Shown here one piece after another: positions 1-64,000 of a stretch of DNA of 64,000 nucleotides. The notes under the pieces are model-generated. The model did no database searches. It saw nothing but the letters and a program-made list of their open reading frames with translations, and was not told the origin of the DNA. Source of the stretch: Zopfochytrium polystomum (Eukaryota; Chytridiomycota; Chytridiomycetes; Chytridiales; Chytridiaceae); assembly GCA_025765615.1 (NCBI GenBank), contig JAIVFJ010000281.1, positions 1 to 64,000 of the forward strand. Reading direction: 5' to 3'. A program made the translations under genes and the position numbers. Numbering within the stretch: position 1 is the stretch's first letter; each line of letters begins with the position of its first letter.

Positions 1-234
1 CTTCGGGGAACGGGCGGTTGCTGGGGTCTCGAGCGCTATCAGGTGCAGAAGCAACGTTGCGTGGGGAACACATGCGCGTAGCCCTTGAGGTGGGCGGGGG
101 ATAAGGGTATCGTCTATTTTTTGATAATGCCATGCTAGGGTTAATTGTTCTTTGGGCTTTCTCGGTTCTTTGGGCTTTCTCGTTCGCGCAAAGTATCATT
201 TCATCCACTCTTGATCAGAGGCTCGGGGTCCAAC

Positions 235-242
235 TCCCTCCC

Positions 243-291
<49 letters not shown>

Positions 292-292
292 C
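235..292. repeat. CT microsatellite
   Basis: A run of about 25 CT dinucleotides with a few interruptions. I see no convincing gene in 1-1180, which is rich in simple sequence: CT here, a GTTTGT run near 690-725, GCGA near 835-855, and A-rich runs near 950-1110. Open frames through it are simple-repeat translations. Confidence 0.85.
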
Positions 293-1183
293 TCTTTGCG
301 GCCAATCCTTACTTTTTGATTCTTCTTCTGGCAGTGTTTGTTGTTGTTTTTTTTTTTCAGTGTTTTTTTGGGTCAACCGCAAACTGATAAGAATTGGACA
401 TTTATTGGACGGTGATGCACGGCGAAGGTTTTGATTGGCCATGGGATTGTCTAAATAAGACAGAACCGGCTGCGCCCACCACCTAGTGTAGTGCTCCAAT
501 GAGGGCGGCTTTCTCGTTCCGCAAGGAACCCAAAAAAGGGGGTTTGACGAAAAATTTGGAACCACCCCCTTGGAAGTTTTTGTTCCAGAGCAAAAAATAG
601 AAAGAAAAATTTGTATCACCGGCGGAGATGGTGCAATTATTATTATTTGGTGTCTGTCTCATCTCAGTTTATCCGCATGTCGTGCGTGCTGCTTGTGTTT
701 GTGTTTGTGTTTGTGTTTGTGTTTGTCTGCGTGCAACGAGCAAGTGCTTGCAAGTCCAGTTCCGCTCGTGTCCGCAGGTCAATATTCAATGCTCGTCCGT
801 CATTCACGAAAGCAATGTGATAAGCATCAAGAGAGCGAGCGAGCGAGCGAGCGCGGTTCCGCACTTTCCGCTGCGCTCTTTGCGCGCGGCACGGGCGGGC
901 CAAACGCACATTCAACCGCGAGCCCTCGGAACCGCCGGAGTTGGAAGAGGAGAAAAAAAAAAAAAATGGAAAAAGAAAAGGTGAGCGACTGCACTCGGAA
1001 AGAAGGAAAAAGGTAACTATGTACATATGTGAAAAAACAAAAACCAAAAAAAAACAAAAATACAAAAAGACAAAAAGACAAAAAGACAAAAAGCAACCAA
1101 AAAAAACGACAAGCCCTCCAAGTTGCGAGTTGCGAGAACAGGATAAATAGATGGACGAAATGGTGTGAACATGGAATCAGAAA

Positions 1184-1212
1184 AGAAAAAAAAAAAAAAA
1201 AAAAAAAAAAAA
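1184..1212 (+). repeat. poly(A) tract upstream of a CDS
   Basis: An almost pure A run ending about 24 bases before the ATG at 1236. In fungi such tracts can act as nucleosome-excluding poly(dA:dT) promoter elements, or they can be an inserted retro-tail. The sequence does not decide between these. Confidence 0.6.
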
Positions 1213-1235
1213 GCTCTTCGTCCACGCAACCTACG

Positions 1236-2153
1236 ATGCAGGCTCTCCGCCTCGACCCGTTCAGTCACGAGCCGCAACAACAGCCGCTCCCAACACCCAT
1301 TGTGCCAGCCCCGACCCAACAAGGCCCAGTCGTCAACCTCGTCTTTCAAGTCTCCGTGCCCGCACACCAGCTGATGCACTCCGGCCTCTCAGCCGGCGCC
1401 TTCCAGCTCTTTGCGCCCCACCTTTCGTTCCAGACCCTCAACCACCGGCGAGAAGTCTTGCAAGTTCAACCATCCACGCCGGCCGTCAACCTCCGATTTC
1501 AAAATCCTCCGTCGCCGCACTCCCTCACGCACCCAACACCCACCGCAAGCCCGACCCCGCCGCCGTGCAAGCTTGAACCCGCACCCAACACACCACCACT
1601 ACCACCACCACCACTACCACCCGCACTCGGCCTTCCCACAAGAACCCCGACCCCACCCGTCGGCACTGCCACCACCACCACCACCACCACACGCCCTTCC
1701 GCACCAAAACCACCCCGCCGCCCAACAACCACAGCCAAAACCGCAACACGAAACGCCGTCGCCGCCGCCACCCGCGCCGCTGCCCCGTGCCCGCACAACC
1801 GCCGTAGATCCCAGTGCATTGCGTGCTTCGAGCTCGGCCACGGCGGAGGATCTATTTGCATTCACCGCCGCCGCAAGGCCGGCTGCAGGCTGTGCGCGGC
1901 CGAGGGACGCTGCCACAAAATCGACCTGGGTGGACCGCGCCGCCGTATCCGCGGGCCGAATACGTACGTGCCGCCCCCGCCGCCGCCGCCGCCGCCGCCG
2001 CCGTCGCGAGTAATTACGGTGACGGCGACGGCGACGACAACGATGGCAGAGGGTAGCAAGGCGAAAGAGGTCCCGCGCGCAGCGGCGCGAACACCCCCGA
2101 TCGCGTTCAGTGTCGAGGCGCTGTGCGGGCTGGCCGTCTCTCCGCATCCGTGA
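1236..2153 (+). CDS. Pro/Thr-rich protein with two CxHxRx4CxxC-type repeats
   Basis: Single-exon frame of 305 codons from the ATG at 1236; the frame is open upstream through the A-rich tract but has no better ATG. The first ~185 residues are low-complexity Pro/Thr/Ala. Near residues 188-230 there are two spaced Cys-His units, CPHNRRRSQCIAC and CIHRRRKAGCRLC, followed by CHKIDLGG. This C-x-H-x-R pattern resembles zinc-binding repeats scattered through microbial eukaryotes and giant viruses. Such repeats are presumed to bind Zn and sometimes nucleic acid, but their role is poorly known. A polyproline run of about eleven residues and an Ala/Thr tail follow. The gene converges with the DUF4246-like gene at 2595. 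Function is unassigned. The Cys-His repeats argue that it is real rather than a GC-rich artefact. Confidence 0.55.
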   Translation: MQALRLDPFSHEPQQQPLPTPIVPAPTQQGPVVNLVFQVSVPAHQLMHSGLSAGAFQLFAPHLSFQTLNHRREVLQVQPSTPAVNLRFQNPPSPHSLTHPTPTASPTPPPCKLEPAPNTPPLPPPPLPPALGLPTRTPTPPVGTATTTTTTTRPSAPKPPRRPTTTAKTATRNAVAAATRAAAPCPHNRRRSQCIACFELGHGGGSICIHRRRKAGCRLCAAEGRCHKIDLGGPRRRIRGPNTYVPPPPPPPPPPPSRVITVTATATTTMAEGSKAKEVPRAAARTPPIAFSVEALCGLAVSPHP

Positions 2154-2594
2154 GCGCCAAAATGAACAGTCAAAATGAACGCGGCCCCCCAAGCTCACTG
2201 CGAGCGGCACGCGGTTGATACTGCGGTCGCAAAGTGGAGGGTGGCGGCTGCGGCGGCGGCTGCGTTCATCTCTCGCTGATCGAGGTTGTGTACTTCGGGA
2301 TGAGCGGCTTTTTTGCGAACGATCCCCGCTTTCAATGGCTTCCTGGTCGGTGGTGGCGGTGGGTTGAAAGGTTGGAATAAAGTGGGTGGCGGCGGGAAGC
2401 TGCGTCGGTGGCTCATACAGACTCGTTGACTGAAAGTTAGCGCGAAATGGGACCTGCATCTGCCTTCTTCGTGGCGATACTTTGGGTTTTTATTTGTGAA
2501 GGCAGATGTGTGTACCCCGCGTTTCTGATAAGAAAACTTTCCAGCTCTGTGGGGTCGAAAGCCTACCACGCTTCGCGTCTCCCGCAACTTCCGG

Positions 2595-4210
2595 TCAGGA
2601 TTCAGACATGGTCTCCGGCTTGACGATGTGCTCGTTCTCGTACCCCAGCCTCGTCCACTCATCCAGGTACTCGAGGTTCCCCACGTTCCCCCAGTGTATG
2701 AACCCCCACCCGCTGACGGCCTCGGCCATCGCGGCACGTGCGTCCGCTCGCTTGTCCTTGGCCTCCTGCAGCGACGCGGAGCTCGGGGCGGAGACGGCTG
2801 CGGTGGAGGGCAGCGGACTCGCTGGGTCAACGACAAAAAAGTTGACAAACAGCCTGCGGAGCGTCATGGCGGTGGGGTTTGTGATCTTGGCGAGCCTGTG
2901 CGGGAGCGTGTTCCGGAAGCAGACGGCCGTGCCTTGGGCCACGGCGACGACGCGCGTGAGGTTTTCAAAGTCGTATTCTGGAAGGAAGCGCGGCCGGAAC
3001 TTCATGTGTCCACCACGTAGGCCGTCGTCCACTTGGAGGAAGTAGACCCCCACGGCGGCAATGTTCTCGGTTTGGCCCTCCAAGTGCCACTTGCCGGTGT
3101 ACGTTGAGTGCGGTGGGATCTCGTACATCTGCATCTTGACGATGACCTGAAGCCGTTGGAGGTTGGAGCGGCCTGGGAGGATGCTGTCATCAAAGAGCGG
3201 CAGCATCCTTTCAAACAGCGTGGCGAGGTCGTCTTCCATGTGGGAGAGCCGCTGCGGCAGGTTGTTGATGGGCGAGAGGAAGCGGACCTTTCCTTGACGG
3301 GAGACGTCGACATCAGAAGGGATCCAATGGTACGACTCCCTCGGCAGCAGGACAGTCGGGATGTGCCCGGCACTCAGCTCAGCCCGGATGTGTCTCTTGC
3401 GCGATTCGCTGCGTATTCCTCCGTTGTCAAAGTTCAGTTTGTTCATGCGTTGGTGGACCCGGCGGATCATGCCAGATCGGCCGTCCAGAAAGTAGTTTGG
3501 GAAGAGGTCGGGGTCGATGATGTCTCTGGCGACGCCGTTCTGCTGCACGTCCTGCACGGTGGCGTCGATGGCGAGGGCCGTCTCAACGAGTCGGAGGCGC
3601 AGGCTGTCGGGGACATCAAGCTCTGGCGCGTAACGGACCGGGTACTCGATAGTCAGTTGTCCTCCATCACCCCAGTGGCGATGCAAGTTCGTCAAGAGCG
3701 CTACGCTGTGGATCTTCCATGGAAAGGTGCTGATGATACCCAGACGGCCTGACTTTGCAAGTTGCATCTGCCCGCTCACCCAGCCCTTCTCCGAGTCCAC
3801 CCAGACGCAGACGTTCAATTCGTCCCCGTTCATCTCATCTCTCGACGGAATGTGCGAGATCCGGAACAGCGAGTACCCACAGCCGGCCAGCCCTAGAAGT
3901 CCCCCATCGCCCGTTGGAATGCTTTCGCTATCGTACTTATAGTCGCTGTCTAGTGCGGAGACGATGTTGCTGGTGCGCGTGAGGACCCAGACGCCGCGAG
4001 CCGGGTCGATCGGGGAGATGGCGGACGGCCAATTTGGGTCGTTCAGGCTCAGGATTGTGTCCGGCTCGCCAGGGAGGCGGCCGAGCGAGCTGCGGAGCAG
4101 CCTGCAGGTGGCCCGAAGGCTGGCCCAGTCTGCGATGCTCAGGAGGGAGCGATCGTGCTGCAAAGGGGTCATCGTGAGGACCACCGACAAGAGGCCCAGG
4201 TTGATCGCCA

Positions 4211-4211
<1 letters not shown>
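2595..4211 (-). CDS. DUF4246 family protein, probable 2OG-Fe(II) oxygenase-like fold
   Basis: An uninterrupted 538-residue protein. I start it at the ATG at 4211, because the open extension to 4358 only encodes a His-Thr run from a CA/TG microsatellite. The C-terminal half carries the DUF4246 signature: GKWHLEGQTENIAAVGVYF (near residues 385-405), then a HMKFRPRF segment, a GTAVCFRNTLPHRL segment, and RRLFVNFFVVDP near residue 470. In related dioxygenase-like proteins the first His-x-acid pair and the later His would be the metal ligands; here they would be WHLEG and LPHRL (inference). The N-terminal ~60 residues contain a helical ADWASLRATCRLLRSSLG segment reminiscent of an F-box-like region. 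DUF4246 proteins are widespread in fungi and their substrates are unknown. No intron is needed. Confidence 0.75.
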
Positions 4212-4213
<2 letters not shown>

Positions 4214-4246
<33 letters not shown>

Positions 4247-4262
4247 TGTGTGTGCGTGTGTG
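4214..4262. repeat. TG microsatellite at the 5' side of the DUF4246 gene
   Basis: About 20 TG units, partly interrupted, starting three bases upstream of the ATG on the minus strand. It lies in the presumed 5' UTR or promoter. Confidence 0.85.
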
Positions 4263-5520
4263 GAAAATATTAATCGCAGTCGTGAGCTTTTGCGGAGTCG
4301 CTGAAGAACGTTCGAGGGAGTGTGTGTGAAAGTGCGGTTTTGGGGAGTCATTGAACAAACTGCGCCACAGCTTGAACCACGGCGACGGAACGCGTGGGCG
4401 GAGCAGTGTGACGAGGGAGATTCCGGCCGTACCAGCAAGAGTGGGGGATAGACGAGGGATGGGCCGATGGTGAGGAAGCGGAGCATGGCGGTCTCAAGGC
4501 CGTTGCTGGTTGCGTCGCGCTCGAAAGTCCTCCGGCGTGGCCTTGAACTTGACGTCGTGATCGGTAAAAAGGTCTCGCCGTTCAAGCGAACTCAGTTTCA
4601 AACATCCAATGTATCATCCAGTGCTCCCACTGCATGCCGCCAGTCTCTTGCTGCTTCCATGTCGCTCTTGCTCGTGTCAGCCTGGAAGATCATACTGCGC
4701 TCGAAGGGTCCCTCCAACGCATCCACACAGCATCCATTGCAGCCTCAATCCGAGATAAAGCACACTTCACCCCTGTTCGCCCCATCCCAACTGATTGGAA
4801 ACATTTTACCCCACCTTCAGGCGAACGAATATCCCAAAGCAAGGTCAAGCAGCGTTGCAAGGCTGACGGCAAATCTATGTCTCCCCATCACTAAGACAGT
4901 CCCCCACTCAACCATACCCTCTCGCTCCAACCTGCTTGATATGTCGCAAGCCAGTCAGCCAACCTTTTCACAGGCGATGTTCCCAGACCTGCCGCCCAAC
5001 ACCCCCCCCCTCCCCCAACGATGGAAGAAGTCTCTGCCTTCATGGAACGGACAAACGTGATACGCAAGTTGCATGGTGACAAGCATGACTACAGTGTGGC
5101 TGAGATCGACGGCCTCAAAGGGCACAGCGACTCTCTTAATGCGACTATTAAGGAGAAAGATGAATGCATCTGTGAGTTGGAGTCCGATATCCTTCTGCTT
5201 CAGATGGACTGCGCTGCATCTGGTGGCGCTGAGGGTGAGGGAGGCGGCGTGGGTGGCAGCGGCGCCGACCGATGCAAGCCCCTGGCTCACATCAACAACC
5301 ATGACGACTGAGATTTCAAGGAGCAGGAAGTAGAGCGCCTGTGTCGCAGTAAGGGGGGGCAGCTCTGCCCACCATCCCGCGTCTCAGAGTGCGCCCACCA
5401 ACACCCAAAGGAGGTTGGCCAAGTCTCTTGAGGATTAAGCAGAATCTGCACCTGCTAAATTTTGCTGCAACTGTTACACTGCGTGGTCCCAAGCCCGTTC
5501 ATCCCAGCCCATCCTGCCTC
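4263..5520. other. unassigned interval, possibly old mobile-element sequence
   Basis: No gene I can support. An open frame at 5021-5311 (+) has a Glu/Lys-rich, coiled-coil-like stretch followed by Gly/Glu repeats, but its start context and homology are unclear. The right end is the integration site of LTR copy A. The same disrupted sequence resumes at 8732, where a LINE reverse-transcriptase fragment begins, so part of this interval may belong to that older LINE. Confidence 0.4.
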
Positions 5521-5525
5521 CCCGC

Positions 5526-5888
5526 TGTCAGGAACAGGGCAGGACAGGACAAGGCAGACAAGGAACTGAGAGGAGTGATGATTGTATTGGAAACAATAAT
5601 TCACTTGAGGGATGGGACAGGTCCCCCATCCCCCTTTTATACCTTTTGAGAGTCTTCCTTGTCAAGACTCAAAGAAGGTTCCAGAAAGAGCAATTAGTAA
5701 TACAATGATACCAATGATACCAATGACAACAAGACAAGTCAGGAAAGCAAAGAAGGTTCCAGAAGGTTCCTCAAGGTTCCATGAAGGAATGTTCTAGAAG
5801 GTTCCAGAAGGTTCCAGAAGGTTCCACAAGGTTCCATGAAGGAATGTTCTAGAAGGTTCCAGAGGTTTCCAGAGGGTGATTCATAACA
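5526..5888 (-). repeat. 3' LTR of copy A
   Basis: 363 bp, TG...CA ends. Contains the tandem GGTTCCAGAA / GGAATGTTCT repeat region and a TATA box. The polypurine tract lies immediately inside at 5889-5904 (AAAAGGGGGAGATGA on the minus strand). Confidence 0.92.
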
Positions 5889-7484
5889 TCATCTCCCCCT
5901 TTTAGGCCTCTTCTGCAACTTGGTGGGGTACCTGGTCTTGAACTTGAGTAGAAGGTCTTGGCAGTGAGTGAGGTTTGACTCAGGTTCCCAGGTGTTTTCA
6001 GCATCTGAGTAACCTTTCCACTTAACAAGGAACTTGAGTGTCCTTCCAAACCACTTGGCATCCAAGATTTGTTCAACCTCAAATTCCTCTTCACCTTCTA
6101 CCTCAACTGGAGGAGGAGGAGGAACAACTCTGCCTGGAATGGAATTGGCCACAAACTTCTCCAAAAGGCTGACATGGAAAACTGGGTGGATCTTCATGGA
6201 TGCAGGGAGATCCAGCTTGAAGGTGACTGGATTGATTTGCTCCAAGATCTTGAAAGGTCCCAACTTGAGGTTGTCCAGCTTGGGACTTGGTCTTTTGGTC
6301 TGCAAGTTCTTCCTCATGCCTCGCCAGTAAAAGTCCCTGGAAACAAGCTTATATGTCTTGTGCTCTCCTGGGTGTCCAGCTGTTGCTGCATCATGCCTTG
6401 TCTTGAGTATCTCAAGTTTTTCCTCTTCTTGGCTGATTTGAATCTTGTGAGGCTTGGGGTCCTTGGAAATAGCATAGGCCCACACACTCTCAGGAAGCAG
6501 TGAAAGGTGTGTCTTGGATGGTGGGGTGAAACCATCTCCCCCTTCAGGTGCAAGGTCTGTCCTTCTGTGCTCATCAGCAGTGGGGCTTGAATTGTTGACT
6601 GGGAACTGTGATTCTTGAATCTTTGACTGAGGGTTCTGTTCTTGGCAAAGACTGTGAGCTGTGGAGCTTGAATCTTGAATTTGGACTGTGAACTGTGGTA
6701 CTTGAATCTTTGACTGTGGGTTCTGTGAACTACAGACTTGGCCATGACTGTGAGCTCTATGAGCTGTCCTGGAATCTTGACTATGAACTGTGAACTGTGA
6801 AACTTGAATCTTGGCTGGGATCTGTGAGCTGTAGGCTGATACTGGAGCTGTCATTTGTCTTTGACCTTGGATACTAGGCTGAGAACCTTGAATCAGGGAC
6901 TTGAGAGAATGAGACTTGGAGGCTTCACTTGAGTTTTGGGTGACTGTTCCAATTGGTGGAGGTTGGACTTGACCAGTGACCCAATCAATGGCAGGGTTCT
7001 GGGCTTGCAGCCATGGTAATCCCAGGATGACAGAGAATGTGGGTGAGCCAAGATCCAATACTTCCAGATTGACCATGGATGGTGGAAAGTCTTGGATGTG
7101 GAGGTTTAGCTTGGTTTCATGGCTGATTTCCTTGAACAGAGCATGATTGGCAAAGTGGACCTTGAGGGGTGTGGATTTCTTGATCGTAGGAATGGCACAA
7201 GACTTGGCAAGGGTGGCATCAATGATGTTGCAGGATGATCCAGAGTCTATAAGGGCCTTGGTTGTGATGGTTGACTTGGGTGAGAGTTGAATCTTGACAT
7301 CCATGGTGAGTTGGTGGGGCTTGGAATCTGAGGTGTTTGTGGTGCTGGTGGTGGTGATGAAACAGGGGCAGCTTGGAGGAGGGTCCAGGGAATTGCCCCT
7401 CAGTGAGCCTGGACCTGGGAGTTTGGGTGCTTCTTCCTTGGGCAGTCCTTGACAGCATGCTCCTTGGAGCCACAGTAAAAACAC
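5889..7484 (-). CDS. shortened Pol of copy A: protease plus chromodomain, RT/RNase H/integrase core missing
   Basis: Open for about 531 codons from a GTG at 7484 that is unlikely to be a true start; entry is expected by -1 frameshifting from Gag. In order: an aspartic protease region with the ALIDSGSSCNIID active-site motif (~residues 77-89) and VILGLPWLQ; a Ser/Gln-rich degenerate repeat linker; a remnant of the integrase HHCC region (HDAATAGHPGEHKTY); a chromovirus C-terminal GPF-like segment; and a chromodomain (VEQILDAKWFGRTLKFLVKW, then GY and TWEPESNL) near residues 470-515. The first deletion joins the linker to the post-RNase H segment at about 6567. The second lies within an 8-bp direct repeat CTTCCTCA at 6309-6316. 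Both keep the frame. The stop codon TGA overlaps the polypurine tract. The translation matches those of copies C and D. Confidence 0.85.
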   Translation of the reverse strand: MFLLWLQGACCQGLPKEEAPKLPGPGSLRGNSLDPPPSCPCFITTTSTTNTSDSKPHQLTMDVKIQLSPKSTITTKALIDSGSSCNIIDATLAKSCAIPTIKKSTPLKVHFANHALFKEISHETKLNLHIQDFPPSMVNLEVLDLGSPTFSVILGLPWLQAQNPAIDWVTGQVQPPPIGTVTQNSSEASKSHSLKSLIQGSQPSIQGQRQMTAPVSAYSSQIPAKIQVSQFTVHSQDSRTAHRAHSHGQVCSSQNPQSKIQVPQFTVQIQDSSSTAHSLCQEQNPQSKIQESQFPVNNSSPTADEHRRTDLAPEGGDGFTPPSKTHLSLLPESVWAYAISKDPKPHKIQISQEEEKLEILKTRHDAATAGHPGEHKTYKLVSRDFYWRGMRKNLQTKRPSPKLDNLKLGPFKILEQINPVTFKLDLPASMKIHPVFHVSLLEKFVANSIPGRVVPPPPPVEVEGEEEFEVEQILDAKWFGRTLKFLVKWKGYSDAENTWEPESNLTHCQDLLLKFKTRYPTKLQKRPKRGR

Positions 7485-8323
7485 AGTCCCTGCTGGGCCC
7501 TCCTTGTTTTCTCCTCTTGGCTCAGAGGACCCTTAGGAAGTGTCTCAACTGCATCCACTTGCATGGGTTCAGGAACTGTAAGAGCTTGAGGAACTGGGGT
7601 AGGTCTTGATGTAGTTCCTACTTGTCTTTGCTTCAGCCTCTTGGAGTAGAGTCTGTTGTCAATCTTGATGGCAAGGAGAATGTACTCTTCCAAGGTCTCA
7701 GGGATGTGCAGAGACTGGGAGAGCATGTCTTGGATAGACTCATGGGGACCATCATGGTACAGCTCCATCAGAGCTGCATCATTGTATCCAGAGTCTCTGG
7801 CTAGTTGCTTGAATTGGTTGGTGTAGGCCACACAAGATTGCTTTCCTTGCTTGATATGCTTGAGCTTGGATCTTGCTGTCCAAGATGCGTAGGGGTCACC
7901 AAAGGTAGCTTCCAGCCCCTCCCAGAGCTCTTGCAGGGTGGTGGGTGTGCTTGGGAGAGATCTGTACCATGATTGAGCTTGACCAGACAGGAGGGTGCTT
8001 GTGAAAAGAACCTTGACTTGCTCACTGGGAAATCTTGAAGGTTGGAGAAGGATGACATTCTCCACAGTGGCCATGAAGTTCCTAAGGTCTTTGGCCAGCC
8101 CAGTGAACTTGTCAGGGCTGGGAACCTTGGGCTCTCTTGCTTGGTTGGCTTGAGGCAGGGGAAGAGCTTGATGTTCTTGTTGGTGAAGTTGTTGTTGAAG
8201 CTGGTGCTGCTGGTGAAGGACTTGTTCTTGAAGTTGGTGTGTCTGTCTTGAGAGGGCTTGTAATTGGTCCATCAAGGCTTGGAAGGCAGTTGCATCAGGG
8301 AAGGTGTTGTTTGGGTCAGACAT
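7400..8323 (-). CDS. Gag polyprotein of copy A
   Basis: 307 residues from the ATG at 8323, 41 bp inside the 5' LTR. The N-terminal part is Gln/His-rich and coiled-coil-like (~residues 15-55). It is followed by a retrotransposon gag domain (LRNFMATVENVI ... GQAQSWYRSL ... WEGLEATFGDPY) and a single zinc knuckle CFYCGSKEHAVKDC near the C-terminus. Gag would form the virus-like particle and package RNA. The Pol frame overlaps the end of Gag in the -1 frame. Compared with Gag of B, C and D it has Pro for Leu in the DG[L/P]HESIQ segment. Confidence 0.9.
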   Translation of the reverse strand: MSDPNNTFPDATAFQALMDQLQALSRQTHQLQEQVLHQQHQLQQQLHQQEHQALPLPQANQAREPKVPSPDKFTGLAKDLRNFMATVENVILLQPSRFPSEQVKVLFTSTLLSGQAQSWYRSLPSTPTTLQELWEGLEATFGDPYASWTARSKLKHIKQGKQSCVAYTNQFKQLARDSGYNDAALMELYHDGPHESIQDMLSQSLHIPETLEEYILLAIKIDNRLYSKRLKQRQVGTTSRPTPVPQALTVPEPMQVDAVETLPKGPLSQEEKTRRAQQGLCFYCGSKEHAVKDCPRKKHPNSQVQAH

Positions 8324-8363
8324 GATGGCAGAGAGTAGTGGGAGAGGGTGAAGTGAATTATGA

Positions 8364-8726
8364 TGTCAGGAACAGGGCAGGACAGGACAAGGCAGACAAG
8401 GAACTGAGAGGAGTGATGATTGTATTGGAAACAATAATTCACTTGAGGGATGGGACAGGTCCCCCATCCCCCTTTTATACCTTTTGAGAGTCTTCCTTGT
8501 CAAGACTCAAAGAAGGTTCCAGAAAGAGCAATTAGTAATACAATGATACCAATGATACCAATGACAACAAGACAAGTCAGGAAAGCAAAGAAGGTTCCAG
8601 AAGGTTCCTCAAGGTTCCATGAAGGAATGTTCTAGAAGGTTCCAGAAGGTTCCAGAAGGTTCCACAAGGTTCCATGAAGGAATGTTCTAGAAGGTTCCAG
8701 AGGTTTCCAGAGGGTGATTCATAACA
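8364..8726 (-). repeat. 5' LTR of copy A
   Basis: 363 bp, same length as the 3' LTR. The heat-shock-element-like array is at about 8588-8710. An 11-nt primer-site match (AAGTGAATTAT on the plus strand) lies at 8351-8361, two bases inside this LTR. Confidence 0.92.
8588..8710 (-). promoter_or_regulatory. heat-shock-element-like array in U3 of the copy A LTR
   Basis: Repeated AGAAG-GTTCC-AGAAG-GTTCC and GGAAT-GTTCT-AGAAG-GTTCC blocks fit the HSF1 consensus of alternating nGAAn/nTTCn pentamers. They lie upstream (on the minus strand) of the TATA box at about 8473-8479. This places them where a heat-responsive promoter would need them. Response to heat is inferred. Confidence 0.7.
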
Positions 8727-8731
8727 CCCGC

Positions 8732-9116
8732 CGGCTTCGTTGCGGCGGCGGACGCAGCAGATATGCGGACCAAGTCTGCTCAACTGACAAGAGGATTTCT
8801 CCAAGGCATGGTTCTGTCACCTATGGTGTTTGATGTTGCCATCAACTCCTTGCCTCAAACACTGGCCATGTCTCTCAGGGACCACTAGCTGATATTAATG
8901 CAAAACCTCGCTGAATTCGCTGCTTTTGCTGATGACTCCTCCGTCTTTGCCAAGGATGAGAGAGTGCTTCAGAGAATGCTAGACAAGGTGCATGAGTGGT
9001 TCCTTGAGCAGGGAATGACATTTGCTGCCAAGAATTGTGTTGCAGTTTCAGCCAAGAAGAATTTGAAGCTGAAGGTGAATGGAGTGGAGATTCCCCAGGA
9101 GGAGTCCACGACCTAG
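8732..9116 (+). pseudogene. LINE reverse-transcriptase fragment
   Basis: The plus strand encodes a degenerate RT core: RGFLQGMVLSPMVFDVAI (motif B-like) at about 8794-8850, an in-frame TAG at 8886, then AAFADDSSVFAKDERVLQRM with the catalytic FADD motif, and a downstream VNGVEIPQEES segment typical of the RT thumb/connection. The stop and the lack of surrounding domains show it is a relic. Copy A is inserted immediately to its left, so the LINE pre-dates that insertion. It belongs to a different lineage from the LINE at 36.4-39.7 kb. Confidence 0.75.
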
Positions 9117-9158
9117 TTGGGCCTTGTGTGCACCTGCAGGGGTATTGCCTTTGAGGCT

Positions 9159-9214
9159 GTAAACAGTCTACTCTGAGTGAGTGAGTGGAAGGAGTGAATG
9201 AAGTGGAGATGTGT
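9159..9214 (+). repeat. dispersed repeat R1, copy a
   Basis: TGTAAACAGTCTACTCTGAG and the following GTGAGTGGAAGGAGTGAATG segment recur almost exactly at 21406-21463. It lies downstream of the LINE RT fragment, so it may be LINE 3'-end sequence. Confidence 0.75.
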
Positions 9215-9281
9215 GTTTGCGGGTGGTCCCAAACTTGGAGAGAAAAAGAAAAAACTCTGATATGAATTATTGATAGATAAA

Positions 9282-9470
9282 TGACTGGCACAGGGTAACA
9301 ACCTCTCCTATATTATCTGTTTGAGCAGAGGAGGAGGAAAACTGTTGACACCAGGTTTCCGTTCCACTTAATACTCGGAGTATTTGTCATCAGCGCAAGT
9401 CAGCGCCCAGGTCGGCACTGGCAGTGGCTCGCTCTCCCATGGGCATTTTGAGAACGATAACTGACAGTCA
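9282..9470 (+). repeat. dispersed repeat R2, copy a
   Basis: About 190 bp from GACTGGCACAGGG to AACTGACAGTCA, recurring with scattered substitutions at 23731-23922. R1 and R2 are in the same order and orientation at both sites, but separated by about 70 bp here and about 2.3 kb there. Confidence 0.8.
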
Positions 9471-9488
9471 TCAGGTGTGTCTCCCTTG

Positions 9489-9870
9489 AAAAGGCTTGAA
9501 ATTGGCCCATCAAGATTTGGAAGGCAGTTGCGTCAGGGAGGTGTTGCTTGGGTCAGACATGATGGCAGTGAGTAGTAGGAGAGGGTGAAGTGAATTATGA
9601 TGTCAGGAACATGGCAAGACAGGGCAAGGCAGACAAGGAACTGAGAAGAGTGATGCTTGTATTGTAAACTATAATTCACTTGAGGGATGGGACTTGTCCC
9701 CCATCCCCCCTTTATACCTTTTGAGAGTCTTTATTGTCAAGACTCGAAGAAAATTCGAGAAAGAACAATTAATAATACTATGATACCAATGATACCATTG
9801 ATACCAATGACAACAACGACAAGTCAGAAAGGCAAGGAAGGATCAGAAAGTTCCGCAAAGTCCCAGCTAG
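9489..9870 (-). mobile_element. truncated, diverged LTR-element remnant (5' LTR plus start of gag)
   Basis: 9489-9600 matches the beginning of the internal region: gag start MSDPSNT at the ATG at 9560 and the 11-nt primer-site match AAGTGAATTAT at 9588-9598. 9601 to about 9870 matches the LTR from TGTCAGGAAC through the TATA region and into a decayed GAA/TTC repeat region. It has many substitutions against copies A-D, so it is an older insertion. It ends about 95 bp beyond the stop codon of the large minus-strand gene and could supply that gene's 3' flank. Confidence 0.85.
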
Positions 9871-9965
9871 AGGGTCTGTACATGAACACAGTTTATTCAT
9901 CAGGAATTAACAGAGAAAAAACAGTCGCTTATGATCTCATCGTAGCGCTTGGCCGTCTTCAGCAT

Positions 9966-12900
9966 CTACTTGCGCCCTTTTTTCGCGCTTGAATTGACCG
10001 CAGCGGCCGGCTTGGGAACAGCGGTCGCCTGTTTTGTCGTTGCCGCTGCTGGTTTCAAAGGGGTCCCGCCCGCCTTTGACGTAACACCAGCCTTTGCCGT
10101 CTGCACGGCGGCCGCTGTCGAGGTTTTCTTGGAGCCGAAAAGAGCAGTGGATGGATCCTTTGCGCCGCTCTTGGCCGGTGCCTTACTCGGCGCCGTGCTG
10201 GCTGTGCCCTTCGCTCCCGCCCCACTCCTGGTCGCCGCACTGCCACCGTCCTTTGCCGCACCTTTCTTCTCCTGCCCGCCCGCCGCTCCACTTTTCGCCC
10301 CCGTCCCCGCTAGACCGTTTGTTGCCCTTGCGGCACCAACGCCACTCTTCACTCCAGCGGTGTTTGGAGGGACCGCCTTCCCGCCCTTTGCGGCTGTCCT
10401 GTCCGCCGCCGCCGCCGCTGTGGTCTTCGCATCCTTGGCGGATCCGGGTTGCCGTGGTGTGCTAACCTTGGGCGTCGTCGCTCCGCTCTTGGCGGTGCCG
10501 CCGGTCATTCCCGTCCCTGTCGCACCCACACCATTGCTCGTTTTCGGTGATTTGGCAGCCCCGGGTTTCGCTAAAGTGGTCGCCTTGGCTGTCGTTGCTG
10601 CGTTCTTTGCCTCTTTTCCTCCGATGGAACTCGCGGCCTTACCGGCTTTGGCGGGGCCAGCAGCACCGGATTTACCTGGCGTGTTCTTTGTTGCAGAGGC
10701 TGCCGTGCCAAGCTTCGACGGTGTGCTCTTGGAGTTGTTTTTCGCGGACGCCGCAGGGGCTTTGGATGCGGCAGCCGGGGTCTTTCCAGTGGTCCGGCCG
10801 GCGGAGGCGGCGGTCCCGCCTTTTACTGTCGCGTTCGCCTTTGCAGCCTTTGCCGTCTTGCCGCCATTTGTCGTCGTGACGGCCGTTGCAGCTGATTTGC
10901 TCGCCGCGGTGCCCTTTGCGGGCGACGCCTTGCCGCCCCCAGCCGTCGTGCCTGCGCTCTTGGCGGTTTTCGGCGTCGAGGCACCTTTCACTGTCGTGCT
11001 CGCTTTGGCACCCGTTGCCGTCTTGTCGCCACCTGCCGCCGTCGTAGACTTTGCAGTTGATGCCTGTCTGCTCGCTCCGGCGGGCACGATGCTTTTCTTC
11101 CCAGGAGTGTTCTTTGCCGCGGGGGCCGTGCCGGGCTTCGACGGTGCAGTCTTTGAGTCCTTTTTCGCAGGCGCCGCAGTGCCTTTGGATGCGGCTGCGG
11201 GGGTCTTCCCAGGCGTCCGGCCGGCTGGCACCGGGGCTCCCTTCTTCCCTCCTTTGCTTGAAAGCTCCGTCTTGCCGCCCTTCGCGGCCACCTTGCTCCC
11301 AGCCTTGTCGCCTCCAGCCGTCGTGCCAGCGCCCTTACCAGTTTTCGGAGACTTTGCCGTCCCGACTTTGGCAGGTGAGTTCGTCTTTGCAGCTTTCGCC
11401 GTCTTGCCGTCAACTGCCGCCGCCGAGGTCTTTGCGGACGATGCCTGTCTGCTTGCGGCGGCGGGCGCGCTGCTCTTCTTTCCAGCCGTGTTGTTTGCCC
11501 CCGGAGCAGCTTTGGCGGGTTTCGATGCTGCGGTCTTCGAGTCTTTTTTCGCAGACGCCACACCGCCTTTGGACGCGCCTGCGGGGGTCTTTCCAGGCGT
11601 CTTGGCGGTTTTCGGCGCCGTCTCACCTTTAGCTGGATCTTTCGCTGTTTTGCCGCCGACTGCTGTAGTGGCCGACTTTGCGGTCCCTTTGTTCGCCGCC
11701 GTGCCCTTTGCCGGTGGTGTTTTGGCCGTCTTGCCGCTGGCCGCGGTCGATCCGGCGCTCTTGGCGGTTTTTGGGGCTTTGGCCGTCCCGCCTTTAGCTG
11801 GTTCTTTCACGGTTTTGCCGCCGACTGGGGAAGCGGCCGCCTTTGCGGTCGCCTTGTTCGCCGCCGCTCCCTTTGCGGGTGTTGCTTTAACCGTCTTGCC
11901 GCTGGCCGCTGTCGACCCGGTGCCCTTGGCGGATTTCGGCGTTTTGGCCGCCCCGCCTTTACCTGGTTCTTTCACGGTTTTGCCGCCGACTGCGGAAGCG
12001 GCCGCCTTTGCGGTCGCCTTGTTCGCCGCCGCTCCCTTTGCGGGTGGTGTTTTAGGTGTCTTGCCACCCACCGTCGACGCTGCGCCCTTTGCAGTTTTCG
12101 GTGCTTTGGCCGACCCGCCTTTAGCTGGCTCTTTCGCCGTTTTGCCGCCAAGTGCTGTGGCGGCCGCCTTTGCGGTCGCCTTGTTCGCAGCCGAGGCCCC
12201 CGTTCCCTTTGCGGGTGATGTTTTGGTCGACCTGTCTTTTCCCACTGTCGGCCGTGCGCCCTTGGTCGACTTCGGCGTGTTGGTGGACCCGGCTTTCGCC
12301 GATGCTGAGTTCGCCTTTGCGGCCTTTGGCATTTTGCCGCCGCCGCCTATCGTCGCCCCGGCCTTTGCGGAAGAGGCACGCTTACTGGTTGCGACGGGCG
12401 CTTTGTCTTTCTTTGCCGGGGAACTCTTTCCTCCGGGACCGGTTGGTCCGGTTTTCGACGCTGCGCTCTTCGACTCTTTCGACTTTGCGGCAGCGGCGGG
12501 GGCTTTGCCAGCCGTGCGTCCGGCAGGGAGTACGGCCACCGGGGCTTTCTTCGCTTCTTTGCTTGTAAGGCCCGCCTTGCCGCCCTTTGCGGCCGCGTCT
12601 TTCTTCGCGGTGGGCGGCGTTTTAACCGTTTTGCCGGCGCCTGCTGCCGTTCTCGCGTTCTTGTCGACTTTCGCCGTCTTTCCTTTGCCCAGAGCGCTCG
12701 CCTTTGCGTCCGCCGTCCCTGCGGCCGCCTTAGCCGTCTTTCCGCCGCCCGCCGTCGTTGAACCCGCGGCCCTGCTGGCTTTTGGAACCTTGGCTGTCCC
12801 GGATTTCCCAGGAGCGACCGCTCTCGCGGTGGTAGCTCCGCTCTTCTGCCCTCCTGCGATGGCTGCTTTCGGCGTCGTGCTTCCCTTTGGCGGTTGCGCC

Positions 12901-15900
12901 TGCTTCGCCGTTTTCGCCGTTGGCAGGCTCTTCGACGTTGGACCCTTTGCCGTCGCTGCGGCTTTGCCGCCCTGCGCCGTCGTGGCGGCGTTCTGTTTAC
13001 TTGACTTGGCTGCGTCGGTCCCGGTCTTTGCAGACTTCGACGACGGAGTTCCCTTGGCGGTCTTTGCGGGCGCCACAGCGCCGGATTTCGCCGTTGCCTG
13101 GGTGTTCTTACCCGGGGCGGTGGCAGCAGGTTTCCTCGCCGCTGCACTCCGCGGCGTCGCGGCCGCACCAACCTTCTTCGCCGCCGTCGGACGCTTGCAC
13201 GCCGCGGCGGCACGTCGGTACAGCCCGCTGCCGTCTCGCCGTACCAAGGAGCAGCTGGCGCCGCTTGCGTCGGCCCCCGACGCGCCTTTCGCCGCGTTCC
13301 CCTTGATGGCTATTTGGAGGACAAACAGAGGATACCGGAGGCACGCCGTCAGGGGCTTTCGAACCCACGCACACCCTCCCCGGCCGCCTCTCTGTGGCCG
13401 AATCGGATTCACTCACCGTCCTGAAAGTACTTTGGCAGCTCCTCTGGATGCGGCGTCTTCTTCACTTCGGGCCACTCAAACTTCTTGTCCGACTTTGGCG
13501 GGCCCAGAATCTTGTTGATGGCCCCGTGCGTCCCCGCTGCTACGTTACTTTCAATGAGCCCCGCCGCCGCCGGCGACATGCCGTGCTTCCGCGCCCGGTC
13601 GCCGGCCGCCGCGCCCGCGTACGCTGCGACGCCGTTTTGGGCGGCCGCTGAGAGAAAAGGGGAGATGGGTTGGGGGCACGTTTTAGGAGACTTTTTGGAT
13701 GTCGGAGAACGAATCAATAAGACGAAGATTACTTCGGTAGTTCTCTTGCTTGTCCAGGCTCTGTGCTACCGTGTTCCAGCCCTTTTTCGCCGGCGGTTCG
13801 GCTTAGGGAAAGTTGAGTTTAGGTTTAAGTTGGTTTGGCGTCTTTTTTTTTTTTAATTTCTTGCTTACTTCCGTCCTTCTGGTTTGGAATCAGTTTGGTG
13901 TTCCCCTTGATCGCACCTGACACCGCACCCTTGACGATTTCTGGGCAGGCCCATAGCAAAATTAATTAATTCAAGGAACACTAATTGAAAAACAGAACCT
14001 TACGTGGGCCGTTGCCGTTCAAATCCTTAATCCGCTTACCCCCTTCGATGGCTCCGCCCACCGTGGCCACAGTGGCGGTGGTGGCGTCTCCGGCTGCAAG
14101 TTTTTTTTTGGACAAAAATTAGAATGTAGGATGGGAGGGAACGTTGGAGTCAGAGATCAGCTCTATCAGTCTTGGGCAGGCAGAAAAAGGAAAGCAAATA
14201 AAAGAGCAAATGCAAGATGAGATGAACTGACCAATGACGCCGACGCCGCCGTGCCCTACTAGCTTTTGGACGACTTTACCCGCGACAACGGGAGCCGCTT
14301 AAAACAGATGCAGAAGAAAACCGACCATGGTGTTAGCATCCCAGAGCAATGGACAAAAGAGATGAACGCGGAAGAAGGAAACCACCCCCAACGTACAGTT
14401 CTTTTCGGACGCTGGTACGTTCGCGTAATGCGACTTCATGTCGCCGGTGACCAAGTTCGTGACGCCCTTTGCCGCTGCTACCGCCGCGCCAGTGACGAGC
14501 TTGGATGCGCCGTGCTGCTGCGCAATGCCTTGCGCCGCCGCGCCGGCGGTGGCTGAAGCTCCCGCTCGAACAGCGTCTGGATTTTTTGGCGGGGGGGAAG
14601 GGGGGATGTTTGTGGAACAATAAGCGGGGTTTCAATTTTGGAAAGGCGAACACAGAAGGAGGAAAGAAAGTGAGGGAAACGAATGAAAAAAGGCAAGAGT
14701 CCGAACCTTCCAGCTTCTTATGGTCTCGAAGCTCCGCCGCCGTCGCCTTGAAACCCTCCTTGATCGGCCGCGAGACCGGTGCTGTACGGGGCAGGTAAGT
14801 AGGGTGTGAAGAAAATATGAGTTCCGTGCGGTAGTGCATTGGCCTTAAGTTTGAAAGGAAAACCACTTACAATTACCGAGCACCTTCGCGTCCGCCTCCA
14901 GCGCCCCGGCAAGCGCGCTTTTCGCGACATCTGCAAAGGCAAATCCTCCTTTCAGTATGTCGTTTTCATTTTTGGTTCCCTTGGCCCCCGTGGCGAAGTG
15001 AAACGGCGGGGCGGAAGGCTCATGTTACCTTTTCCTTTCTCGTTCTTTGCGTAGCTCTCCATGGCCCCCTCGGCGCCACCGATCGCCGCGGCCGTGCCGA
15101 GCTCGGCGGCTTTGCCAACTGTTTCCGAAAAAAAAAAAAATGAAAAAAGAAGTAGGATCAGTTCAAATGCCGAAAAAGCTGTAGAGATGCAGAAGAAACA
15201 ATGGGGGGAAAACACAACAAGACTTACCGGCAGGTCCGGCTGCGGCCCCAACGGCCTTCCCCACGGCCTTTGGAACGCCCTTGTCCACGATCACCTTTTC
15301 GCCAGCCCGAATCAGCGCTGCCGACTCTTCCGGACCCGCCTAAGGGGAGATAGTGGTGGGATTGGATGGACGTCTCAGCGCAAGGAGCGAGCCCTGCAAA
15401 CGCCCCCTCTTACCGCATCCTTGGCGTGCTTCACGGCGTCCCTCAGACCCTCTCCATTCAACGCTGATTTCGTGCCGGACTCGACGACGTCCTTGACGCC
15501 CTTCTGGACAATTGCTGGAGAGGAGGTTGAAAGGGGCTTTAGCAGGAACAAAGCGGAGGGACGGAGAGTTCTGGCTCACGTTTTGCCCCGGCCTTTTCGG
15601 CGACGAGACCCGCCGCGACTCCCGCGGCGCTGGCCGCCCCCGCTTTCGCTGCAGCTACAGAAAAGGCGCGGTGGTCAGTGGCGTTGAGTTGGTTTTGCTG
15701 GTCGACGCAGAAAGAGAAAAGGGGGAGCTCACTTTTGAATGACTCGTCACGGTGCAGGCTGGCCGACACTTTTTGGATCGGCTCCACGATCAGCGCCGTG
15801 TCCTTCTTGACCGCTTCCTTTGCTGGCGTCGTCAAAAAATAGTTTGTGAATAGTCGTTATTTAAAAGTCAAGTGAACTCCTCCAGGAGAATTCACCCGAG

Positions 15901-16985
15901 TAGTGCATTTTTTCTAGCAAAAAAAAGAAAGAAAAACGCAATCATACCTTTCTCGCCCCCAACCGCCTGCGCAACGGCGCCGGCCACCTTTGGCGCAGCC
16001 TTGGTCGCCGCGTCCACCGCCGCAAGTGCGACCGCCTTCTTACCGTCCGGGCCAAGCTGCAAAGAGTAGAAGTGAATGGTGGATTCTTTCTTGATTCTCT
16101 CTTTCTTACCGCCTCGCCCACATTCTCGGCGGTCTTTTGCCAGGTCTCGCCTTTTGCCTTTGACGTGACGAGCGCCTTAGTGCCGTCGTGGACCGCTTTT
16201 TGCAGCTTGGCTGCGCGTCGCATGGCGAGGGGTTTCCCAATAAGGTGGGGGCAAAAGCGTGTGAGACACGTAGGGAAAAAAACATGAAAAGGAAACACGA
16301 AAACATGGGGGAGTGGGAAGGAATAATAGATAGATTTTGTACTTACGGTCGGCGCCTTCGTGCTTTGCGACCGCCTTGGCCGTGCCGGCGACCAACTCAC
16401 CGCCCCCTTCGATCGCCGCGGCTGCGCAGTGAAAGAATTAATGGGGGTTGTGGAGAGAAAGAGAGAAACCGAGCGTTAGCCTGCGGGCCATTGTCCCCCC
16501 ACCTACGCACCCAATGCCTGCACACTCTCCCACGCTGAAAACGGTCACTCACCCTTCAGCCCGTGCCCGTGGACGACCTCCTTCCCGGCCGCCACGACCG
16601 CCGGCACAACGACGGGAGCGACGGACTTTGCGGCGTCCAGGACCGGGTGCTTTTCGCCCTTCTTGCCCTTTGCGCCGTCGATCGCCCCCTTGATCCCGTC
16701 GATCGCAATCTCTGCGATGCGTGTGCGGGTAATGCGTAAGTGTGTGCATGAATGACCGAAATAGAAAATTAGCCCAAAAGAAAAATACAAGGACCAAAAA
16801 AGAAAAAGGAAAAACCCAAGAAGAAGAAATAAAAAAATCCACCCACGCGTCTTGGTCTCGTCCTTGCCGTATCCGTCCATTACGCCGACCGCGCCCCCAA
16901 TCAGCGCGCCCGTCCCGGCTTTTGCGACGCTGCCAGCTTGAGGAATTCAGCGCCGGGCGTGTGTGTGTGTGTGTGTGTGTGTGTT

Positions 16986-17025
<40 letters not shown>

Positions 17026-19777
17026 TTCAAGAGGATACAAGTTAATGACGCTGCAGTTCCAGAAAGATAAAAAAAATAAAATAAAATAAAATAGAGGAAA
17101 GAGAATTACCAGCCGGTCCCGCGAGCCCCGTCACGACGCCGCCGACGATAGCCGGCGCGCCCTTCTGTCCAACGTGCTTTGTGCCGTCCTTGATGATCGC
17201 CACGCTCCCCTTGTCGCCCATCTACGCGGGGAAAACCACAAAAATTCGTCAACTCAAAAACGCTTCTCTGTCTCCGCAAATCAAAATCGCCCCTCACCGC
17301 TTCGGTGGCATGGTGCAGCGTCGCCCGGAGGCCCTCGTGGTGCTTCTCGGACTCTTTCAGCGAGGCCGCGGCCGCGGTGGCCGCCGCTCGCGTCTCGTCT
17401 TGGTGAAGGTTGCGATTAACGGAGCGAAAAGAACGACTGGAGATTGATCGATGGGTTGCACAAATTGTGCGCGCGCACAGACACACACATGCCCACAAAC
17501 GTACCAGACACATCCTTCTTCTTGGCTGTGCGGCGCGGGTGACGGGAACCGTCCGGTTATTTTTTTGGATCAGGGTTGGTTAGTGTTTCCAGCGACACCG
17601 CAAGAAAACAAAGGTCGGGGGGTTAGGATCGGACGACTCACCAACTTTCTGTGCGGCTGAAATGTAACCCTCGGTGATGCCGTCCTTGATTGCCTCTATA
17701 TATTTTTATTTATTTTTTTTTTTTTTTTTTTTTTTGGTTCAGGTGGTTGTGGGGGGAGGCCAGTTTGGAGGAAATATGGGTAACACTAAGAAAGCGATGT
17801 TCGAAGCTTGCAGTCTGCAGTCTTTAAAAATCTTACGTTTGAGGTGGCCGCCGTCGTGGAGCTCGTGCGCCGTCGTTTTCAGGCCGTCGCGAATGGGGTT
17901 ATCTGGCGTTGAGCACTGGTTAATAATGGGAGGGGGGGCGGAGGGGCGTACTTTTCTTAACGTTTTTCGCGTTGACCTCGAGTGCGCCCGCCAGGCCGTC
18001 TTTAGCGATTTCTGTGGGGACCAAATGGGCGATTTGTGTCAGTTAAACTCGCGTGATCACTGCGCGTAAGACAAGACCAAATTAGACAAGGACGATACGT
18101 GCGTTTCCCGTCGTGGTGCTCCTTCACGCCTTCGTAGACTCCTTCGACGGCGCCGATCGTGCCGGCGACGGCGTGCTTGGCGGCGGTGCCGGCTGTTCCT
18201 CGCCGTGGATTGGGGGGGGGGGGGGGGGAGTGGGGCCAGACTCGGTCACGTCAATCAAGTAATCAGCGAAAACACGAACCTAGACCCCCAGCGATGGTCG
18301 ACACGGCGGCCCCCGCGACTTTGGGCACGCCGCGCTCCACTGCAACCTTTGCGGCCTCTTTCGCCAGCGTCTTTGTGCCCTCCTTGCCGATCTGTCAATA
18401 ATGGGAGTAGGAGGGGGGAAAGTGAACGATGAGTGTCTTTCTTGAGCACGCTTTACTCACCGCGTGCTGCAAATGACTAGCGGCTTCGTCCAGGTTTTCG
18501 TGCTTCAGCGCCGACGAGGTGATGGACTCGACCGAGTCGTGCGCAACTTTTTGCAGAGGGACTGGGGATGGTGGTGCATAACAGCGTGTAATGAGGAGGC
18601 GAACACTCGTCAGCGTTGTAAAACTCACCGCTCGCACCGGCCTTCCCGGCGAGCCCTCCGGCCGCGACTCCAGCCAGGCTCGCGCCGCCGTCGATCGCGG
18701 CGGCTGAGATCGTTTTGATGAGTGGTGAGTGTGTGCGTGTGTATAAGAGAGTTGGTCCCCGCCCAACCACTACGACTACCACCACTACTCACTCTTGATC
18801 GAGTTCTGCTTCTGCAGGCTCGCCGACACCTTTTCGAGTGGCTCGGCCAGCGCGTTGACGCCGTCCTTGACCGTTTTCTTGGCTGGGAAGTGGGTTGATG
18901 CGAAAGAAGGAAGCGCAGCGTCGGGCGCCGTCGGGCGGCGTAGGGTTGAGTGCCGCAAAAAAGACAGGGTGGCGTTGTTTTTCCCATTTTGTTTGGTGTT
19001 TGTTTGTTTTTATGCGTGTTTTTTTTTTTTTTTTTTTTTTTTTGGTGGTTTTCATGCCGAGTTCGGAGGAAGAAAACTCACTGTTGTTAACACACCCATG
19101 TGCACGCACTACCACACCAGCGCTTGACGCTTCAACGGTTTGCCAAAGTGTGTTGTAGTTGTTGTTCATACTCTACACCCACCTTTCTCGTTCTTGATGG
19201 GCCCCGACAGCGCGTCGGCCGCGTCCGGCAGGAACGCGCGCCCTTCGTCGACGGCCCCGATCGCAATCTTGCGGTTCTCGTCCTTCTTGCGCTGCTTCTC
19301 GCCGGCGGCGGCCGCCCAGCCGACACCACCCCCTCCCTGCGGCAGGGGCAGGGGCGACGGCGCGCGGCGTCGGACGTCCACTGCCGCCGCTACCGCATGA
19401 GGTTGCTGCTGGAGCAGCGCCAATGGCGAGAGGGGCGGCGGCGGGGAGGGGGAGAAGGAGGTTGCCGGCACGGCGTCGGCGGCTGCGGCGGCTACGGCCT
19501 GCGCTTCTGCGAGCAGTGAAAGCAGGAGGAGGGCCGAGACGGGGGCGAGAAGGAGGGCGAGCGGGAGGAGAAGGAGGTGGAAAGGGTGCCGCCCGCGCCG
19601 CCCACGCCCTCGCCGCTGCTGCTGCTTGAGGCGGCCGAGACTGTGCCCACGGCGGCTCTTCTGGTAGTGAGTGAGGTCCACGACCGGGTCGACCAAACTG
19701 ACGGAGGTCTCGGCGGCCTCGCGGGTGGTGCCTGCGGCGGCGGCGGCGGCGACAACAGGGACGGCGACGGCCCGCAT
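9966..19777 (-). CDS. giant modular Ala/Gly/Lys-rich protein, about 30 exons, membrane anchor and H1-like tail
   Basis: Unrecognised family. I infer 30 exons totalling 6,591 nt (2,196 residues): 19183-19777, 18793-18882, 18629-18703, 18461-18561, 18286-18391, 18103-18192, 17952-18011, 17837-17902, 17642-17695, 17505-17525 (tentative), 17298-17398, 17110-17221, 16847-16936, 16553-16711, 16347-16421, 16110-16210, 15948-16056, 15733-15822, 15580-15654, 15414-15514, 15228-15339, 15029-15118, 14871-14930, 14707-14781, 14397-14576, 14232-14297, 14004-14093, 13869-13940, 13417-13647, 9966-13309. All junctions are GT-AG (one GC-AG) and keep frame. Exon 1 has one hydrophobic anchor (HPFHLLLLPLALLLAPVSAL, ~residues 63-90). 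The small exons encode 20-60-residue Ala/Gly-rich, probably helical modules such as EPLEKVSASL, GGAIEGG and GALEADAK. The last exon is Lys/Ala/Thr/Pro-rich like a histone H1 tail, with 165-bp internal repeats. Exon borders come from reading consensus sites; a few could shift. Localisation and function are unknown. Confidence 0.72.
11640..12220 (-). repeat. 165-bp internal coding repeats in the Lys/Ala-rich tail
   Basis: Near-identical stretches recur at a 165-bp offset, for example TTCTTTCACGGTTTTGCCG at 11802 and again at 11967. They encode about 55-residue units containing VGGKTVKEP and NKATAKAAAS. Looser copies extend on both sides. The period is a multiple of three, so copy number can change without breaking the frame. 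Confidence 0.75.
14871..18703 (-). repeat. recurrent exon tetrads (75-101-106/112-90 nt) in the giant gene
   Basis: The same order of exon lengths and phases recurs. 18629-18103 is 75/101/106/90; 17398-16847 is 101/112/90, with its leading member reduced or lost; 16421-15733 is 75/101/109/90; 15654-15029 is 75/101/112/90. Phases are 1-1, 1-0, 0-1, 1-1 each time. Two tetrads are followed by a 60-nt and a 66/75-nt exon (18011/17902 and 14930/14781). Encoded residues are similar at matching places: VSASLQKQ vs VSASLHRD, VERGVPKVAGA vs VDKGVPKAVGK, GALEVNAKN vs GALEADAKV. Confidence 0.75.
16960..17024. repeat. GT microsatellite plus poly(T) in an intron
   Basis: About 12 GT units followed by more than 35 T residues, inside an intron of the giant gene. 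Other intronic homopolymers are poly(T) at 17709-17735 and 19020-19042 and poly(G) at 18215-18228. Confidence 0.85.
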
Positions 19778-20079
19778 TGGTGCTGATTTCCCAAAACTTT
19801 TTTTGTAATTTTTTTTGTTATTTTTTTTTTTTTTATGCGACTAAAAATTTATATCCTCCTTTTCCTTTTTTTTCTCCTCTTTTTCTTTGCGCTTCTGCAA
19901 CTTTCCCGTTTTGGTTGATGGTCCAGTGAGCCGCTGAGTCGAGGCGATTGAGCGCCAAATTCCAGGGCGACCGAGAGACTGACTGCCCTGAGTTTTTCTC
20001 TGCCCATTGATTTGTCTTTAATCCGCCCGAAGTGTGCTCAGCCCTGCAAACACGCAGCAGACACACGCACATGCATACT

Positions 20080-20219
<140 letters not shown>

Positions 20220-20639
20220 ACATATTGCCCCCGCACAGACACGCTGCGAGCCCCAGCCACGCCTCCGAGGTCCGCCGGCCTAGGTTGATGCCGGACGCAT
20301 TCTCGTTTCCGCCGGCTGAGCCTCTAGCGCGCTAATTGGGCACGTTCCGACTGGCCGGTGGCGGATGTCGCGAGATAACAGAGGGCGAAGGACACTGACT
20401 GAGAAAGAGAGAGAGAGAGAGAGAGCGCGAGATCATGTGTGTGTGTGTGTGTGTGTGTGTTTGTACGTGCGAGTGTGGCTATTGAGCCAAGTGCGGCTTC
20501 CTCCATACGAAGAACAGTTGGAGTCTGCAAGTACGTCATCACGCTTTGTCTTCTCAAACAACCAATTCCTTGGCAACCTTGGATTGCCTTTTCCCTTCGT
20601 CTCCCATTTTCCGTTCCCTTCGTGGCATTCTTCCCCCCG

Positions 20640-21405
20640 CCCTTACATTAATACTTCGTAGGGGAAGCGCCGATCCCCCAGGGATTCGAACTACACCGTC
20701 GCCGTGGACAAAGAGTGCAATCGCTATTGTGTCGGTGAACCTTGGCGATCTGTCGCTGAGTGACGGAGAGGGAAGAAAAAAAAATACAATGTGTACCGCT
20801 TTTCCAATATCGATGCATATCGCGGGAAGGGGGGTGAACCAGTCCTTTACAAGACGCAGGCTCCGCTGATCCGTGCATTTGGTGAGGAATATGGCTATGA
20901 GCAAGGACTGAGAAGTGTATCCAAGAGAATTGAAATGGCGGTAATAACAATTCAATTATTGTCGCAAGATTTGACGATAATGCCGCTGAGAAGGATTTTT
21001 ACCTTACTTGGAGATTCATCCGTACCGTCCTAGGTTCACATTATAAAGTGTGGTGTAAAAATATCTGCGGTATTTAAACAATTAAGTAACGCTGGGAATA
21101 ATAATAGTGCTCCTGATCCTTGTGGTTTTATGACAGACTCTTGTTTTTGCAAATAAAATCCCTAGACTTTATCACTGAGACCTCATTGCAGTCTCACACC
21201 GGTACTGGAACAGCTTTTTCAGGTCCTGGATCAAGGGCACCAAAACAGAAAAAAAAACTGTTGCAGAGGAAAAAAAAACAACAAAGAGAGAAAAAAAAGG
21301 CAAAGCAACAGTTTCTTTTTTTTTTCACTTTTTTTTTGTCCCTGTATTGTCGCTGCAACCTGTGTGTACTGAGCCCACACCAGCCGGGATTCCCAGCCCA
21401 GTTCT
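20640..21405. other. unassigned interval
   Basis: Contains an 80-codon frame at 20791-21033 (+) of normal composition but no recognisable domain, and A-rich runs near 21245-21330. The segment at 20660-20770 read on the minus strand has a GTTCGAATC box and partly paired ends reminiscent of a tRNA, but the arms do not fold, so I do not call a tRNA. Confidence 0.35.
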
Positions 21406-23062
21406 TGTAAACAGCCTACTCTGAGTGAGTGAGTGGAAGGAGTGAATGAAGTGGAGATGTCTGTTATGAATAATTGATACACAACTAGGGGATGCCTGTC
21501 GACTTGTGAGCAATCCTTGCCAAAAAACATATAAAAAAAGGAAAGAAGAGAAAAAATGATTAAAGACAAAGCCTTCAATGGATATTGGTTGTCCCACACA
21601 CAGGCAATCTGTCCCTGGATTGAACGGAGAGTGGCATGCCACAATGAACATTGTGGCAGGCCAAGCAGAGAGTGACCAACAAAGCTTGGAGTGTTAGCCC
21701 CAAGCCACTGACACACTGACAGACAAAGGGGACAGAAAGAGAGAAGTCGCAGCCTTTCAGCACAGCCACACTGGCAAACCTGGAACCTCCAACAAACTCA
21801 GTGCTGCCCTTGCAGCCTTTGGCTGCTCATGCAACAACCCATTTGACTGCAACAGGAAGACTGACAGCCTGTTGAATGCAACAGTCAGCTGAGCACTGGC
21901 TCCAAAGTGCTCACAGAACCCAGAGGGAGAAACACAAACAGCCTGTTGACTTTAGTTCAAACAAAGAGGCAGTCATTGATTGATAGATAGACAACAGCCC
22001 GTTGACTTTGCAAAATCATTAACCGATATATCATTTCAGTTGGCTCCTCCTCCCAGTGACCCCAAGGAGGGGGGGCTGCAGCCTCCCCTCCACCCCTTGC
22101 TTCTCCTTTTGGGTTGGTTGCAAAACTTCAAAGAAGGGGAAAAGCAACATTCACACAAAGTTGGAGACACTGATGCACACTTTGGTCCCTTGAGTAGAGC
22201 AGCTTGCTTCAGAAGGAGACAGGCGGAGGGAGTGTTTTGAAGAGGTACCCTACAGCGCCTGTTAAGGCACAGACTGCAAAGAGACAGAGAGATAGATATC
22301 GAGACACACAGCCCATTGACTGCCACTCCCAGAGATAGGGAGATAGACAGACAACCCGTTGGCTGCCACTCTTATAGACAGACAGCCCGTTGACTTCATT
22401 CCATTTTTAGTTTTTAGAGCATGATTGAAATGCAAAAGAGAGAGAGTGAGAGAGAGAGGTTGGGAGGGAGGGAGGGAGGTGAGAGAATCTGGGTTGTTTT
22501 TTCTGTCAGGGGGCTCCCCACCCCCCTCCACCCCTGCTCAATCAATCAAGAGAGATAGAGAGAGAGAAAGAGACTTCTCACTTATCTATCCTGGCACCTT
22601 CCTGTGGTTGCGTCGAGTGGCTTGCAGCTGCCTTGTCTGATGGGTTGGTCTGCCTCCAATGAGATGGTCAGAGACGCCCCACCCCCAAGCGAGAAAGTAA
22701 CCAAGAACTGAAGGGAGGGCAGAGACAGAGACAGTGAAACAGATAGAGAGATAATGAAGAGACAGAGAGACAGAGGAAAATATGTTTTTGAGTCAGGGGG
22801 CTCCCGCCCCTGAGCCCCCTGGTGGGGGGGGCTGCCGCCCCCCCTCAACCCCCCTGCTCAAAAGAGAGGAGAGAGAGAGTGTGTGTGTGTGTGACAGAGA
22901 GAGAGAGAGCGAGAGACAGAAGGACAGGGAGAGAGAGAGAGAGAGAGTGAGAGTGAGAGAGAGAGAGACAGAGCGAAGAGATGGAGAGACAGACAGCCTG
23001 TTGACTGTCAGTCCCAGAGAGTGAGGGAGAGGGAGAGAGACAGAGAGAGAGAGAGAGAGAGG

Positions 23063-23107
<45 letters not shown>

Positions 23108-23922
23108 CGGGAGAGGGAGAGGGAGAGAGTGAAACAGGGAGAGAGACAGGGAGAGAGAGGGAGAGACAGAGTGAGAGACAGAGACAGAGAGACAGGGAGA
23201 GAAACTGAGAAAGAGAGACAGAGAGAGCGAAGCGATAGAGATACAGACAGAGAGACAGATAGCCCATTGACTGCCAGTCCTACAGACAGGGAGAGAGAGA
23301 AACAGGGAGAGAGAGAGAGTGAGTGAGAAAGGGAGAGAGGGAGAGAGACAGGGAGAGAGAGAGGGAGGGGAGAGAGAGACAGGGAGAGAAACAGAGAAGA
23401 GAGACAGAGAGACAGAGTGAGCGACAGAGGCAGAGAGACAGAGAGAGAGACAGAACAAAGAGATAGAAAGGCAGACAGAGAGACAGACAGCCCACTGACT
23501 GCCAGTCCTACAAACAGGGAGATAGACAGACAATCTGATAGACAGACAACGCATTGAGCTCCTTCCTTTTCCGATTTTTCTGCCGAGTTTTGATTGGGCA
23601 CCAAAGACAAAAAATTAAACCCCCCCCCCTGCTCCACTAATTGCAATTAGAAAATCAGTTTAGCCGCAAATCCTTGTTTTTTTTATTATATAGGTGATGA
23701 TATGCACGCTGTAATAGTTGCTAGGCAAGCGTGACTGGCACAGGGTAAAAAACCTCTCCTATATTATCTGCTTGAGCAGAGGAGGAGGAAAACTGTGAAC
23801 ACCAGGTTCCCGTTCCACTTAATACTTGGAGTATTTGTCAACAGTGAAAGCCAGCACCTGGGTCTGCATTGGCGGTGGCTTGCTCTCCCATGGGCATCGT
23901 GAGAACGATAACTGACAGTCAC
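21406..23922 (+). repeat. 2.5-kb repeat region bounded by R1b and R2b
   Basis: Begins with R1 (21406-21463) and ends with R2 (23731-23922), both also found at 9.16-9.47 kb. The interior holds GA/GACA-rich sequence (about 22425-23480), inside which a roughly 25-bp unit with core ACAGCCCATTGACTGCCAGT recurs: near 21945, 21990, 22305, 22350, 22380, 22990, 23250, 23487 and 23545. No coding capacity is recognisable. It may be a non-autonomous element or a LINE 3' region expanded by minisatellite growth. Confidence 0.6.
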
Positions 23923-24126
23923 AATAGGTTCGACTGCTAACCAGTCAGTTCTGCCTAACAGTTCTGATCCAAATCCTCAGACTTTCTTAATGGTCTGAAT
24001 CTTCACGCCTGAGGAGGCCCAGAAAGAAGTTGGGAACAGTGCACAGAGCACCATCGGTGTGTACTAGTCGTGAAGGAGGGTTTCAAGCAAACAATAATAC
24101 ATAGAGTGCACCAATCCCGATCAGTG

Positions 24127-24239
24127 GCTCTGGTGGCTTAGTTGGTTAAAGCGTCGGTCTCATATACATGACGCACCTGGTCGCCCAGGTGCACCACTCA
24201 GGTATCCGAAGGTCGTGAGTTCGATTCTCACCCAGAGCA
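24127..24239 (+). tRNA. tRNA-Met (CAT), intron-containing
   Basis: Exons 24127-24164 and 24204-24239. Acceptor GCTCTGG pairs with CCAGAGC and the discriminator is A. The D-arm is GCTTAGTTGGTTAAAGC, the anticodon loop is CTCATA(A) with anticodon CAT at 24161-24163, and the T-arm is GTGAG-TTCGATT-CTCAC. The TCGGT/TCCGA anticodon stem with a T-T pair is typical of elongator tRNA-Met. The intron (24165-24203, 39 nt) follows position 37 as expected and can form a GCACCTGG/CCAGGTGC hairpin. Confidence 0.93.
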
Positions 24240-25131
24240 CTCATCCAGCATTTGCTGTTTTATCGGAGTACTTTCTTCGAAGGTGGAATGGTAATTCTGC
24301 ACAGACATATGGTGCGAAGATTTTTCCCCTAGCGAGGCACATGGGGGCACACAGGGGAGGTGCGCTCACCACCGCTCCTCCACTGGCTTTGGGTCAGCTG
24401 CCAAAGCTGCCAAAGGTGGCCGCTTTCAGTGAGGACGCACAGACTGGGCTGTGCCATCACCACTTAGCTACTACACGACAAAAAGGCCCTTTTTGTCACG
24501 AATAGCGAAATTGTATTGATTTGGAACTGAGCTAGAGCTGCTCCACCTCCATTCTCAGCAGAGCTCCTCATTCTGCCTCCAAAGACCTCCTGTTGAATCT
24601 GGTTTGTTGTTTGCAGAACTTCAGCACACACAGAAAACCCCTCTGGTTGAAGAAGCACTTTTGAGCTCCTAACCATTGGTGAGATGGCTGGCTAAAGTCC
24701 TGCCAATGGTGGCAAACGTTGCAAAGAACATAATGCTTGCCATTGATTGGCAACAGGATGGGTACTTGAATGACAACGCCAAGCAACAGAGGGTGCTGGT
24801 TGTTTCGTGGTAAAATAGACGACTTCCACCTGTGGGAGATAGGATCAGCCCTGGGTTCAGTTCCCAGTCAGCGCATTGGTAGGACAAGGCTGCACACTTC
24901 TGATTGCTCTCACAATTGAACTTGGAAGATCTTCATGCGATCTGCACTGCGATTGGTGTCACTGTGCTGACAGTGATGGTTGTGTCTGAGCACACAGTTT
25001 GCCTGTGTTCACGCATCTCTGTTGTTTGCTTGCTCCTACAGTCAAGCTGATTATAAATGTTCTTGTGGATGGTAGAGTTTGATGCATGATTGGCTGCAGC
25101 CATCTTGCAGATATGCTTTGCACTCGTGCTG
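24240..25131. other. unassigned interval between tRNA-Met and the LTR array
   Basis: No supported gene. Only short frames of ordinary composition occur on both strands, and none carries a recognisable motif. The last five bases before the array (25132-25136, GCACT) are the target-site duplication. Confidence 0.5.
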
Positions 25132-25136
25132 GCACT

Positions 25137-25489
25137 TGTCAGGAACAGGGCAGGACAGGACAAGGCAGACAAGGAACTGAGAGGAGTGATGATTGTATTG
25201 GAAACAATAATTCACTTGAGGGATGGGACAGGTCCCCCATCCCCCTTTTATACCTTTTGAGAGTGTTCCTTGTCAAGACTCCAAGAAAGTTCCAGAAAGA
25301 GCAATTAGTAATGCAATGATACCAATGATACCAATGACAACAAGACAAGTCAGGAAAGCAAAGAAGGTTCCAGAAGGTTCCACAAGGTTCCATGAAGGAA
25401 TGTTCTAGAAGGTTCCAGAAGGTTCCAGAAGGTTCCATGAAGGAATGTTCTAGAAGGTTCCAGAGGTTTCCAGAGGGTGATTCATAACA
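25137..25489 (-). repeat. LTR1 (3' LTR of full-length copy B)
   Basis: 353 bp. Identical in layout to LTR2-4 except for an extra 45-bp GGTTCCAGAAGG/ATGAAGGAATGTTCT block. The polypurine tract is next to it at 25490-25505. Confidence 0.93.
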
Positions 25490-28400
25490 TCATCTCCCCC
25501 TTTTAGGCCTCTTCTGCAACTTGGTGGGGTACCTGGTCTTGAACTCGAGCAGAAGGTCTTGGCAGTGAGTGAGGTTTGACTCAGGCTCCCAGGTGTTGTC
25601 AGCATCTGAGTAACCTTTCCACTTAACAAGGAACTTGAGTGTTCTTCCAAACCACTTGGCATCCAAGATTTGTTCAACCTCAAATTCCTCTTCACCTTCT
25701 ACCTCAACTGGAGGAGGAGGAGGAACAACTCTGCCTGGAATGGAATTGGCCACAAACTTCTCTAAAAGGCTGACATGGAAAACTGGGTGGATCTTCATGG
25801 ATGCAGGGAGATCCAGCTTGAAGGTGACTGGATTGATTTGCTCCAAGATCTTGAAAGGTCCCAACTTGAGGTTGTCTAGCTTGGGACTTGGTCTTTTGGT
25901 CTGCAAGTTCTTCCTCAGAAGCCAAACTTGCTGACCCACAGCAAGGTCATGGTCCATTCTGTGAGTGTTGGCAAATCTTGAGGCATCTTCTTGGGCTTGC
26001 TTCAGGGTGGAGTCCAGGAAGGTGCTGATGATCTTGAGCTTATGTAAGTGTGAAGCCGCAGCAGGAGCTTGGACATTGGATAGGGTCTCTTGTCCCAGAA
26101 GATCTCCTCTTGGATTGAAGCCATAGGTTGCAAAGAAAGGAGATAGCTGGGTGCTTGAGTGGAGAGAATTGTTGAGAGCAAATTCTGCCAGTGGAAGGAG
26201 GGTGGGCCAATCATCCTGTTGATAGCTGACATAGCACCTCAAATACTGCTCCAGAGTCTGGTTTGTTCTTTCTGTTTGTCCATCAGTCTGAGGGTGATAA
26301 GCAGTTGACAGTTGAGACTTGATTCCAAGGGCTGCTGTGAGTGCTTTCCAAAATTGAGATCTGAACTGTGGTCCTCTGTCACTGACGATTGACTGAGGCA
26401 GCCCATGGAGCCTGAATATGTGCTGCAAAAACAGGTCTGCTGTTCCTTGTGCATCTATATTCTCAGTGCAGGGGATGAAATGGGCCAACTTTGTCCTTCT
26501 GCAGATGACAACAAGGATAGAGTCAAATCCATGGGATGGGGGCAGTTTCACAATGAAGTCCATGGATATTGATGACCAAGGGCTGATGGCAATTGGGAGG
26601 GGCTCCAGAAGTCCATAGGGCTTGTGTCTGCTGGATTTGTTTCTTTGACAGGTTTCACAGCTGCTGACATAGTTCTTGATGTACTTCCTCATGCCTGGCC
26701 AGTAGAAGTCTCTGGAAACAAGCTCATATGTCTTGTGCTCTCCTGGGTGTCCAGCTGTTGCTGCATCATGCCTTGTCTTGAGTATCTCAAGTTTTTCCTC
26801 TTCTTGGCTGATTTGAATCTTGTGAGGCTTGGGGTCCTTGGAAATAGCATGGGCCCACACACTGTCAGGAAGCAATGAAAGGTGTGTCTTGGATGGTGGG
26901 GTGAAACCATCTCCCCCTTCAGGTGCAAGGTCTGTTCTTCTTGACAGGGCATCAGCCACAGTGTTAAGGTGGCCAGGAGAATAGCACAGCTTAAAGTCAT
27001 ACTCAGAGAGCAGTTCAGCCCACCTGGCATGCCTCTGCTTGAGCAACCTCCTTGCCCTGAAGAAGGTGAGGTTCTTGTGATCCGAATAGACAGAGATGTT
27101 TTTAGAACCAGCCAAGTAGTGTCTCCAGAATTTGAATGCTTCCACAATTGCAAGCAACTCCTTGTCATGGACTGTGTAGTTACACTCAGCACTGTTCAGC
27201 TTCCTGGAGTAATATGCCACTGGATGCAGAGGAGCAGAGGGGTCCTGAGAGCTTGGCTGGGACAGAACAGCGCCAAGGGCATAGTCTGAGGCATCAGTTT
27301 CCAAGGTGAAGGGAAGCAAGGGATCCACATGCTTAAGGAGTGGTGCACTTGTGGTTGCTGTCTTAAGAGCTAGCCAGGCTTGCTCTGCTGCTGGGGTCCA
27401 TTCAAACTTGGTGGTCTTCTTGGTGAGATCAGTGAGAGGCTTGGCTATGGCAGAATAGTTGGCAATGAAGGTTCTGTAGAAGTTGCAAAATCCAAGGAAG
27501 CTTTGAACATCCTTGATGGAATTTGGAGCCTTCCATTCAAGAATAGTTTGGATCTTGTCTGGTGCCATGGAGATCCCTTTGTCAGACACAATGAACCCCA
27601 AAAACTCAATGGAGGTCTTGTGGAATTCACACTTCTCCAGCTTTGCATAGAGGTGATGCTGTCTGAGTCTCTCCAAGACAGTCTTGACATGTCCCATATG
27701 GCTTGCAGTGTCAGATGAAAATACCAGGATATCATCCAGGTAGACAATGACAAAAAGGTCCAGAATATCCCTGAAGATGTCATTCATCATGCCTTGGAAA
27801 ATAGCTGGAGCATTGGTAAGTCCAAAGGGCATAACCAAGTACTCAAAGTGACCGTATTTGCATCTGAAGGCAGTCTTCCATTGATCCTGGGGCTTAATTC
27901 TGACCAAATTGTAGGCACCTCTGAGGTCAATCTTGGAAAATATCCTTGCATGGCTCAGTTTGTCCAGTAATTCAGAGATGAGAGGCAGTGGATAGCGGTT
28001 CTTGACTGTCATCTCATTGAGATCTCTGTAGTCCACACAGGGTCTCAGTCCCCCATCCTTCTTCTTGACAAAAAAGATGGGAGCTCCAGCTGGTGACTTG
28101 GAAGGTTGGATGAATCCCTTGTTCAGCATTTCTTCAATGTATTCTTGGAGGGCCTTGGCTTCTGGTGGAGAGAGGTGGTACAGTGGCTTGAAAGGTGGGC
28201 TGCAAGTTTCATCCTTGAGTGGGATTTCACAGTCATAAGGCCTCTGAGCTGGTAGCAGCTCTGCCTTGGTCTTGGAAAACACATCAGCATAAGGGAGATA
28301 TTCTTTTGGTAGCTTGGATGCCAGCAAAAGGTCTGATGGGTCCAGGTTGTCGTGCTCCTCAGCAGTGGGGCTTGAATTCTTGACTGGGAACTGTGATTCT

Positions 28401-29209
28401 TGAATCTTTGACTGAGAGTTCTGTTCTTGGCAAAGACTGTGAGCTGTGGAACTTGAATCTTGAATGTGGACTGTGAACTGTGGTACTTGAATCTTTGACT
28501 GTGGGTTCTGTGAACAAGAGTCATGGCCATGACTGTGAGCTCTATGAGCTCTACTTGAATCTTGACTGTGAACTGTGAACTGTGGAACTTGAGTCTTGGC
28601 TGGCTGTGAATCTTGAATCAAGGGCTTGAGAGCATGAGACTTGGGGGCTTGACTTGAGTTTTGGGTGACTGTTCCGATTGGTGGAGGTTGGACTTGACCA
28701 GTGACCCAATCAATGGCAGGGTTCTGGGCTTGCAGCCATGGTAATCCCAGGATGACAGAGAATGTGGGTGAGCCAAGATCCAATACTTCCAGATTGACCA
28801 TGGATGGTGGAAAGTCTTGGATGTGGAGGTTTAGCTTGGTTTCATGGCTGATTTCCTTGAACAGAGCATGATTGGCAAAGTGGACCTTGAGGGGTGTGGA
28901 TTTCTTGATCGTAGGAATGGCACAAGACTTGGCAAGGGTGGCATCAATGATGTTGCAGGATGATCCAGAGTCTATAAGGGCCTTGGTTGTGATGGTTGAC
29001 TTGGGTGAGAGTTGAATCTTGACATCCATGGTGAGTTGGTGGGGCTTGGAATCTGAGGTGTTTGTGGTGCTGGTGGTGGTGATGAAACAGGGGCAGCTTG
29101 GAGGAGGGTCCAGGGAATTGCCCCTCAGTGAGCCTGGACCTGGGAGTTTGGGTGCTTCTTCCTTGGGCAGTCCTTGACAGCATGCTCCTTGGAGCCACAG
29201 TAAAAACAC
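25490..29209 (-). CDS. Pol polyprotein of copy B (chromovirus, PR-RT-RNase H-IN-chromodomain)
   Basis: About 1,239 codons with no internal stop. The first listed codon is a GTG inside the Gag zinc-knuckle region; expression is expected by -1 frameshifting from Gag. Domains in order: protease (ALIDSGSSCNIID); RT (KGFIQPSKSPAGAPIFFVKK, MPFGLTNAP, YLDDILVFS); RNase H (LETDASDYALGAVLSQ); integrase zinc finger (HDAATAGHPGEHKTY, CETCQRNK) and DDE core (SMDFIVKLP, IVSDRGPQF, TDGQTERTNQTLEQYL); and a C-terminal chromodomain. Catalytic residues are all visible, so B is the only copy here that could supply RT and integrase. The TGA stop lies in the polypurine tract. The family is Ty3/gypsy (Metaviridae), chromovirus branch. 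The chromodomain presumably directs integration to chosen chromatin. Confidence 0.95.
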   Translation of the reverse strand: MFLLWLQGACCQGLPKEEAPKLPGPGSLRGNSLDPPPSCPCFITTTSTTNTSDSKPHQLTMDVKIQLSPKSTITTKALIDSGSSCNIIDATLAKSCAIPTIKKSTPLKVHFANHALFKEISHETKLNLHIQDFPPSMVNLEVLDLGSPTFSVILGLPWLQAQNPAIDWVTGQVQPPPIGTVTQNSSQAPKSHALKPLIQDSQPAKTQVPQFTVHSQDSSRAHRAHSHGHDSCSQNPQSKIQVPQFTVHIQDSSSTAHSLCQEQNSQSKIQESQFPVKNSSPTAEEHDNLDPSDLLLASKLPKEYLPYADVFSKTKAELLPAQRPYDCEIPLKDETCSPPFKPLYHLSPPEAKALQEYIEEMLNKGFIQPSKSPAGAPIFFVKKKDGGLRPCVDYRDLNEMTVKNRYPLPLISELLDKLSHARIFSKIDLRGAYNLVRIKPQDQWKTAFRCKYGHFEYLVMPFGLTNAPAIFQGMMNDIFRDILDLFVIVYLDDILVFSSDTASHMGHVKTVLERLRQHHLYAKLEKCEFHKTSIEFLGFIVSDKGISMAPDKIQTILEWKAPNSIKDVQSFLGFCNFYRTFIANYSAIAKPLTDLTKKTTKFEWTPAAEQAWLALKTATTSAPLLKHVDPLLPFTLETDASDYALGAVLSQPSSQDPSAPLHPVAYYSRKLNSAECNYTVHDKELLAIVEAFKFWRHYLAGSKNISVYSDHKNLTFFRARRLLKQRHARWAELLSEYDFKLCYSPGHLNTVADALSRRTDLAPEGGDGFTPPSKTHLSLLPDSVWAHAISKDPKPHKIQISQEEEKLEILKTRHDAATAGHPGEHKTYELVSRDFYWPGMRKYIKNYVSSCETCQRNKSSRHKPYGLLEPLPIAISPWSSISMDFIVKLPPSHGFDSILVVICRRTKLAHFIPCTENIDAQGTADLFLQHIFRLHGLPQSIVSDRGPQFRSQFWKALTAALGIKSQLSTAYHPQTDGQTERTNQTLEQYLRCYVSYQQDDWPTLLPLAEFALNNSLHSSTQLSPFFATYGFNPRGDLLGQETLSNVQAPAAASHLHKLKIISTFLDSTLKQAQEDASRFANTHRMDHDLAVGQQVWLLRKNLQTKRPSPKLDNLKLGPFKILEQINPVTFKLDLPASMKIHPVFHVSLLEKFVANSIPGRVVPPPPPVEVEGEEEFEVEQILDAKWFGRTLKFLVKWKGYSDADNTWEPESNLTHCQDLLLEFKTRYPTKLQKRPKRGR

Positions 29210-30048
29210 AGTCCCTGCTGGGCCCTCCTTGTTTTCTCCTCTTGGCTCAGAGGACCCTTAGGAAGTGTCTCAACTGCATCCACTTGCATGGGTTCAGGAA
29301 CTGTGAGAGCTTGAGGAACTGGGGTAGGTCTTGATGTAGTTCCTACTTGTCTTTGCTTCAGCCTCTTGGAGTAGAGTCTGTTGTCAATCTTGATGGCAAG
29401 GAGAATGTACTCTTCCAAGGTCTCAGGGATGTGCAGAGACTGGGAGAGCATGTCTTGGATAGACTCATGGAGACCATCATGGTACAGCTCCATCAGAGCT
29501 GCATCATTGTATCCAGAGTCTCTGGCTAGTTGCTTGAATTGGTTGGTGTAGGCCACACAAGATTGCTTTCCTTGCTTGATATGCTTGAGCTTGGATCTTG
29601 CTGTCCAAGATGCGTAGGGGTCACCAAAGGTAGCTTCCAGCCCCTCCCAGAGCTCTTGCAGGGTGGTGGGTGTGCTTGGGAGAGATCTGTACCATGATTG
29701 AGCTTGACCAGACAGGAGGGTGCTTGTGAAAAGAACCTTGACTTGCTCACTGGGAAATCTTGAAGGTTGGAGAAGGATGACATTCTCCACAGTGGCCATG
29801 AAGTTCCTAAGGTCTTTGGCCAGCCCAGTGAACTTGTCAGGGCTGGGAACCTTGGGCTCTCTTGCTTGGTTGGCTTGAGGCAGGGGAAGAGCTTGATGTT
29901 CTTGTTGGTGAAGTTGTTGTTGAAGCTGGTGCTGCTGGTGAAGGACTTGTTCTTGAAGTTGGTGTGTCTGTCTTGAAAGGGCTTGTAATTGGTCCATCAA
30001 GGCTTGGAAGGCAGTTGCATCAGGGAAGGTGTTGTTTGGGTCAGACAT
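29125..30048 (-). CDS. Gag polyprotein of copy B
   Basis: 307 residues from the ATG at 30048, with a Gln/His-rich N-terminus, gag capsid-like domain and one CCHC zinc knuckle (CFYCGSKEHAVKDC). It overlaps the Pol frame, which is shifted -1. I found no canonical slippery heptamer at the knuckle (the local sequence TGTTTTTAC in Gag phase does not fit X-XXY-YYZ), so the recoding site is unresolved. It is almost identical to Gag of C and D. Confidence 0.92.
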   Translation of the reverse strand: MSDPNNTFPDATAFQALMDQLQALSRQTHQLQEQVLHQQHQLQQQLHQQEHQALPLPQANQAREPKVPSPDKFTGLAKDLRNFMATVENVILLQPSRFPSEQVKVLFTSTLLSGQAQSWYRSLPSTPTTLQELWEGLEATFGDPYASWTARSKLKHIKQGKQSCVAYTNQFKQLARDSGYNDAALMELYHDGLHESIQDMLSQSLHIPETLEEYILLAIKIDNRLYSKRLKQRQVGTTSRPTPVPQALTVPEPMQVDAVETLPKGPLSQEEKTRRAQQGLCFYCGSKEHAVKDCPRKKHPNSQVQAH

Positions 30049-30075
30049 GATGGCAGAGAGTAGTGGGAGAGGGTG

Positions 30076-30086
30076 AAGTGAATTAT
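30076..30086 (-). promoter_or_regulatory. primer-binding site, self-complementary to the LTR (Tf1-type)
   Basis: The sense (minus) strand reads ATAATTCACTT two bases inside the 5' LTR. It is an exact 11-nt complement of AAGTGAATTAT inside the LTR (30159-30169), which begins 35 nt after the TATAAAA start, i.e. about where RNA would start. There is no TGG-type tRNA primer site. The same pair is present in copies A, C and D and in the 9.6-kb remnant. Confidence 0.8.
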
Positions 30087-30088
30087 GA

Positions 30089-30396
30089 TGTCAGGAACAG
30101 GGCAGGACAGGACAAGGCAGACAAGGAACTGAGAGGAGTGATGATTGTATTGGAAACAATAATTCACTTGAGGGATGGGACAGGTCCCCCATCCCCCTTT
30201 TATACCTTTTGAGAGTGTTCCTTGTCAAGACTCCAAGAAAGTTCCAGAAAGAGCAATTAGTAATGCAATGATACCAATGATACCAATGACAACAAGACAA
30301 GTCAGGAAAGCAAAGAAGGTTCCAGAAGGTTCCACAAGGTTCCATGAAGGAATGTTCTAGAAGGTTCCAGAGGTTTCCAGAGGGTGATTCATAACA
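30089..30396 (-). repeat. LTR2 (5' LTR of B, 3' LTR of C)
   Basis: 308 bp, TGTCAGG...ATAACA. TATA box (TATAAAA, minus) at 30198-30204, with HSE-like repeats upstream at 30314-30380. It also serves as the 3' LTR of copy C. Confidence 0.93.
30314..30380 (-). promoter_or_regulatory. heat-shock-element-like array in U3 of LTR2
   Basis: AGAAG-GTTCC-AGAAG-GTTCC, then GGAAT-GTTCT-AGAAG-GTTCC: runs of alternating nGAAn/nTTCn pentamers in perfect register. They lie about 110-180 bp upstream of the TATA box in the transcription sense. Further single elements (AGAAA-GTTCC-AGAAA) occur near 30236-30250. Consensus match is direct; HSF binding is inferred. Confidence 0.75.
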
Positions 30397-31992
30397 TCAT
30401 CTCCCCCTTTTAGGCCTCTTCTGCAACTTGGTGGGGTACCTGGTCTTGAACTTGAGTAGAAGGTCTTGGCAGTGAGTGAGGTTTGACTCAGGTTCCCAGG
30501 TGTTTTCAGCATCTGAGTAACCTTTCCACTTAACAAGGAACTTGAGTGTCCTTCCAAACCACTTGGCATCCAAGATTTGTTCAACCTCAAATTCCTCTTC
30601 ACCTTCTACCTCAACTGGAGGAGGAGGAGGAACAACTCTGCCTGGAATGGAATTGGCCACAAACTTCTCCAAAAGGCTGACATGGAAAACTGGGTGGATC
30701 TTCATGGATGCAGGGAGATCCAGCTTGAAGGTGACTGGATTGATTTGCTCCAAGATCTTGAAAGGTCCCAACTTGAGGTTGTCCAGCTTGGGACTTGGTC
30801 TTTTGGTCTGCAAGTTCTTCCTCATGCCTCGCCAGTAAAAGTCCCTGGAAACAAGCTTATATGTCTTGTGCTCTCCTGGGTGTCCAGCTGTTGCTGCATC
30901 ATGCCTTGTCTTGAGTATCTCAAGTTTTTCCTCTTCTTGGCTGATTTGAATCTTGTGAGGCTTGGGGTCCTTGGAAATAGCATAGGCCCACACACTCTCA
31001 GGAAGCAGTGAAAGGTGTGTCTTGGATGGTGGGGTGAAACCATCTCCCCCTTCAGGTGCAAGGTCTGTCCTTCTGTGCTCATCAGCAGTGGGGCTTGAAT
31101 TGTTGACTGGGAACTGTGATTCTTGAATCTTTGACTGAGGGTTCTGTTCTTGGCAAAGACTGTGAGCTGTGGAGCTTGAATCTTGAATTTGGACTGTGAA
31201 CTGTGGTACTTGAATCTTTGACTGTGGGTTCTGTGAACTACAGACTTGGCCATGACTGTGAGCTCTATGAGCTGTCCTGGAATCTTGACTATGAACTGTG
31301 AACTGTGAAACTTGAATCTTGGCTGGGATCTGTGAGCTGTAGGCTGATACTGGAGCTGTCATTTGTCTTTGACCTTGGATACTAGGCTGAGAACCTTGAA
31401 TCAGGGACTTGAGAGAATGAGACTTGGAGGCTTCACTTGAGTTTTGGGTGACTGTTCCAATTGGTGGAGGTTGGACTTGACCAGTGACCCAATCAATGGC
31501 AGGGTTCTGGGCTTGCAGCCATGGTAATCCCAGGATGACAGAGAATGTGGGTGAGCCAAGATCCAATACTTCCAGATTGACCATGGATGGTGGAAAGTCT
31601 TGGATGTGGAGGTTTAGCTTGGTTTCATGGCTGATTTCCTTGAACAGAGCATGATTGGCAAAGTGGACCTTGAGGGGTGTGGATTTCTTGATCGTAGGAA
31701 TGGCACAAGACTTGGCAAGGGTGGCATCAATGATGTTGCAGGATGATCCAGAGTCTATAAGGGCCTTGGTTGTGATGGTTGACTTGGGTGAGAGTTGAAT
31801 CTTGACATCCATGGTGAGTTGGTGGGGCTTGGAATCTGAGGTGTTTGTGGTGCTGGTGGTGGTGATGAAACAGGGGCAGCTTGGAGGAGGGTCCAGGGAA
31901 TTGCCCCTCAGTGAGCCTGGACCTGGGAGTTTGGGTGCTTCTTCCTTGGGCAGTCCTTGACAGCATGCTCCTTGGAGCCACAGTAAAAACAC
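30397..31992 (-). CDS. shortened Pol of copy C (protease plus chromodomain)
   Basis: Same 531-codon translation as copies A and D: protease DSGSS motif, Ser/Gln-rich linker, integrase zinc-finger remnant, chromodomain. The RT/RNase H block and the integrase core are precisely absent. The open frame survives in all three copies. As in B, the true start is by frameshift from Gag. Confidence 0.85.
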   Translation of the reverse strand: MFLLWLQGACCQGLPKEEAPKLPGPGSLRGNSLDPPPSCPCFITTTSTTNTSDSKPHQLTMDVKIQLSPKSTITTKALIDSGSSCNIIDATLAKSCAIPTIKKSTPLKVHFANHALFKEISHETKLNLHIQDFPPSMVNLEVLDLGSPTFSVILGLPWLQAQNPAIDWVTGQVQPPPIGTVTQNSSEASKSHSLKSLIQGSQPSIQGQRQMTAPVSAYSSQIPAKIQVSQFTVHSQDSRTAHRAHSHGQVCSSQNPQSKIQVPQFTVQIQDSSSTAHSLCQEQNPQSKIQESQFPVNNSSPTADEHRRTDLAPEGGDGFTPPSKTHLSLLPESVWAYAISKDPKPHKIQISQEEEKLEILKTRHDAATAGHPGEHKTYKLVSRDFYWRGMRKNLQTKRPSPKLDNLKLGPFKILEQINPVTFKLDLPASMKIHPVFHVSLLEKFVANSIPGRVVPPPPPVEVEGEEEFEVEQILDAKWFGRTLKFLVKWKGYSDAENTWEPESNLTHCQDLLLKFKTRYPTKLQKRPKRGR

Positions 31993-32831
31993 AGTCCCTG
32001 CTGGGCCCTCCTTGTTTTCTCCTCTTGGCTCAGAGGACCCTTAGGAAGTGTCTCAACTGCATCCACTTGCATGGGTTCAGGAACTGTGAGAGCTTGAGGA
32101 ACTGGGGTAGGTCTTGATGTAGTTCCTACTTGTCTTTGCTTCAGCCTCTTGGAGTAGAGTCTGTTGTCAATCTTGATGGCAAGGAGAATGTACTCTTCCA
32201 AGGTCTCAGGGATGTGCAGAGACTGGGAGAGCATGTCTTGGATAGACTCATGGAGACCATCATGGTACAGCTCCATCAGAGCTGCATCATTGTATCCAGA
32301 GTCTCTGGCTAGTTGCTTGAATTGGTTGGTGTAGGCCACACAAGATTGCTTTCCTTGCTTGATATGCTTGAGCTTGGATCTTGCTGTCCAAGATGCGTAG
32401 GGGTCACCAAAGGTAGCTTCCAGCCCCTCCCAGAGCTCTTGCAGGGTGGTGGGTGTGCTTGGGAGAGATCTGTACCATGATTGAGCTTGACCAGACAGGA
32501 GGGTGCTTGTGAAAAGAACCTTGACTTGCTCACTGGGAAATCTTGAAGGTTGGAGAAGGATGACATTCTCCACAGTGGCCATGAAGTTCCTAAGGTCTTT
32601 GGCCAGCCCAGTGAACTTGTCAGGGCTGGGAACCTTGGGCTCTCTTGCTTGGTTGGCTTGAGGCAGGGGAAGAGCTTGATGTTCTTGTTGGTGAAGTTGT
32701 TGTTGAAGCTGGTGCTGCTGGTGAAGGACTTGTTCTTGAAGTTGGTGTGTCTGTCTTGAAAGGGCTTGTAATTGGTCCATCAAGGCTTGGAAGGCAGTTG
32801 CATCAGGGAAGGTGTTGTTTGGGTCAGACAT
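31908..32831 (-). CDS. Gag polyprotein of copy C
   Basis: 307 residues from the ATG at 32831, with the same gag domain and CCHC knuckle as B, including DGLHESIQ (B-type, unlike copy A). Intact. Confidence 0.9.
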   Translation of the reverse strand: MSDPNNTFPDATAFQALMDQLQALSRQTHQLQEQVLHQQHQLQQQLHQQEHQALPLPQANQAREPKVPSPDKFTGLAKDLRNFMATVENVILLQPSRFPSEQVKVLFTSTLLSGQAQSWYRSLPSTPTTLQELWEGLEATFGDPYASWTARSKLKHIKQGKQSCVAYTNQFKQLARDSGYNDAALMELYHDGLHESIQDMLSQSLHIPETLEEYILLAIKIDNRLYSKRLKQRQVGTTSRPTPVPQALTVPEPMQVDAVETLPKGPLSQEEKTRRAQQGLCFYCGSKEHAVKDCPRKKHPNSQVQAH

Positions 32832-32871
32832 GATGGCAGAGAGTAGTGGGAGAGGGTGAAGTGAATTATGA

Positions 32872-33179
32872 TGTCAGGAACAGGGCAGGACAGGACAAGG
32901 CAGACAAGGAACTGAGAGGAGTGATGATTGTATTGGAAACAATAATTCACTTGAGGGATGGGACAGGTCCCCCATCCCCCTTTTATACCTTTTGAGAGTG
33001 TTCCTTGTCAAGACTCCAAGAAAGTTCCAGAAAGAGCAATTAGTAATGCAATGATACCAATGATACCAATGACAACAAGACAAGTCAGGAAAGCAAAGAA
33101 GGTTCCAGAAGGTTCCACAAGGTTCCATGAAGGAATGTTCTAGAAGGTTCCAGAGGTTTCCAGAGGGTGATTCATAACA
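32872..33179 (-). repeat. LTR3 (5' LTR of C, 3' LTR of D)
   Basis: 308 bp, same form as LTR2 and LTR4. Shared by the two deleted units. Confidence 0.93.
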
Positions 33180-34775
33180 TCATCTCCCCCTTTTAGGCCT
33201 CTTCTGCAACTTGGTGGGGTACCTGGTCTTGAACTTGAGTAGAAGGTCTTGGCAGTGAGTGAGGTTTGACTCAGGTTCCCAGGTGTTTTCAGCATCTGAG
33301 TAACCTTTCCACTTAACAAGGAACTTGAGTGTCCTTCCAAACCACTTGGCATCCAAGATTTGTTCAACCTCAAATTCCTCTTCACCTTCTACCTCAACTG
33401 GAGGAGGAGGAGGAACAACTCTGCCTGGAATGGAATTGGCCACAAACTTCTCCAAAAGGCTGACATGGAAAACTGGGTGGATCTTCATGGATGCAGGGAG
33501 ATCCAGCTTGAAGGTGACTGGATTGATTTGCTCCAAGATCTTGAAAGGTCCCAACTTGAGGTTGTCCAGCTTGGGACTTGGTCTTTTGGTCTGCAAGTTC
33601 TTCCTCATGCCTCGCCAGTAAAAGTCCCTGGAAACAAGCTTATATGTCTTGTGCTCTCCTGGGTGTCCAGCTGTTGCTGCATCATGCCTTGTCTTGAGTA
33701 TCTCAAGTTTTTCCTCTTCTTGGCTGATTTGAATCTTGTGAGGCTTGGGGTCCTTGGAAATAGCATAGGCCCACACACTCTCAGGAAGCAGTGAAAGGTG
33801 TGTCTTGGATGGTGGGGTGAAACCATCTCCCCCTTCAGGTGCAAGGTCTGTCCTTCTGTGCTCATCAGCAGTGGGGCTTGAATTGTTGACTGGGAACTGT
33901 GATTCTTGAATCTTTGACTGAGGGTTCTGTTCTTGGCAAAGACTGTGAGCTGTGGAGCTTGAATCTTGAATTTGGACTGTGAACTGTGGTACTTGAATCT
34001 TTGACTGTGGGTTCTGTGAACTACAGACTTGGCCATGACTGTGAGCTCTATGAGCTGTCCTGGAATCTTGACTATGAACTGTGAACTGTGAAACTTGAAT
34101 CTTGGCTGGGATCTGTGAGCTGTAGGCTGATACTGGAGCTGTCATTTGTCTTTGACCTTGGATACTAGGCTGAGAACCTTGAATCAGGGACTTGAGAGAA
34201 TGAGACTTGGAGGCTTCACTTGAGTTTTGGGTGACTGTTCCAATTGGTGGAGGTTGGACTTGACCAGTGACCCAATCAATGGCAGGGTTCTGGGCTTGCA
34301 GCCATGGTAATCCCAGGATGACAGAGAATGTGGGTGAGCCAAGATCCAATACTTCCAGATTGACCATGGATGGTGGAAAGTCTTGGATGTGGAGGTTTAG
34401 CTTGGTTTCATGGCTGATTTCCTTGAACAGAGCATGATTGGCAAAGTGGACCTTGAGGGGTGTGGATTTCTTGATCGTAGGAATGGCACAAGACTTGGCA
34501 AGGGTGGCATCAATGATGTTGCAGGATGATCCAGAGTCTATAAGGGCCTTGGTTGTGATGGTTGACTTGGGTGAGAGTTGAATCTTGACATCCATGGTGA
34601 GTTGGTGGGGCTTGGAATCTGAGGTGTTTGTGGTGCTGGTGGTGGTGATGAAACAGGGGCAGCTTGGAGGAGGGTCCAGGGAATTGCCCCTCAGTGAGCC
34701 TGGACCTGGGAGTTTGGGTGCTTCTTCCTTGGGCAGTCCTTGACAGCATGCTCCTTGGAGCCACAGTAAAAACAC
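33180..34775 (-). CDS. shortened Pol of copy D (protease plus chromodomain)
   Basis: Translation matches copies A and C, with the same two deletion junctions. C and D have the same 2,475-bp internal length and look like direct tandem copies. Confidence 0.85.
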   Translation of the reverse strand: MFLLWLQGACCQGLPKEEAPKLPGPGSLRGNSLDPPPSCPCFITTTSTTNTSDSKPHQLTMDVKIQLSPKSTITTKALIDSGSSCNIIDATLAKSCAIPTIKKSTPLKVHFANHALFKEISHETKLNLHIQDFPPSMVNLEVLDLGSPTFSVILGLPWLQAQNPAIDWVTGQVQPPPIGTVTQNSSEASKSHSLKSLIQGSQPSIQGQRQMTAPVSAYSSQIPAKIQVSQFTVHSQDSRTAHRAHSHGQVCSSQNPQSKIQVPQFTVQIQDSSSTAHSLCQEQNPQSKIQESQFPVNNSSPTADEHRRTDLAPEGGDGFTPPSKTHLSLLPESVWAYAISKDPKPHKIQISQEEEKLEILKTRHDAATAGHPGEHKTYKLVSRDFYWRGMRKNLQTKRPSPKLDNLKLGPFKILEQINPVTFKLDLPASMKIHPVFHVSLLEKFVANSIPGRVVPPPPPVEVEGEEEFEVEQILDAKWFGRTLKFLVKWKGYSDAENTWEPESNLTHCQDLLLKFKTRYPTKLQKRPKRGR

Positions 34776-35614
34776 AGTCCCTGCTGGGCCCTCCTTGTTT
34801 TCTCCTCTTGGCTCAGAGGACCCTTAGGAAGTGTCTCAACTGCATCCACTTGCATGGGTTCAGGAACTGTGAGAGCTTGAGGAACTGGGGTAGGTCTTGA
34901 TGTAGTTCCTACTTGTCTTTGCTTCAGCCTCTTGGAGTAGAGTCTGTTGTCAATCTTGATGGCAAGGAGAATGTACTCTTCCAAGGTCTCAGGGATGTGC
35001 AGAGACTGGGAGAGCATGTCTTGGATAGACTCATGGAGACCATCATGGTACAGCTCCATCAGAGCTGCATCATTGTATCCAGAGTCTCTGGCTAGTTGCT
35101 TGAATTGGTTGGTGTAGGCCACACAAGATTGCTTTCCTTGCTTGATATGCTTGAGCTTGGATCTTGCTGTCCAAGATGCGTAGGGGTCACCAAAGGTAGC
35201 TTCCAGCCCCTCCCAGAGCTCTTGCAGGGTGGTGGGTGTGCTTGGGAGAGATCTGTACCATGATTGAGCTTGACCAGACAGGAGGGTGCTTGTGAAAAGA
35301 ACCTTGACTTGCTCACTGGGAAATCTTGAAGGTTGGAGAAGGATGACATTCTCCACAGTGGCCATGAAGTTCCTAAGGTCTTTGGCCAGCCCAGTGAACT
35401 TGTCAGGGCTGGGAACCTTGGGCTCTCTTGCTTGGTTGGCTTGAGGCAGGGGAAGAGCTTGATGTTCTTGTTGGTGAAGTTGTTGTTGAAGCTGGTGCTG
35501 CTGGTGAAGGACTTGTTCTTGAAGTTGGTGTGTCTGTCTTGAAAGGGCTTGTAATTGGTCCATCAAGGCTTGGAAGGCAGTTGCATCAGGGAAGGTGTTG
35601 TTTGGGTCAGACAT
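34691..35614 (-). CDS. Gag polyprotein of copy D
   Basis: 307 residues from the ATG at 35614; same protein as copy C. Intact gag domain and zinc knuckle. Confidence 0.9.
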   Translation of the reverse strand: MSDPNNTFPDATAFQALMDQLQALSRQTHQLQEQVLHQQHQLQQQLHQQEHQALPLPQANQAREPKVPSPDKFTGLAKDLRNFMATVENVILLQPSRFPSEQVKVLFTSTLLSGQAQSWYRSLPSTPTTLQELWEGLEATFGDPYASWTARSKLKHIKQGKQSCVAYTNQFKQLARDSGYNDAALMELYHDGLHESIQDMLSQSLHIPETLEEYILLAIKIDNRLYSKRLKQRQVGTTSRPTPVPQALTVPEPMQVDAVETLPKGPLSQEEKTRRAQQGLCFYCGSKEHAVKDCPRKKHPNSQVQAH

Positions 35615-35654
35615 GATGGCAGAGAGTAGTGGGAGAGGGTGAAGTGAATTATGA

Positions 35655-35962
35655 TGTCAGGAACAGGGCAGGACAGGACAAGGCAGACAAGGAACTGAGA
35701 GGAGTGATGATTGTATTGGAAACAATAATTCACTTGAGGGATGGGACAGGTCCCCCATCCCCCTTTTATACCTTTTGAGAGTGTTCCTTGTCAAGACTCC
35801 AAGAAAGTTCCAGAAAGAGCAATTAGTAATGCAATGATACCAATGATACCAATGACAACAAGACAAGTCAGGAAAGCAAAGAAGGTTCCAGAAGGTTCCA
35901 CAAGGTTCCATGAAGGAATGTTCTAGAAGGTTCCAGAGGTTTCCAGAGGGTGATTCATAACA
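35655..35962 (-). repeat. LTR4 (5' LTR of D, outer right end of the array)
   Basis: 308 bp, followed at 35963-35967 by GCACT, the partner of the left-hand duplication. Transcription from here would read the whole array leftwards. Confidence 0.93.
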
Positions 35963-36134
35963 GCACTGATCCACACGCCAGTCAAATTTCTTGTGCAAAG
36001 GACTAGTGGGGCCATGGAATGAGGGCTCTTTCTGGGATTCTGGTGTTCTTCCAGCAACACTGCTAAGAAACTTTTCTCCAGCACCTACAAGTAGCTTTAG
36101 TGATCAATTTAAAATGTCATGCCCAAATTCAAGC

Positions 36135-36205
36135 GCAACAGTGGTTCAGTGGTAGAATTATCGCCTGCCACGCGGTAGACCTGGGTCCGATTCCCGGCTG
36201 TTGCA
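36135..36205 (+). tRNA. tRNA-Gly (GCC)
   Basis: 71 nt, no intron. Acceptor GCAACAG pairs with CTGTTGC and the discriminator is A. D-arm GTTCAGTGGTAGAAT, anticodon stem ATCGC/GCGGT with loop CTGCCAC and anticodon GCC at 36167-36169, T-arm CTGGG-TCCGATT-CCCGG. It lies between the LTR array and the LINE relic. Confidence 0.95.
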
Positions 36206-36390
36206 ACATACTGCGAGACTGGGAATTTCATTAGATATGTCTTTGTAACTGTATTTCATTTTCTTATTTCCCCAAAGCTCTCAAAAGCAAGAAATGGACC
36301 AATCGCCAAAGGAGTCCAACAGGTGACTCCACTGTCCTCTCTGGTGTTTGGTGCAGTCTGGTTCCACTGCTGTTGTGCTATATTTGTTGG

Positions 36391-39300
36391 ATCTCTGAAT
36401 GAATGGTCAGGCTCTCTCGTGAACTTTTACTCCTGTCTGGTCCCAATGCAATCACTCTCTTTCTCTCCCTTGTCCAACGAACCTTCCTTGTCCTTGATAT
36501 CCCCTCCACATGGACCCTCACCGCCATTTTCCCAATTTTAAAGAAGGACGCGTGGGGTGGTGATGTCACCAACCTCTGACCCATCAGCCTGTGCGAACTG
36601 GCCGCCAAAGTAGTCCAGGGCGTCCGTCTTCGCCGCTTATCCCAAATCCTCTCCTCCACCCCTGTGATCCTCAAAGGCCGTAACTTCTCTGCCCTTCCTG
36701 GCTCCTCTCCTGATCCTCCCCTCCATTTGGTTCGCTCAGCCCTAGATTACTGTCATGAGACCTCCTCTCCCCTCTTCCTCCTTCTTAACGACATCAAGAA
36801 GGCCTTTGACAGTGCACCAGTCGCTGGCCTTATTTCTGCCTGGCATCGCATCCATCTACCAGAGTCTTACGTTCGGATGCGTGTCAACACCCAAACTCGG
36901 TTTCGTTCATTTGTCATCACTGCCTTTGGCCCTTCCCCCACTTTTCCTATTGGCACCATGATCCAGCAAGGCTCCCTCGAAGGCCCCCTCGACATGCGCA
37001 TTTTCTGGGACCCTGTCCTCTCCGCACTTGATAAACACACCACCGGCATCACCTTTGCAGTCAATCCTCCACCAACAATACCTACTCCCCTCATTTCCCC
37101 CACCCCTCCCATCTCAGTTTCCGGATTTGCCCTGGTGGATGACACGAACACGCTCTCTTGCTCGTTCCTTGATCTTCAGCAGCAGGCCAACATCCTCTAT
37201 GCATATCAGTCACACAACAACATTGAGTCTAACACCCGTAAAATCTTCATCTCAGCCGCCAACATCTCAGCAGACTGCCACAGGCAGATAATGTGGGGCC
37301 TGACCCCTATCCCCATCCAGCCTGACTCCGTCCCTTATCCCACTTTTATTTGCCAACCAATTCTCCATCACGTCCTCCCTTCCTCCTCTTTTCCGAGTTC
37401 ACGCCCACCCTGTCTCTGATGTACCCTGGTTTGTTCGTCTCCCACTCCTGCCTGACCTACAGTGCTCCCAAATCTTTTTCTTTGAGCAACTCCTCTCTGC
37501 TTCTCTTAAACCCCTTACATTTCGTGGCTGCAGCAAGGCAAAGAAGTCCTTACGCACCCTTTACAACTCCCTCTGCCCTCACTTCAATACCCTCCCCACC
37601 CTTCGCTCCCGACAATTTTACAACATCCCTCCTCGACGAAGACTGTCCAATCCCTTCCATTACCCCCTCTATCCACATCGCCTTTCCCCCATTCCCCTCG
37701 TCAGCCCTATCCCCTTTTTCACTACCCCCATCCCTCCCCTTTCCCTCACACTTGACACTGATGGCTCCCTCCGCAACACTGGCTTTATGGCTGCAGCAGT
37801 AGTCTCCCTCGACCCTCCCTTCTCCTTCGCTGTCGCTCTCCCCTCCATTGCTTGCTCTTCTGCCACGGCTGAACTTGTCGGACTTCTTTCTGCCTTGATT
37901 TCTACACACCACCTCCCCACTCCTATCACCATCCAACTTGACGACAGTTCTGTTGTCACCACATACAATCTCCTCTTCTCTCAACCCCCCAACCCCATTG
38001 CTTCCTTCTCCCTAGCTACCCTTGGCCTTCACCCCGCCCCACCCAATACTCCCCTCCTTGTCCCCTTCTGTGCTCTCCTCCGCTCACCCCTCGCCTCGCT
38101 TTGGGCCCTCGTCGGACACGCCCTCTCGCTACTTGTTGGACCTCCCCCAACTGTGATCTGGACCTGTGGCCACTCTGGTTCTGCCGGCAACGAGGCAGCC
38201 GATCATCTTGCCTCTCACCTCCAAGTCACGACACCCCCCATCAATATCCCCTTCACCTCACAGACCCTCCTACCTGCAACAGCCTTCATCAGTGAAACAG
38301 CAGTCCTCAGGCAACTCCGCCGACAACTCCGCCTCCTACATCGTCACACACTCCACAGTAGTCTCTCCAATTACTCTTTTGCTTCTGTTTTCCGAGACTC
38401 CTTTTCCTCTGTTCAGTGGGAGTCTACTTTCCTCGTTCTTCACTCTGGCACACGCCCTTCCTCCCTTTTTGATACGCTTTCTGCTTCACACCACCGCAAA
38501 TTCCGCCTCCAACTCTTCACTGAATCACTACCCTCTCAATCACGCCTCCACCTCTGGTACCCTATGGTTTACCCCAATGGTTGCTGTCATCGTTGTGCAA
38601 CTGTGGCAGAGACCTTCTCTCACATCTTTCTCTGCCCTGTTGCTCACGATGCCTTCCTTTCTGTTAAGAACTCCCTCGCATCCGCCTTGGCCTCTTGTGC
38701 CCCCTCAGACGCCCTACACCCAAAACCTCACTCCTCTGCCCACTTTTGGCTATCCCTCCCTGAATTTTCCCTCTCTGCCAATGCGCCGCTCAACTTCCTC
38801 ACTCTCCTTCAGGGTATCATCCCTCAATCCTTTTACGATATCCTCCACCACAGCGAGACCTTCCCAGCTGACGAAGTCGTTACTGCCCTTGTACGCATCT
38901 TTCATGACTTCCTCCTCGACGTCCATCAGTTAATCTGGCGCCCTCGCTGTGACGAAACTATCCTCTGGGAACGCGACCACAGCATTACACCCTCCGAAAA
39001 GCATTGCCACCGCCCACCATCTTCTCCCACTCCTCCACCTGTAAGCCCTGCTACGTCCCACGCACCGTCCCCAGTTGCAAACCCCACTCCCGCAGCCTCG
39101 CAGGTCAACTCCTCCCCCTCGCAATCCCCCACTCCAAGGTTATCACCCAGCAATACTGCCTCCCCGCAGCCTCAAATACCCCCTGTACATCAGCAACAGC
39201 CACCTCGTACTACTCAATGCGGTACATGCGGCTGCCACCACTCCAACACCTGTCCTCCTGATTGGCTCCTCTTGCGAGGCAGTATTCGGTCCTGGCGCCA

Positions 39301-39756
39301 TCACTACCTTGGCCTTGTTCGCCCAGCTCTTGGAACGCTCTGGATTCGGCGCACAGTCACTGTTTCCAATCCTACTCCACAGACAATTATGCGTCCCCCA
39401 CATCCTGTACCGCCAGACGTGCACTAATTGCCTTCCACCTCCCCTGCTCCACCCCTTTACCACAGCTCTGCCCTTTCCTTCCTGACTCCTTCCACCCACT
39501 TACTCCGCTGTCAGAATGACACTTTCCGCAAGGCCTAGGCCTTAAATTTTCTCCCCCTTTAGTTGTTGTTGTAGATTTCTTGTGGTTGTTTACTTTGTTT
39601 CCCTGTAGTGTTAGCGGCTAGGGTGGCCTGTGTGCGGTAACGCGCTTGGTTCTGTCAAGGTTCTTGGCTTCCTGCCATACCTGCGTGGCATCTCACTCTT
39701 CCTGTCACACAGCCTCCGGCTGCGTGAAATAATAAAAAAAAAAAAAAATAAAAAAA
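36391..39756 (+). mobile_element. decayed non-LTR retrotransposon with RT, RNase H and zinc knuckle, poly(A)-tailed
   Basis: A pseudogene of LINE type. RT fingers (AIFPILKKDAWGGDV, then N-L-stop-PISLCELAAKV, about 36520-36610), motif A (LLLNDIKKAFDSAPVAGL) near 36780-36835, motif B-like QQGSLEGPLD, catalytic FALVDDTNTLSC near 37125. A frame change follows. The RNase H domain from about 37745 has DTDGS, ATAELVGLLSAL, QLDDSSVV and GHSGSAGNEAADHLA. A CCHRC...H...C zinc-knuckle-like segment (NGCCHRCATVAETFSHIFLC) lies at about 38578-38637 and a Pro-rich tail to 39427. The poly(A)-rich end is at 39728-39756. An in-frame TGA in the fingers and the frameshift make it non-functional. The 5' end is not defined. 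It has no close similarity to the RT relic at 8.7-9.1 kb. Confidence 0.8.
37787..39427 (+). pseudogene. RNase H and C-terminal part of the LINE ORF2
   Basis: The longest surviving frame of the LINE (about 546 codons). It keeps the RNase H acidic residues, the downstream Cys/His knuckle and a second CGTCGCHH-type cluster near the end. The RT-bearing part (to 37419) is in another frame, so full ORF2 cannot be made. The first codon used here is internal. Confidence 0.75.
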
Positions 39757-40830
39757 AGGTCAGTGGGGCAAAGGGGGGTGCTCTCGAAGAGAATCGGTGA
39801 CCCTACTCCATTCGTTCCTAATGACTGGTGAGCACTGTGCAGTGGGAACCCCAATTTACTCAGTTTTTGTCCCGCAAGGTGTGGGCGCCTGGGCCATGTG
39901 TGCTATGTTTAGGCTATAGAACAACAACGTAGAGGTCCACAAACTGTGAGAGGTTGGATTGGCAGGCAGACAGGGCTGCTGGAGCTGCCACACTGTTGAT
40001 GCAGAAGCAGCCACAGTAGCAAGGCTTCTTATAAAATGAGATCTTTTCTATTTCTCTTTGTTGATGAAAAAGTTTGCAATGCTGGGGGGAAAAAATGAAA
40101 AGGAAAAGCTATTTTGTCCTCAAAATAGGAAGTACGATCCTCCGGGGGTGGGAAAAGGGTGTTTGCCCTTCGCTCTTGAGACTGCCCACGCGGGTCAGAC
40201 GGCCTGACCAGGTTTGAAGTCACTGCGTGTCGCTTGCGGTTGGTTTTGAAGAAGAATGAGCTCACAATTTTTTTTTTTTTTTTCAAGTCACGCCCCGCAG
40301 ACAACTCACGAACGAAACACCAACTTCTTCAGAGTGAAAGGAAAGAAGGAAAGAAGGAGCAAACGGAGACAGGTCCTTGACCCCAAACGCCCAAACGGAC
40401 CCTAACGCAGGCCCGCTAACAACCCCAGCGTCCCAGTTCAACCCAAGTTCTACCAAAGATTCAAATGAATATAGGAGAAGCGCATTTGCCAGAACACTAA
40501 AACAAGACACCCTCCCCCAACTTCCCCTCAAACAAAGAAAGGTGGTTAGGAGTGCGACGGCACCACGGAAAACGGCTACTGGGAAACCAACGCAGGACCA
40601 AAGAAATGACGCTATAGACGCGAGAGATTCAAGAAAGAAAAAGGGATGGCTAGAACGCACTTGACCGCACGACCGCAGGGGGGAATACACAGAGAAACGA
40701 GGAAGTGGAAGGGGCGCAGAAGTGGGTCAACGCCAGCTGCCAAAAACGAAAAAAAAAAATGAAGGAATCGGTCACGCAACATGCATACACATAGCAGAAC
40801 TCCCTGTCTAACACAACCGAACACACCTCC
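39757..40830. other. no supported gene
   Basis: Intergenic between the LINE tail and the 3' end of the membrane-protein gene. Short frames on both strands (for example 40377-40664 plus) have no recognisable domains. A poly(T) run occurs at 40268-40283. Confidence 0.5.
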
Positions 40831-42423
40831 CTACAAGCCCCGCCCGACCGTACCCGCCTCGCTCCCCGCCGCAGCCACAGGCGCCGCCCCGCCGTCAACA
40901 AACAGCTCCGGGTGATACACCTGCAGCTGCTCGACGGTCCACCCCGCCTCAATATACTGCTCCTTCGTGAACGCGACCTGCGGCGCCACCGCGACGACAG
41001 GCATCGCGTACGGGTTCAGCGTGGGGTTCAGCGTCGGGAAGCCGTAGGCGGCGGCGGCCGGAGCCGGCGGGTACAACATGGGCTGGGGCGATGCCGACGG
41101 CGCCGTCCCCGCACCGTTGACGGAAAGCTGCCGGTCGAGGGATCCGCGTGGTTCCGGCGTGTTGCGGGCCTGGTTGTTGAGCCTCGCCGCCGCGGCCGAG
41201 TGCTGGCGCCAGGGGAGGGTGTAGACGAACTCCTCGGCCTTTGATTTCTTGGATCGGTTCTGTCTGTAGCAGAAGACGAGAGCGGCGAGGCCAGCGAGGA
41301 CAGCGAGGGAGGCGATGACGGCGAGGGCGACGACGAGGCCGGAGGAGGAGGAGGAGGAGCCTCCGTTGCCGGCGTCTTGTAGGTTGCCTGCGCCAGCGGT
41401 GGAAGAGGAGGAGGCGGTGGATTTGGACGACGAGGTGGACGCGGCGCCACCGCCTGTGGTGACGGTTGTGATCTTTTTGATGGTTGTGGCGGGGTTGCCA
41501 GAGGACGTTGCCGTCGAGTCTCCGGAGGTGGCCGACGCAGTGGAGCTGGAGGACGACGACGAGGACGAGGAGGTCGCAGCGGGGTTGCCGTTCGCGAAGC
41601 CGACAATGGTGCCCGGCTGGGAGGCAAAAGTGTACCGGGAGCAGGTGGTGATACCCCCCAGCACTGGGCTCCACGTGGCGAAGTCGCAGTTAGAGGAGGT
41701 ACTGCACGAGCTGACGCACCCCGATGCCGTTGACAAAGAGCTGGACGCTGATAAAAGACGTAAGAGAGATATGTTCAGCCACAAGGCATCGCTAGGTGGT
41801 CTTCTCTGCCGTTCTTATCTTACTTTGCTTCAGCTGCGTGTCCATTGTAGCATTGAATTGAAGAGCGCCCACAATGGTCAAGCTCGAACTGACACCGAAA
41901 AACCAGGTTCCCGCTTGGGCGATTTGATCTGTCGAATACCTGCAAACGTAAGGCAACTTGTAAGTCCAACAGCGGTTTGAAGCTCTCTGCCTCTTCCCCG
42001 AACTCACAAGTTGCACAGTCCAGCCGCAGTGACGGTGAAGCTGAATCGAATTTGAAGAAAGAGGGGGTTAGCCATTCGGTTGGTATGTATCGTCTGACTC
42101 CACCCATCCACGCAAGAAAGTAAAGAGGGAGCGATTCATACAAAGCGCATAGCGATTCGTTTTGGCAGACAGTGGCGCAAGCGCATCCGAGGGATCCCGT
42201 CGTGGTCGCCGTGACGGTAGTTTGTGCGAAGACAGACGCTGTTGGATGATGATGGATGCGTGGGTGGGTGGGTGGTTGGGTGGGTCCGATTAGCAAAACC
42301 GTCGGTGATTTGCAAGAAGATCTTCATCCTCCTTCTCGAAATGAGGAAAAGGCGCAGGTTACCAGTAGCGGCATACTTGTCGCTGATGAGATTGAAGTTG
42401 GGGCAGGCGGCGTTGACGGACAT
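40831..42423 (-). CDS. single-pass membrane protein with Cys-containing ectodomain and Ser/Thr stalk
   Basis: Five exons inferred from consensus sites: 42363-42423, 42142-42238, 42008-42040, 41824-41939, 40831-41747, giving 1,224 nt and 407 residues in frame. The ectodomain has scattered Cys (GCACATVC, CVSSCSTSSNC, TTCSRY) and a long Ser/Thr/Gly stalk. A single transmembrane helix (GLVVALAVIASLAVLAGLAA, then LVF) is followed by a basic stop-transfer (CYRQNRSKKSK) and a ~130-residue cytoplasmic tail ending in an EQLQVYHPELF segment. The layout resembles fungal WSC/mid2-like wall-stress sensors, but I cannot assign a named family. The ATG at 42423 lacks a signal peptide; upstream codons LCTAAAATA suggest that a signal-peptide exon may lie further upstream. 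Confidence 0.65.
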
Positions 42424-42487
42424 AGCGGTGGCAGCAGCGGCTGTGCAGAGGTCTATCCAGTCGCCCGCAGGTCGTCGGTCAGCAGCA

Positions 42488-42510
42488 AGTCAGTCAGTCA
42501 GTCAGTCAGT
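42488..42510. repeat. CAGT microsatellite
   Basis: About five to six CAGT units upstream of the membrane-protein gene. A GA/GACA-rich stretch follows at 42850-42920. Confidence 0.8.
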
Positions 42511-43640
42511 AAGCCAGCCGCAGAGTCCCCGCGCAGCGCAGTAAATCAAGGGTCTATTGAAAGGAGCAGCGAAGCCGGGCCGGTCGACGAGCGGGTAGTG
42601 GTTAGTCGTTGGGCACGCACTCCTTTCTCTCTCTTGGTCGTCTATGTGCTCTTTTCTTTCTCGGCGGCGCCGTGCGATGCAGGTGGTGTTGGGGTGATAG
42701 GGAAAAAACACTGCACGGTGGGGCTGTGACGAGGCAAAACTCACGTGACTGACGGCTGAGACAAACGGAGAGAGACAGACGCTCGATTTCCTCTTGCTGT
42801 TTGTTGTTTGTTTGAGCTTTGGCCTGTCTTGGCACCGACCTACAAAGTGACAGACAGACAGACAAAGGTGGAGAGAAGAGAGGCAGAGAGAGAGAGAGAG
42901 ACAAAGAGAGAGAGAGAGATGCATCACTCATTCTTCCAATGCAGCCCATGTCCGTCGCGTTAGCATTTTCGTGTAATGTTCAAAGGCCCTTTCTTTACTT
43001 CGCCAGACGCGTTTCACACTTAACCCTCCCATCACCACTTATCCCTCAGGCAAACCGCTCACGCTTCGAGGCAAAGTAATCGTATTGAACTGTAACGGCA
43101 GCGGAAATCAGCTAACAATTAGTTGCGTCAGGAGCCATCGGGTTCTTTCGGAAAAGGGGACCGAGAAGGACGGAAAACGCTATCGGCCAGAGTTTTTAGC
43201 GGTCTGTTCGCGAATGATAGCAGTCCGTCCCGGCCATAATCCCCGCAGCGACTTTTCTGAAGAGGCAGGAAAGGAACTGTGGCCAACAAACTATTAAAGC
43301 TTCTCTGTTACAGATAAAATTGCGATATTTATACCGCGATAGGTAGGGTCTGACACGAATCAAATGGGGTCGAACTTTGAAGAAATTCGCATTTCTGAAA
43401 CTGATCATTCGGACTGGCCTCATCTTTACTGCCAGTTTATGCCAGGCCTCTTGCCGTCGACCTTCGTCGCCCTTGGGGTGTAACAGTGTACGCCAACCTC
43501 GCTGGCGTGAGAGCGCTGACGATAAATAAACCTGTGTAATGTTGTCCATAGGATGACAGAAGAGTAAGCACCAGAATGAGCAGCTCCTGGCCAGTGGATG
43601 CATTCCATGTCCTGACTTTACCATCACAATCCCAGGCACA
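42511..43640. other. no supported gene
   Basis: Upstream flank of the membrane-protein gene and downstream flank of the WD40 relic. A signal-peptide exon could hide in 42430-42800 (minus), but I cannot define it. Nothing else is recognisable. Confidence 0.4.
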
Positions 43641-43649
43641 ACATATCGA

Positions 43650-44160
43650 CCATCAGGACTGAAGGCTATGCAGTAGACTTCATAAGAGTGTCCCTCAAGC
43701 AAAAAGAGTTCCTGGCCAGTTGTTGCATTCCAGATCCTGACTGCTGCATCATTCCCTCCTGACACAACAAACTGCCCAGCAGGACTGAATGAGGCACACA
43801 TGACCCATTCAGAGTGTCCCTCCAGCTTGCACAGCTCCTCTCCAGTGACAACATTCCAAATTCGAACAGTTTTAGCACAACCTGCAGAAACAACAAACTT
43901 TTTGTCGGCACTATATTCTGCAAATTTGAGATTATCTGTGTGTCCCTCTAGCTTTGGCATGGCCCAATGTTCAGTGGCAAGATTCCCACAAACTGCCCAT
44001 CAGGACTGAAAGCTACAGAGTAGACATCGTGAGTGTGCCTGTCAAGCTTATGCAGCCCCTTCCCAGAGGAGGCATTCCATATCCTGACTGATTTATCGTC
44101 ACTTCCAGACATACAAACCGCTGATCAGGACTGGACGCTATAGATTTGACAACTCCAGAG
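43650..44160 (-). pseudogene. WD40-repeat gene relic
   Basis: At least four WD40 units on the minus strand: RFVC...DDKSVRIWNASSG in one frame near 44050-44130, then HDVYSVAFSPDGQFV, then in another frame KLEGHTDNLKF...AKTVRIWNVVTGEEL, KLEGHSEWVMCASFSPAGQF...AAVRIWNATTGQEL, LLEGHSYEVYCIAFSPDGRYV (to about 43640). Frame changes and loss of later units show decay. The high unit similarity resembles the NACHT/WD40 genes of fungi and ciliates, but no NACHT domain is present here. Confidence 0.75.
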
Positions 44161-44652
44161 TGTGCCTCTTGTTAGGCAGAACTGACTGGTTAGCAGCAAG
44201 AGGCGCAAGACGGACCCAAACCTATTGTTACTGTCAGTTATTGTTCTCACAATACCCATGGGAGCAAGCCACCGCCAATGCAGACCTGGGTGCTGGCTTG
44301 CGCTGTTGACAAATACTCGGACCTGCATCTTTGCACTTTTTCAGGTAAGTTTGGGGGGCACTGAGGGTGGTTAAGCATTGCGAAATGAGTGGTAACGAGT
44401 AAAAGCGTTGGAGACAGAAGCTCGTACTTAGTTCTGGCATTGCGTGGCTGGTGGGTGAGGGAAGCACATCCAAAAGCGGAATTTGAGTAAGGTTGCGCGA
44501 CGTTTGAACGACAGCATGGGCCATCCCGGAGTGAAAAGGAAGAGGCGGTGAGGCGACGACTTTCATAGCGGCGGCACACGTGCACCCCGACCCAGTTTTT
44601 CAACTCTTGGAAACGGATGCCAGCTGCCGTCTTTAGCATGCGGAAGAGTACC
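44161..44652. other. no supported gene
   Basis: Two open frames on the minus strand starting at ATGs 44639 and 44566 have mixed composition and no recognisable motif. They could be relic coding sequence of the WD40 locus or the tail of the neighbouring small gene. Confidence 0.35.
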
Positions 44653-44921
44653 TTATCTCATCGCACCCACTTTTGGATCGCGATCGTCTTGTCGCGGTGT
44701 GATCCATTCGTGATACATCACATCGTGCTGATAGGCCTGGGAAGGAAGGGAAGAAGGGAGTGAGCGGGCGATGGCCGAGGCGATCTAGGCTTAGCCTTGC
44801 GCCGCACGGCGCTCCTCACCTCGTGTGCCGAAAAGAAACGTTTTGTCAATCTGCCTTGTAGCCACAGGCGCGACCAAACACAAGTCGAGGGCCCGGCGCC
44901 ACACGATGAGGCAATCCCCAA
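44653..44921 (-). CDS. tentative 61-residue two-exon protein, divergent from RRP36
   Basis: Exons 44820-44921 and 44653-44736, joined at GTGAGG...CCCAG, give 186 nt in frame. The first exon encodes a basic, amphipathic-looking N-terminus (WLQGRLTKRFFSAHE) that could be a mitochondrial presequence. The second encodes AYQHDVMYHEWITPRQ and a charged end. It is 220 bp from the RRP36 ATG in the opposite direction, a plausible shared promoter. I do not recognise the family. Short length makes this uncertain. Confidence 0.35.
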
Positions 44922-45141
44922 CCAAGGACGTCTTCGGGATTCTGGCCGTTATATTTCCTACAACGCAAGCGCAGCTGGTGGCCTCGGTCCCCCCTTTAAT
45001 GGTACGTACTGCAAATGTGGCACTGGGGGACGAGTGAACAGGTGAACATATTGCAGTACTGGGTAACAACAACCTCCCTTGTCAGTCAGTTGGGCGGATT
45101 TGTCGAGCGAGATCCGAAAAGAGAAGAGAGAAAAAGGAACA

Positions 45142-46765
45142 ATGAGACGAGGAGGAGGAGGAGGCCAACGAGCCGGGCACCACGCGGCCGCCAAGACTAA
45201 CACATTGAGGGCCGCTGCATTAGGGCACGCTCGTTCCACCACGAAGAGTAGCGGCGGTAACAGCAGTAGCACTAGCGGTGGCAACAACAGCGGCCACGCG
45301 GAAACTTCCGCGGCCACTGTCCATCATGCGACGGCAGGGCGGCGAGGCGGGGGGCGAGGCAGGGTTTCAAGAGAACTGCAGCGCCGGCGGCCAGCGGCTG
45401 CGGCTCACGCCCGAGACGACAGCAACGCAGACGACGACGAAGAGGAGGAGGGTGCAAGCGGCCTGCGCGGTGGCGATCGGTGGGATCGGGACGATGGCGA
45501 CGGCTCCACCGGCGATCTGGACAGGCGGAGGGCGATGCGTCGGGTAATGGCTGCGGACTTTGCGGACGAGGAGGAGGAGGAGGAGGAGGAGGACGGCGAC
45601 GACGACGGCAAGGAGGATGAAGAGGATGACGATGGCCAGGATGCTGTAGGTGAGGACGAGGACGTGGAGGATATGGACGACGAGAAGGGTGATGAGGACG
45701 ATGCGGACGACGGTGAGGCCTTTGACGATGACGCGGAGGGCTATGACGACGAAGAAGGCCAAGACCATTCGGACAACGACGAGGACGATGACGCGAGACT
45801 GGTCCGTTTGGTCATTCGCTTCGCCTCACTCCAACCCATTAACCCCCCACGAACATAGAAAGCGCTCCAACGCGAGCTCGCCTCCGTGCCCCTCGGCCAG
45901 CTCCTCGCCGCCCAGCAAACTATGAAGAGCCGCGACTTTCACAAGCTTCGCGCTGGCATCCGCGTCACGCGCTCCGAGTCCGATTCCGACTCCGACACCC
46001 CCACCTCCCACGCCACCGCCGCCACCACCAAACCACACCGAGGTGCCGCTCCCACGCCCGCAAAGCGCAGTTCCAGGCACGCGCCGACCGAAACCACGTC
46101 GAAGCGGATGGTGTCGCGGTTCCGTCAGGTGGTGGAGCCGTCCGGGTTCAAGGCGCGGGACCCGCGGTTCGACCGGCTGTCGGGGCACTTTGACGAGGGG
46201 CTGTTTGCGCAGTCGTACGGGTTTATCAAGGAGTACGAGAAGAGCGAGGTTGATATGTTGAGGAAGGAGATTGCGAGGGAGAAGGACAAAGAGAGGAAGA
46301 AGGACCTAGAAAGGGCGCTGGCGACACAGGTTGGTGGAGGCTTTGTTTTTATCGTTTCTTGTACGACCTGTGCTTCTCACATGCGACATCACCAGCTGTC
46401 GAGGCTCAAGACGGAGGAGAAGCGGGAGCAGCTCAAGACGATTGAGCGCGAGTGGAAGAAGAAGGAGGCGGAGGCGGTCGAGAAGGGCAAGAAGCCGTTC
46501 TTCCTCAAGAAAGGTGCGTGTGTGTGCGGCGTGCGGGAGTGCAAGGGAAACCTGCTTTGTTATTTGGTGGATCCATGTCTTTGCTCACCATTGCTTGCGT
46601 TCTTCTCTTCTGTCGCCAGCCGACGTCAAGAAGCTTGCGCTCGTCGAGCAGTACAAAAGCCTCGGGGCGGGCCGTGTCAACAAGATGATGGAGAAACGAC
46701 GCAAGAAGAACTCGGCGACCGAGAAGCGGTACATGCCGTACCAGCGGCGGTCTGCGGGGCAGTGA
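45142..46765 (+). CDS. RRP36: rRNA biogenesis protein RRP36
   Basis: Four exons: 45142-45801, 45859-46329, 46396-46513, 46620-46765 (1,395 nt, 464 residues). I start at the ATG at 45142; the frame is open upstream without another ATG. The first ~220 residues are Gly/Arg-rich and then very acidic (Asp/Glu runs), as in other nucleolar factors. The conserved RRP36 core starts in exon 2: VPLGQLLAAQ, then RDPRFDRLSGHFDEGLFAQS, SYGFIKEYEKSE. In exons 3-4: KKPFFLKK, DVKKLALVEQYKSL, KMMEKRRKKN, RYMPYQRR. RRP36 acts in early 18S pre-rRNA cleavage within the SSU processome in the nucleolus. The intron positions keep frame throughout (phases 0, 0, 1). This is the best-identified housekeeping gene in the window. 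Confidence 0.92.
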
Positions 46766-46916
46766 GAGTGCTGCTGATGCTGCTGCTGCTGCTTGTGATC
46801 CGCAGTCGCTGTTTAGCGCACGTTAAGCGATAACCCTGCTGGGTTGTCTCTCCCCCATCATCATAGATTGAGAAATACAGACAGAAAACGCACAAACGAA
46901 CTTAACCCTTCCCGCG

Positions 46917-48978
46917 ATGGCCTCCTCGATCCCGCCATCGGTATCGCCGACCGCCGCCGCCTCGTTATCCTCCTCCTCGTCCTCATCGCTGCGATCGCTG
47001 CCCCCGCCGCGATCCACCTCCCTGCGTGCCTCCGCCTCCTCCCGCACCTCGCTGACCTCGCGGAGCACAGTCGAATCCGTCCTCAGGCTGCTGCTCACGC
47101 TCCTCATCGCCGTCCCGATCGTCCTCCTGGCCCTCCGCGACGTCCGCCACCTCACGCAGCTGTACCTGTGGCGTCAGCGGACCGTCTCGCGAGCAGTCCT
47201 TTTCCTGCACTGGCGGTCCAAGACGTTCCACGTCGAGGCGCAGCAGGTCGACCATGTCGTGCCATGGGGGCTGGCTGTGCTCGCGATCGGGGCGCTGGCG
47301 GTCGGCGCCAGGCCAGGACGGAGGGCGATTGTGCCAAGGGTCGCCGTGCTGGCAGTAATGGGTTTGGTAAGGATCGAATACGGTCGCAGCCCGTCTGACT
47401 CCTGATCGCACTGATTCGTCCCCTCCAGGCCCTCCTATTGTGGACATACACCGACGCAACCTCGATCTATGCGCAGCTCCGCCCCTTATTCACCGGCGCC
47501 GTCTACCACCAAATGGAATCGATCCTCCCGCGCCCGGACGCCCTCGCCATCATCTCTCTCGCGACTTCCCTCCAGTCCCGGGCGGGGCAAGCCAACGAGA
47601 CCGACCACGACTGGCTGCACCTCTACACTGCGGCGCACGGTCCCAAAGTCTGGCTCCTGAACCCGGACGTCGACGTGCCGTTTCCGTGGTCGTTCGTGAC
47701 GCTGTTCCTGGTGCTCCTGGCGGCTAGCTCGCTGCGGCACCGGTACACGGTGCACCTTTCGCGCGGGCGGTGGCGGTTCGTGCCGCGGGTGCCGGATCCG
47801 GAGTACGCGGACGGGGACGACTCGTGGGAGAATGTTACCGACGCGCCGACGGCGGAGGAGGTGGCGGAGAAGGTCGGCGGGAAGGGCGGGGACGGCGGCG
47901 GCGACGACGACGACGACGACGCGCAACGGCGGGCGTTTGTCGCGACGCCCCCGCTGCACCGGTTCCCTTTGAAACACCCGACCGAGGCGCAAGCCGCAGC
48001 CGGACGCACGTTCCACGCGCGCCGCGCGACGCGGCGGATGGTGCAGCGCGCGGTGTTTTTGGTGCTGGTCCTCGTCGTGCTGGGCATCGACGCGATCGGG
48101 TTCTTCAGCGTGCGGTCGCTCTCGGCGCGAGTCGCATCGGGCGACTTTGTACCGACGCACGTTTTCTTGGTGGTGGACGTGGCGCCGCTGGAGGGCAGCG
48201 CGGCGGAGGTGCAGGGGCGGCTGGAGGAGGTCGGGAGGGCGTTGGCGGGCGGTGGGACCGGTAAGGCCGCGGGTGCCGCGGCCGCCGCCGAGGGGCCACA
48301 ACTGCCGCCCAAGTTCCCCATGCGCCCTATCCCCTACATTCGCGAGTGGAAGCCAGAGTACCCGTTGCCGACCATAACGTTCTTCATAATCATTGGGTAC
48401 GCGTTTTTTTTCTCCTTCCCCCTGTTTTACTTTCTCTTCCGTTGCTCAGCACTGACCTCTAAAACTTCGCAACCAACAGCCTCATCCACCTCGCGCTGCC
48501 CCCCTTCACAACCCCGCGCGCGCGCCTCCTCATCCACGAAGACCGCCTCGTCGCGATTCCGCTCACCTACCCGACGGTGCACCACACGCTGCCCTTCTCC
48601 GCGGTCACGGGGATCGACCTGCGCAGCGAAGACTCCCCGCACGGGGCGACGGTGCTCCGGTACCGCCGCTTCGGCTCACAGTCGTCCCGCAACCGGGCGC
48701 GCCGCTCGCCGTCGCCGTCGGCGGACGGGCTCGCGACGCCGGAGCCGTACCGGCGCCGCGCGCGGCGGGTGCGCGGGTACCTGTACGCCGGGGTCGGGGA
48801 CGTCGGGGTCGGCGCGGCGGAGGATTTGTGCGTGGTGGTGGTGCGGACGGAGAAGGGGTTTGCTGACGGGGATTGGGAGGTGCAGGTGCAGGGGCTGGAT
48901 GTGGTGTCGCTGAGGGATTTGCTGACGGACGCGGTGGGGAGGTATAAGGAGATGGTCGGGGTTGACGCGGTGGCGTGA
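46917..48978 (+). CDS. multi-pass membrane protein, unknown family
   Basis: Three exons: 46917-47366, 47429-48396, 48480-48978 (1,917 nt, 638 residues); phases 0 and 2 match. The N-terminus is Ser-rich and low-complexity. Hydrophobic segments: LRLLLTLLIAVPIVLLAL (~58-75), WGLAVLAIGALAVGA, VAVLAVMGLALLLWTY (across junction 1), FVTLFLVLLAASSL, AVFLVLVLVVLGIDAIGFFS, and ITFFIIIGLIHLALPP (across junction 2). That suggests about six helices. An Asp-rich acidic loop (GGDDDDDDAQRR) lies between helices 4 and 5. The C-terminal cytosolic-looking domain is a beta-rich ~150-residue stretch ending DLLTDAVGRYKEMVGV. It is on the same strand as RRP36, 151 bp downstream. I do not recognise the family. Confidence 0.75.
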
Positions 48979-49057
48979 GGAGGTGGAAACTATGGTTGGC
49001 CTCGTGGGTTGAAGTGGGTGTTGCTGCTAAAGTTTCTTCTTCTTCTTCTTCTTCTTT

Positions 49058-50060
49058 GTGGTTTCATATATTGAAATGATGCTGTCGTGTTGTGGGTTTG
49101 TTGCAAGATGTTCACTCCAGGAAATCCTGCTCGCGCGCGGTTCGAGCGGGTCCGAGGCTCTTCATGCTGCGGTTTGGAGCGGGAAGGCGGAGAAGGTTCG
49201 TTTTTTTTTGGACCACGCCGCAAGCGACCGTGGAACAAACGGCCTTGGCTATGGGTCAAGTGGAGGTGGCGAAGATGCTGCTGCGACACGCTGCGGGTCC
49301 AATCTTTCGTCAAAGGAGGACGTGGCTCCGATTGTTACTGCAGCCTGCGCCGGAGGTCTTGAACTCTTGCAGCGTTTGCATCAGAATGGAGCGGATATTA
49401 TCAGCAAGCAGCGACGTTTGTAATCCCCTGATTGTAGCGCGTACGTACGGACAAGCAGAGGTCGCTGAATATCTTCTGAGCAATGGTGCGGACGTGAATG
49501 GACAAGTTGACAGCGGATCGACGCCACTGGTCTGTGCGTGTTTAACACGATTATCTAGATGTTTCTTCGGAACGGAGCAAGCGTAAATGCTACCACAACG
49601 GACCGCCTTACGTCATGGCAGAAAAGGGAAAAACAGTCGCAATCAATGGTTGCTTCAACACTCGGCAATTGTAGATGCCTTTGATGACGAGTAACGCCGC
49701 TTCACTATGCATGCAGGAACGGCCACTCCAACGCCGCTCACGCCCTCCTCACACGCGGTGCGGACCCGAACTTGCGACTCGATGACCATTACACTCCACT
49801 TCCATCACGCGGCACGGCGCGGGCACTTGGCCACTTTGATCACTCTCGTCGAGCATGGTGCGGATATTACTGCCATTGCCAACGACAACAGTCGATTGCA
49901 TGGCGTGTGGCTGGCACAAGGGGTATTTCGCCTCAAATTGTGGAGGTAGGCAGCGTTGCGGCGACAGTGACACCGCGGCTGCTAACGACGGCGACGACGA
50001 CGACGATGAGGACGACGGATGTTGACGCAAGGTGTAAGCGCAATCACACACCATTGCATA
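49058..50060 (+). pseudogene. ankyrin-repeat gene relic (plus strand)
   Basis: Ankyrin-like segments in several frames: GQVEVAKMLLRHAAGP, VTAACAGGLELLQRLHQNGA, YGQAEVAEYLLSNGADVNGQ, NAAHALLTRGADPNLRLDDH (the last read across frames near 49720-49790), GHLATLITLVEHGADI. No single frame spans them, and stops intervene, so this is a decayed ankyrin gene. The segment just upstream (49035-49055) is a CTT repeat. Confidence 0.75.
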
Positions 50061-50349
50061 AGCAAACATGCGACGAGATTATGATATTGTGGAGCTCTTA
50101 CGAGCCTGGAGGATAAAGAAAGCAGGGAACCGATATAGCACCGTTGAAAGGGACAACCCCGAAAACAAACGGAAGCAATCAAAATCAGTTGCGCGTGGTT
50201 CATCGTTGCGGATTGGAGAACGATGCAAACTACAAAAATTCTTTTGTACGCGAGCCATTTATTGGGAAAAAAGAACGAAGCAACGGAGTTTCCCGAACAG
50301 CGACTATCCACATATGAAAAAATGAAAATGAACAGGGAGCACATTCCCA

Positions 50350-50793
50350 CTAAGCAGCCGGAGCAGCTGCCGCGGGCTCCCCCGCAGGCTCCGCCGGGGC
50401 CGCCGCAGGCGTGGCATCGGCAGCCGGCGCGGCAGCAGCCTCCTTGGCCGGAGCGTCGGCAGCGGGCTTCTCGGCAGCAGCGGCAGCCGCAGCGGGGGCA
50501 TCGGCAGCGGGGGCATCCGCAGCAGGGGTCGCGCCGTCCGCTCCCTCCTTGGCCGCCGACTTCTTGTCGCCGCCAGCGGCGGCTCCGTCCTCCTTGGCCT
50601 TCTTGCTCTGATCCTTGGTCTCCTTCTTGCTCTCTTTCTTGTCATCCTTCTTCTCGGAGGCCTCGGCCGCCTTCTTGCCGTCCTTCTTGGAGTTCTTGGT
50701 CGGCAGGTCAGACGCGGCTTTGGCCTTCGCTTCGGACGGGGCGGCCTTCGACGGCTTAGCTTTCTCGCAGTCTGGTATGTTCGCAAAGAGCAT
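50350..50793 (-). CDS. Lys/Ala/Glu-rich low-complexity protein
   Basis: 147 residues from the ATG at 50793 (MLFANIPDCEK...). The first half is Lys/Asp/Glu-rich (KKDDKKESKKETKDQSKKAK). The second is an Ala/Pro-rich run with repeating APAADAP units. Composition recalls the Lys/Ala-rich tail of the giant gene at 9.97-13.3 kb and histone-H1-like or LEA-like disordered proteins. The clean, biased frame and nearby TG/CT-rich flanks leave some doubt. An intron in the first ~30 codons is possible, since CCAG precedes ACTGCGAG. Function unknown. Confidence 0.5.
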   Translation of the reverse strand: MLFANIPDCEKAKPSKAAPSEAKAKAASDLPTKNSKKDGKKAAEASEKKDDKKESKKETKDQSKKAKEDGAAAGGDKKSAAKEGADGATPAADAPAADAPAAAAAAAEKPAADAPAKEAAAAPAADATPAAAPAEPAGEPAAAAPAA

Positions 50794-50861
50794 TGTTGAT
50801 GTGAATTGGAAACGAAGAGACGGGACGAAAGAATGGGGCGGGGGGCGGTAACCGACGGCAC

Positions 50862-51513
50862 TCAACTGAGGGCCGAGTACATCCCAGCCAGGTCCTTGTA
50901 CTGCTTGCCGTCGACGAGCTTTTCGCAGACGGTGCGGTGGTTGTTGCCCTTGAAGTTCTTTTGGCGTTTGCCGCAGTTGTAACTGTGGGTTGGGTGAGGT
51001 GAGAAGGTAAGGTCGGAGGGAGGGGGTCGGAACGCTATTTTAGGCGAAACAAACAACAAGTCAAGACGAAGATTTCGCAACGAACCCAGCTTTCTTGTGA
51101 GCGTCCCAGGCGAGGTCGAACGCGCCTCTGGTGTCGCGCCTGTGACGTAGTGATTGCGTTGAGTCAACCACGTCTTTCCATTTCCTTCACAAAAACGAAA
51201 GACCCTACTTTTCGCACAGCTCCGCAATGCCAACGTCGACCTCGCAGAGGTCGTAACGCCTCAGCCAGCTGGTGACGGTGACCTTTCCGACGACGCAGTC
51301 GGTGTTCCTCGAGTGCACGTCGCCCTTCTTCTGGTGGGTGCGGGTGGGGAGGATCTTGTCGGAGACGGGGGGCTTCGCCGCGAAGCGGTGGAAGATGGGG
51401 ATGGGCTCGGCCAGGACGCCGACGGCCATAACAAGGGCGGCGATGACGGCGGCGGCGAGGGCGACGAGGGCGACGGGACCGCGGTGAAGGCGGCGGGGCG
51501 ACGGCGAAGCCAT
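50862..51513 (-). CDS. small secreted or membrane-anchored protein, unknown
   Basis: Three exons: 51209-51513, 51086-51139, 50862-50982 (480 nt, 159 residues), phases 2 and 2. The N-terminus has a short basic region (RRLHRG) and a hydrophobic stretch (VALVALAAAVIAALVMAVGV, ~residues 14-34), i.e. a signal peptide or type-II anchor, ending LAEPIP. The mature part is basic with about five Cys (DCVV, DLCEVD, ELCEK, NCGK, TVCEK) and ends KDLAGMYSALS. It could be a cysteine-stabilised extracellular domain. I do not recognise a family. A GT repeat (51543-51570) lies just upstream. Confidence 0.65.
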
Positions 51514-51749
51514 TTGGTAAATGGTGTGTGTGGTTCCCTTGTGTGAGTGTGTGTGTGTGTGTGTGTGTGATTGTGTGCGTGTGCAAAAGAAGAAAAGAAA
51601 ATGTGTCTGATGTTTGGAGTTGTTTGGGGGCGAGTGTGGCTTTTATAGTCGTTCGCGAAGCCGCTTCCGACAGACAAGTCAGGTATACCTATCTACTGTA
51701 ATACTTGTGGCATTGGCTTAGCCCGCAGCGTCGTTCAACTGTCTCGCTC

Positions 51750-51769
51750 CCCACTTCTCTCTCCTTCTC

Positions 51770-51802
<33 letters not shown>

Positions 51803-51843
51803 GTCTCGCTTTCTCTCTCTCTCGCTCACTCTCTCTCTCTCTC
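51750..51843. repeat. CT microsatellite
   Basis: About 45 imperfect CT units with CTCG and CTGT interruptions. Confidence 0.85.
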
Positions 51844-51849
51844 CTGTGC

Positions 51850-52330
51850 AGCAGATTGGCTGCCTCAGCCGCAGTCTTACGCGTCTGTCGGAAGAACCAG
51901 GTGCGAGAGTCGGCGGAGCTGTTTCTTGTTTGGCGCATTGTCCGCCACATTTGGCGTCCGCATAATAACGCACGTTTCGTCCGAACGTCAATAAATACGT
52001 CCGTACATGAGCGGCACCTGAACGACGCTGAGCTGTCCCCACTCGCACGCATGATGCTACGCCGTCTTGTGCATTTCGTCCGTGCTATTAACGTCGGTTC
52101 CATAGTGGAGGAGTAGTTGCACAATGCGCGCATACCCATGTCCCGTAGCTTCTAAAAGTGGCGACGGTTTCCATTCGGTACCTGTCTGCAACCTTGCCGC
52201 TGTTGTCGGCCACCGGAGCAAGCTCGACTACCTGAGCGCGGCCCGACACAACCGCCACATTGAGCAGCCTCGTCCACGTTCGCTGCTCCTGCCACCTTTT
52301 GGTTCCAGGAGAAACTCAACGACCGTGCTA
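51850..52330 (-). pseudogene. ankyrin-repeat relic (minus strand)
   Basis: The minus strand near 52040-52145 reads GHGYARIVQLLLHYGTDVNS followed by TDEMHKTA and a stop: one recognisable ankyrin unit. Neighbouring frames hold weaker fragments. It is adjacent to the intact ankyrin gene and probably a broken tandem paralogue or 3' copy. Confidence 0.5.
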
Positions 52331-52552
52331 GTGACCGCTGCAGCCAGGCGAATGTACAGCGTCGTTTTTCTTATACCGGTGGAACGGCAAACACCATGCC
52401 AGGCCAATCAGTCTCCGTCGACTCTCACGTCTCCGCCCCCGCGGCGACCTCCGCGACGTAATCAAGTGTGGCGCATCCGCGTCGGCAGTGTTCTGCTGTT
52501 CGATTCGTGCTCTTACAAGATTCCTTCTTTCCGTTTATTAGGCGTTCTATCG

Positions 52553-54264
52553 TCAGTTCTCTTCCTCCCCCTCCGCCTCTGTCGCTTTCGACCAGCCGCG
52601 CAAGATCTCCACAATCTCGTCATACTCGCCGTCGCTCGCATAATCCATCGGCGTCAGGCTGTCAGCGCACGTTGCGTTAATATCGGCACCAGCCTCGAGC
52701 AGCATTTGAACAATTTGAGCATATCCGAATTCGCACGCAAGATGCAGCGCGGTCTTTTCTTCCTCGTCCCGGGAGTCTGCCAAGGCGCCATGGTCAAGAA
52801 GTACTCGCACCACGTCCGTGTGCCCACTCTCGACGGCTGAGACCAATGCGGGGCAATTCAATTGGCGGAGACTCTCTCGACTCAACAGCAACTCGACAGT
52901 CTCAACGGAACCTGCTTCCGCCGCAGCGCGCAACAAGTCGCCTGTCTGGACCTTTTTCCATCCTTGGTCCAGCAAAAAGTCGACAACGTGCATGTTACCC
53001 CCCTCGCACGCGAATTCCAGGATGCTTTTGCGTTCCGGCTCGTAGGTTCCGTTCTCGTCAATTTCCATATAGTAGTACAGCCAACGCGTGACTTCTAGTT
53101 CTCCGCACGATGCAGCAGAATGAAGTCCACTCTTGATGGCTTCTCGTTGAAAGGAGGTGTGGCGATTGAAGTCAAGCTTCAAAAAAAGCTGAAAAATAAG
53201 CTGAAATTCTTCGATCGATGCTCCAGTTGCGGCCCCAGTGAGGAGTACATCATACTCTTCACTGGAAACCTTTGCACCGTGCTGCAGTAGTGCCACCGCG
53301 GCGTCGGCATTTCCATGTGCACAAGCCATAAAGAAAGGCGACCACGCGTTGACGTCGGCCCCCTTCATAACAAGGTACTCAACAATTTCCACGCTACCCT
53401 GTCTAGATGCAACGTACAGCGCCGAAAATCCCCCGTCGCCTTGACTGTTGACATCCGCACCCCGTTCGATAAGCAGTCTGACAAAATCGAAATTGCCTTG
53501 TTCGCAAGCCCGGAGCAGGGGTGGGGTAACGCGGTGGTCCACACCGACTAAGGACGCACCGCATCCGAAAAAGAAGTCGGCAAGATCGACACGATCGTAA
53601 TCTATCGCGAGAAGAAGCCCCTCGGTGGCAGCACGCGGATCGAAGGGGGCCGGCTCGGAGCGGCGGATCATGGCTTTCGCTGCTTCCGAGTCGGCGCAGT
53701 CGTGATTGACCAGCCACCCTGCGACGAGGCCGTGCGGGGTCTCTGCGACTTCGCCGTCGGCCGTAGCATCCGCACCCTGGGCAAGCCACGCTGTGACGAC
53801 ACTGAGCGGCTCGGTATCGCCCTCGGCGTGCAGCGTGTCGCACAAGCGTGGCGTGCGGGCTGGGGATGGCGGTTGCGATGAAGGAAGGTCGCCATGATCG
53901 AAGTCGTGGGATAGCCTTCTCTTCTTGGGCTCCTTCATGCAGCAGCGTTACGGGCGGATGGTTGCGACGGATTGTGATCATGATACTCACGGGCTCCTCT
54001 GGATCATTCTGGCTGGCAGGTGTCGCCTCTGTGGATCCGATTGTTGACGGCGATGTAGGATCGCCATGATCGCCGTCGTCGGGGGACGGCCTTCGCTTCT
54101 TGGGCGGTGCCTTCATGCAGGAGAGAAGGAGTTTCGTTATTATTTGGGGGATGTCACTGAGCGTTTTTGTATTCGTGATGGGTACTCACGGGCAGGTGCG
54201 GGGCCGACGAGGGTGCCGGCGGCAGGGGCGGCTCCGAGGATCCTTCTCTTCCGGTGGACGACAT
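52553..54264 (-). CDS. ankyrin-repeat protein, three exons, intact
   Basis: Exons 54190-54264, 53991-54110, 52553-53932 (1,575 nt, 524 residues), both introns phase 0. Exon 1 is a Pro/Ser-rich leader; exons 2 and 3 each begin with a short basic PKKRR cluster and an Asp/His-rich segment (DDGDHGDP, DFDHGDLP), a possible nuclear-localisation motif. The rest has about eight ankyrin units, including GNFDFVRLLIERGADVNSQG, GSVEIVEYLVMKGADVN, GHTDVVRVLLDHGALADS and GYAQIVQMLLEAGADINATC. It ends in an acidic tail EAEGEEEN. It is the only undamaged one of five ankyrin loci here. Ankyrin repeats mediate protein binding; the partner is unknown. Confidence 0.8.
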
Positions 54265-54597
54265 TTTGTGTCTCCTTTCCCAAGGAATCGGCAAAGCCCA
54301 GAACCTCGTTCGCCGAGCGGATCGAGAGAGATCGACGGCGCAATGACCGAGGGCGTTGCGACACCGAGCCCCGGCTCAACGTTATCACCCTAGCTCCTTC
54401 AGCGGACTCCTTTGATCGGGTACTTGTGCTGTTACCCCTTCATTGATTCAAGAGAAGCACCAAGAACTACAGCATACAGTAGCCACTCGATGGATTGCGT
54501 TCAATCCGGTCGTGGAAATCGAGAGCTTCGCCTTTTTCCCCAGCGGCTTGGGCTCCGCGAGGAGCGCTTGACTGGCTTCGCCTGAGCTCTCTCGCCA

Positions 54598-55488
54598 CTA
54601 ACTTGGTTCGCTCGCAATATTTTCCTTCTTCCACCAGGAAATAAAGTGCCCGTATGTTTTTTTTTCACCTTTATTTAACGATCCCCCAATGTCGTTTTTG
54701 ACCGGCTTTCCAAGAGCTCCACAATACCAACATCGCTTTCTCTTCCATATTCGATTGGCTTGTAACCATGTGAGCACCTTGCGAAACGTTGGCCCTAGCC
54801 TCCAGTAGCAGTCGAACAATTTCAGTCCTTCCCCCCACACAGGCATTATGCAGCGCGGTCCTCCCATGGTAGTCACTGCTGTCCCCACCCAGGCCCCATA
54901 CTCAAGAAGCAAGCGCACCACCTCGGTCCGCCCTCTGTGGGCTGCTGATGCCAGGCTACTGCATTCTATGATACTGTCATCGCCGTTGAATGCGCTCAGA
55001 TAATCGAGGCTACCACACAAGCAGCGCAAACTCTGTCGACTCAGAAGCAACTCCATGATCGAATCGGAAGTCGAAGCTGCCACAGCTCCCAACAGTACGT
55101 CCGAGTCGATTTCTTCCAAACCCTGGTCCAGCAAAAATTCAACAACACGCATACTGCGCACTTTGCAGCCCGCTTTAAGGAGGTTTTCGTTCGCCTCTTT
55201 AAAAGGGGCTTCTTCCGCTTTGACATCCACGTAGTTGATGCCTCCGTGAAGGAGTACGTTCGTTTGTTGGCGCCATCGGGAATGGTTGAGGAGGTCGTTG
55301 TTCCCTCGCAGAAGTGATTCTTCCTTGTTGTCTATTCGTCCAGAGCCGCATAACTCTATCAAAGGAGTGACCCCAATATTCTCTCTGCGAGCTGCCGAGT
55401 GATGTCGAAGGTTTCTGGGTAAGGTCCGAAGCTTTGTCCTACCTCTTAACCTCAAGCAACAAACCTTTAAGCCCACTTTTTCCGGCAC
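54598..55488 (-). pseudogene. ankyrin-repeat relic, paralogue of the 52.6-kb gene
   Basis: Shares phrases with the intact neighbour (MRVVEFLLDQGLEEIDSDVL and ELLLSRQSLR versus VVDFLLDQG and ELLLSRESLR). A frameshift near 54840 moves the next unit (ALHNACVGGRTEIVRLLLEA) into another frame, and there is no ATG at the open frame's upstream end. It is a decayed tandem duplicate. Confidence 0.8.
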
Positions 55489-55688
55489 TGTCGGTTCGCG
55501 TTTCTCGGTGATGGCGGGGGTAAGTAAACTTTGGGCATGGCTACGAGAGGGTTGTTATTCTGTTGGTGGCACCAACGCGTCCTAATTACGCGTGTGCAGG
55601 GCCTGCACTCGCGCGCGCGATGAACGAAGTTTCAAGCGAATAAATAATAGGGTATGGTCAGTAATGATTGATTGATCATACATCGTTT

Positions 55689-56939
55689 TCAAATCTTCAG
55701 ATTCGAAAGGTCAACGTCCACAACCCACTTTGAGAACTTCAACTCGAGCCCGCTTTCCCTCCACCACTTCAAAACTGCAGTGTTCCCAGACAAGTGCGCA
55801 TGATCCATCGAAACCACAGTGTACTTGAGCTCAAGACCACTGTCTTTCCACCAGTCGAGAACGTCGAAATGGCGGTGTCTGCTTGCAGTGTCCAGCGAGC
55901 GAGCCGAGTACTTCAGAGCCAGCCCGCTGTCCTTCCACCACTGAAGGACAGCCAACTGCCTGCGCTCGCTCGCGTCGTCCATCGCATCCTTGGAGTACGG
56001 AGGCGCAAGACCGCTGGCTTTCCACCACTGAAGAGTTTCAACGTGACCCGCGGCGCTCGCTTGGTCGACGGCCTTGGTTGTATAGAGCATCTTCCACCCG
56101 CTAGCTTTCCACCACAGCAACACGTCAGTGTGCCCGTTTGCGCTGGCGCCGTCGAGAGCGTCCGCGGTTAAGAGAACCTTGACCCATTCGTCCTTCTGCG
56201 AAACGATGTGAGGATCGCCAAGCTGCTGCTGCGGCGGCGGCGGCGCTGCTGGCGCCATTCGCCTTGTCTTTGGGACCGCAAGAGCCCTGCCCGGAACAGG
56301 CGACGGCGGCATGATCGTGCGGCTCGGCGCCGAGTAGACGTGATTTTCCAACCGCCTGGGGAGGATGTCCCACCACCATTGCAGAACGTTTACGTGACCG
56401 CGCACGGCGGCAGCGGTGATGGCGTTGCTTGTTTTGGTGAGGTTCTCCACCGAGGGGTGGAGTTTCAGCCCTGGCTTTAGCACGGTGAGTAGGTCCATGT
56501 CTGCGCTGTCGGAGGCCTTGAAGACGGTGACGAACGAGCGGACCGTTGCGGCTTGCACGTGCTTGAGGCGGAGGAGGGTCGAGACGGTGAAGCGACTGCG
56601 GGCGTCGAGGAAGCCGCAGACCGCGATCGCGACTGTGGGGAAATGGGCGAGGCTTGGGGTTCTGGCAGCGGAGACGTGGGTCATCAAGGGTTGTGGGACG
56701 CAAGGGACGCTGGTGAGCCGCTCATCGTCGGCGGTGGGGCAGAGGACCGCTTCTCCTATTTGAAGATCGGTGGCAGACGACCTGTCGGCTGGATCCGGAT
56801 GGGTGGGGAAGTCGTCCGCAGCTTCTGCCGCCGCGGCTCCATCTTGTAGGTCAACCAGAATGAAGTTGCGGTGCCGAGGAGGAGGAGCGCATCGGCGACG
56901 TGAGTGGCTCGGCCTTGCGCGTGCCGACCGATCTCGCAT
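55689..56939 (-). CDS. protein with WWK-SGLELKYS-type ankyrin-like repeats
   Basis: 416 residues from the ATG at 56939; the frame is open further upstream to 57098, but only a TTG lies there, so an upstream exon is possible. The C-terminal half has about six units of 33-34 residues with consensus like LDxASxxGHxxVLxWWKxSGL-LKY: ASANGHTDVLLWWKASGW, ASAAGHVETLQWWKASGL, ASERRQLAVLQWWKDSGL, ASRHRHFDVLDWWKDSGL, AHLSGNTAVLKWWRESGL. An earlier unit reads AAVRGHVNVLQWWWD. Such Trp-rich repeats are ankyrin-like and abundant in chytrids (from memory of that group), supporting the taxonomic guess. The N-terminal 120 residues are Pro/Arg-rich, then CGFLDARSRFTVSTLLRL, which could be a degenerate F-box. 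Function unknown. Confidence 0.7.
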   Translation of the reverse strand: MRDRSARARPSHSRRRCAPPPRHRNFILVDLQDGAAAAEAADDFPTHPDPADRSSATDLQIGEAVLCPTADDERLTSVPCVPQPLMTHVSAARTPSLAHFPTVAIAVCGFLDARSRFTVSTLLRLKHVQAATVRSFVTVFKASDSADMDLLTVLKPGLKLHPSVENLTKTSNAITAAAVRGHVNVLQWWWDILPRRLENHVYSAPSRTIMPPSPVPGRALAVPKTRRMAPAAPPPPQQQLGDPHIVSQKDEWVKVLLTADALDGASANGHTDVLLWWKASGWKMLYTTKAVDQASAAGHVETLQWWKASGLAPPYSKDAMDDASERRQLAVLQWWKDSGLALKYSARSLDTASRHRHFDVLDWWKDSGLELKYTVVSMDHAHLSGNTAVLKWWRESGLELKFSKWVVDVDLSNLKI

Positions 56940-57377
56940 ACCCTTGCCTGGCGAGGGTGGTTGAGGTCTGATAGTGGGTTCAGAATTAATCGGCTGCTCA
57001 CGCGCCTTCGCCACTGCGCGAAAATCTTGTCGTCCTTGGACTTTGGAATTGAGGACCCAATCAATCGCTCCAATCACGCTGCCGTCCTCCCACTGCAACT
57101 ACTCGCAAAAAACATTTATGAAGTTGGGACCGATCGCCGGTTAAAGTTCGCGGGTGTGCGGGCCCGTCAGTCGTCAGGCGCCGGTTGGTGCTCGTGAAGA
57201 ATTGTTCAGAGGCATCCGAATAGCGCTGGCAAGCTGTATTCTGGCCCTATCGCGCAATGCCCACAAACAACAGCAATTCCACAATTGCTCAGCGCTTTGA
57301 CCAGACCTTCCAAGCAACGTTAGGTTCCCACATCGCCTTTTCAAAGATAAGGCAAATAAGGAATACCGGTCCCAAAC

Positions 57378-58586
57378 TCACAGACAACGACCGATCCGTC
57401 CTAAAATTGGGCTGTTTAGCACAGGGCAAAGTCTGACCTGTGAGATACACAGAAACGGAAATATATGTACCAGATTGGACCAAAGAACCGCCGAAGTATC
57501 CATCAGGATCGACATCGCATCCAACCCAACGGCAAAGCGCTGCAGCTCCTCGCCAGACTGGACATCCCAAACCTTCAGAACGTCCCACGCGACACACGCG
57601 AGCCGAGCGCCAACGAGGGAAAACGCTTGGAACCGCGAACAGCCCGTGTCGATCTCTCTCACCAGGCGGTCCTTTCCACAGTCCCAGATCGCAATGTCCG
57701 CCCGACCCCCTCGAGAGACCGCGACGCGGTCTCCGTCAAACTGGACGCACCCGACGAAAATGTCGCGGATGCTTTGGAGTATCACTTGCTTGCAAAGGCG
57801 CGCGGCGGGGTCCCACAGCTTCACCGAACCGTCGACCGAAAGCGACGCGAGGCCGCGGTCGCTTGCGTCCCACGACCACGCGATGCGCTCGAGCGATTGG
57901 CAGTCGAGCAGCAGCGCGCCGGACGCGCGATCAAACAGCTTGGCGGAGTGGAAGCGGCAGAACGCAAAGACGCCGTGGGGGGTGAGGCGCAGCGTCGTGG
58001 CGGGCGACGAGAACCCCTCGATCACGAGGACGCAGTTGCCGGTCGCCAAGTCCCACAGGCGGATCGTCGTGTCCGTCGAACCGGTGAGGACGTTGCGGCC
58101 GTCCGCATCGACGCAGGCTGCGACGATCTGGTCCGTGTGGCCGACGAGGGTGCGGACGCAGCGCCAGTCCGATCGACGGACGATGCGCAGGGAGAAGTCC
58201 GAGGTGGAGGCGCGAACGAGGAAGTGCGAGTGGATCGCGACGGCGGGGCCGTGCTCTGAAGAGAGCGTCGTGGTGGCGGGTGGTTCTCGCTTCCACCGGT
58301 CCTGCAGCGCACGCATAGCGCGGTACAGATCTTTCCATCGAACCGCCTTCTCTTTCGCTGCATCGTTGCTTGCACTATCGAGGGGGTCGTCTTGGCTGAG
58401 GGTCCTCCGCGGAGGACCCCACCTCTGGAGGAAGAGGGGCTGCCAGTGGGCGTCGCTTGCTGCTCGCACGCTCCACAGCCGTGAGGCGCAGCAGAGGCGA
58501 GCGAGGCATCGAGCGTCGGCGAGGAAGGACAAGACGCGGGCGGCGATCTCGTCCGGAAGGCGGGAGAGGGCGTCGTCTTGGCTCAT
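57378..58586 (-). CDS. F-box / WD40-repeat protein
   Basis: 402 residues from the ATG at 58586, immediately before an F-box (LSRLPDEIAARVLSFLADAR, then CLARLCCASRLW, residues ~7-50). The WD40 region follows: LVGHTDQIVAACVDADG...TTIRLWDLATG, GLASLSVDGSVKLWDPAA, RADIAIWDCGKDRLV, DVLKVWDVQSGEEL. F-box/WD40 proteins are substrate receptors of SCF ubiquitin ligases: the F-box binds Skp1 and the propeller binds the substrate. A small in-frame intron (GTACAT...TCACAG, about 33 nt) could be removed near the 3' end at about 57438-57470; without splicing the frame is also open. The substrate is unknown. Confidence 0.8.
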   Translation of the reverse strand: MSQDDALSRLPDEIAARVLSFLADARCLARLCCASRLWSVRAASDAHWQPLFLQRWGPPRRTLSQDDPLDSASNDAAKEKAVRWKDLYRAMRALQDRWKREPPATTTLSSEHGPAVAIHSHFLVRASTSDFSLRIVRRSDWRCVRTLVGHTDQIVAACVDADGRNVLTGSTDTTIRLWDLATGNCVLVIEGFSSPATTLRLTPHGVFAFCRFHSAKLFDRASGALLLDCQSLERIAWSWDASDRGLASLSVDGSVKLWDPAARLCKQVILQSIRDIFVGCVQFDGDRVAVSRGGRADIAIWDCGKDRLVREIDTGCSRFQAFSLVGARLACVAWDVLKVWDVQSGEELQRFAVGLDAMSILMDTSAVLWSNLVHIFPFLCISQVRLCPVLNSPILGRIGRCL

Positions 58587-59150
58587 TGCTCTTGCTGGTG
58601 CCACACTGGCAGTGTTTGAACGACAATCCACGTCGAAGCAAGAGCTCAACATCCAGAGAGAGAAATGCTGCACGCAAACTTCTGGAGGAAGTGTCGGCGT
58701 AAGCCCGTAAGCCGGACCTCGTGGATGTTCTTCCATCGCAGGTTTCTTCAGCATCCAAGGAGTGTAAAGCCGTTGACGAAACTAAGTAAGCGAAAAAAAA
58801 AAAAGGAAAAAAAAGGAGAAAAAACAAAAGAAATCGGTGACGAACGTGTGGGCCGCAGTTATTTCGTTCAAAGTATTTGGAACATGCTGAGTCACTTTGG
58901 TGATTGAAGGACAGTGCCTCGGGCAGCGGGATTGGAAAAATTCATTCTCTGCGTGCGTGGATAAGAGCAAGGTTCAAATGCATCGCCATCGCCATCGCCA
59001 TTTGGCAAAAAAGAAAATACTGGGAGGGCTGGTTCAAGTGCGTGCACATCCCCATCTCCGTCGCCTTCTTCATTAATTTATTTTTTCTTTCATCCCACGT
59101 ATGGCGGAAGAACGGAAGGCCGCCACAAGGCAAACAAGAAGCGGATTTCC
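58587..59150. other. no supported gene
   Basis: Upstream flank of the F-box gene, with an A-rich stretch at 58793-58830. Nothing recognisable. Confidence 0.5.
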
Positions 59151-59694
59151 AGCCCCTCACAAGAGCCTAGCTGGGAAAGCATGGGGGGTCAGGGTATCTG
59201 TCACTCGTTGTTGATCAATGGAAAAGGCTCATTGACAGATTGAATAGGCTTCTTGCCTATTGGAATGGCGCTTTCGAACGGCAAGTTGTCGCGCGATTGT
59301 GCATGACGGTCGATTGACGACAGCTGGACTTGAAGCAAGCAGCTGTCATTGTCGATCGATGGAAGAGGCTCGTTGATCGATGGAAAAGGCTTCTTGCCTA
59401 TTGGAATGGCGCTTTTGAAAGGCAAGACGATCGATTGAAGGCTGGACTTGAAGCAAGCAGCTGTTGGTTGCTGATGGTTGATGGTGGTGAAGGCTCGTTG
59501 ATCGATGGAAAATGGCTTCTTTCCCATTGGAATGGTGCTTTCGAACGGCAAGTTGATGCAGGAGAAAGGAACAAGAGTTGGTTGCAAGTGGGCAGTTGCT
59601 TCCTCTCAAGTGGGAAATGGAGCAGCTCCCCTTCCCCCTCACAAGAGCCTAGCTGGGAAAGCATGGGGGGTCTGGGTATCTGTCACTCAAGGGC
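59151..59694 (+). repeat. direct-repeat-bounded minisatellite (about 125-145-bp units)
   Basis: Outer direct repeats: CCCCTCACAAGAGCCTAGCT...GGGTATCTGTCACTC at 59154-59206 and 59637-59690. Between them a unit containing CTTGCCTATTGGAATGGCGC and GAACGGCAAGTTG recurs three times (about 59250, 59394 and 59517), with a second shared piece (CTGGACTTGAAGCAAGCAGC) at about 59323 and 59441. Non-coding as far as I can see. Confidence 0.75.
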
Positions 59695-59725
59695 CCAGGG
59701 TTCAAGTCACGACGCCAGCTGTTGA

Positions 59726-60083
59726 AGGCAACAAGAAATAGTACGGTCTTGAATCACAAGGAGTGGTGCAGTGGAGTTGCCTGATGACCCTGTAAGTCCG
59801 TAGTGCATGGGGTGGGTTTGCTGAGGTGAAACCTGGACATAGTCTATAACAGTTCACCATTGATGGCGCTTTCTCGTCCCGTTGGCCCTTTGGGGCTGGC
59901 ACAATATAAAAAATGAAAAAAAAGGAGCAGCTCCATTTCTTTTCGAGTGTGGTTGAAGATGGATGGTTGGCAGGACAGGAAAGGCAACAAGAAAGAGTAT
60001 GGTCTTGAATCGCAAGGAGTGGTGCAGTGGAGATGCCTGTCGACCCTGTAAATCCGTAGTGCATGGGGTGGGTTTGCTGAAGT
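59726..60083 (+). repeat. pair of about 105-bp direct repeats
   Basis: 59726-59829 and 59980-60083 match over about 104 bp (GGCAACAAGAAA...GGTCTTGAATC...CAGTGGAG...GTGCATGGGGTGGGTTTGCT) with scattered substitutions. They lie immediately left of the Harbinger-like relic. Confidence 0.75.
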
Positions 60084-60350
60084 GATACTCCACTAACCGT
60101 AAGAAGACTGCCACTGATTCAGCCGCAATCGCTTTCATCAGCCCAAAGCCAATCGCACAAGCTCCTGCGTCGACTACACCAGTGGCAGCACCTATCTGCT
60201 TTCCGCAACAGTTCTTGGCACATCTGAAGATTCTATCCTGATCGCGCTGCAGATCTAGAAACTAATGCATCAATCTTCGCAGCAGCAGCCGACAACCAGG
60301 CGGGTCTGACCTTAAAAGAATCCAAAGGCGTCGAAAAGGCTGACGAAGTA

Positions 60351-61281
60351 GTGAACAGCAATCTGGCCGTTGCCACCAGTAAGGGCTTGCCAGATGGTAA
60401 CGTAATCGCTCCACAGATGTATTCGTCAGTGTGGCCTGAGTATTCAGATCGATTCGACTCCTCCGATGACGACAGCACTAGATCAGGGCACTTCAAGTGC
60501 AACAAGCAATCAGCAAAAGCTGGTGCCAAATGGACCAAATAGATGGTCGAGGCTCTACCCACGTTCAAAGAGATCACCTATCAGAAGTACTTTTTGTCGA
60601 GAACCAACAAGAAGGCCTGCGGAAAAGGATGGGCAAAGGTGACTCTGGCAATCAACTCGAAGTTCGACCTCGATTACACCAAGGATCAGGTCACCTCAAA
60701 GTACGAGAGACTGACGAAGAAATGGAAAGACTTTGGACCAAATAGTGTGGAGACCGCTGCAACAGACAGGCAACAATCCAATGGACTTGGAGGAAGAGGT
60801 TGAAGACGAAATCGGTTTGCTTGCGGAGGACATGGGTCACAAGCCTGGTCGAGGGTCTGATCTTGGACAGGGGTCTGTGCCTGCAGCTCCCAAAACGACT
60901 GCCTCAACAGAGGGATCACTGGTAGACGAGGACGGTGACAGCAGCAACGATGACGAGCCTCCTGCAAAAAAAGCCAAAGGCGAGCAGCCAGTCGAACCAA
61001 AGCCACGCGAAAAGGAAGCTGCTCTTGCCAGGTCACTGGATTCTGGGTTTCTTGCGGTGGCTGGAAGTTTCAGCGAGGTCGCAATGGCCGTTGCTGGGAA
61101 AGGAAACTCGACACAGACAGATGCAATGCTTGATCGTCTTGTGAAGGGTCAAGAGGGGACGACTGATGCAATCCGAGGCTTTTTACAGGCCCAGGACGGG
61201 ACGACAGATGCAATCAGAAGCTTGGGCGCCCAGATTCAAGGGCTCGTTGGTGTGTTGCAAAAAAAGTTCGCAGCCGAGTAA
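60351..61281 (+). pseudogene. Myb/SANT-like accessory gene of a PIF/Harbinger-type transposon
   Basis: The plus strand encodes a Myb/SANT-like DNA-binding segment (KWTK, stop, MVEALPTFKEITYQKYFLSR, KACGKGWAKVTLAINSKF, QVTSKYERLTKKWKDF) at about 60525-60740, interrupted by a TAG at 60540. After a frame change it continues as an acidic/Ser linker (DEDGDSSNDDEPPAKKAK) and a helical tail with two GTTDAIR units, ending at 61281. In Harbinger elements this protein helps the transposase bind DNA. The stop and frame change indicate decay. Confidence 0.65.
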
Positions 61282-61299
61282 AATAAAGTGAGATCGCCT

Positions 61300-61670
61300 C
61301 TATACTTTTATTTGATCCAAGTACATCTTGACATCATTCCTCCTGCGAACAGCCTGCAGCCGTCCAATAGCTGCTGTCGCATCAGTCGCAGTATCACCGA
61401 GAAGCTCTTCCACCATGTCTGGTTGTAGCCCTGTCTCCCGGCAATCTATCAAAATGTTGTGAAGGATAAAACACGCTTGAATGTTCAAAGAAGCGTTAAC
61501 GGCACCAAGGACCTCTTGAATGGTCGCATGTCGGGCTGGGTGGCGATGGCGATGGCAATGCAGTTGAACCTTGCTCTTTAAGTGAACAATTGTCAGAATC
61601 GCAATCACTTTGGTGTTTCTTTTCCATTTCTTCCACGAAGTGAAATTATGCATAGCAGTTCGGGTGCACA
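61300..61670 (-). pseudogene. C-terminal fragment of a DDE (Harbinger-like) transposase
   Basis: The minus strand reads ASLNIQACFILHNILIDCRE followed by TGLQPDMVEELLGDT, the characteristic last helix region of DDE_Tnp_4 / Harbinger transposases, preceded by a degenerate His-rich stretch. It converges tail-to-tail with the Myb-like gene, as in intact elements. The catalytic part is missing: upstream sequence runs straight into tRNA-His. Confidence 0.65.
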
Positions 61671-61681
61671 AATTAATCAAT

Positions 61682-61753
61682 TGCTGTATGGTGGAATCGA
61701 ACCACCGTTTCCTCGGCCACAACGAGGCGTACTAACCACTATACGAATACAGC
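61682..61753 (-). tRNA. tRNA-His (GTG)
   Basis: 72 nt, no intron. Acceptor GCTGTAT pairs with ATACAGC and the discriminator is A. D-arm CGTATAGTGGTTAGTACG, anticodon stem CCTCG/CGAGG with loop TTGTGGC (anticodon at 61718-61720 on the plus strand as CAC), T-arm GGTGG-TTCGATT-CCACC. G-1 is not encoded (the preceding base is C), as usual in eukaryotes, where it is added after transcription. Confidence 0.94.
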
Positions 61754-62020
61754 GGCTGTGAAATGCTGGGTCTGCTACGTAATCAAAAATTAAATCCCAC
61801 ACACAGAAACGGAAAAAAGTCGCTCCTCCACTGCAGCTTATCAGACACACTGCATCGCGGCCTCAGAGCGGTACCTGAGTGAAGAGTCCGCCGGCGTCCT
61901 TTCGGCCCCCCTGGCCAACTTCCTCTTTTCGAAACGCTCATCCTACGGTCGCTCGCAGAATGCTACCACTTCGCTTCTGCAGCGTATGTTCTGTAATCAC
62001 TTTTTTAAAATTATTATTTG

Positions 62021-64000
62021 CGGCGCCTGGTTCCGCGCTTCTCCCAATCGAGCAAGAACAACACCGTGGAAGAATGTCCGTTACTCTCCGCGTGTTCCAA
62101 GGGAGTCTTACCGTCCTCACACACCGCCTGCGTATTCGCGCCGGCCTCGACCAAGACGCGAACGGTGTCAAGGTGGCCCCCATGCACACGCTGTCGTCTG
62201 CTTGGTTTCCATCTGAGAATCCACAGACACCCCGTGGTCGAGCAGCGACCGCACGATTTCGAAATGCCCGAGGAACGCGGCGTCGACCAGCGCGGAGCAT
62301 TCTACGGCGGCCTCGAAGTGGTTGACCGTCGCGTCGTCCTCGTCGGGGGTGAGACGTATCAGCTGCAAGCCGAGCAGGACCTCGACGACCGAAACGTGTT
62401 CGCCCTGGGCTGCCGCCGCGAGCAAGAACTCGACGATTTCGTCGTTTCCCTCCTCGCACGCCGAGAGCAAAAGTTCCCCGACCGCTTCGTGATGGCTGGG
62501 CGTGTTGACGTACTCAATGAGCCAGCGGACCGCCTCAAGTTGCCTCCTTGCACCGCCTGTGTCAAGATTGTCTCGCCTTCGTTCGAGGTCAGCTCCATGT
62601 TCAACCAGCATGATCGTTCTCTCTGATCCCCAGCCAACGCGGCAATCCGCACCGGTGTCATCTTGAAGGAATCCCACGCCTCCAAATCGGCGCCGTGCTC
62701 AATCAACAGCCTCACCGTGTCGTCGGTGCTAAATTGAATCGCCCAATGAAGTGGTGTGGTTCTGTCACTTGTTATCGCCGGGTGATGAACGAGTAAACTG
62801 AACAATTCCAGCTGTCCATTTGCCAAGGCCGCGTCGAGCATGTGAATTGCAGGAATCGCTGCGGAATTGAAGGCGGCTCCCCGAGACAGCAGCAGCTCCA
62901 CAGTATCGACGTGGTTCTCGCACGCACTAATCAGCAGAGAAGTCTGATCCCATTTTTCCTCGGTGTCCGCGCAGTTCTCGAGTCAAGATTCAAGAACGCG
63001 AGTGTGTCCGTCGGAACACACGGCGTTCAGTACCGTGGACAGGTAAGTCCACGAAAACTTTGGTCCGCGTTCGAGCAGAAGCCGCGCGAGTTCGACGTGG
63101 ACTTCGCTTGCGGCGTCTTCAATCATGGTCAAATACCCATCGTGAGGCGAAGGATCCACGCCATTCCGAGTCGGAAGCAAGAATTGGCAGTTGTCGACGA
63201 GCTCCGCGGTCGAGGGGAAACTTTACGACCTCCAGCTGGTTGAGGGCGCACGCTGCGTTGAGCGGGGACATTCCTGCCTTGGTTGGCGTGTTCACGTCTG
63301 CTCTGTGCCTCACAAGGCACTCGACAATGTCGACGCTCCCTTGTTTAATGGAGTACGTGTGCCATCGTCGTCCTGAACATCCAAGGACGCTCCACGTTCC
63401 GACGGCAGTCTGATCATGTCAAAATCTCCTGCGGCGGAGGCAAGGAGGATTGGCTTCGCGTGTGAACCGAAGGCGGTGGCGAGAGCATTGTAGAGGCGAT
63501 CGCAATCTGCTGGGAACTACAGACCGTCCACAGAAGCCCCGCAGTCGATTGGAGCCTTGGCGAGTGGAAAGTGTGCCGCCAGGCAGAGGAGTCCCGTCTT
63601 CTCCGGCAAGTCTGGAGGCAATCAGCCGGACTGATGCCACTTAGGAGGCGAATCGAGCGCACTCTATCCACAGGGCGACTTTGATTCTCCCATTACGAAA
63701 CTTGACGGAGTCTCTCCGTCCTCATCCACAGCTTCAAGGTCGGCTCCTGCCGTGAACAGTTCCATTACCAAATCGAGTGCCCACTCGCCGCGGCTGCGTG
63801 CAGCCCAGTCCGCCCGCTTGTCACTTGCGGCTGTTGCTGCGTGATGGACCCCTCCACATCGTGCTGGTCGAAGTTGTGTGTGTCGGTTGTCGGGACGACC
63901 ACCGGCGTTGCTCCGCCCGCCGTCACCACCGCCTCCGCGTTGGCAGCGAGCGCGTCCAACGCCTCCACAAAGCGCAGGGTGCTTCGAGATTCTGTGAATC
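62021..64000 (-). pseudogene. ankyrin-repeat gene relic, continues past the window end
   Basis: Starting beyond 64000: LRFVEALDALAANAEAV, then frame changes through VMELFTAGADLEAVDEDG (~63690-63760), MLDAALANGQLELFSLLVHH, DDTVRLLIEHGADLEAWDSF (62650-62840), TIMLVEHGADLE, LEAVRWLIEYVNTPSHHEAV, GHFEIVRSLLDHGVSVDSQM, and finally GHLDTVRVLVEAGANTQAVC to a TAA at about 62021. At least four single- or two-base shifts break it, for example an extra G in TGGGGGCC near 62177. This is a decayed gene, or less likely a low-quality stretch of assembly. Confidence 0.75.

Follow-up and report, generated by a model that had tools for sequence, protein, structure and literature searches.

What kind of process builds a gene from many small exons, nearly all of them joined in phase 1, in a genome that looks fungal? 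Patthy (PMC8001218) states that there is practically no evidence outside animals for modular proteins made by exon shuffling, and the same source poses the question of why class 1-1 modules dominate. An initial annotation of our window (the whole 64,000-nucleotide stretch of DNA analysed) had read the interval 9966-19777 as one modular gene made by such shuffling. Among the papers listed by our literature searches, no title or abstract opening describes a gene of this kind.

We rebuilt the exon model from splice sites and open frames, curating by hand from two automatic models and the open frames. The first automatic model came from dynamic programming with generic splice weights, and the automatic models already repeated exon sizes of 75, 101, 112 and 90 nt. 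The result is a single gene on the minus strand (19777-9966) with 31 exons, a CDS of 6,666 nt and one terminal stop, encoding 2,221 amino acids. Each of the 30 introns has a terminal AG; the donor is GT in 29 of them and GC in one, after E6 (donor after 18103), a site that is also GC in a second copy of the gene on contig C398 and GT in the prediction for a third on contig C11. In this gene alone, 26 of the 30 junctions are phase 1, in line with the initial annotation, and four are phase 0. Just 60-112 nt long are 24 of the 29 internal exons. The region gave a gene-model score of 914, compared with 176 on the opposite strand and at most 111 in dinucleotide shuffles (56 of 60 gave a model); the scorer was trained on the window gene, so its 914 alone is not independent. 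It recovers 28 of the 30 non-tail exons of this gene, on which its intron cost had been chosen. Together the exon model and the C398 and C11 copies, which serve as two independent tests, bear out a single gene, and we consider it almost certain that the gene itself is real.

The repeating unit consists of six exons of 75, 101, 112, 90, 60 and 66 nt. Upstream of the units, all on the minus strand, lie E1 (595 nt, 19183..19777), which carries the start, a basic stretch, a hydrophobic segment at residues 68-86 and a Pro/Ala linker, and E2 (18793..18882), a 90-nt module termed 90a that resembles E18 (z 11.2). Unit 1 (E3-E8, 17837..18703) comprises 18703-18629 (75), 18561-18461 (101), 18391-18280 (112), 18192-18103 (90, with the GC donor), 18011-17952 (60) and 17902-17837 (66). 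Unit 2 (E9-E14, 16553..17695) has its 75 split as 54+21 (E9, 17695-17642; E10, 17525-17505), followed by 17398-17298 (101), 17221-17110 (112), 16936-16847 (90) and 16711-16553 (159); we read this last exon, E14, as a fused 60-type and 66-type. Unit 3 (E15-E17, 15948..16421) is short, with 16421-16347 (75), 16210-16110 (101) and 16056-15948 (109) and no 90. A second 90a module, E18 (15733..15822), then precedes unit 4 as E2 precedes unit 1. Unit 4 (E19-E24, 14707..15654) is complete: 15654-15580 (75), 15514-15414 (101), 15339-15228 (112), 15118-15029 (90), 14930-14871 (60) and 14781-14707 (75, of the 66-type). Unit 5 (E25-E29, 13733..14576) is altered, with 14576-14397 (180), 14297-14232 (66), 14093-14004 (90), 13940-13869 (72) and 13801-13733 (69); here we read E25 as fused 75+101 and E26 as a shortened 112. 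E30 (231 nt, 13417..13647) has a 75-like start and then a Pro-rich end, ...LPKYFQD. The final exon, E31 (3,344 nt including the stop, 9966..13309), opens with the junction motif CSLVRRDGSGLYRRAAAACK and continues for ~1,080 residues of K/A/T/G/S/P low complexity ending in ...GRK (stop 9966-9968). All five units, E18 and E30 are each supported by the model, by the module comparison and by the C398 and C11 copies.

The initial annotation had counted three full sets and one shortened one, which is close: we count four 75-101-112(109) sets (E3-E6, E9-E13, E15-E17 and E19-E22), and beyond these a fifth with fused 75+101 and a 112 cut to 66, as well as the 75-like start of E30. The 60 and 66/75 exons follow the sets twice, as described earlier (E7-E8 and E23-E24), with variants in E14 and E25-E29. 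All four phase-0 junctions lie inside a unit, where a 101 exon meets a 112(109) exon. Neither the 101 nor the 112 exon is symmetric, so a copy or loss that preserves the frame has to involve both, and they are always paired in the four sets that have them. Unit 5 has no phase-0 junction, because the 75 and 101 are fused and the 112 is cut to 66.

We then compared the modules with one another. Twenty-four of 28 modules (E9 and E10 joined) were classed by length and order, with E14, E25, E26 and E30 left out. Global alignment gave a mean z of 4.8 in 31 same-class pairs versus 0.63 in 245 different-class pairs (Mann-Whitney p ~1e-16, the pairs not being independent). Some same-class pairs are weak (E13-E27, z 0.6; E3 versus E9+10 and E17-E21, z 1.8), and a few pairs are strong across classes (such as E2-E29, z 5.5). 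Module boundaries coincide with exon boundaries by the exon model, class similarity and both further copies. These data uphold the earlier suggestion of a duplicated unit whose ends are exon ends.

The genome searched for further copies comprises 80.16 Mb in 761 contigs, with the window on contig C281. The second copy, on C398, aligns without gaps in 29 of 29 internal exons (E2-E30), where 94% of aligned columns are identical (2,552/2,727), whereas the introns show 380 gapped columns and 86% identity in the aligned columns (2,468/2,869). Splice dinucleotides lie at the same positions, and the C398 CDS has one stop and encodes 2,292 amino acids. Its E1 has the same total length, yet aligns with 60 gapped columns, and the tails differ by 213 nt. 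Substitutions between the two copies number 137, 112 and 212 at codon positions 1, 2 and 3, each of 2,211 positions, and dN/dS is 0.33 in E2-E30, 0.59 in E1 and 0.60 in the tail. The repeats are thus under selection against amino-acid change, and E1 and the tail are weakly constrained given their values. Similarity between the two contigs spans about 9877-20752 of the window, and the C398 flanks (5000-24990 and 40000-48091) share just three 78-90-base pieces with the window. The C398 copy may be a paralogue or a diverged haplotype, and duplicate or haplotype contigs seem to have been retained in the assembly.

A deeper paralogue on C11 shows 61% identity over 889 aligned repeat residues. For its automatic prediction, the splice weights were derived and the intron cost was chosen on the window gene, and the codon weights came from that gene and its C398 copy. 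In this prediction, 26 of the 29 internal exons have the lengths of their window counterparts, in the same order. Shuffled C11 sequence (47 of 60 gave a model) matched 1.3 exon lengths on average and four at most; the score was 454, against a shuffle maximum of 78. Direct reading of two exons (66 and 75 nt) with the expected splice sites raises the number of kept lengths to 28 of 29. In place of E14 the prediction has two exons (90 and 66 nt), and the tail exon is longer, at 4,604 nt. The C11 protein analysed here is the automatic prediction, in which E1 is split in two and the E8 and E24 exons are shortened. Directly downstream of the full C11 copy lies a partial one (C11:141370-139658, minus strand), running from about a 112-type exon as far as E30 and interrupted by stops within its E30-like match. 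Contigs C7 and C343 hold pieces matching E1-E18, with the E2-like piece in two frames and, in the stretch from the E5-like to the E8-like piece, nothing that matches E6 or E7. Beyond E18 they show weak module matches alone and then, ~9 kb on, a low-complexity stretch with 24-32% identity to the tail (E 1e-11 to 1e-19) that we did not count as a copy. Free-running gene prediction on C7 and C343 gave no believable gene, and these loci are apparently degenerate, truncated copies.

To order the duplications, we built a tree of four units of the three genes, using their 75-101-112 part. The copies of unit 1 from the different genes fall into a single group (support 84/90), and so do those of unit 2 and those of unit 3 (both starred); overall, none of 200 label shuffles scored as low for grouping by position. 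Unit 4 does not form one clade, doing so in 6% of bootstrap trees. Same-position units of C11 and the other genes share a mean identity of 0.59 (eight comparisons), compared with 0.36 for different units within one gene (18 comparisons). These sequences indicate that, at least for units 1-3, unit duplication came before gene duplication, and that the units have not been homogenised. The family grew by intragenic duplication of a six-exon unit of class 1-1, bounded on either side by phase-1 junctions. In our reconstruction of the order of events, unit duplication was followed by loss, truncation, fusion of exons and gain of introns, and the whole gene was probably copied later than its units.

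Whether modules also moved between genes is a separate matter. When the genome was searched with four queries, namely the tail, E1, unit 4 and the E24-E30 part of C11 (units 2 and 3 not among them), modules were found only in this family, on C281, C398, C11 (two copies), C7 and C343, these counts being lower bounds. Since the modules were found in this family alone, what the data demonstrate is intragenic unit duplication only, and the exon shuffling between genes proposed in the initial annotation is not borne out. A match of E19 on contig C517 (E 1e-4 to 3e-4) was lost once composition was adjusted for, and a reversed control gave E 0.001; E1 has weak matches on C35, C68 and elsewhere (E 0.006-0.03).

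What might the protein do? Because no homologue was found outside this genome, its proposed function draws on composition and periodicity. The hydrophobic N-terminal segment, which follows the basic stretch of E1, is present in all three full-length copies (KD 2.69 here and 3.52 in C11), and may be an anchor or a cleaved signal peptide. The repeat part (~910 residues) contains 20% Ala, 13% Gly and 12% Lys and is weakly basic. Its hydrophobicity recurs every 4.0 residues (90 degrees), with z 8.0 here and 9.7 in C11. The tail has no 90-degree signal (z 0.1), but its z rises to 4.1 at the 120-degree edge of the scan. Its 1,113 residues are 27% Ala, 17% Lys, 14% Gly and 13% Thr, with a net charge of +183. 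Each of the three full-length copies has exactly two cysteines, both within CSL-[VA]-RRDGSGLYRR...ACK where the tail begins, and all three end in GRK. Single-sequence AlphaFold2 predictions, made without an alignment, are mostly helical for both exons modelled: E25 forms one long helix (mean pLDDT 77.6, pTM 0.47) and E30 two longer helices and a short one (mean pLDDT 77.3, pTM 0.53). The repeats hold 23 GxxxG motifs versus 15.8 expected (30 of 1,000 shuffles as high). Glycine-zipper helices carry this motif too; the repeats differ from them in having no glycine-zipper Pfam match and only two stretches above KD 1.4, the higher at 1.72.

We propose that the protein enters the secretory pathway through its N-terminal segment and is then either anchored by that segment or released. 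The repeats would form a long chain of short alpha-helices packing on an Ala/Gly seam with the four-residue period, the two cysteines at the border of repeats and tail may pair as a disulfide, and the disordered basic tail could bind polyanions of the wall, the matrix, nucleic acid or a membrane surface. We assign a probability of roughly 45% to this account as a whole, that of a unit-duplicated gene family encoding a secreted or anchored helical scaffold, with a structural role, and a polyanion-binding tail.

The best-surviving alternative, which we regard as unlikely, is an intracellular stress or lipid-surface protein of the LEA, perilipin or synuclein type, with 11-residue amphipathic helices. 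Such 11-mer helices are rich in Ala, Lys and Gly, helix-prone and repetitive; the repeats are likewise, with 'KDG' motifs alike by eye and helices predicted for E25 and E30. However, the signal at 98 degrees, the 11/3 period, is weaker (z 4.1; C11, 5.3) than that of the four-residue period, Pfam gives no match up to E 10, and the hydrophobic N-terminal segment in three copies does not suit such a protein.

Still less probable is a chromatin or nuclear protein with an H1-like tail, as the initial annotation called it. The C-terminal tail of linker histone H1 is basic and rich in K, A, P, S and T, with (S/T)PxK sites, and the present tail resembles it in composition and in having 11 [ST]PxK sites in 1,113 residues. 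The likeness ends with composition: Pfam has no linker-histone or globular-domain match up to E 10, Lys makes up just 16.8%, the hydrophobic segment at the opposite end argues against a nuclear histone, and exactly two conserved cysteines would suit an oxidising compartment.

Very improbable is a split into two genes, one for a repeat protein that would end near 13417 and another for the low-complexity tail, as might be suggested by the tail being one long open frame (9966-13412) that starts with GTG. The E30-E31 junction is in phase in C281 and C398 (with an intron of 107 nt in both) and in C11, and its flanking YFQD-[AV]IK and CSL motifs are conserved. The fusion to a basic tail that the initial annotation described is therefore supported by a splice junction shared by all three copies. 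That the recurring exon lengths arose by chance during model building in Ala/Gly-rich DNA is hardly credible: the window model was hand-curated and the scorer trained on it, but the C11 prediction beats its shuffles, all C398 internal exons align without an indel, and modules are similar within classes.

We also searched for relatives of the family. Pfam has no match for the repeats, the tail or E1 up to E 10, and the sole match among PDB sequences (E 0.12) was taken as chance. In a set of 5.8 billion proteins, with scoring limited in each search to some 8,000 candidates that shared the most words, there was no relative of the 910-residue repeat part at E 1e-5, of region 199-1140 of the full protein at E 1 or of a six-unit alignment at E 0.01. 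Pattern searches gave 30 matches in prokaryote genomes and 22 in viral contigs, none confirmed. No relative of the family was found in these collections, in keeping with the initial annotation. This absence is weak evidence, because only those ~8,000 candidates were scored and the share of spliced eukaryotic proteins in the collections is uncertain. Intron-blind gene finding would miss internal exons this small, which may explain why the family has gone unseen.

The gene resembles animal class 1-1 modular proteins in that module ends are exon ends, a phase-1-flanked unit was copied without a frame shift and the product is possibly extracellular. It differs from them in that its modules were found inside one family only, by duplication rather than shuffling between genes, its unit is six small helix-like exons rather than one folded domain, and its host is probably fungal. 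The gene shows a first step, with a module copied along phase-1 introns in a fungal-looking genome. Its events can be ordered: units were duplicated first and whole genes copied last, and between the two came intron gain and the fusion or splitting of exons. The gene lets one ask whether the restriction to animals comes from mechanism or from selection. At somewhat short of even odds, we suggest that in a flagellated fungus a large protein, probably extracellular, arose independently by repeated duplication of a symmetric multi-exon unit with phase-1 ends, a mode described as practically restricted to animals, and that it founded a new family of short-helix repeats with a four-residue small-residue seam. 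Its interest lies mainly in the gene's construction in a probable fungus and in a family without a relative in the searched collections.

The host itself looks fungal, as had been proposed. IFT20 is present in the genome (best E 3.8e-15; no match in 14 control genomes), and chitin synthase gives 70 matches, exon pieces counted separately (best E 2.4e-177). The chitin-synthase model also matches four of the 14 control genomes, all bacterial, so these matches support a fungus without proving it; a flagellated fungus is the natural reading of the two together. Chitin-synthase matches with equal scores occur on the contig pairs C7/C343, C47/C144 and C58/C256.

Elsewhere in the window, a Ty3-type element (25490-30048, minus strand) has a gag frame and a long pol frame that includes a chromodomain (Pfam on the long pol). 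Three shorter Ty3-type copies (5889-8323, 30397-32831 and 33180-35614, minus strand) share a 531-residue pol remnant, as though a single form with an internal deletion had multiplied; a gag frame is found at 7400-8323 (Pfam). Overlapping open frames at 36664-39427 (plus strand) resemble a LINE-type reverse transcriptase and RNase H by eye, and the frame at 37787-39424 (plus strand) has no Pfam match. Ankyrin-repeat frames and an F-box/WD40 frame lie at 52553-58754 (minus strand), and a DUF4246 protein is encoded at 2595-4358 (minus strand).
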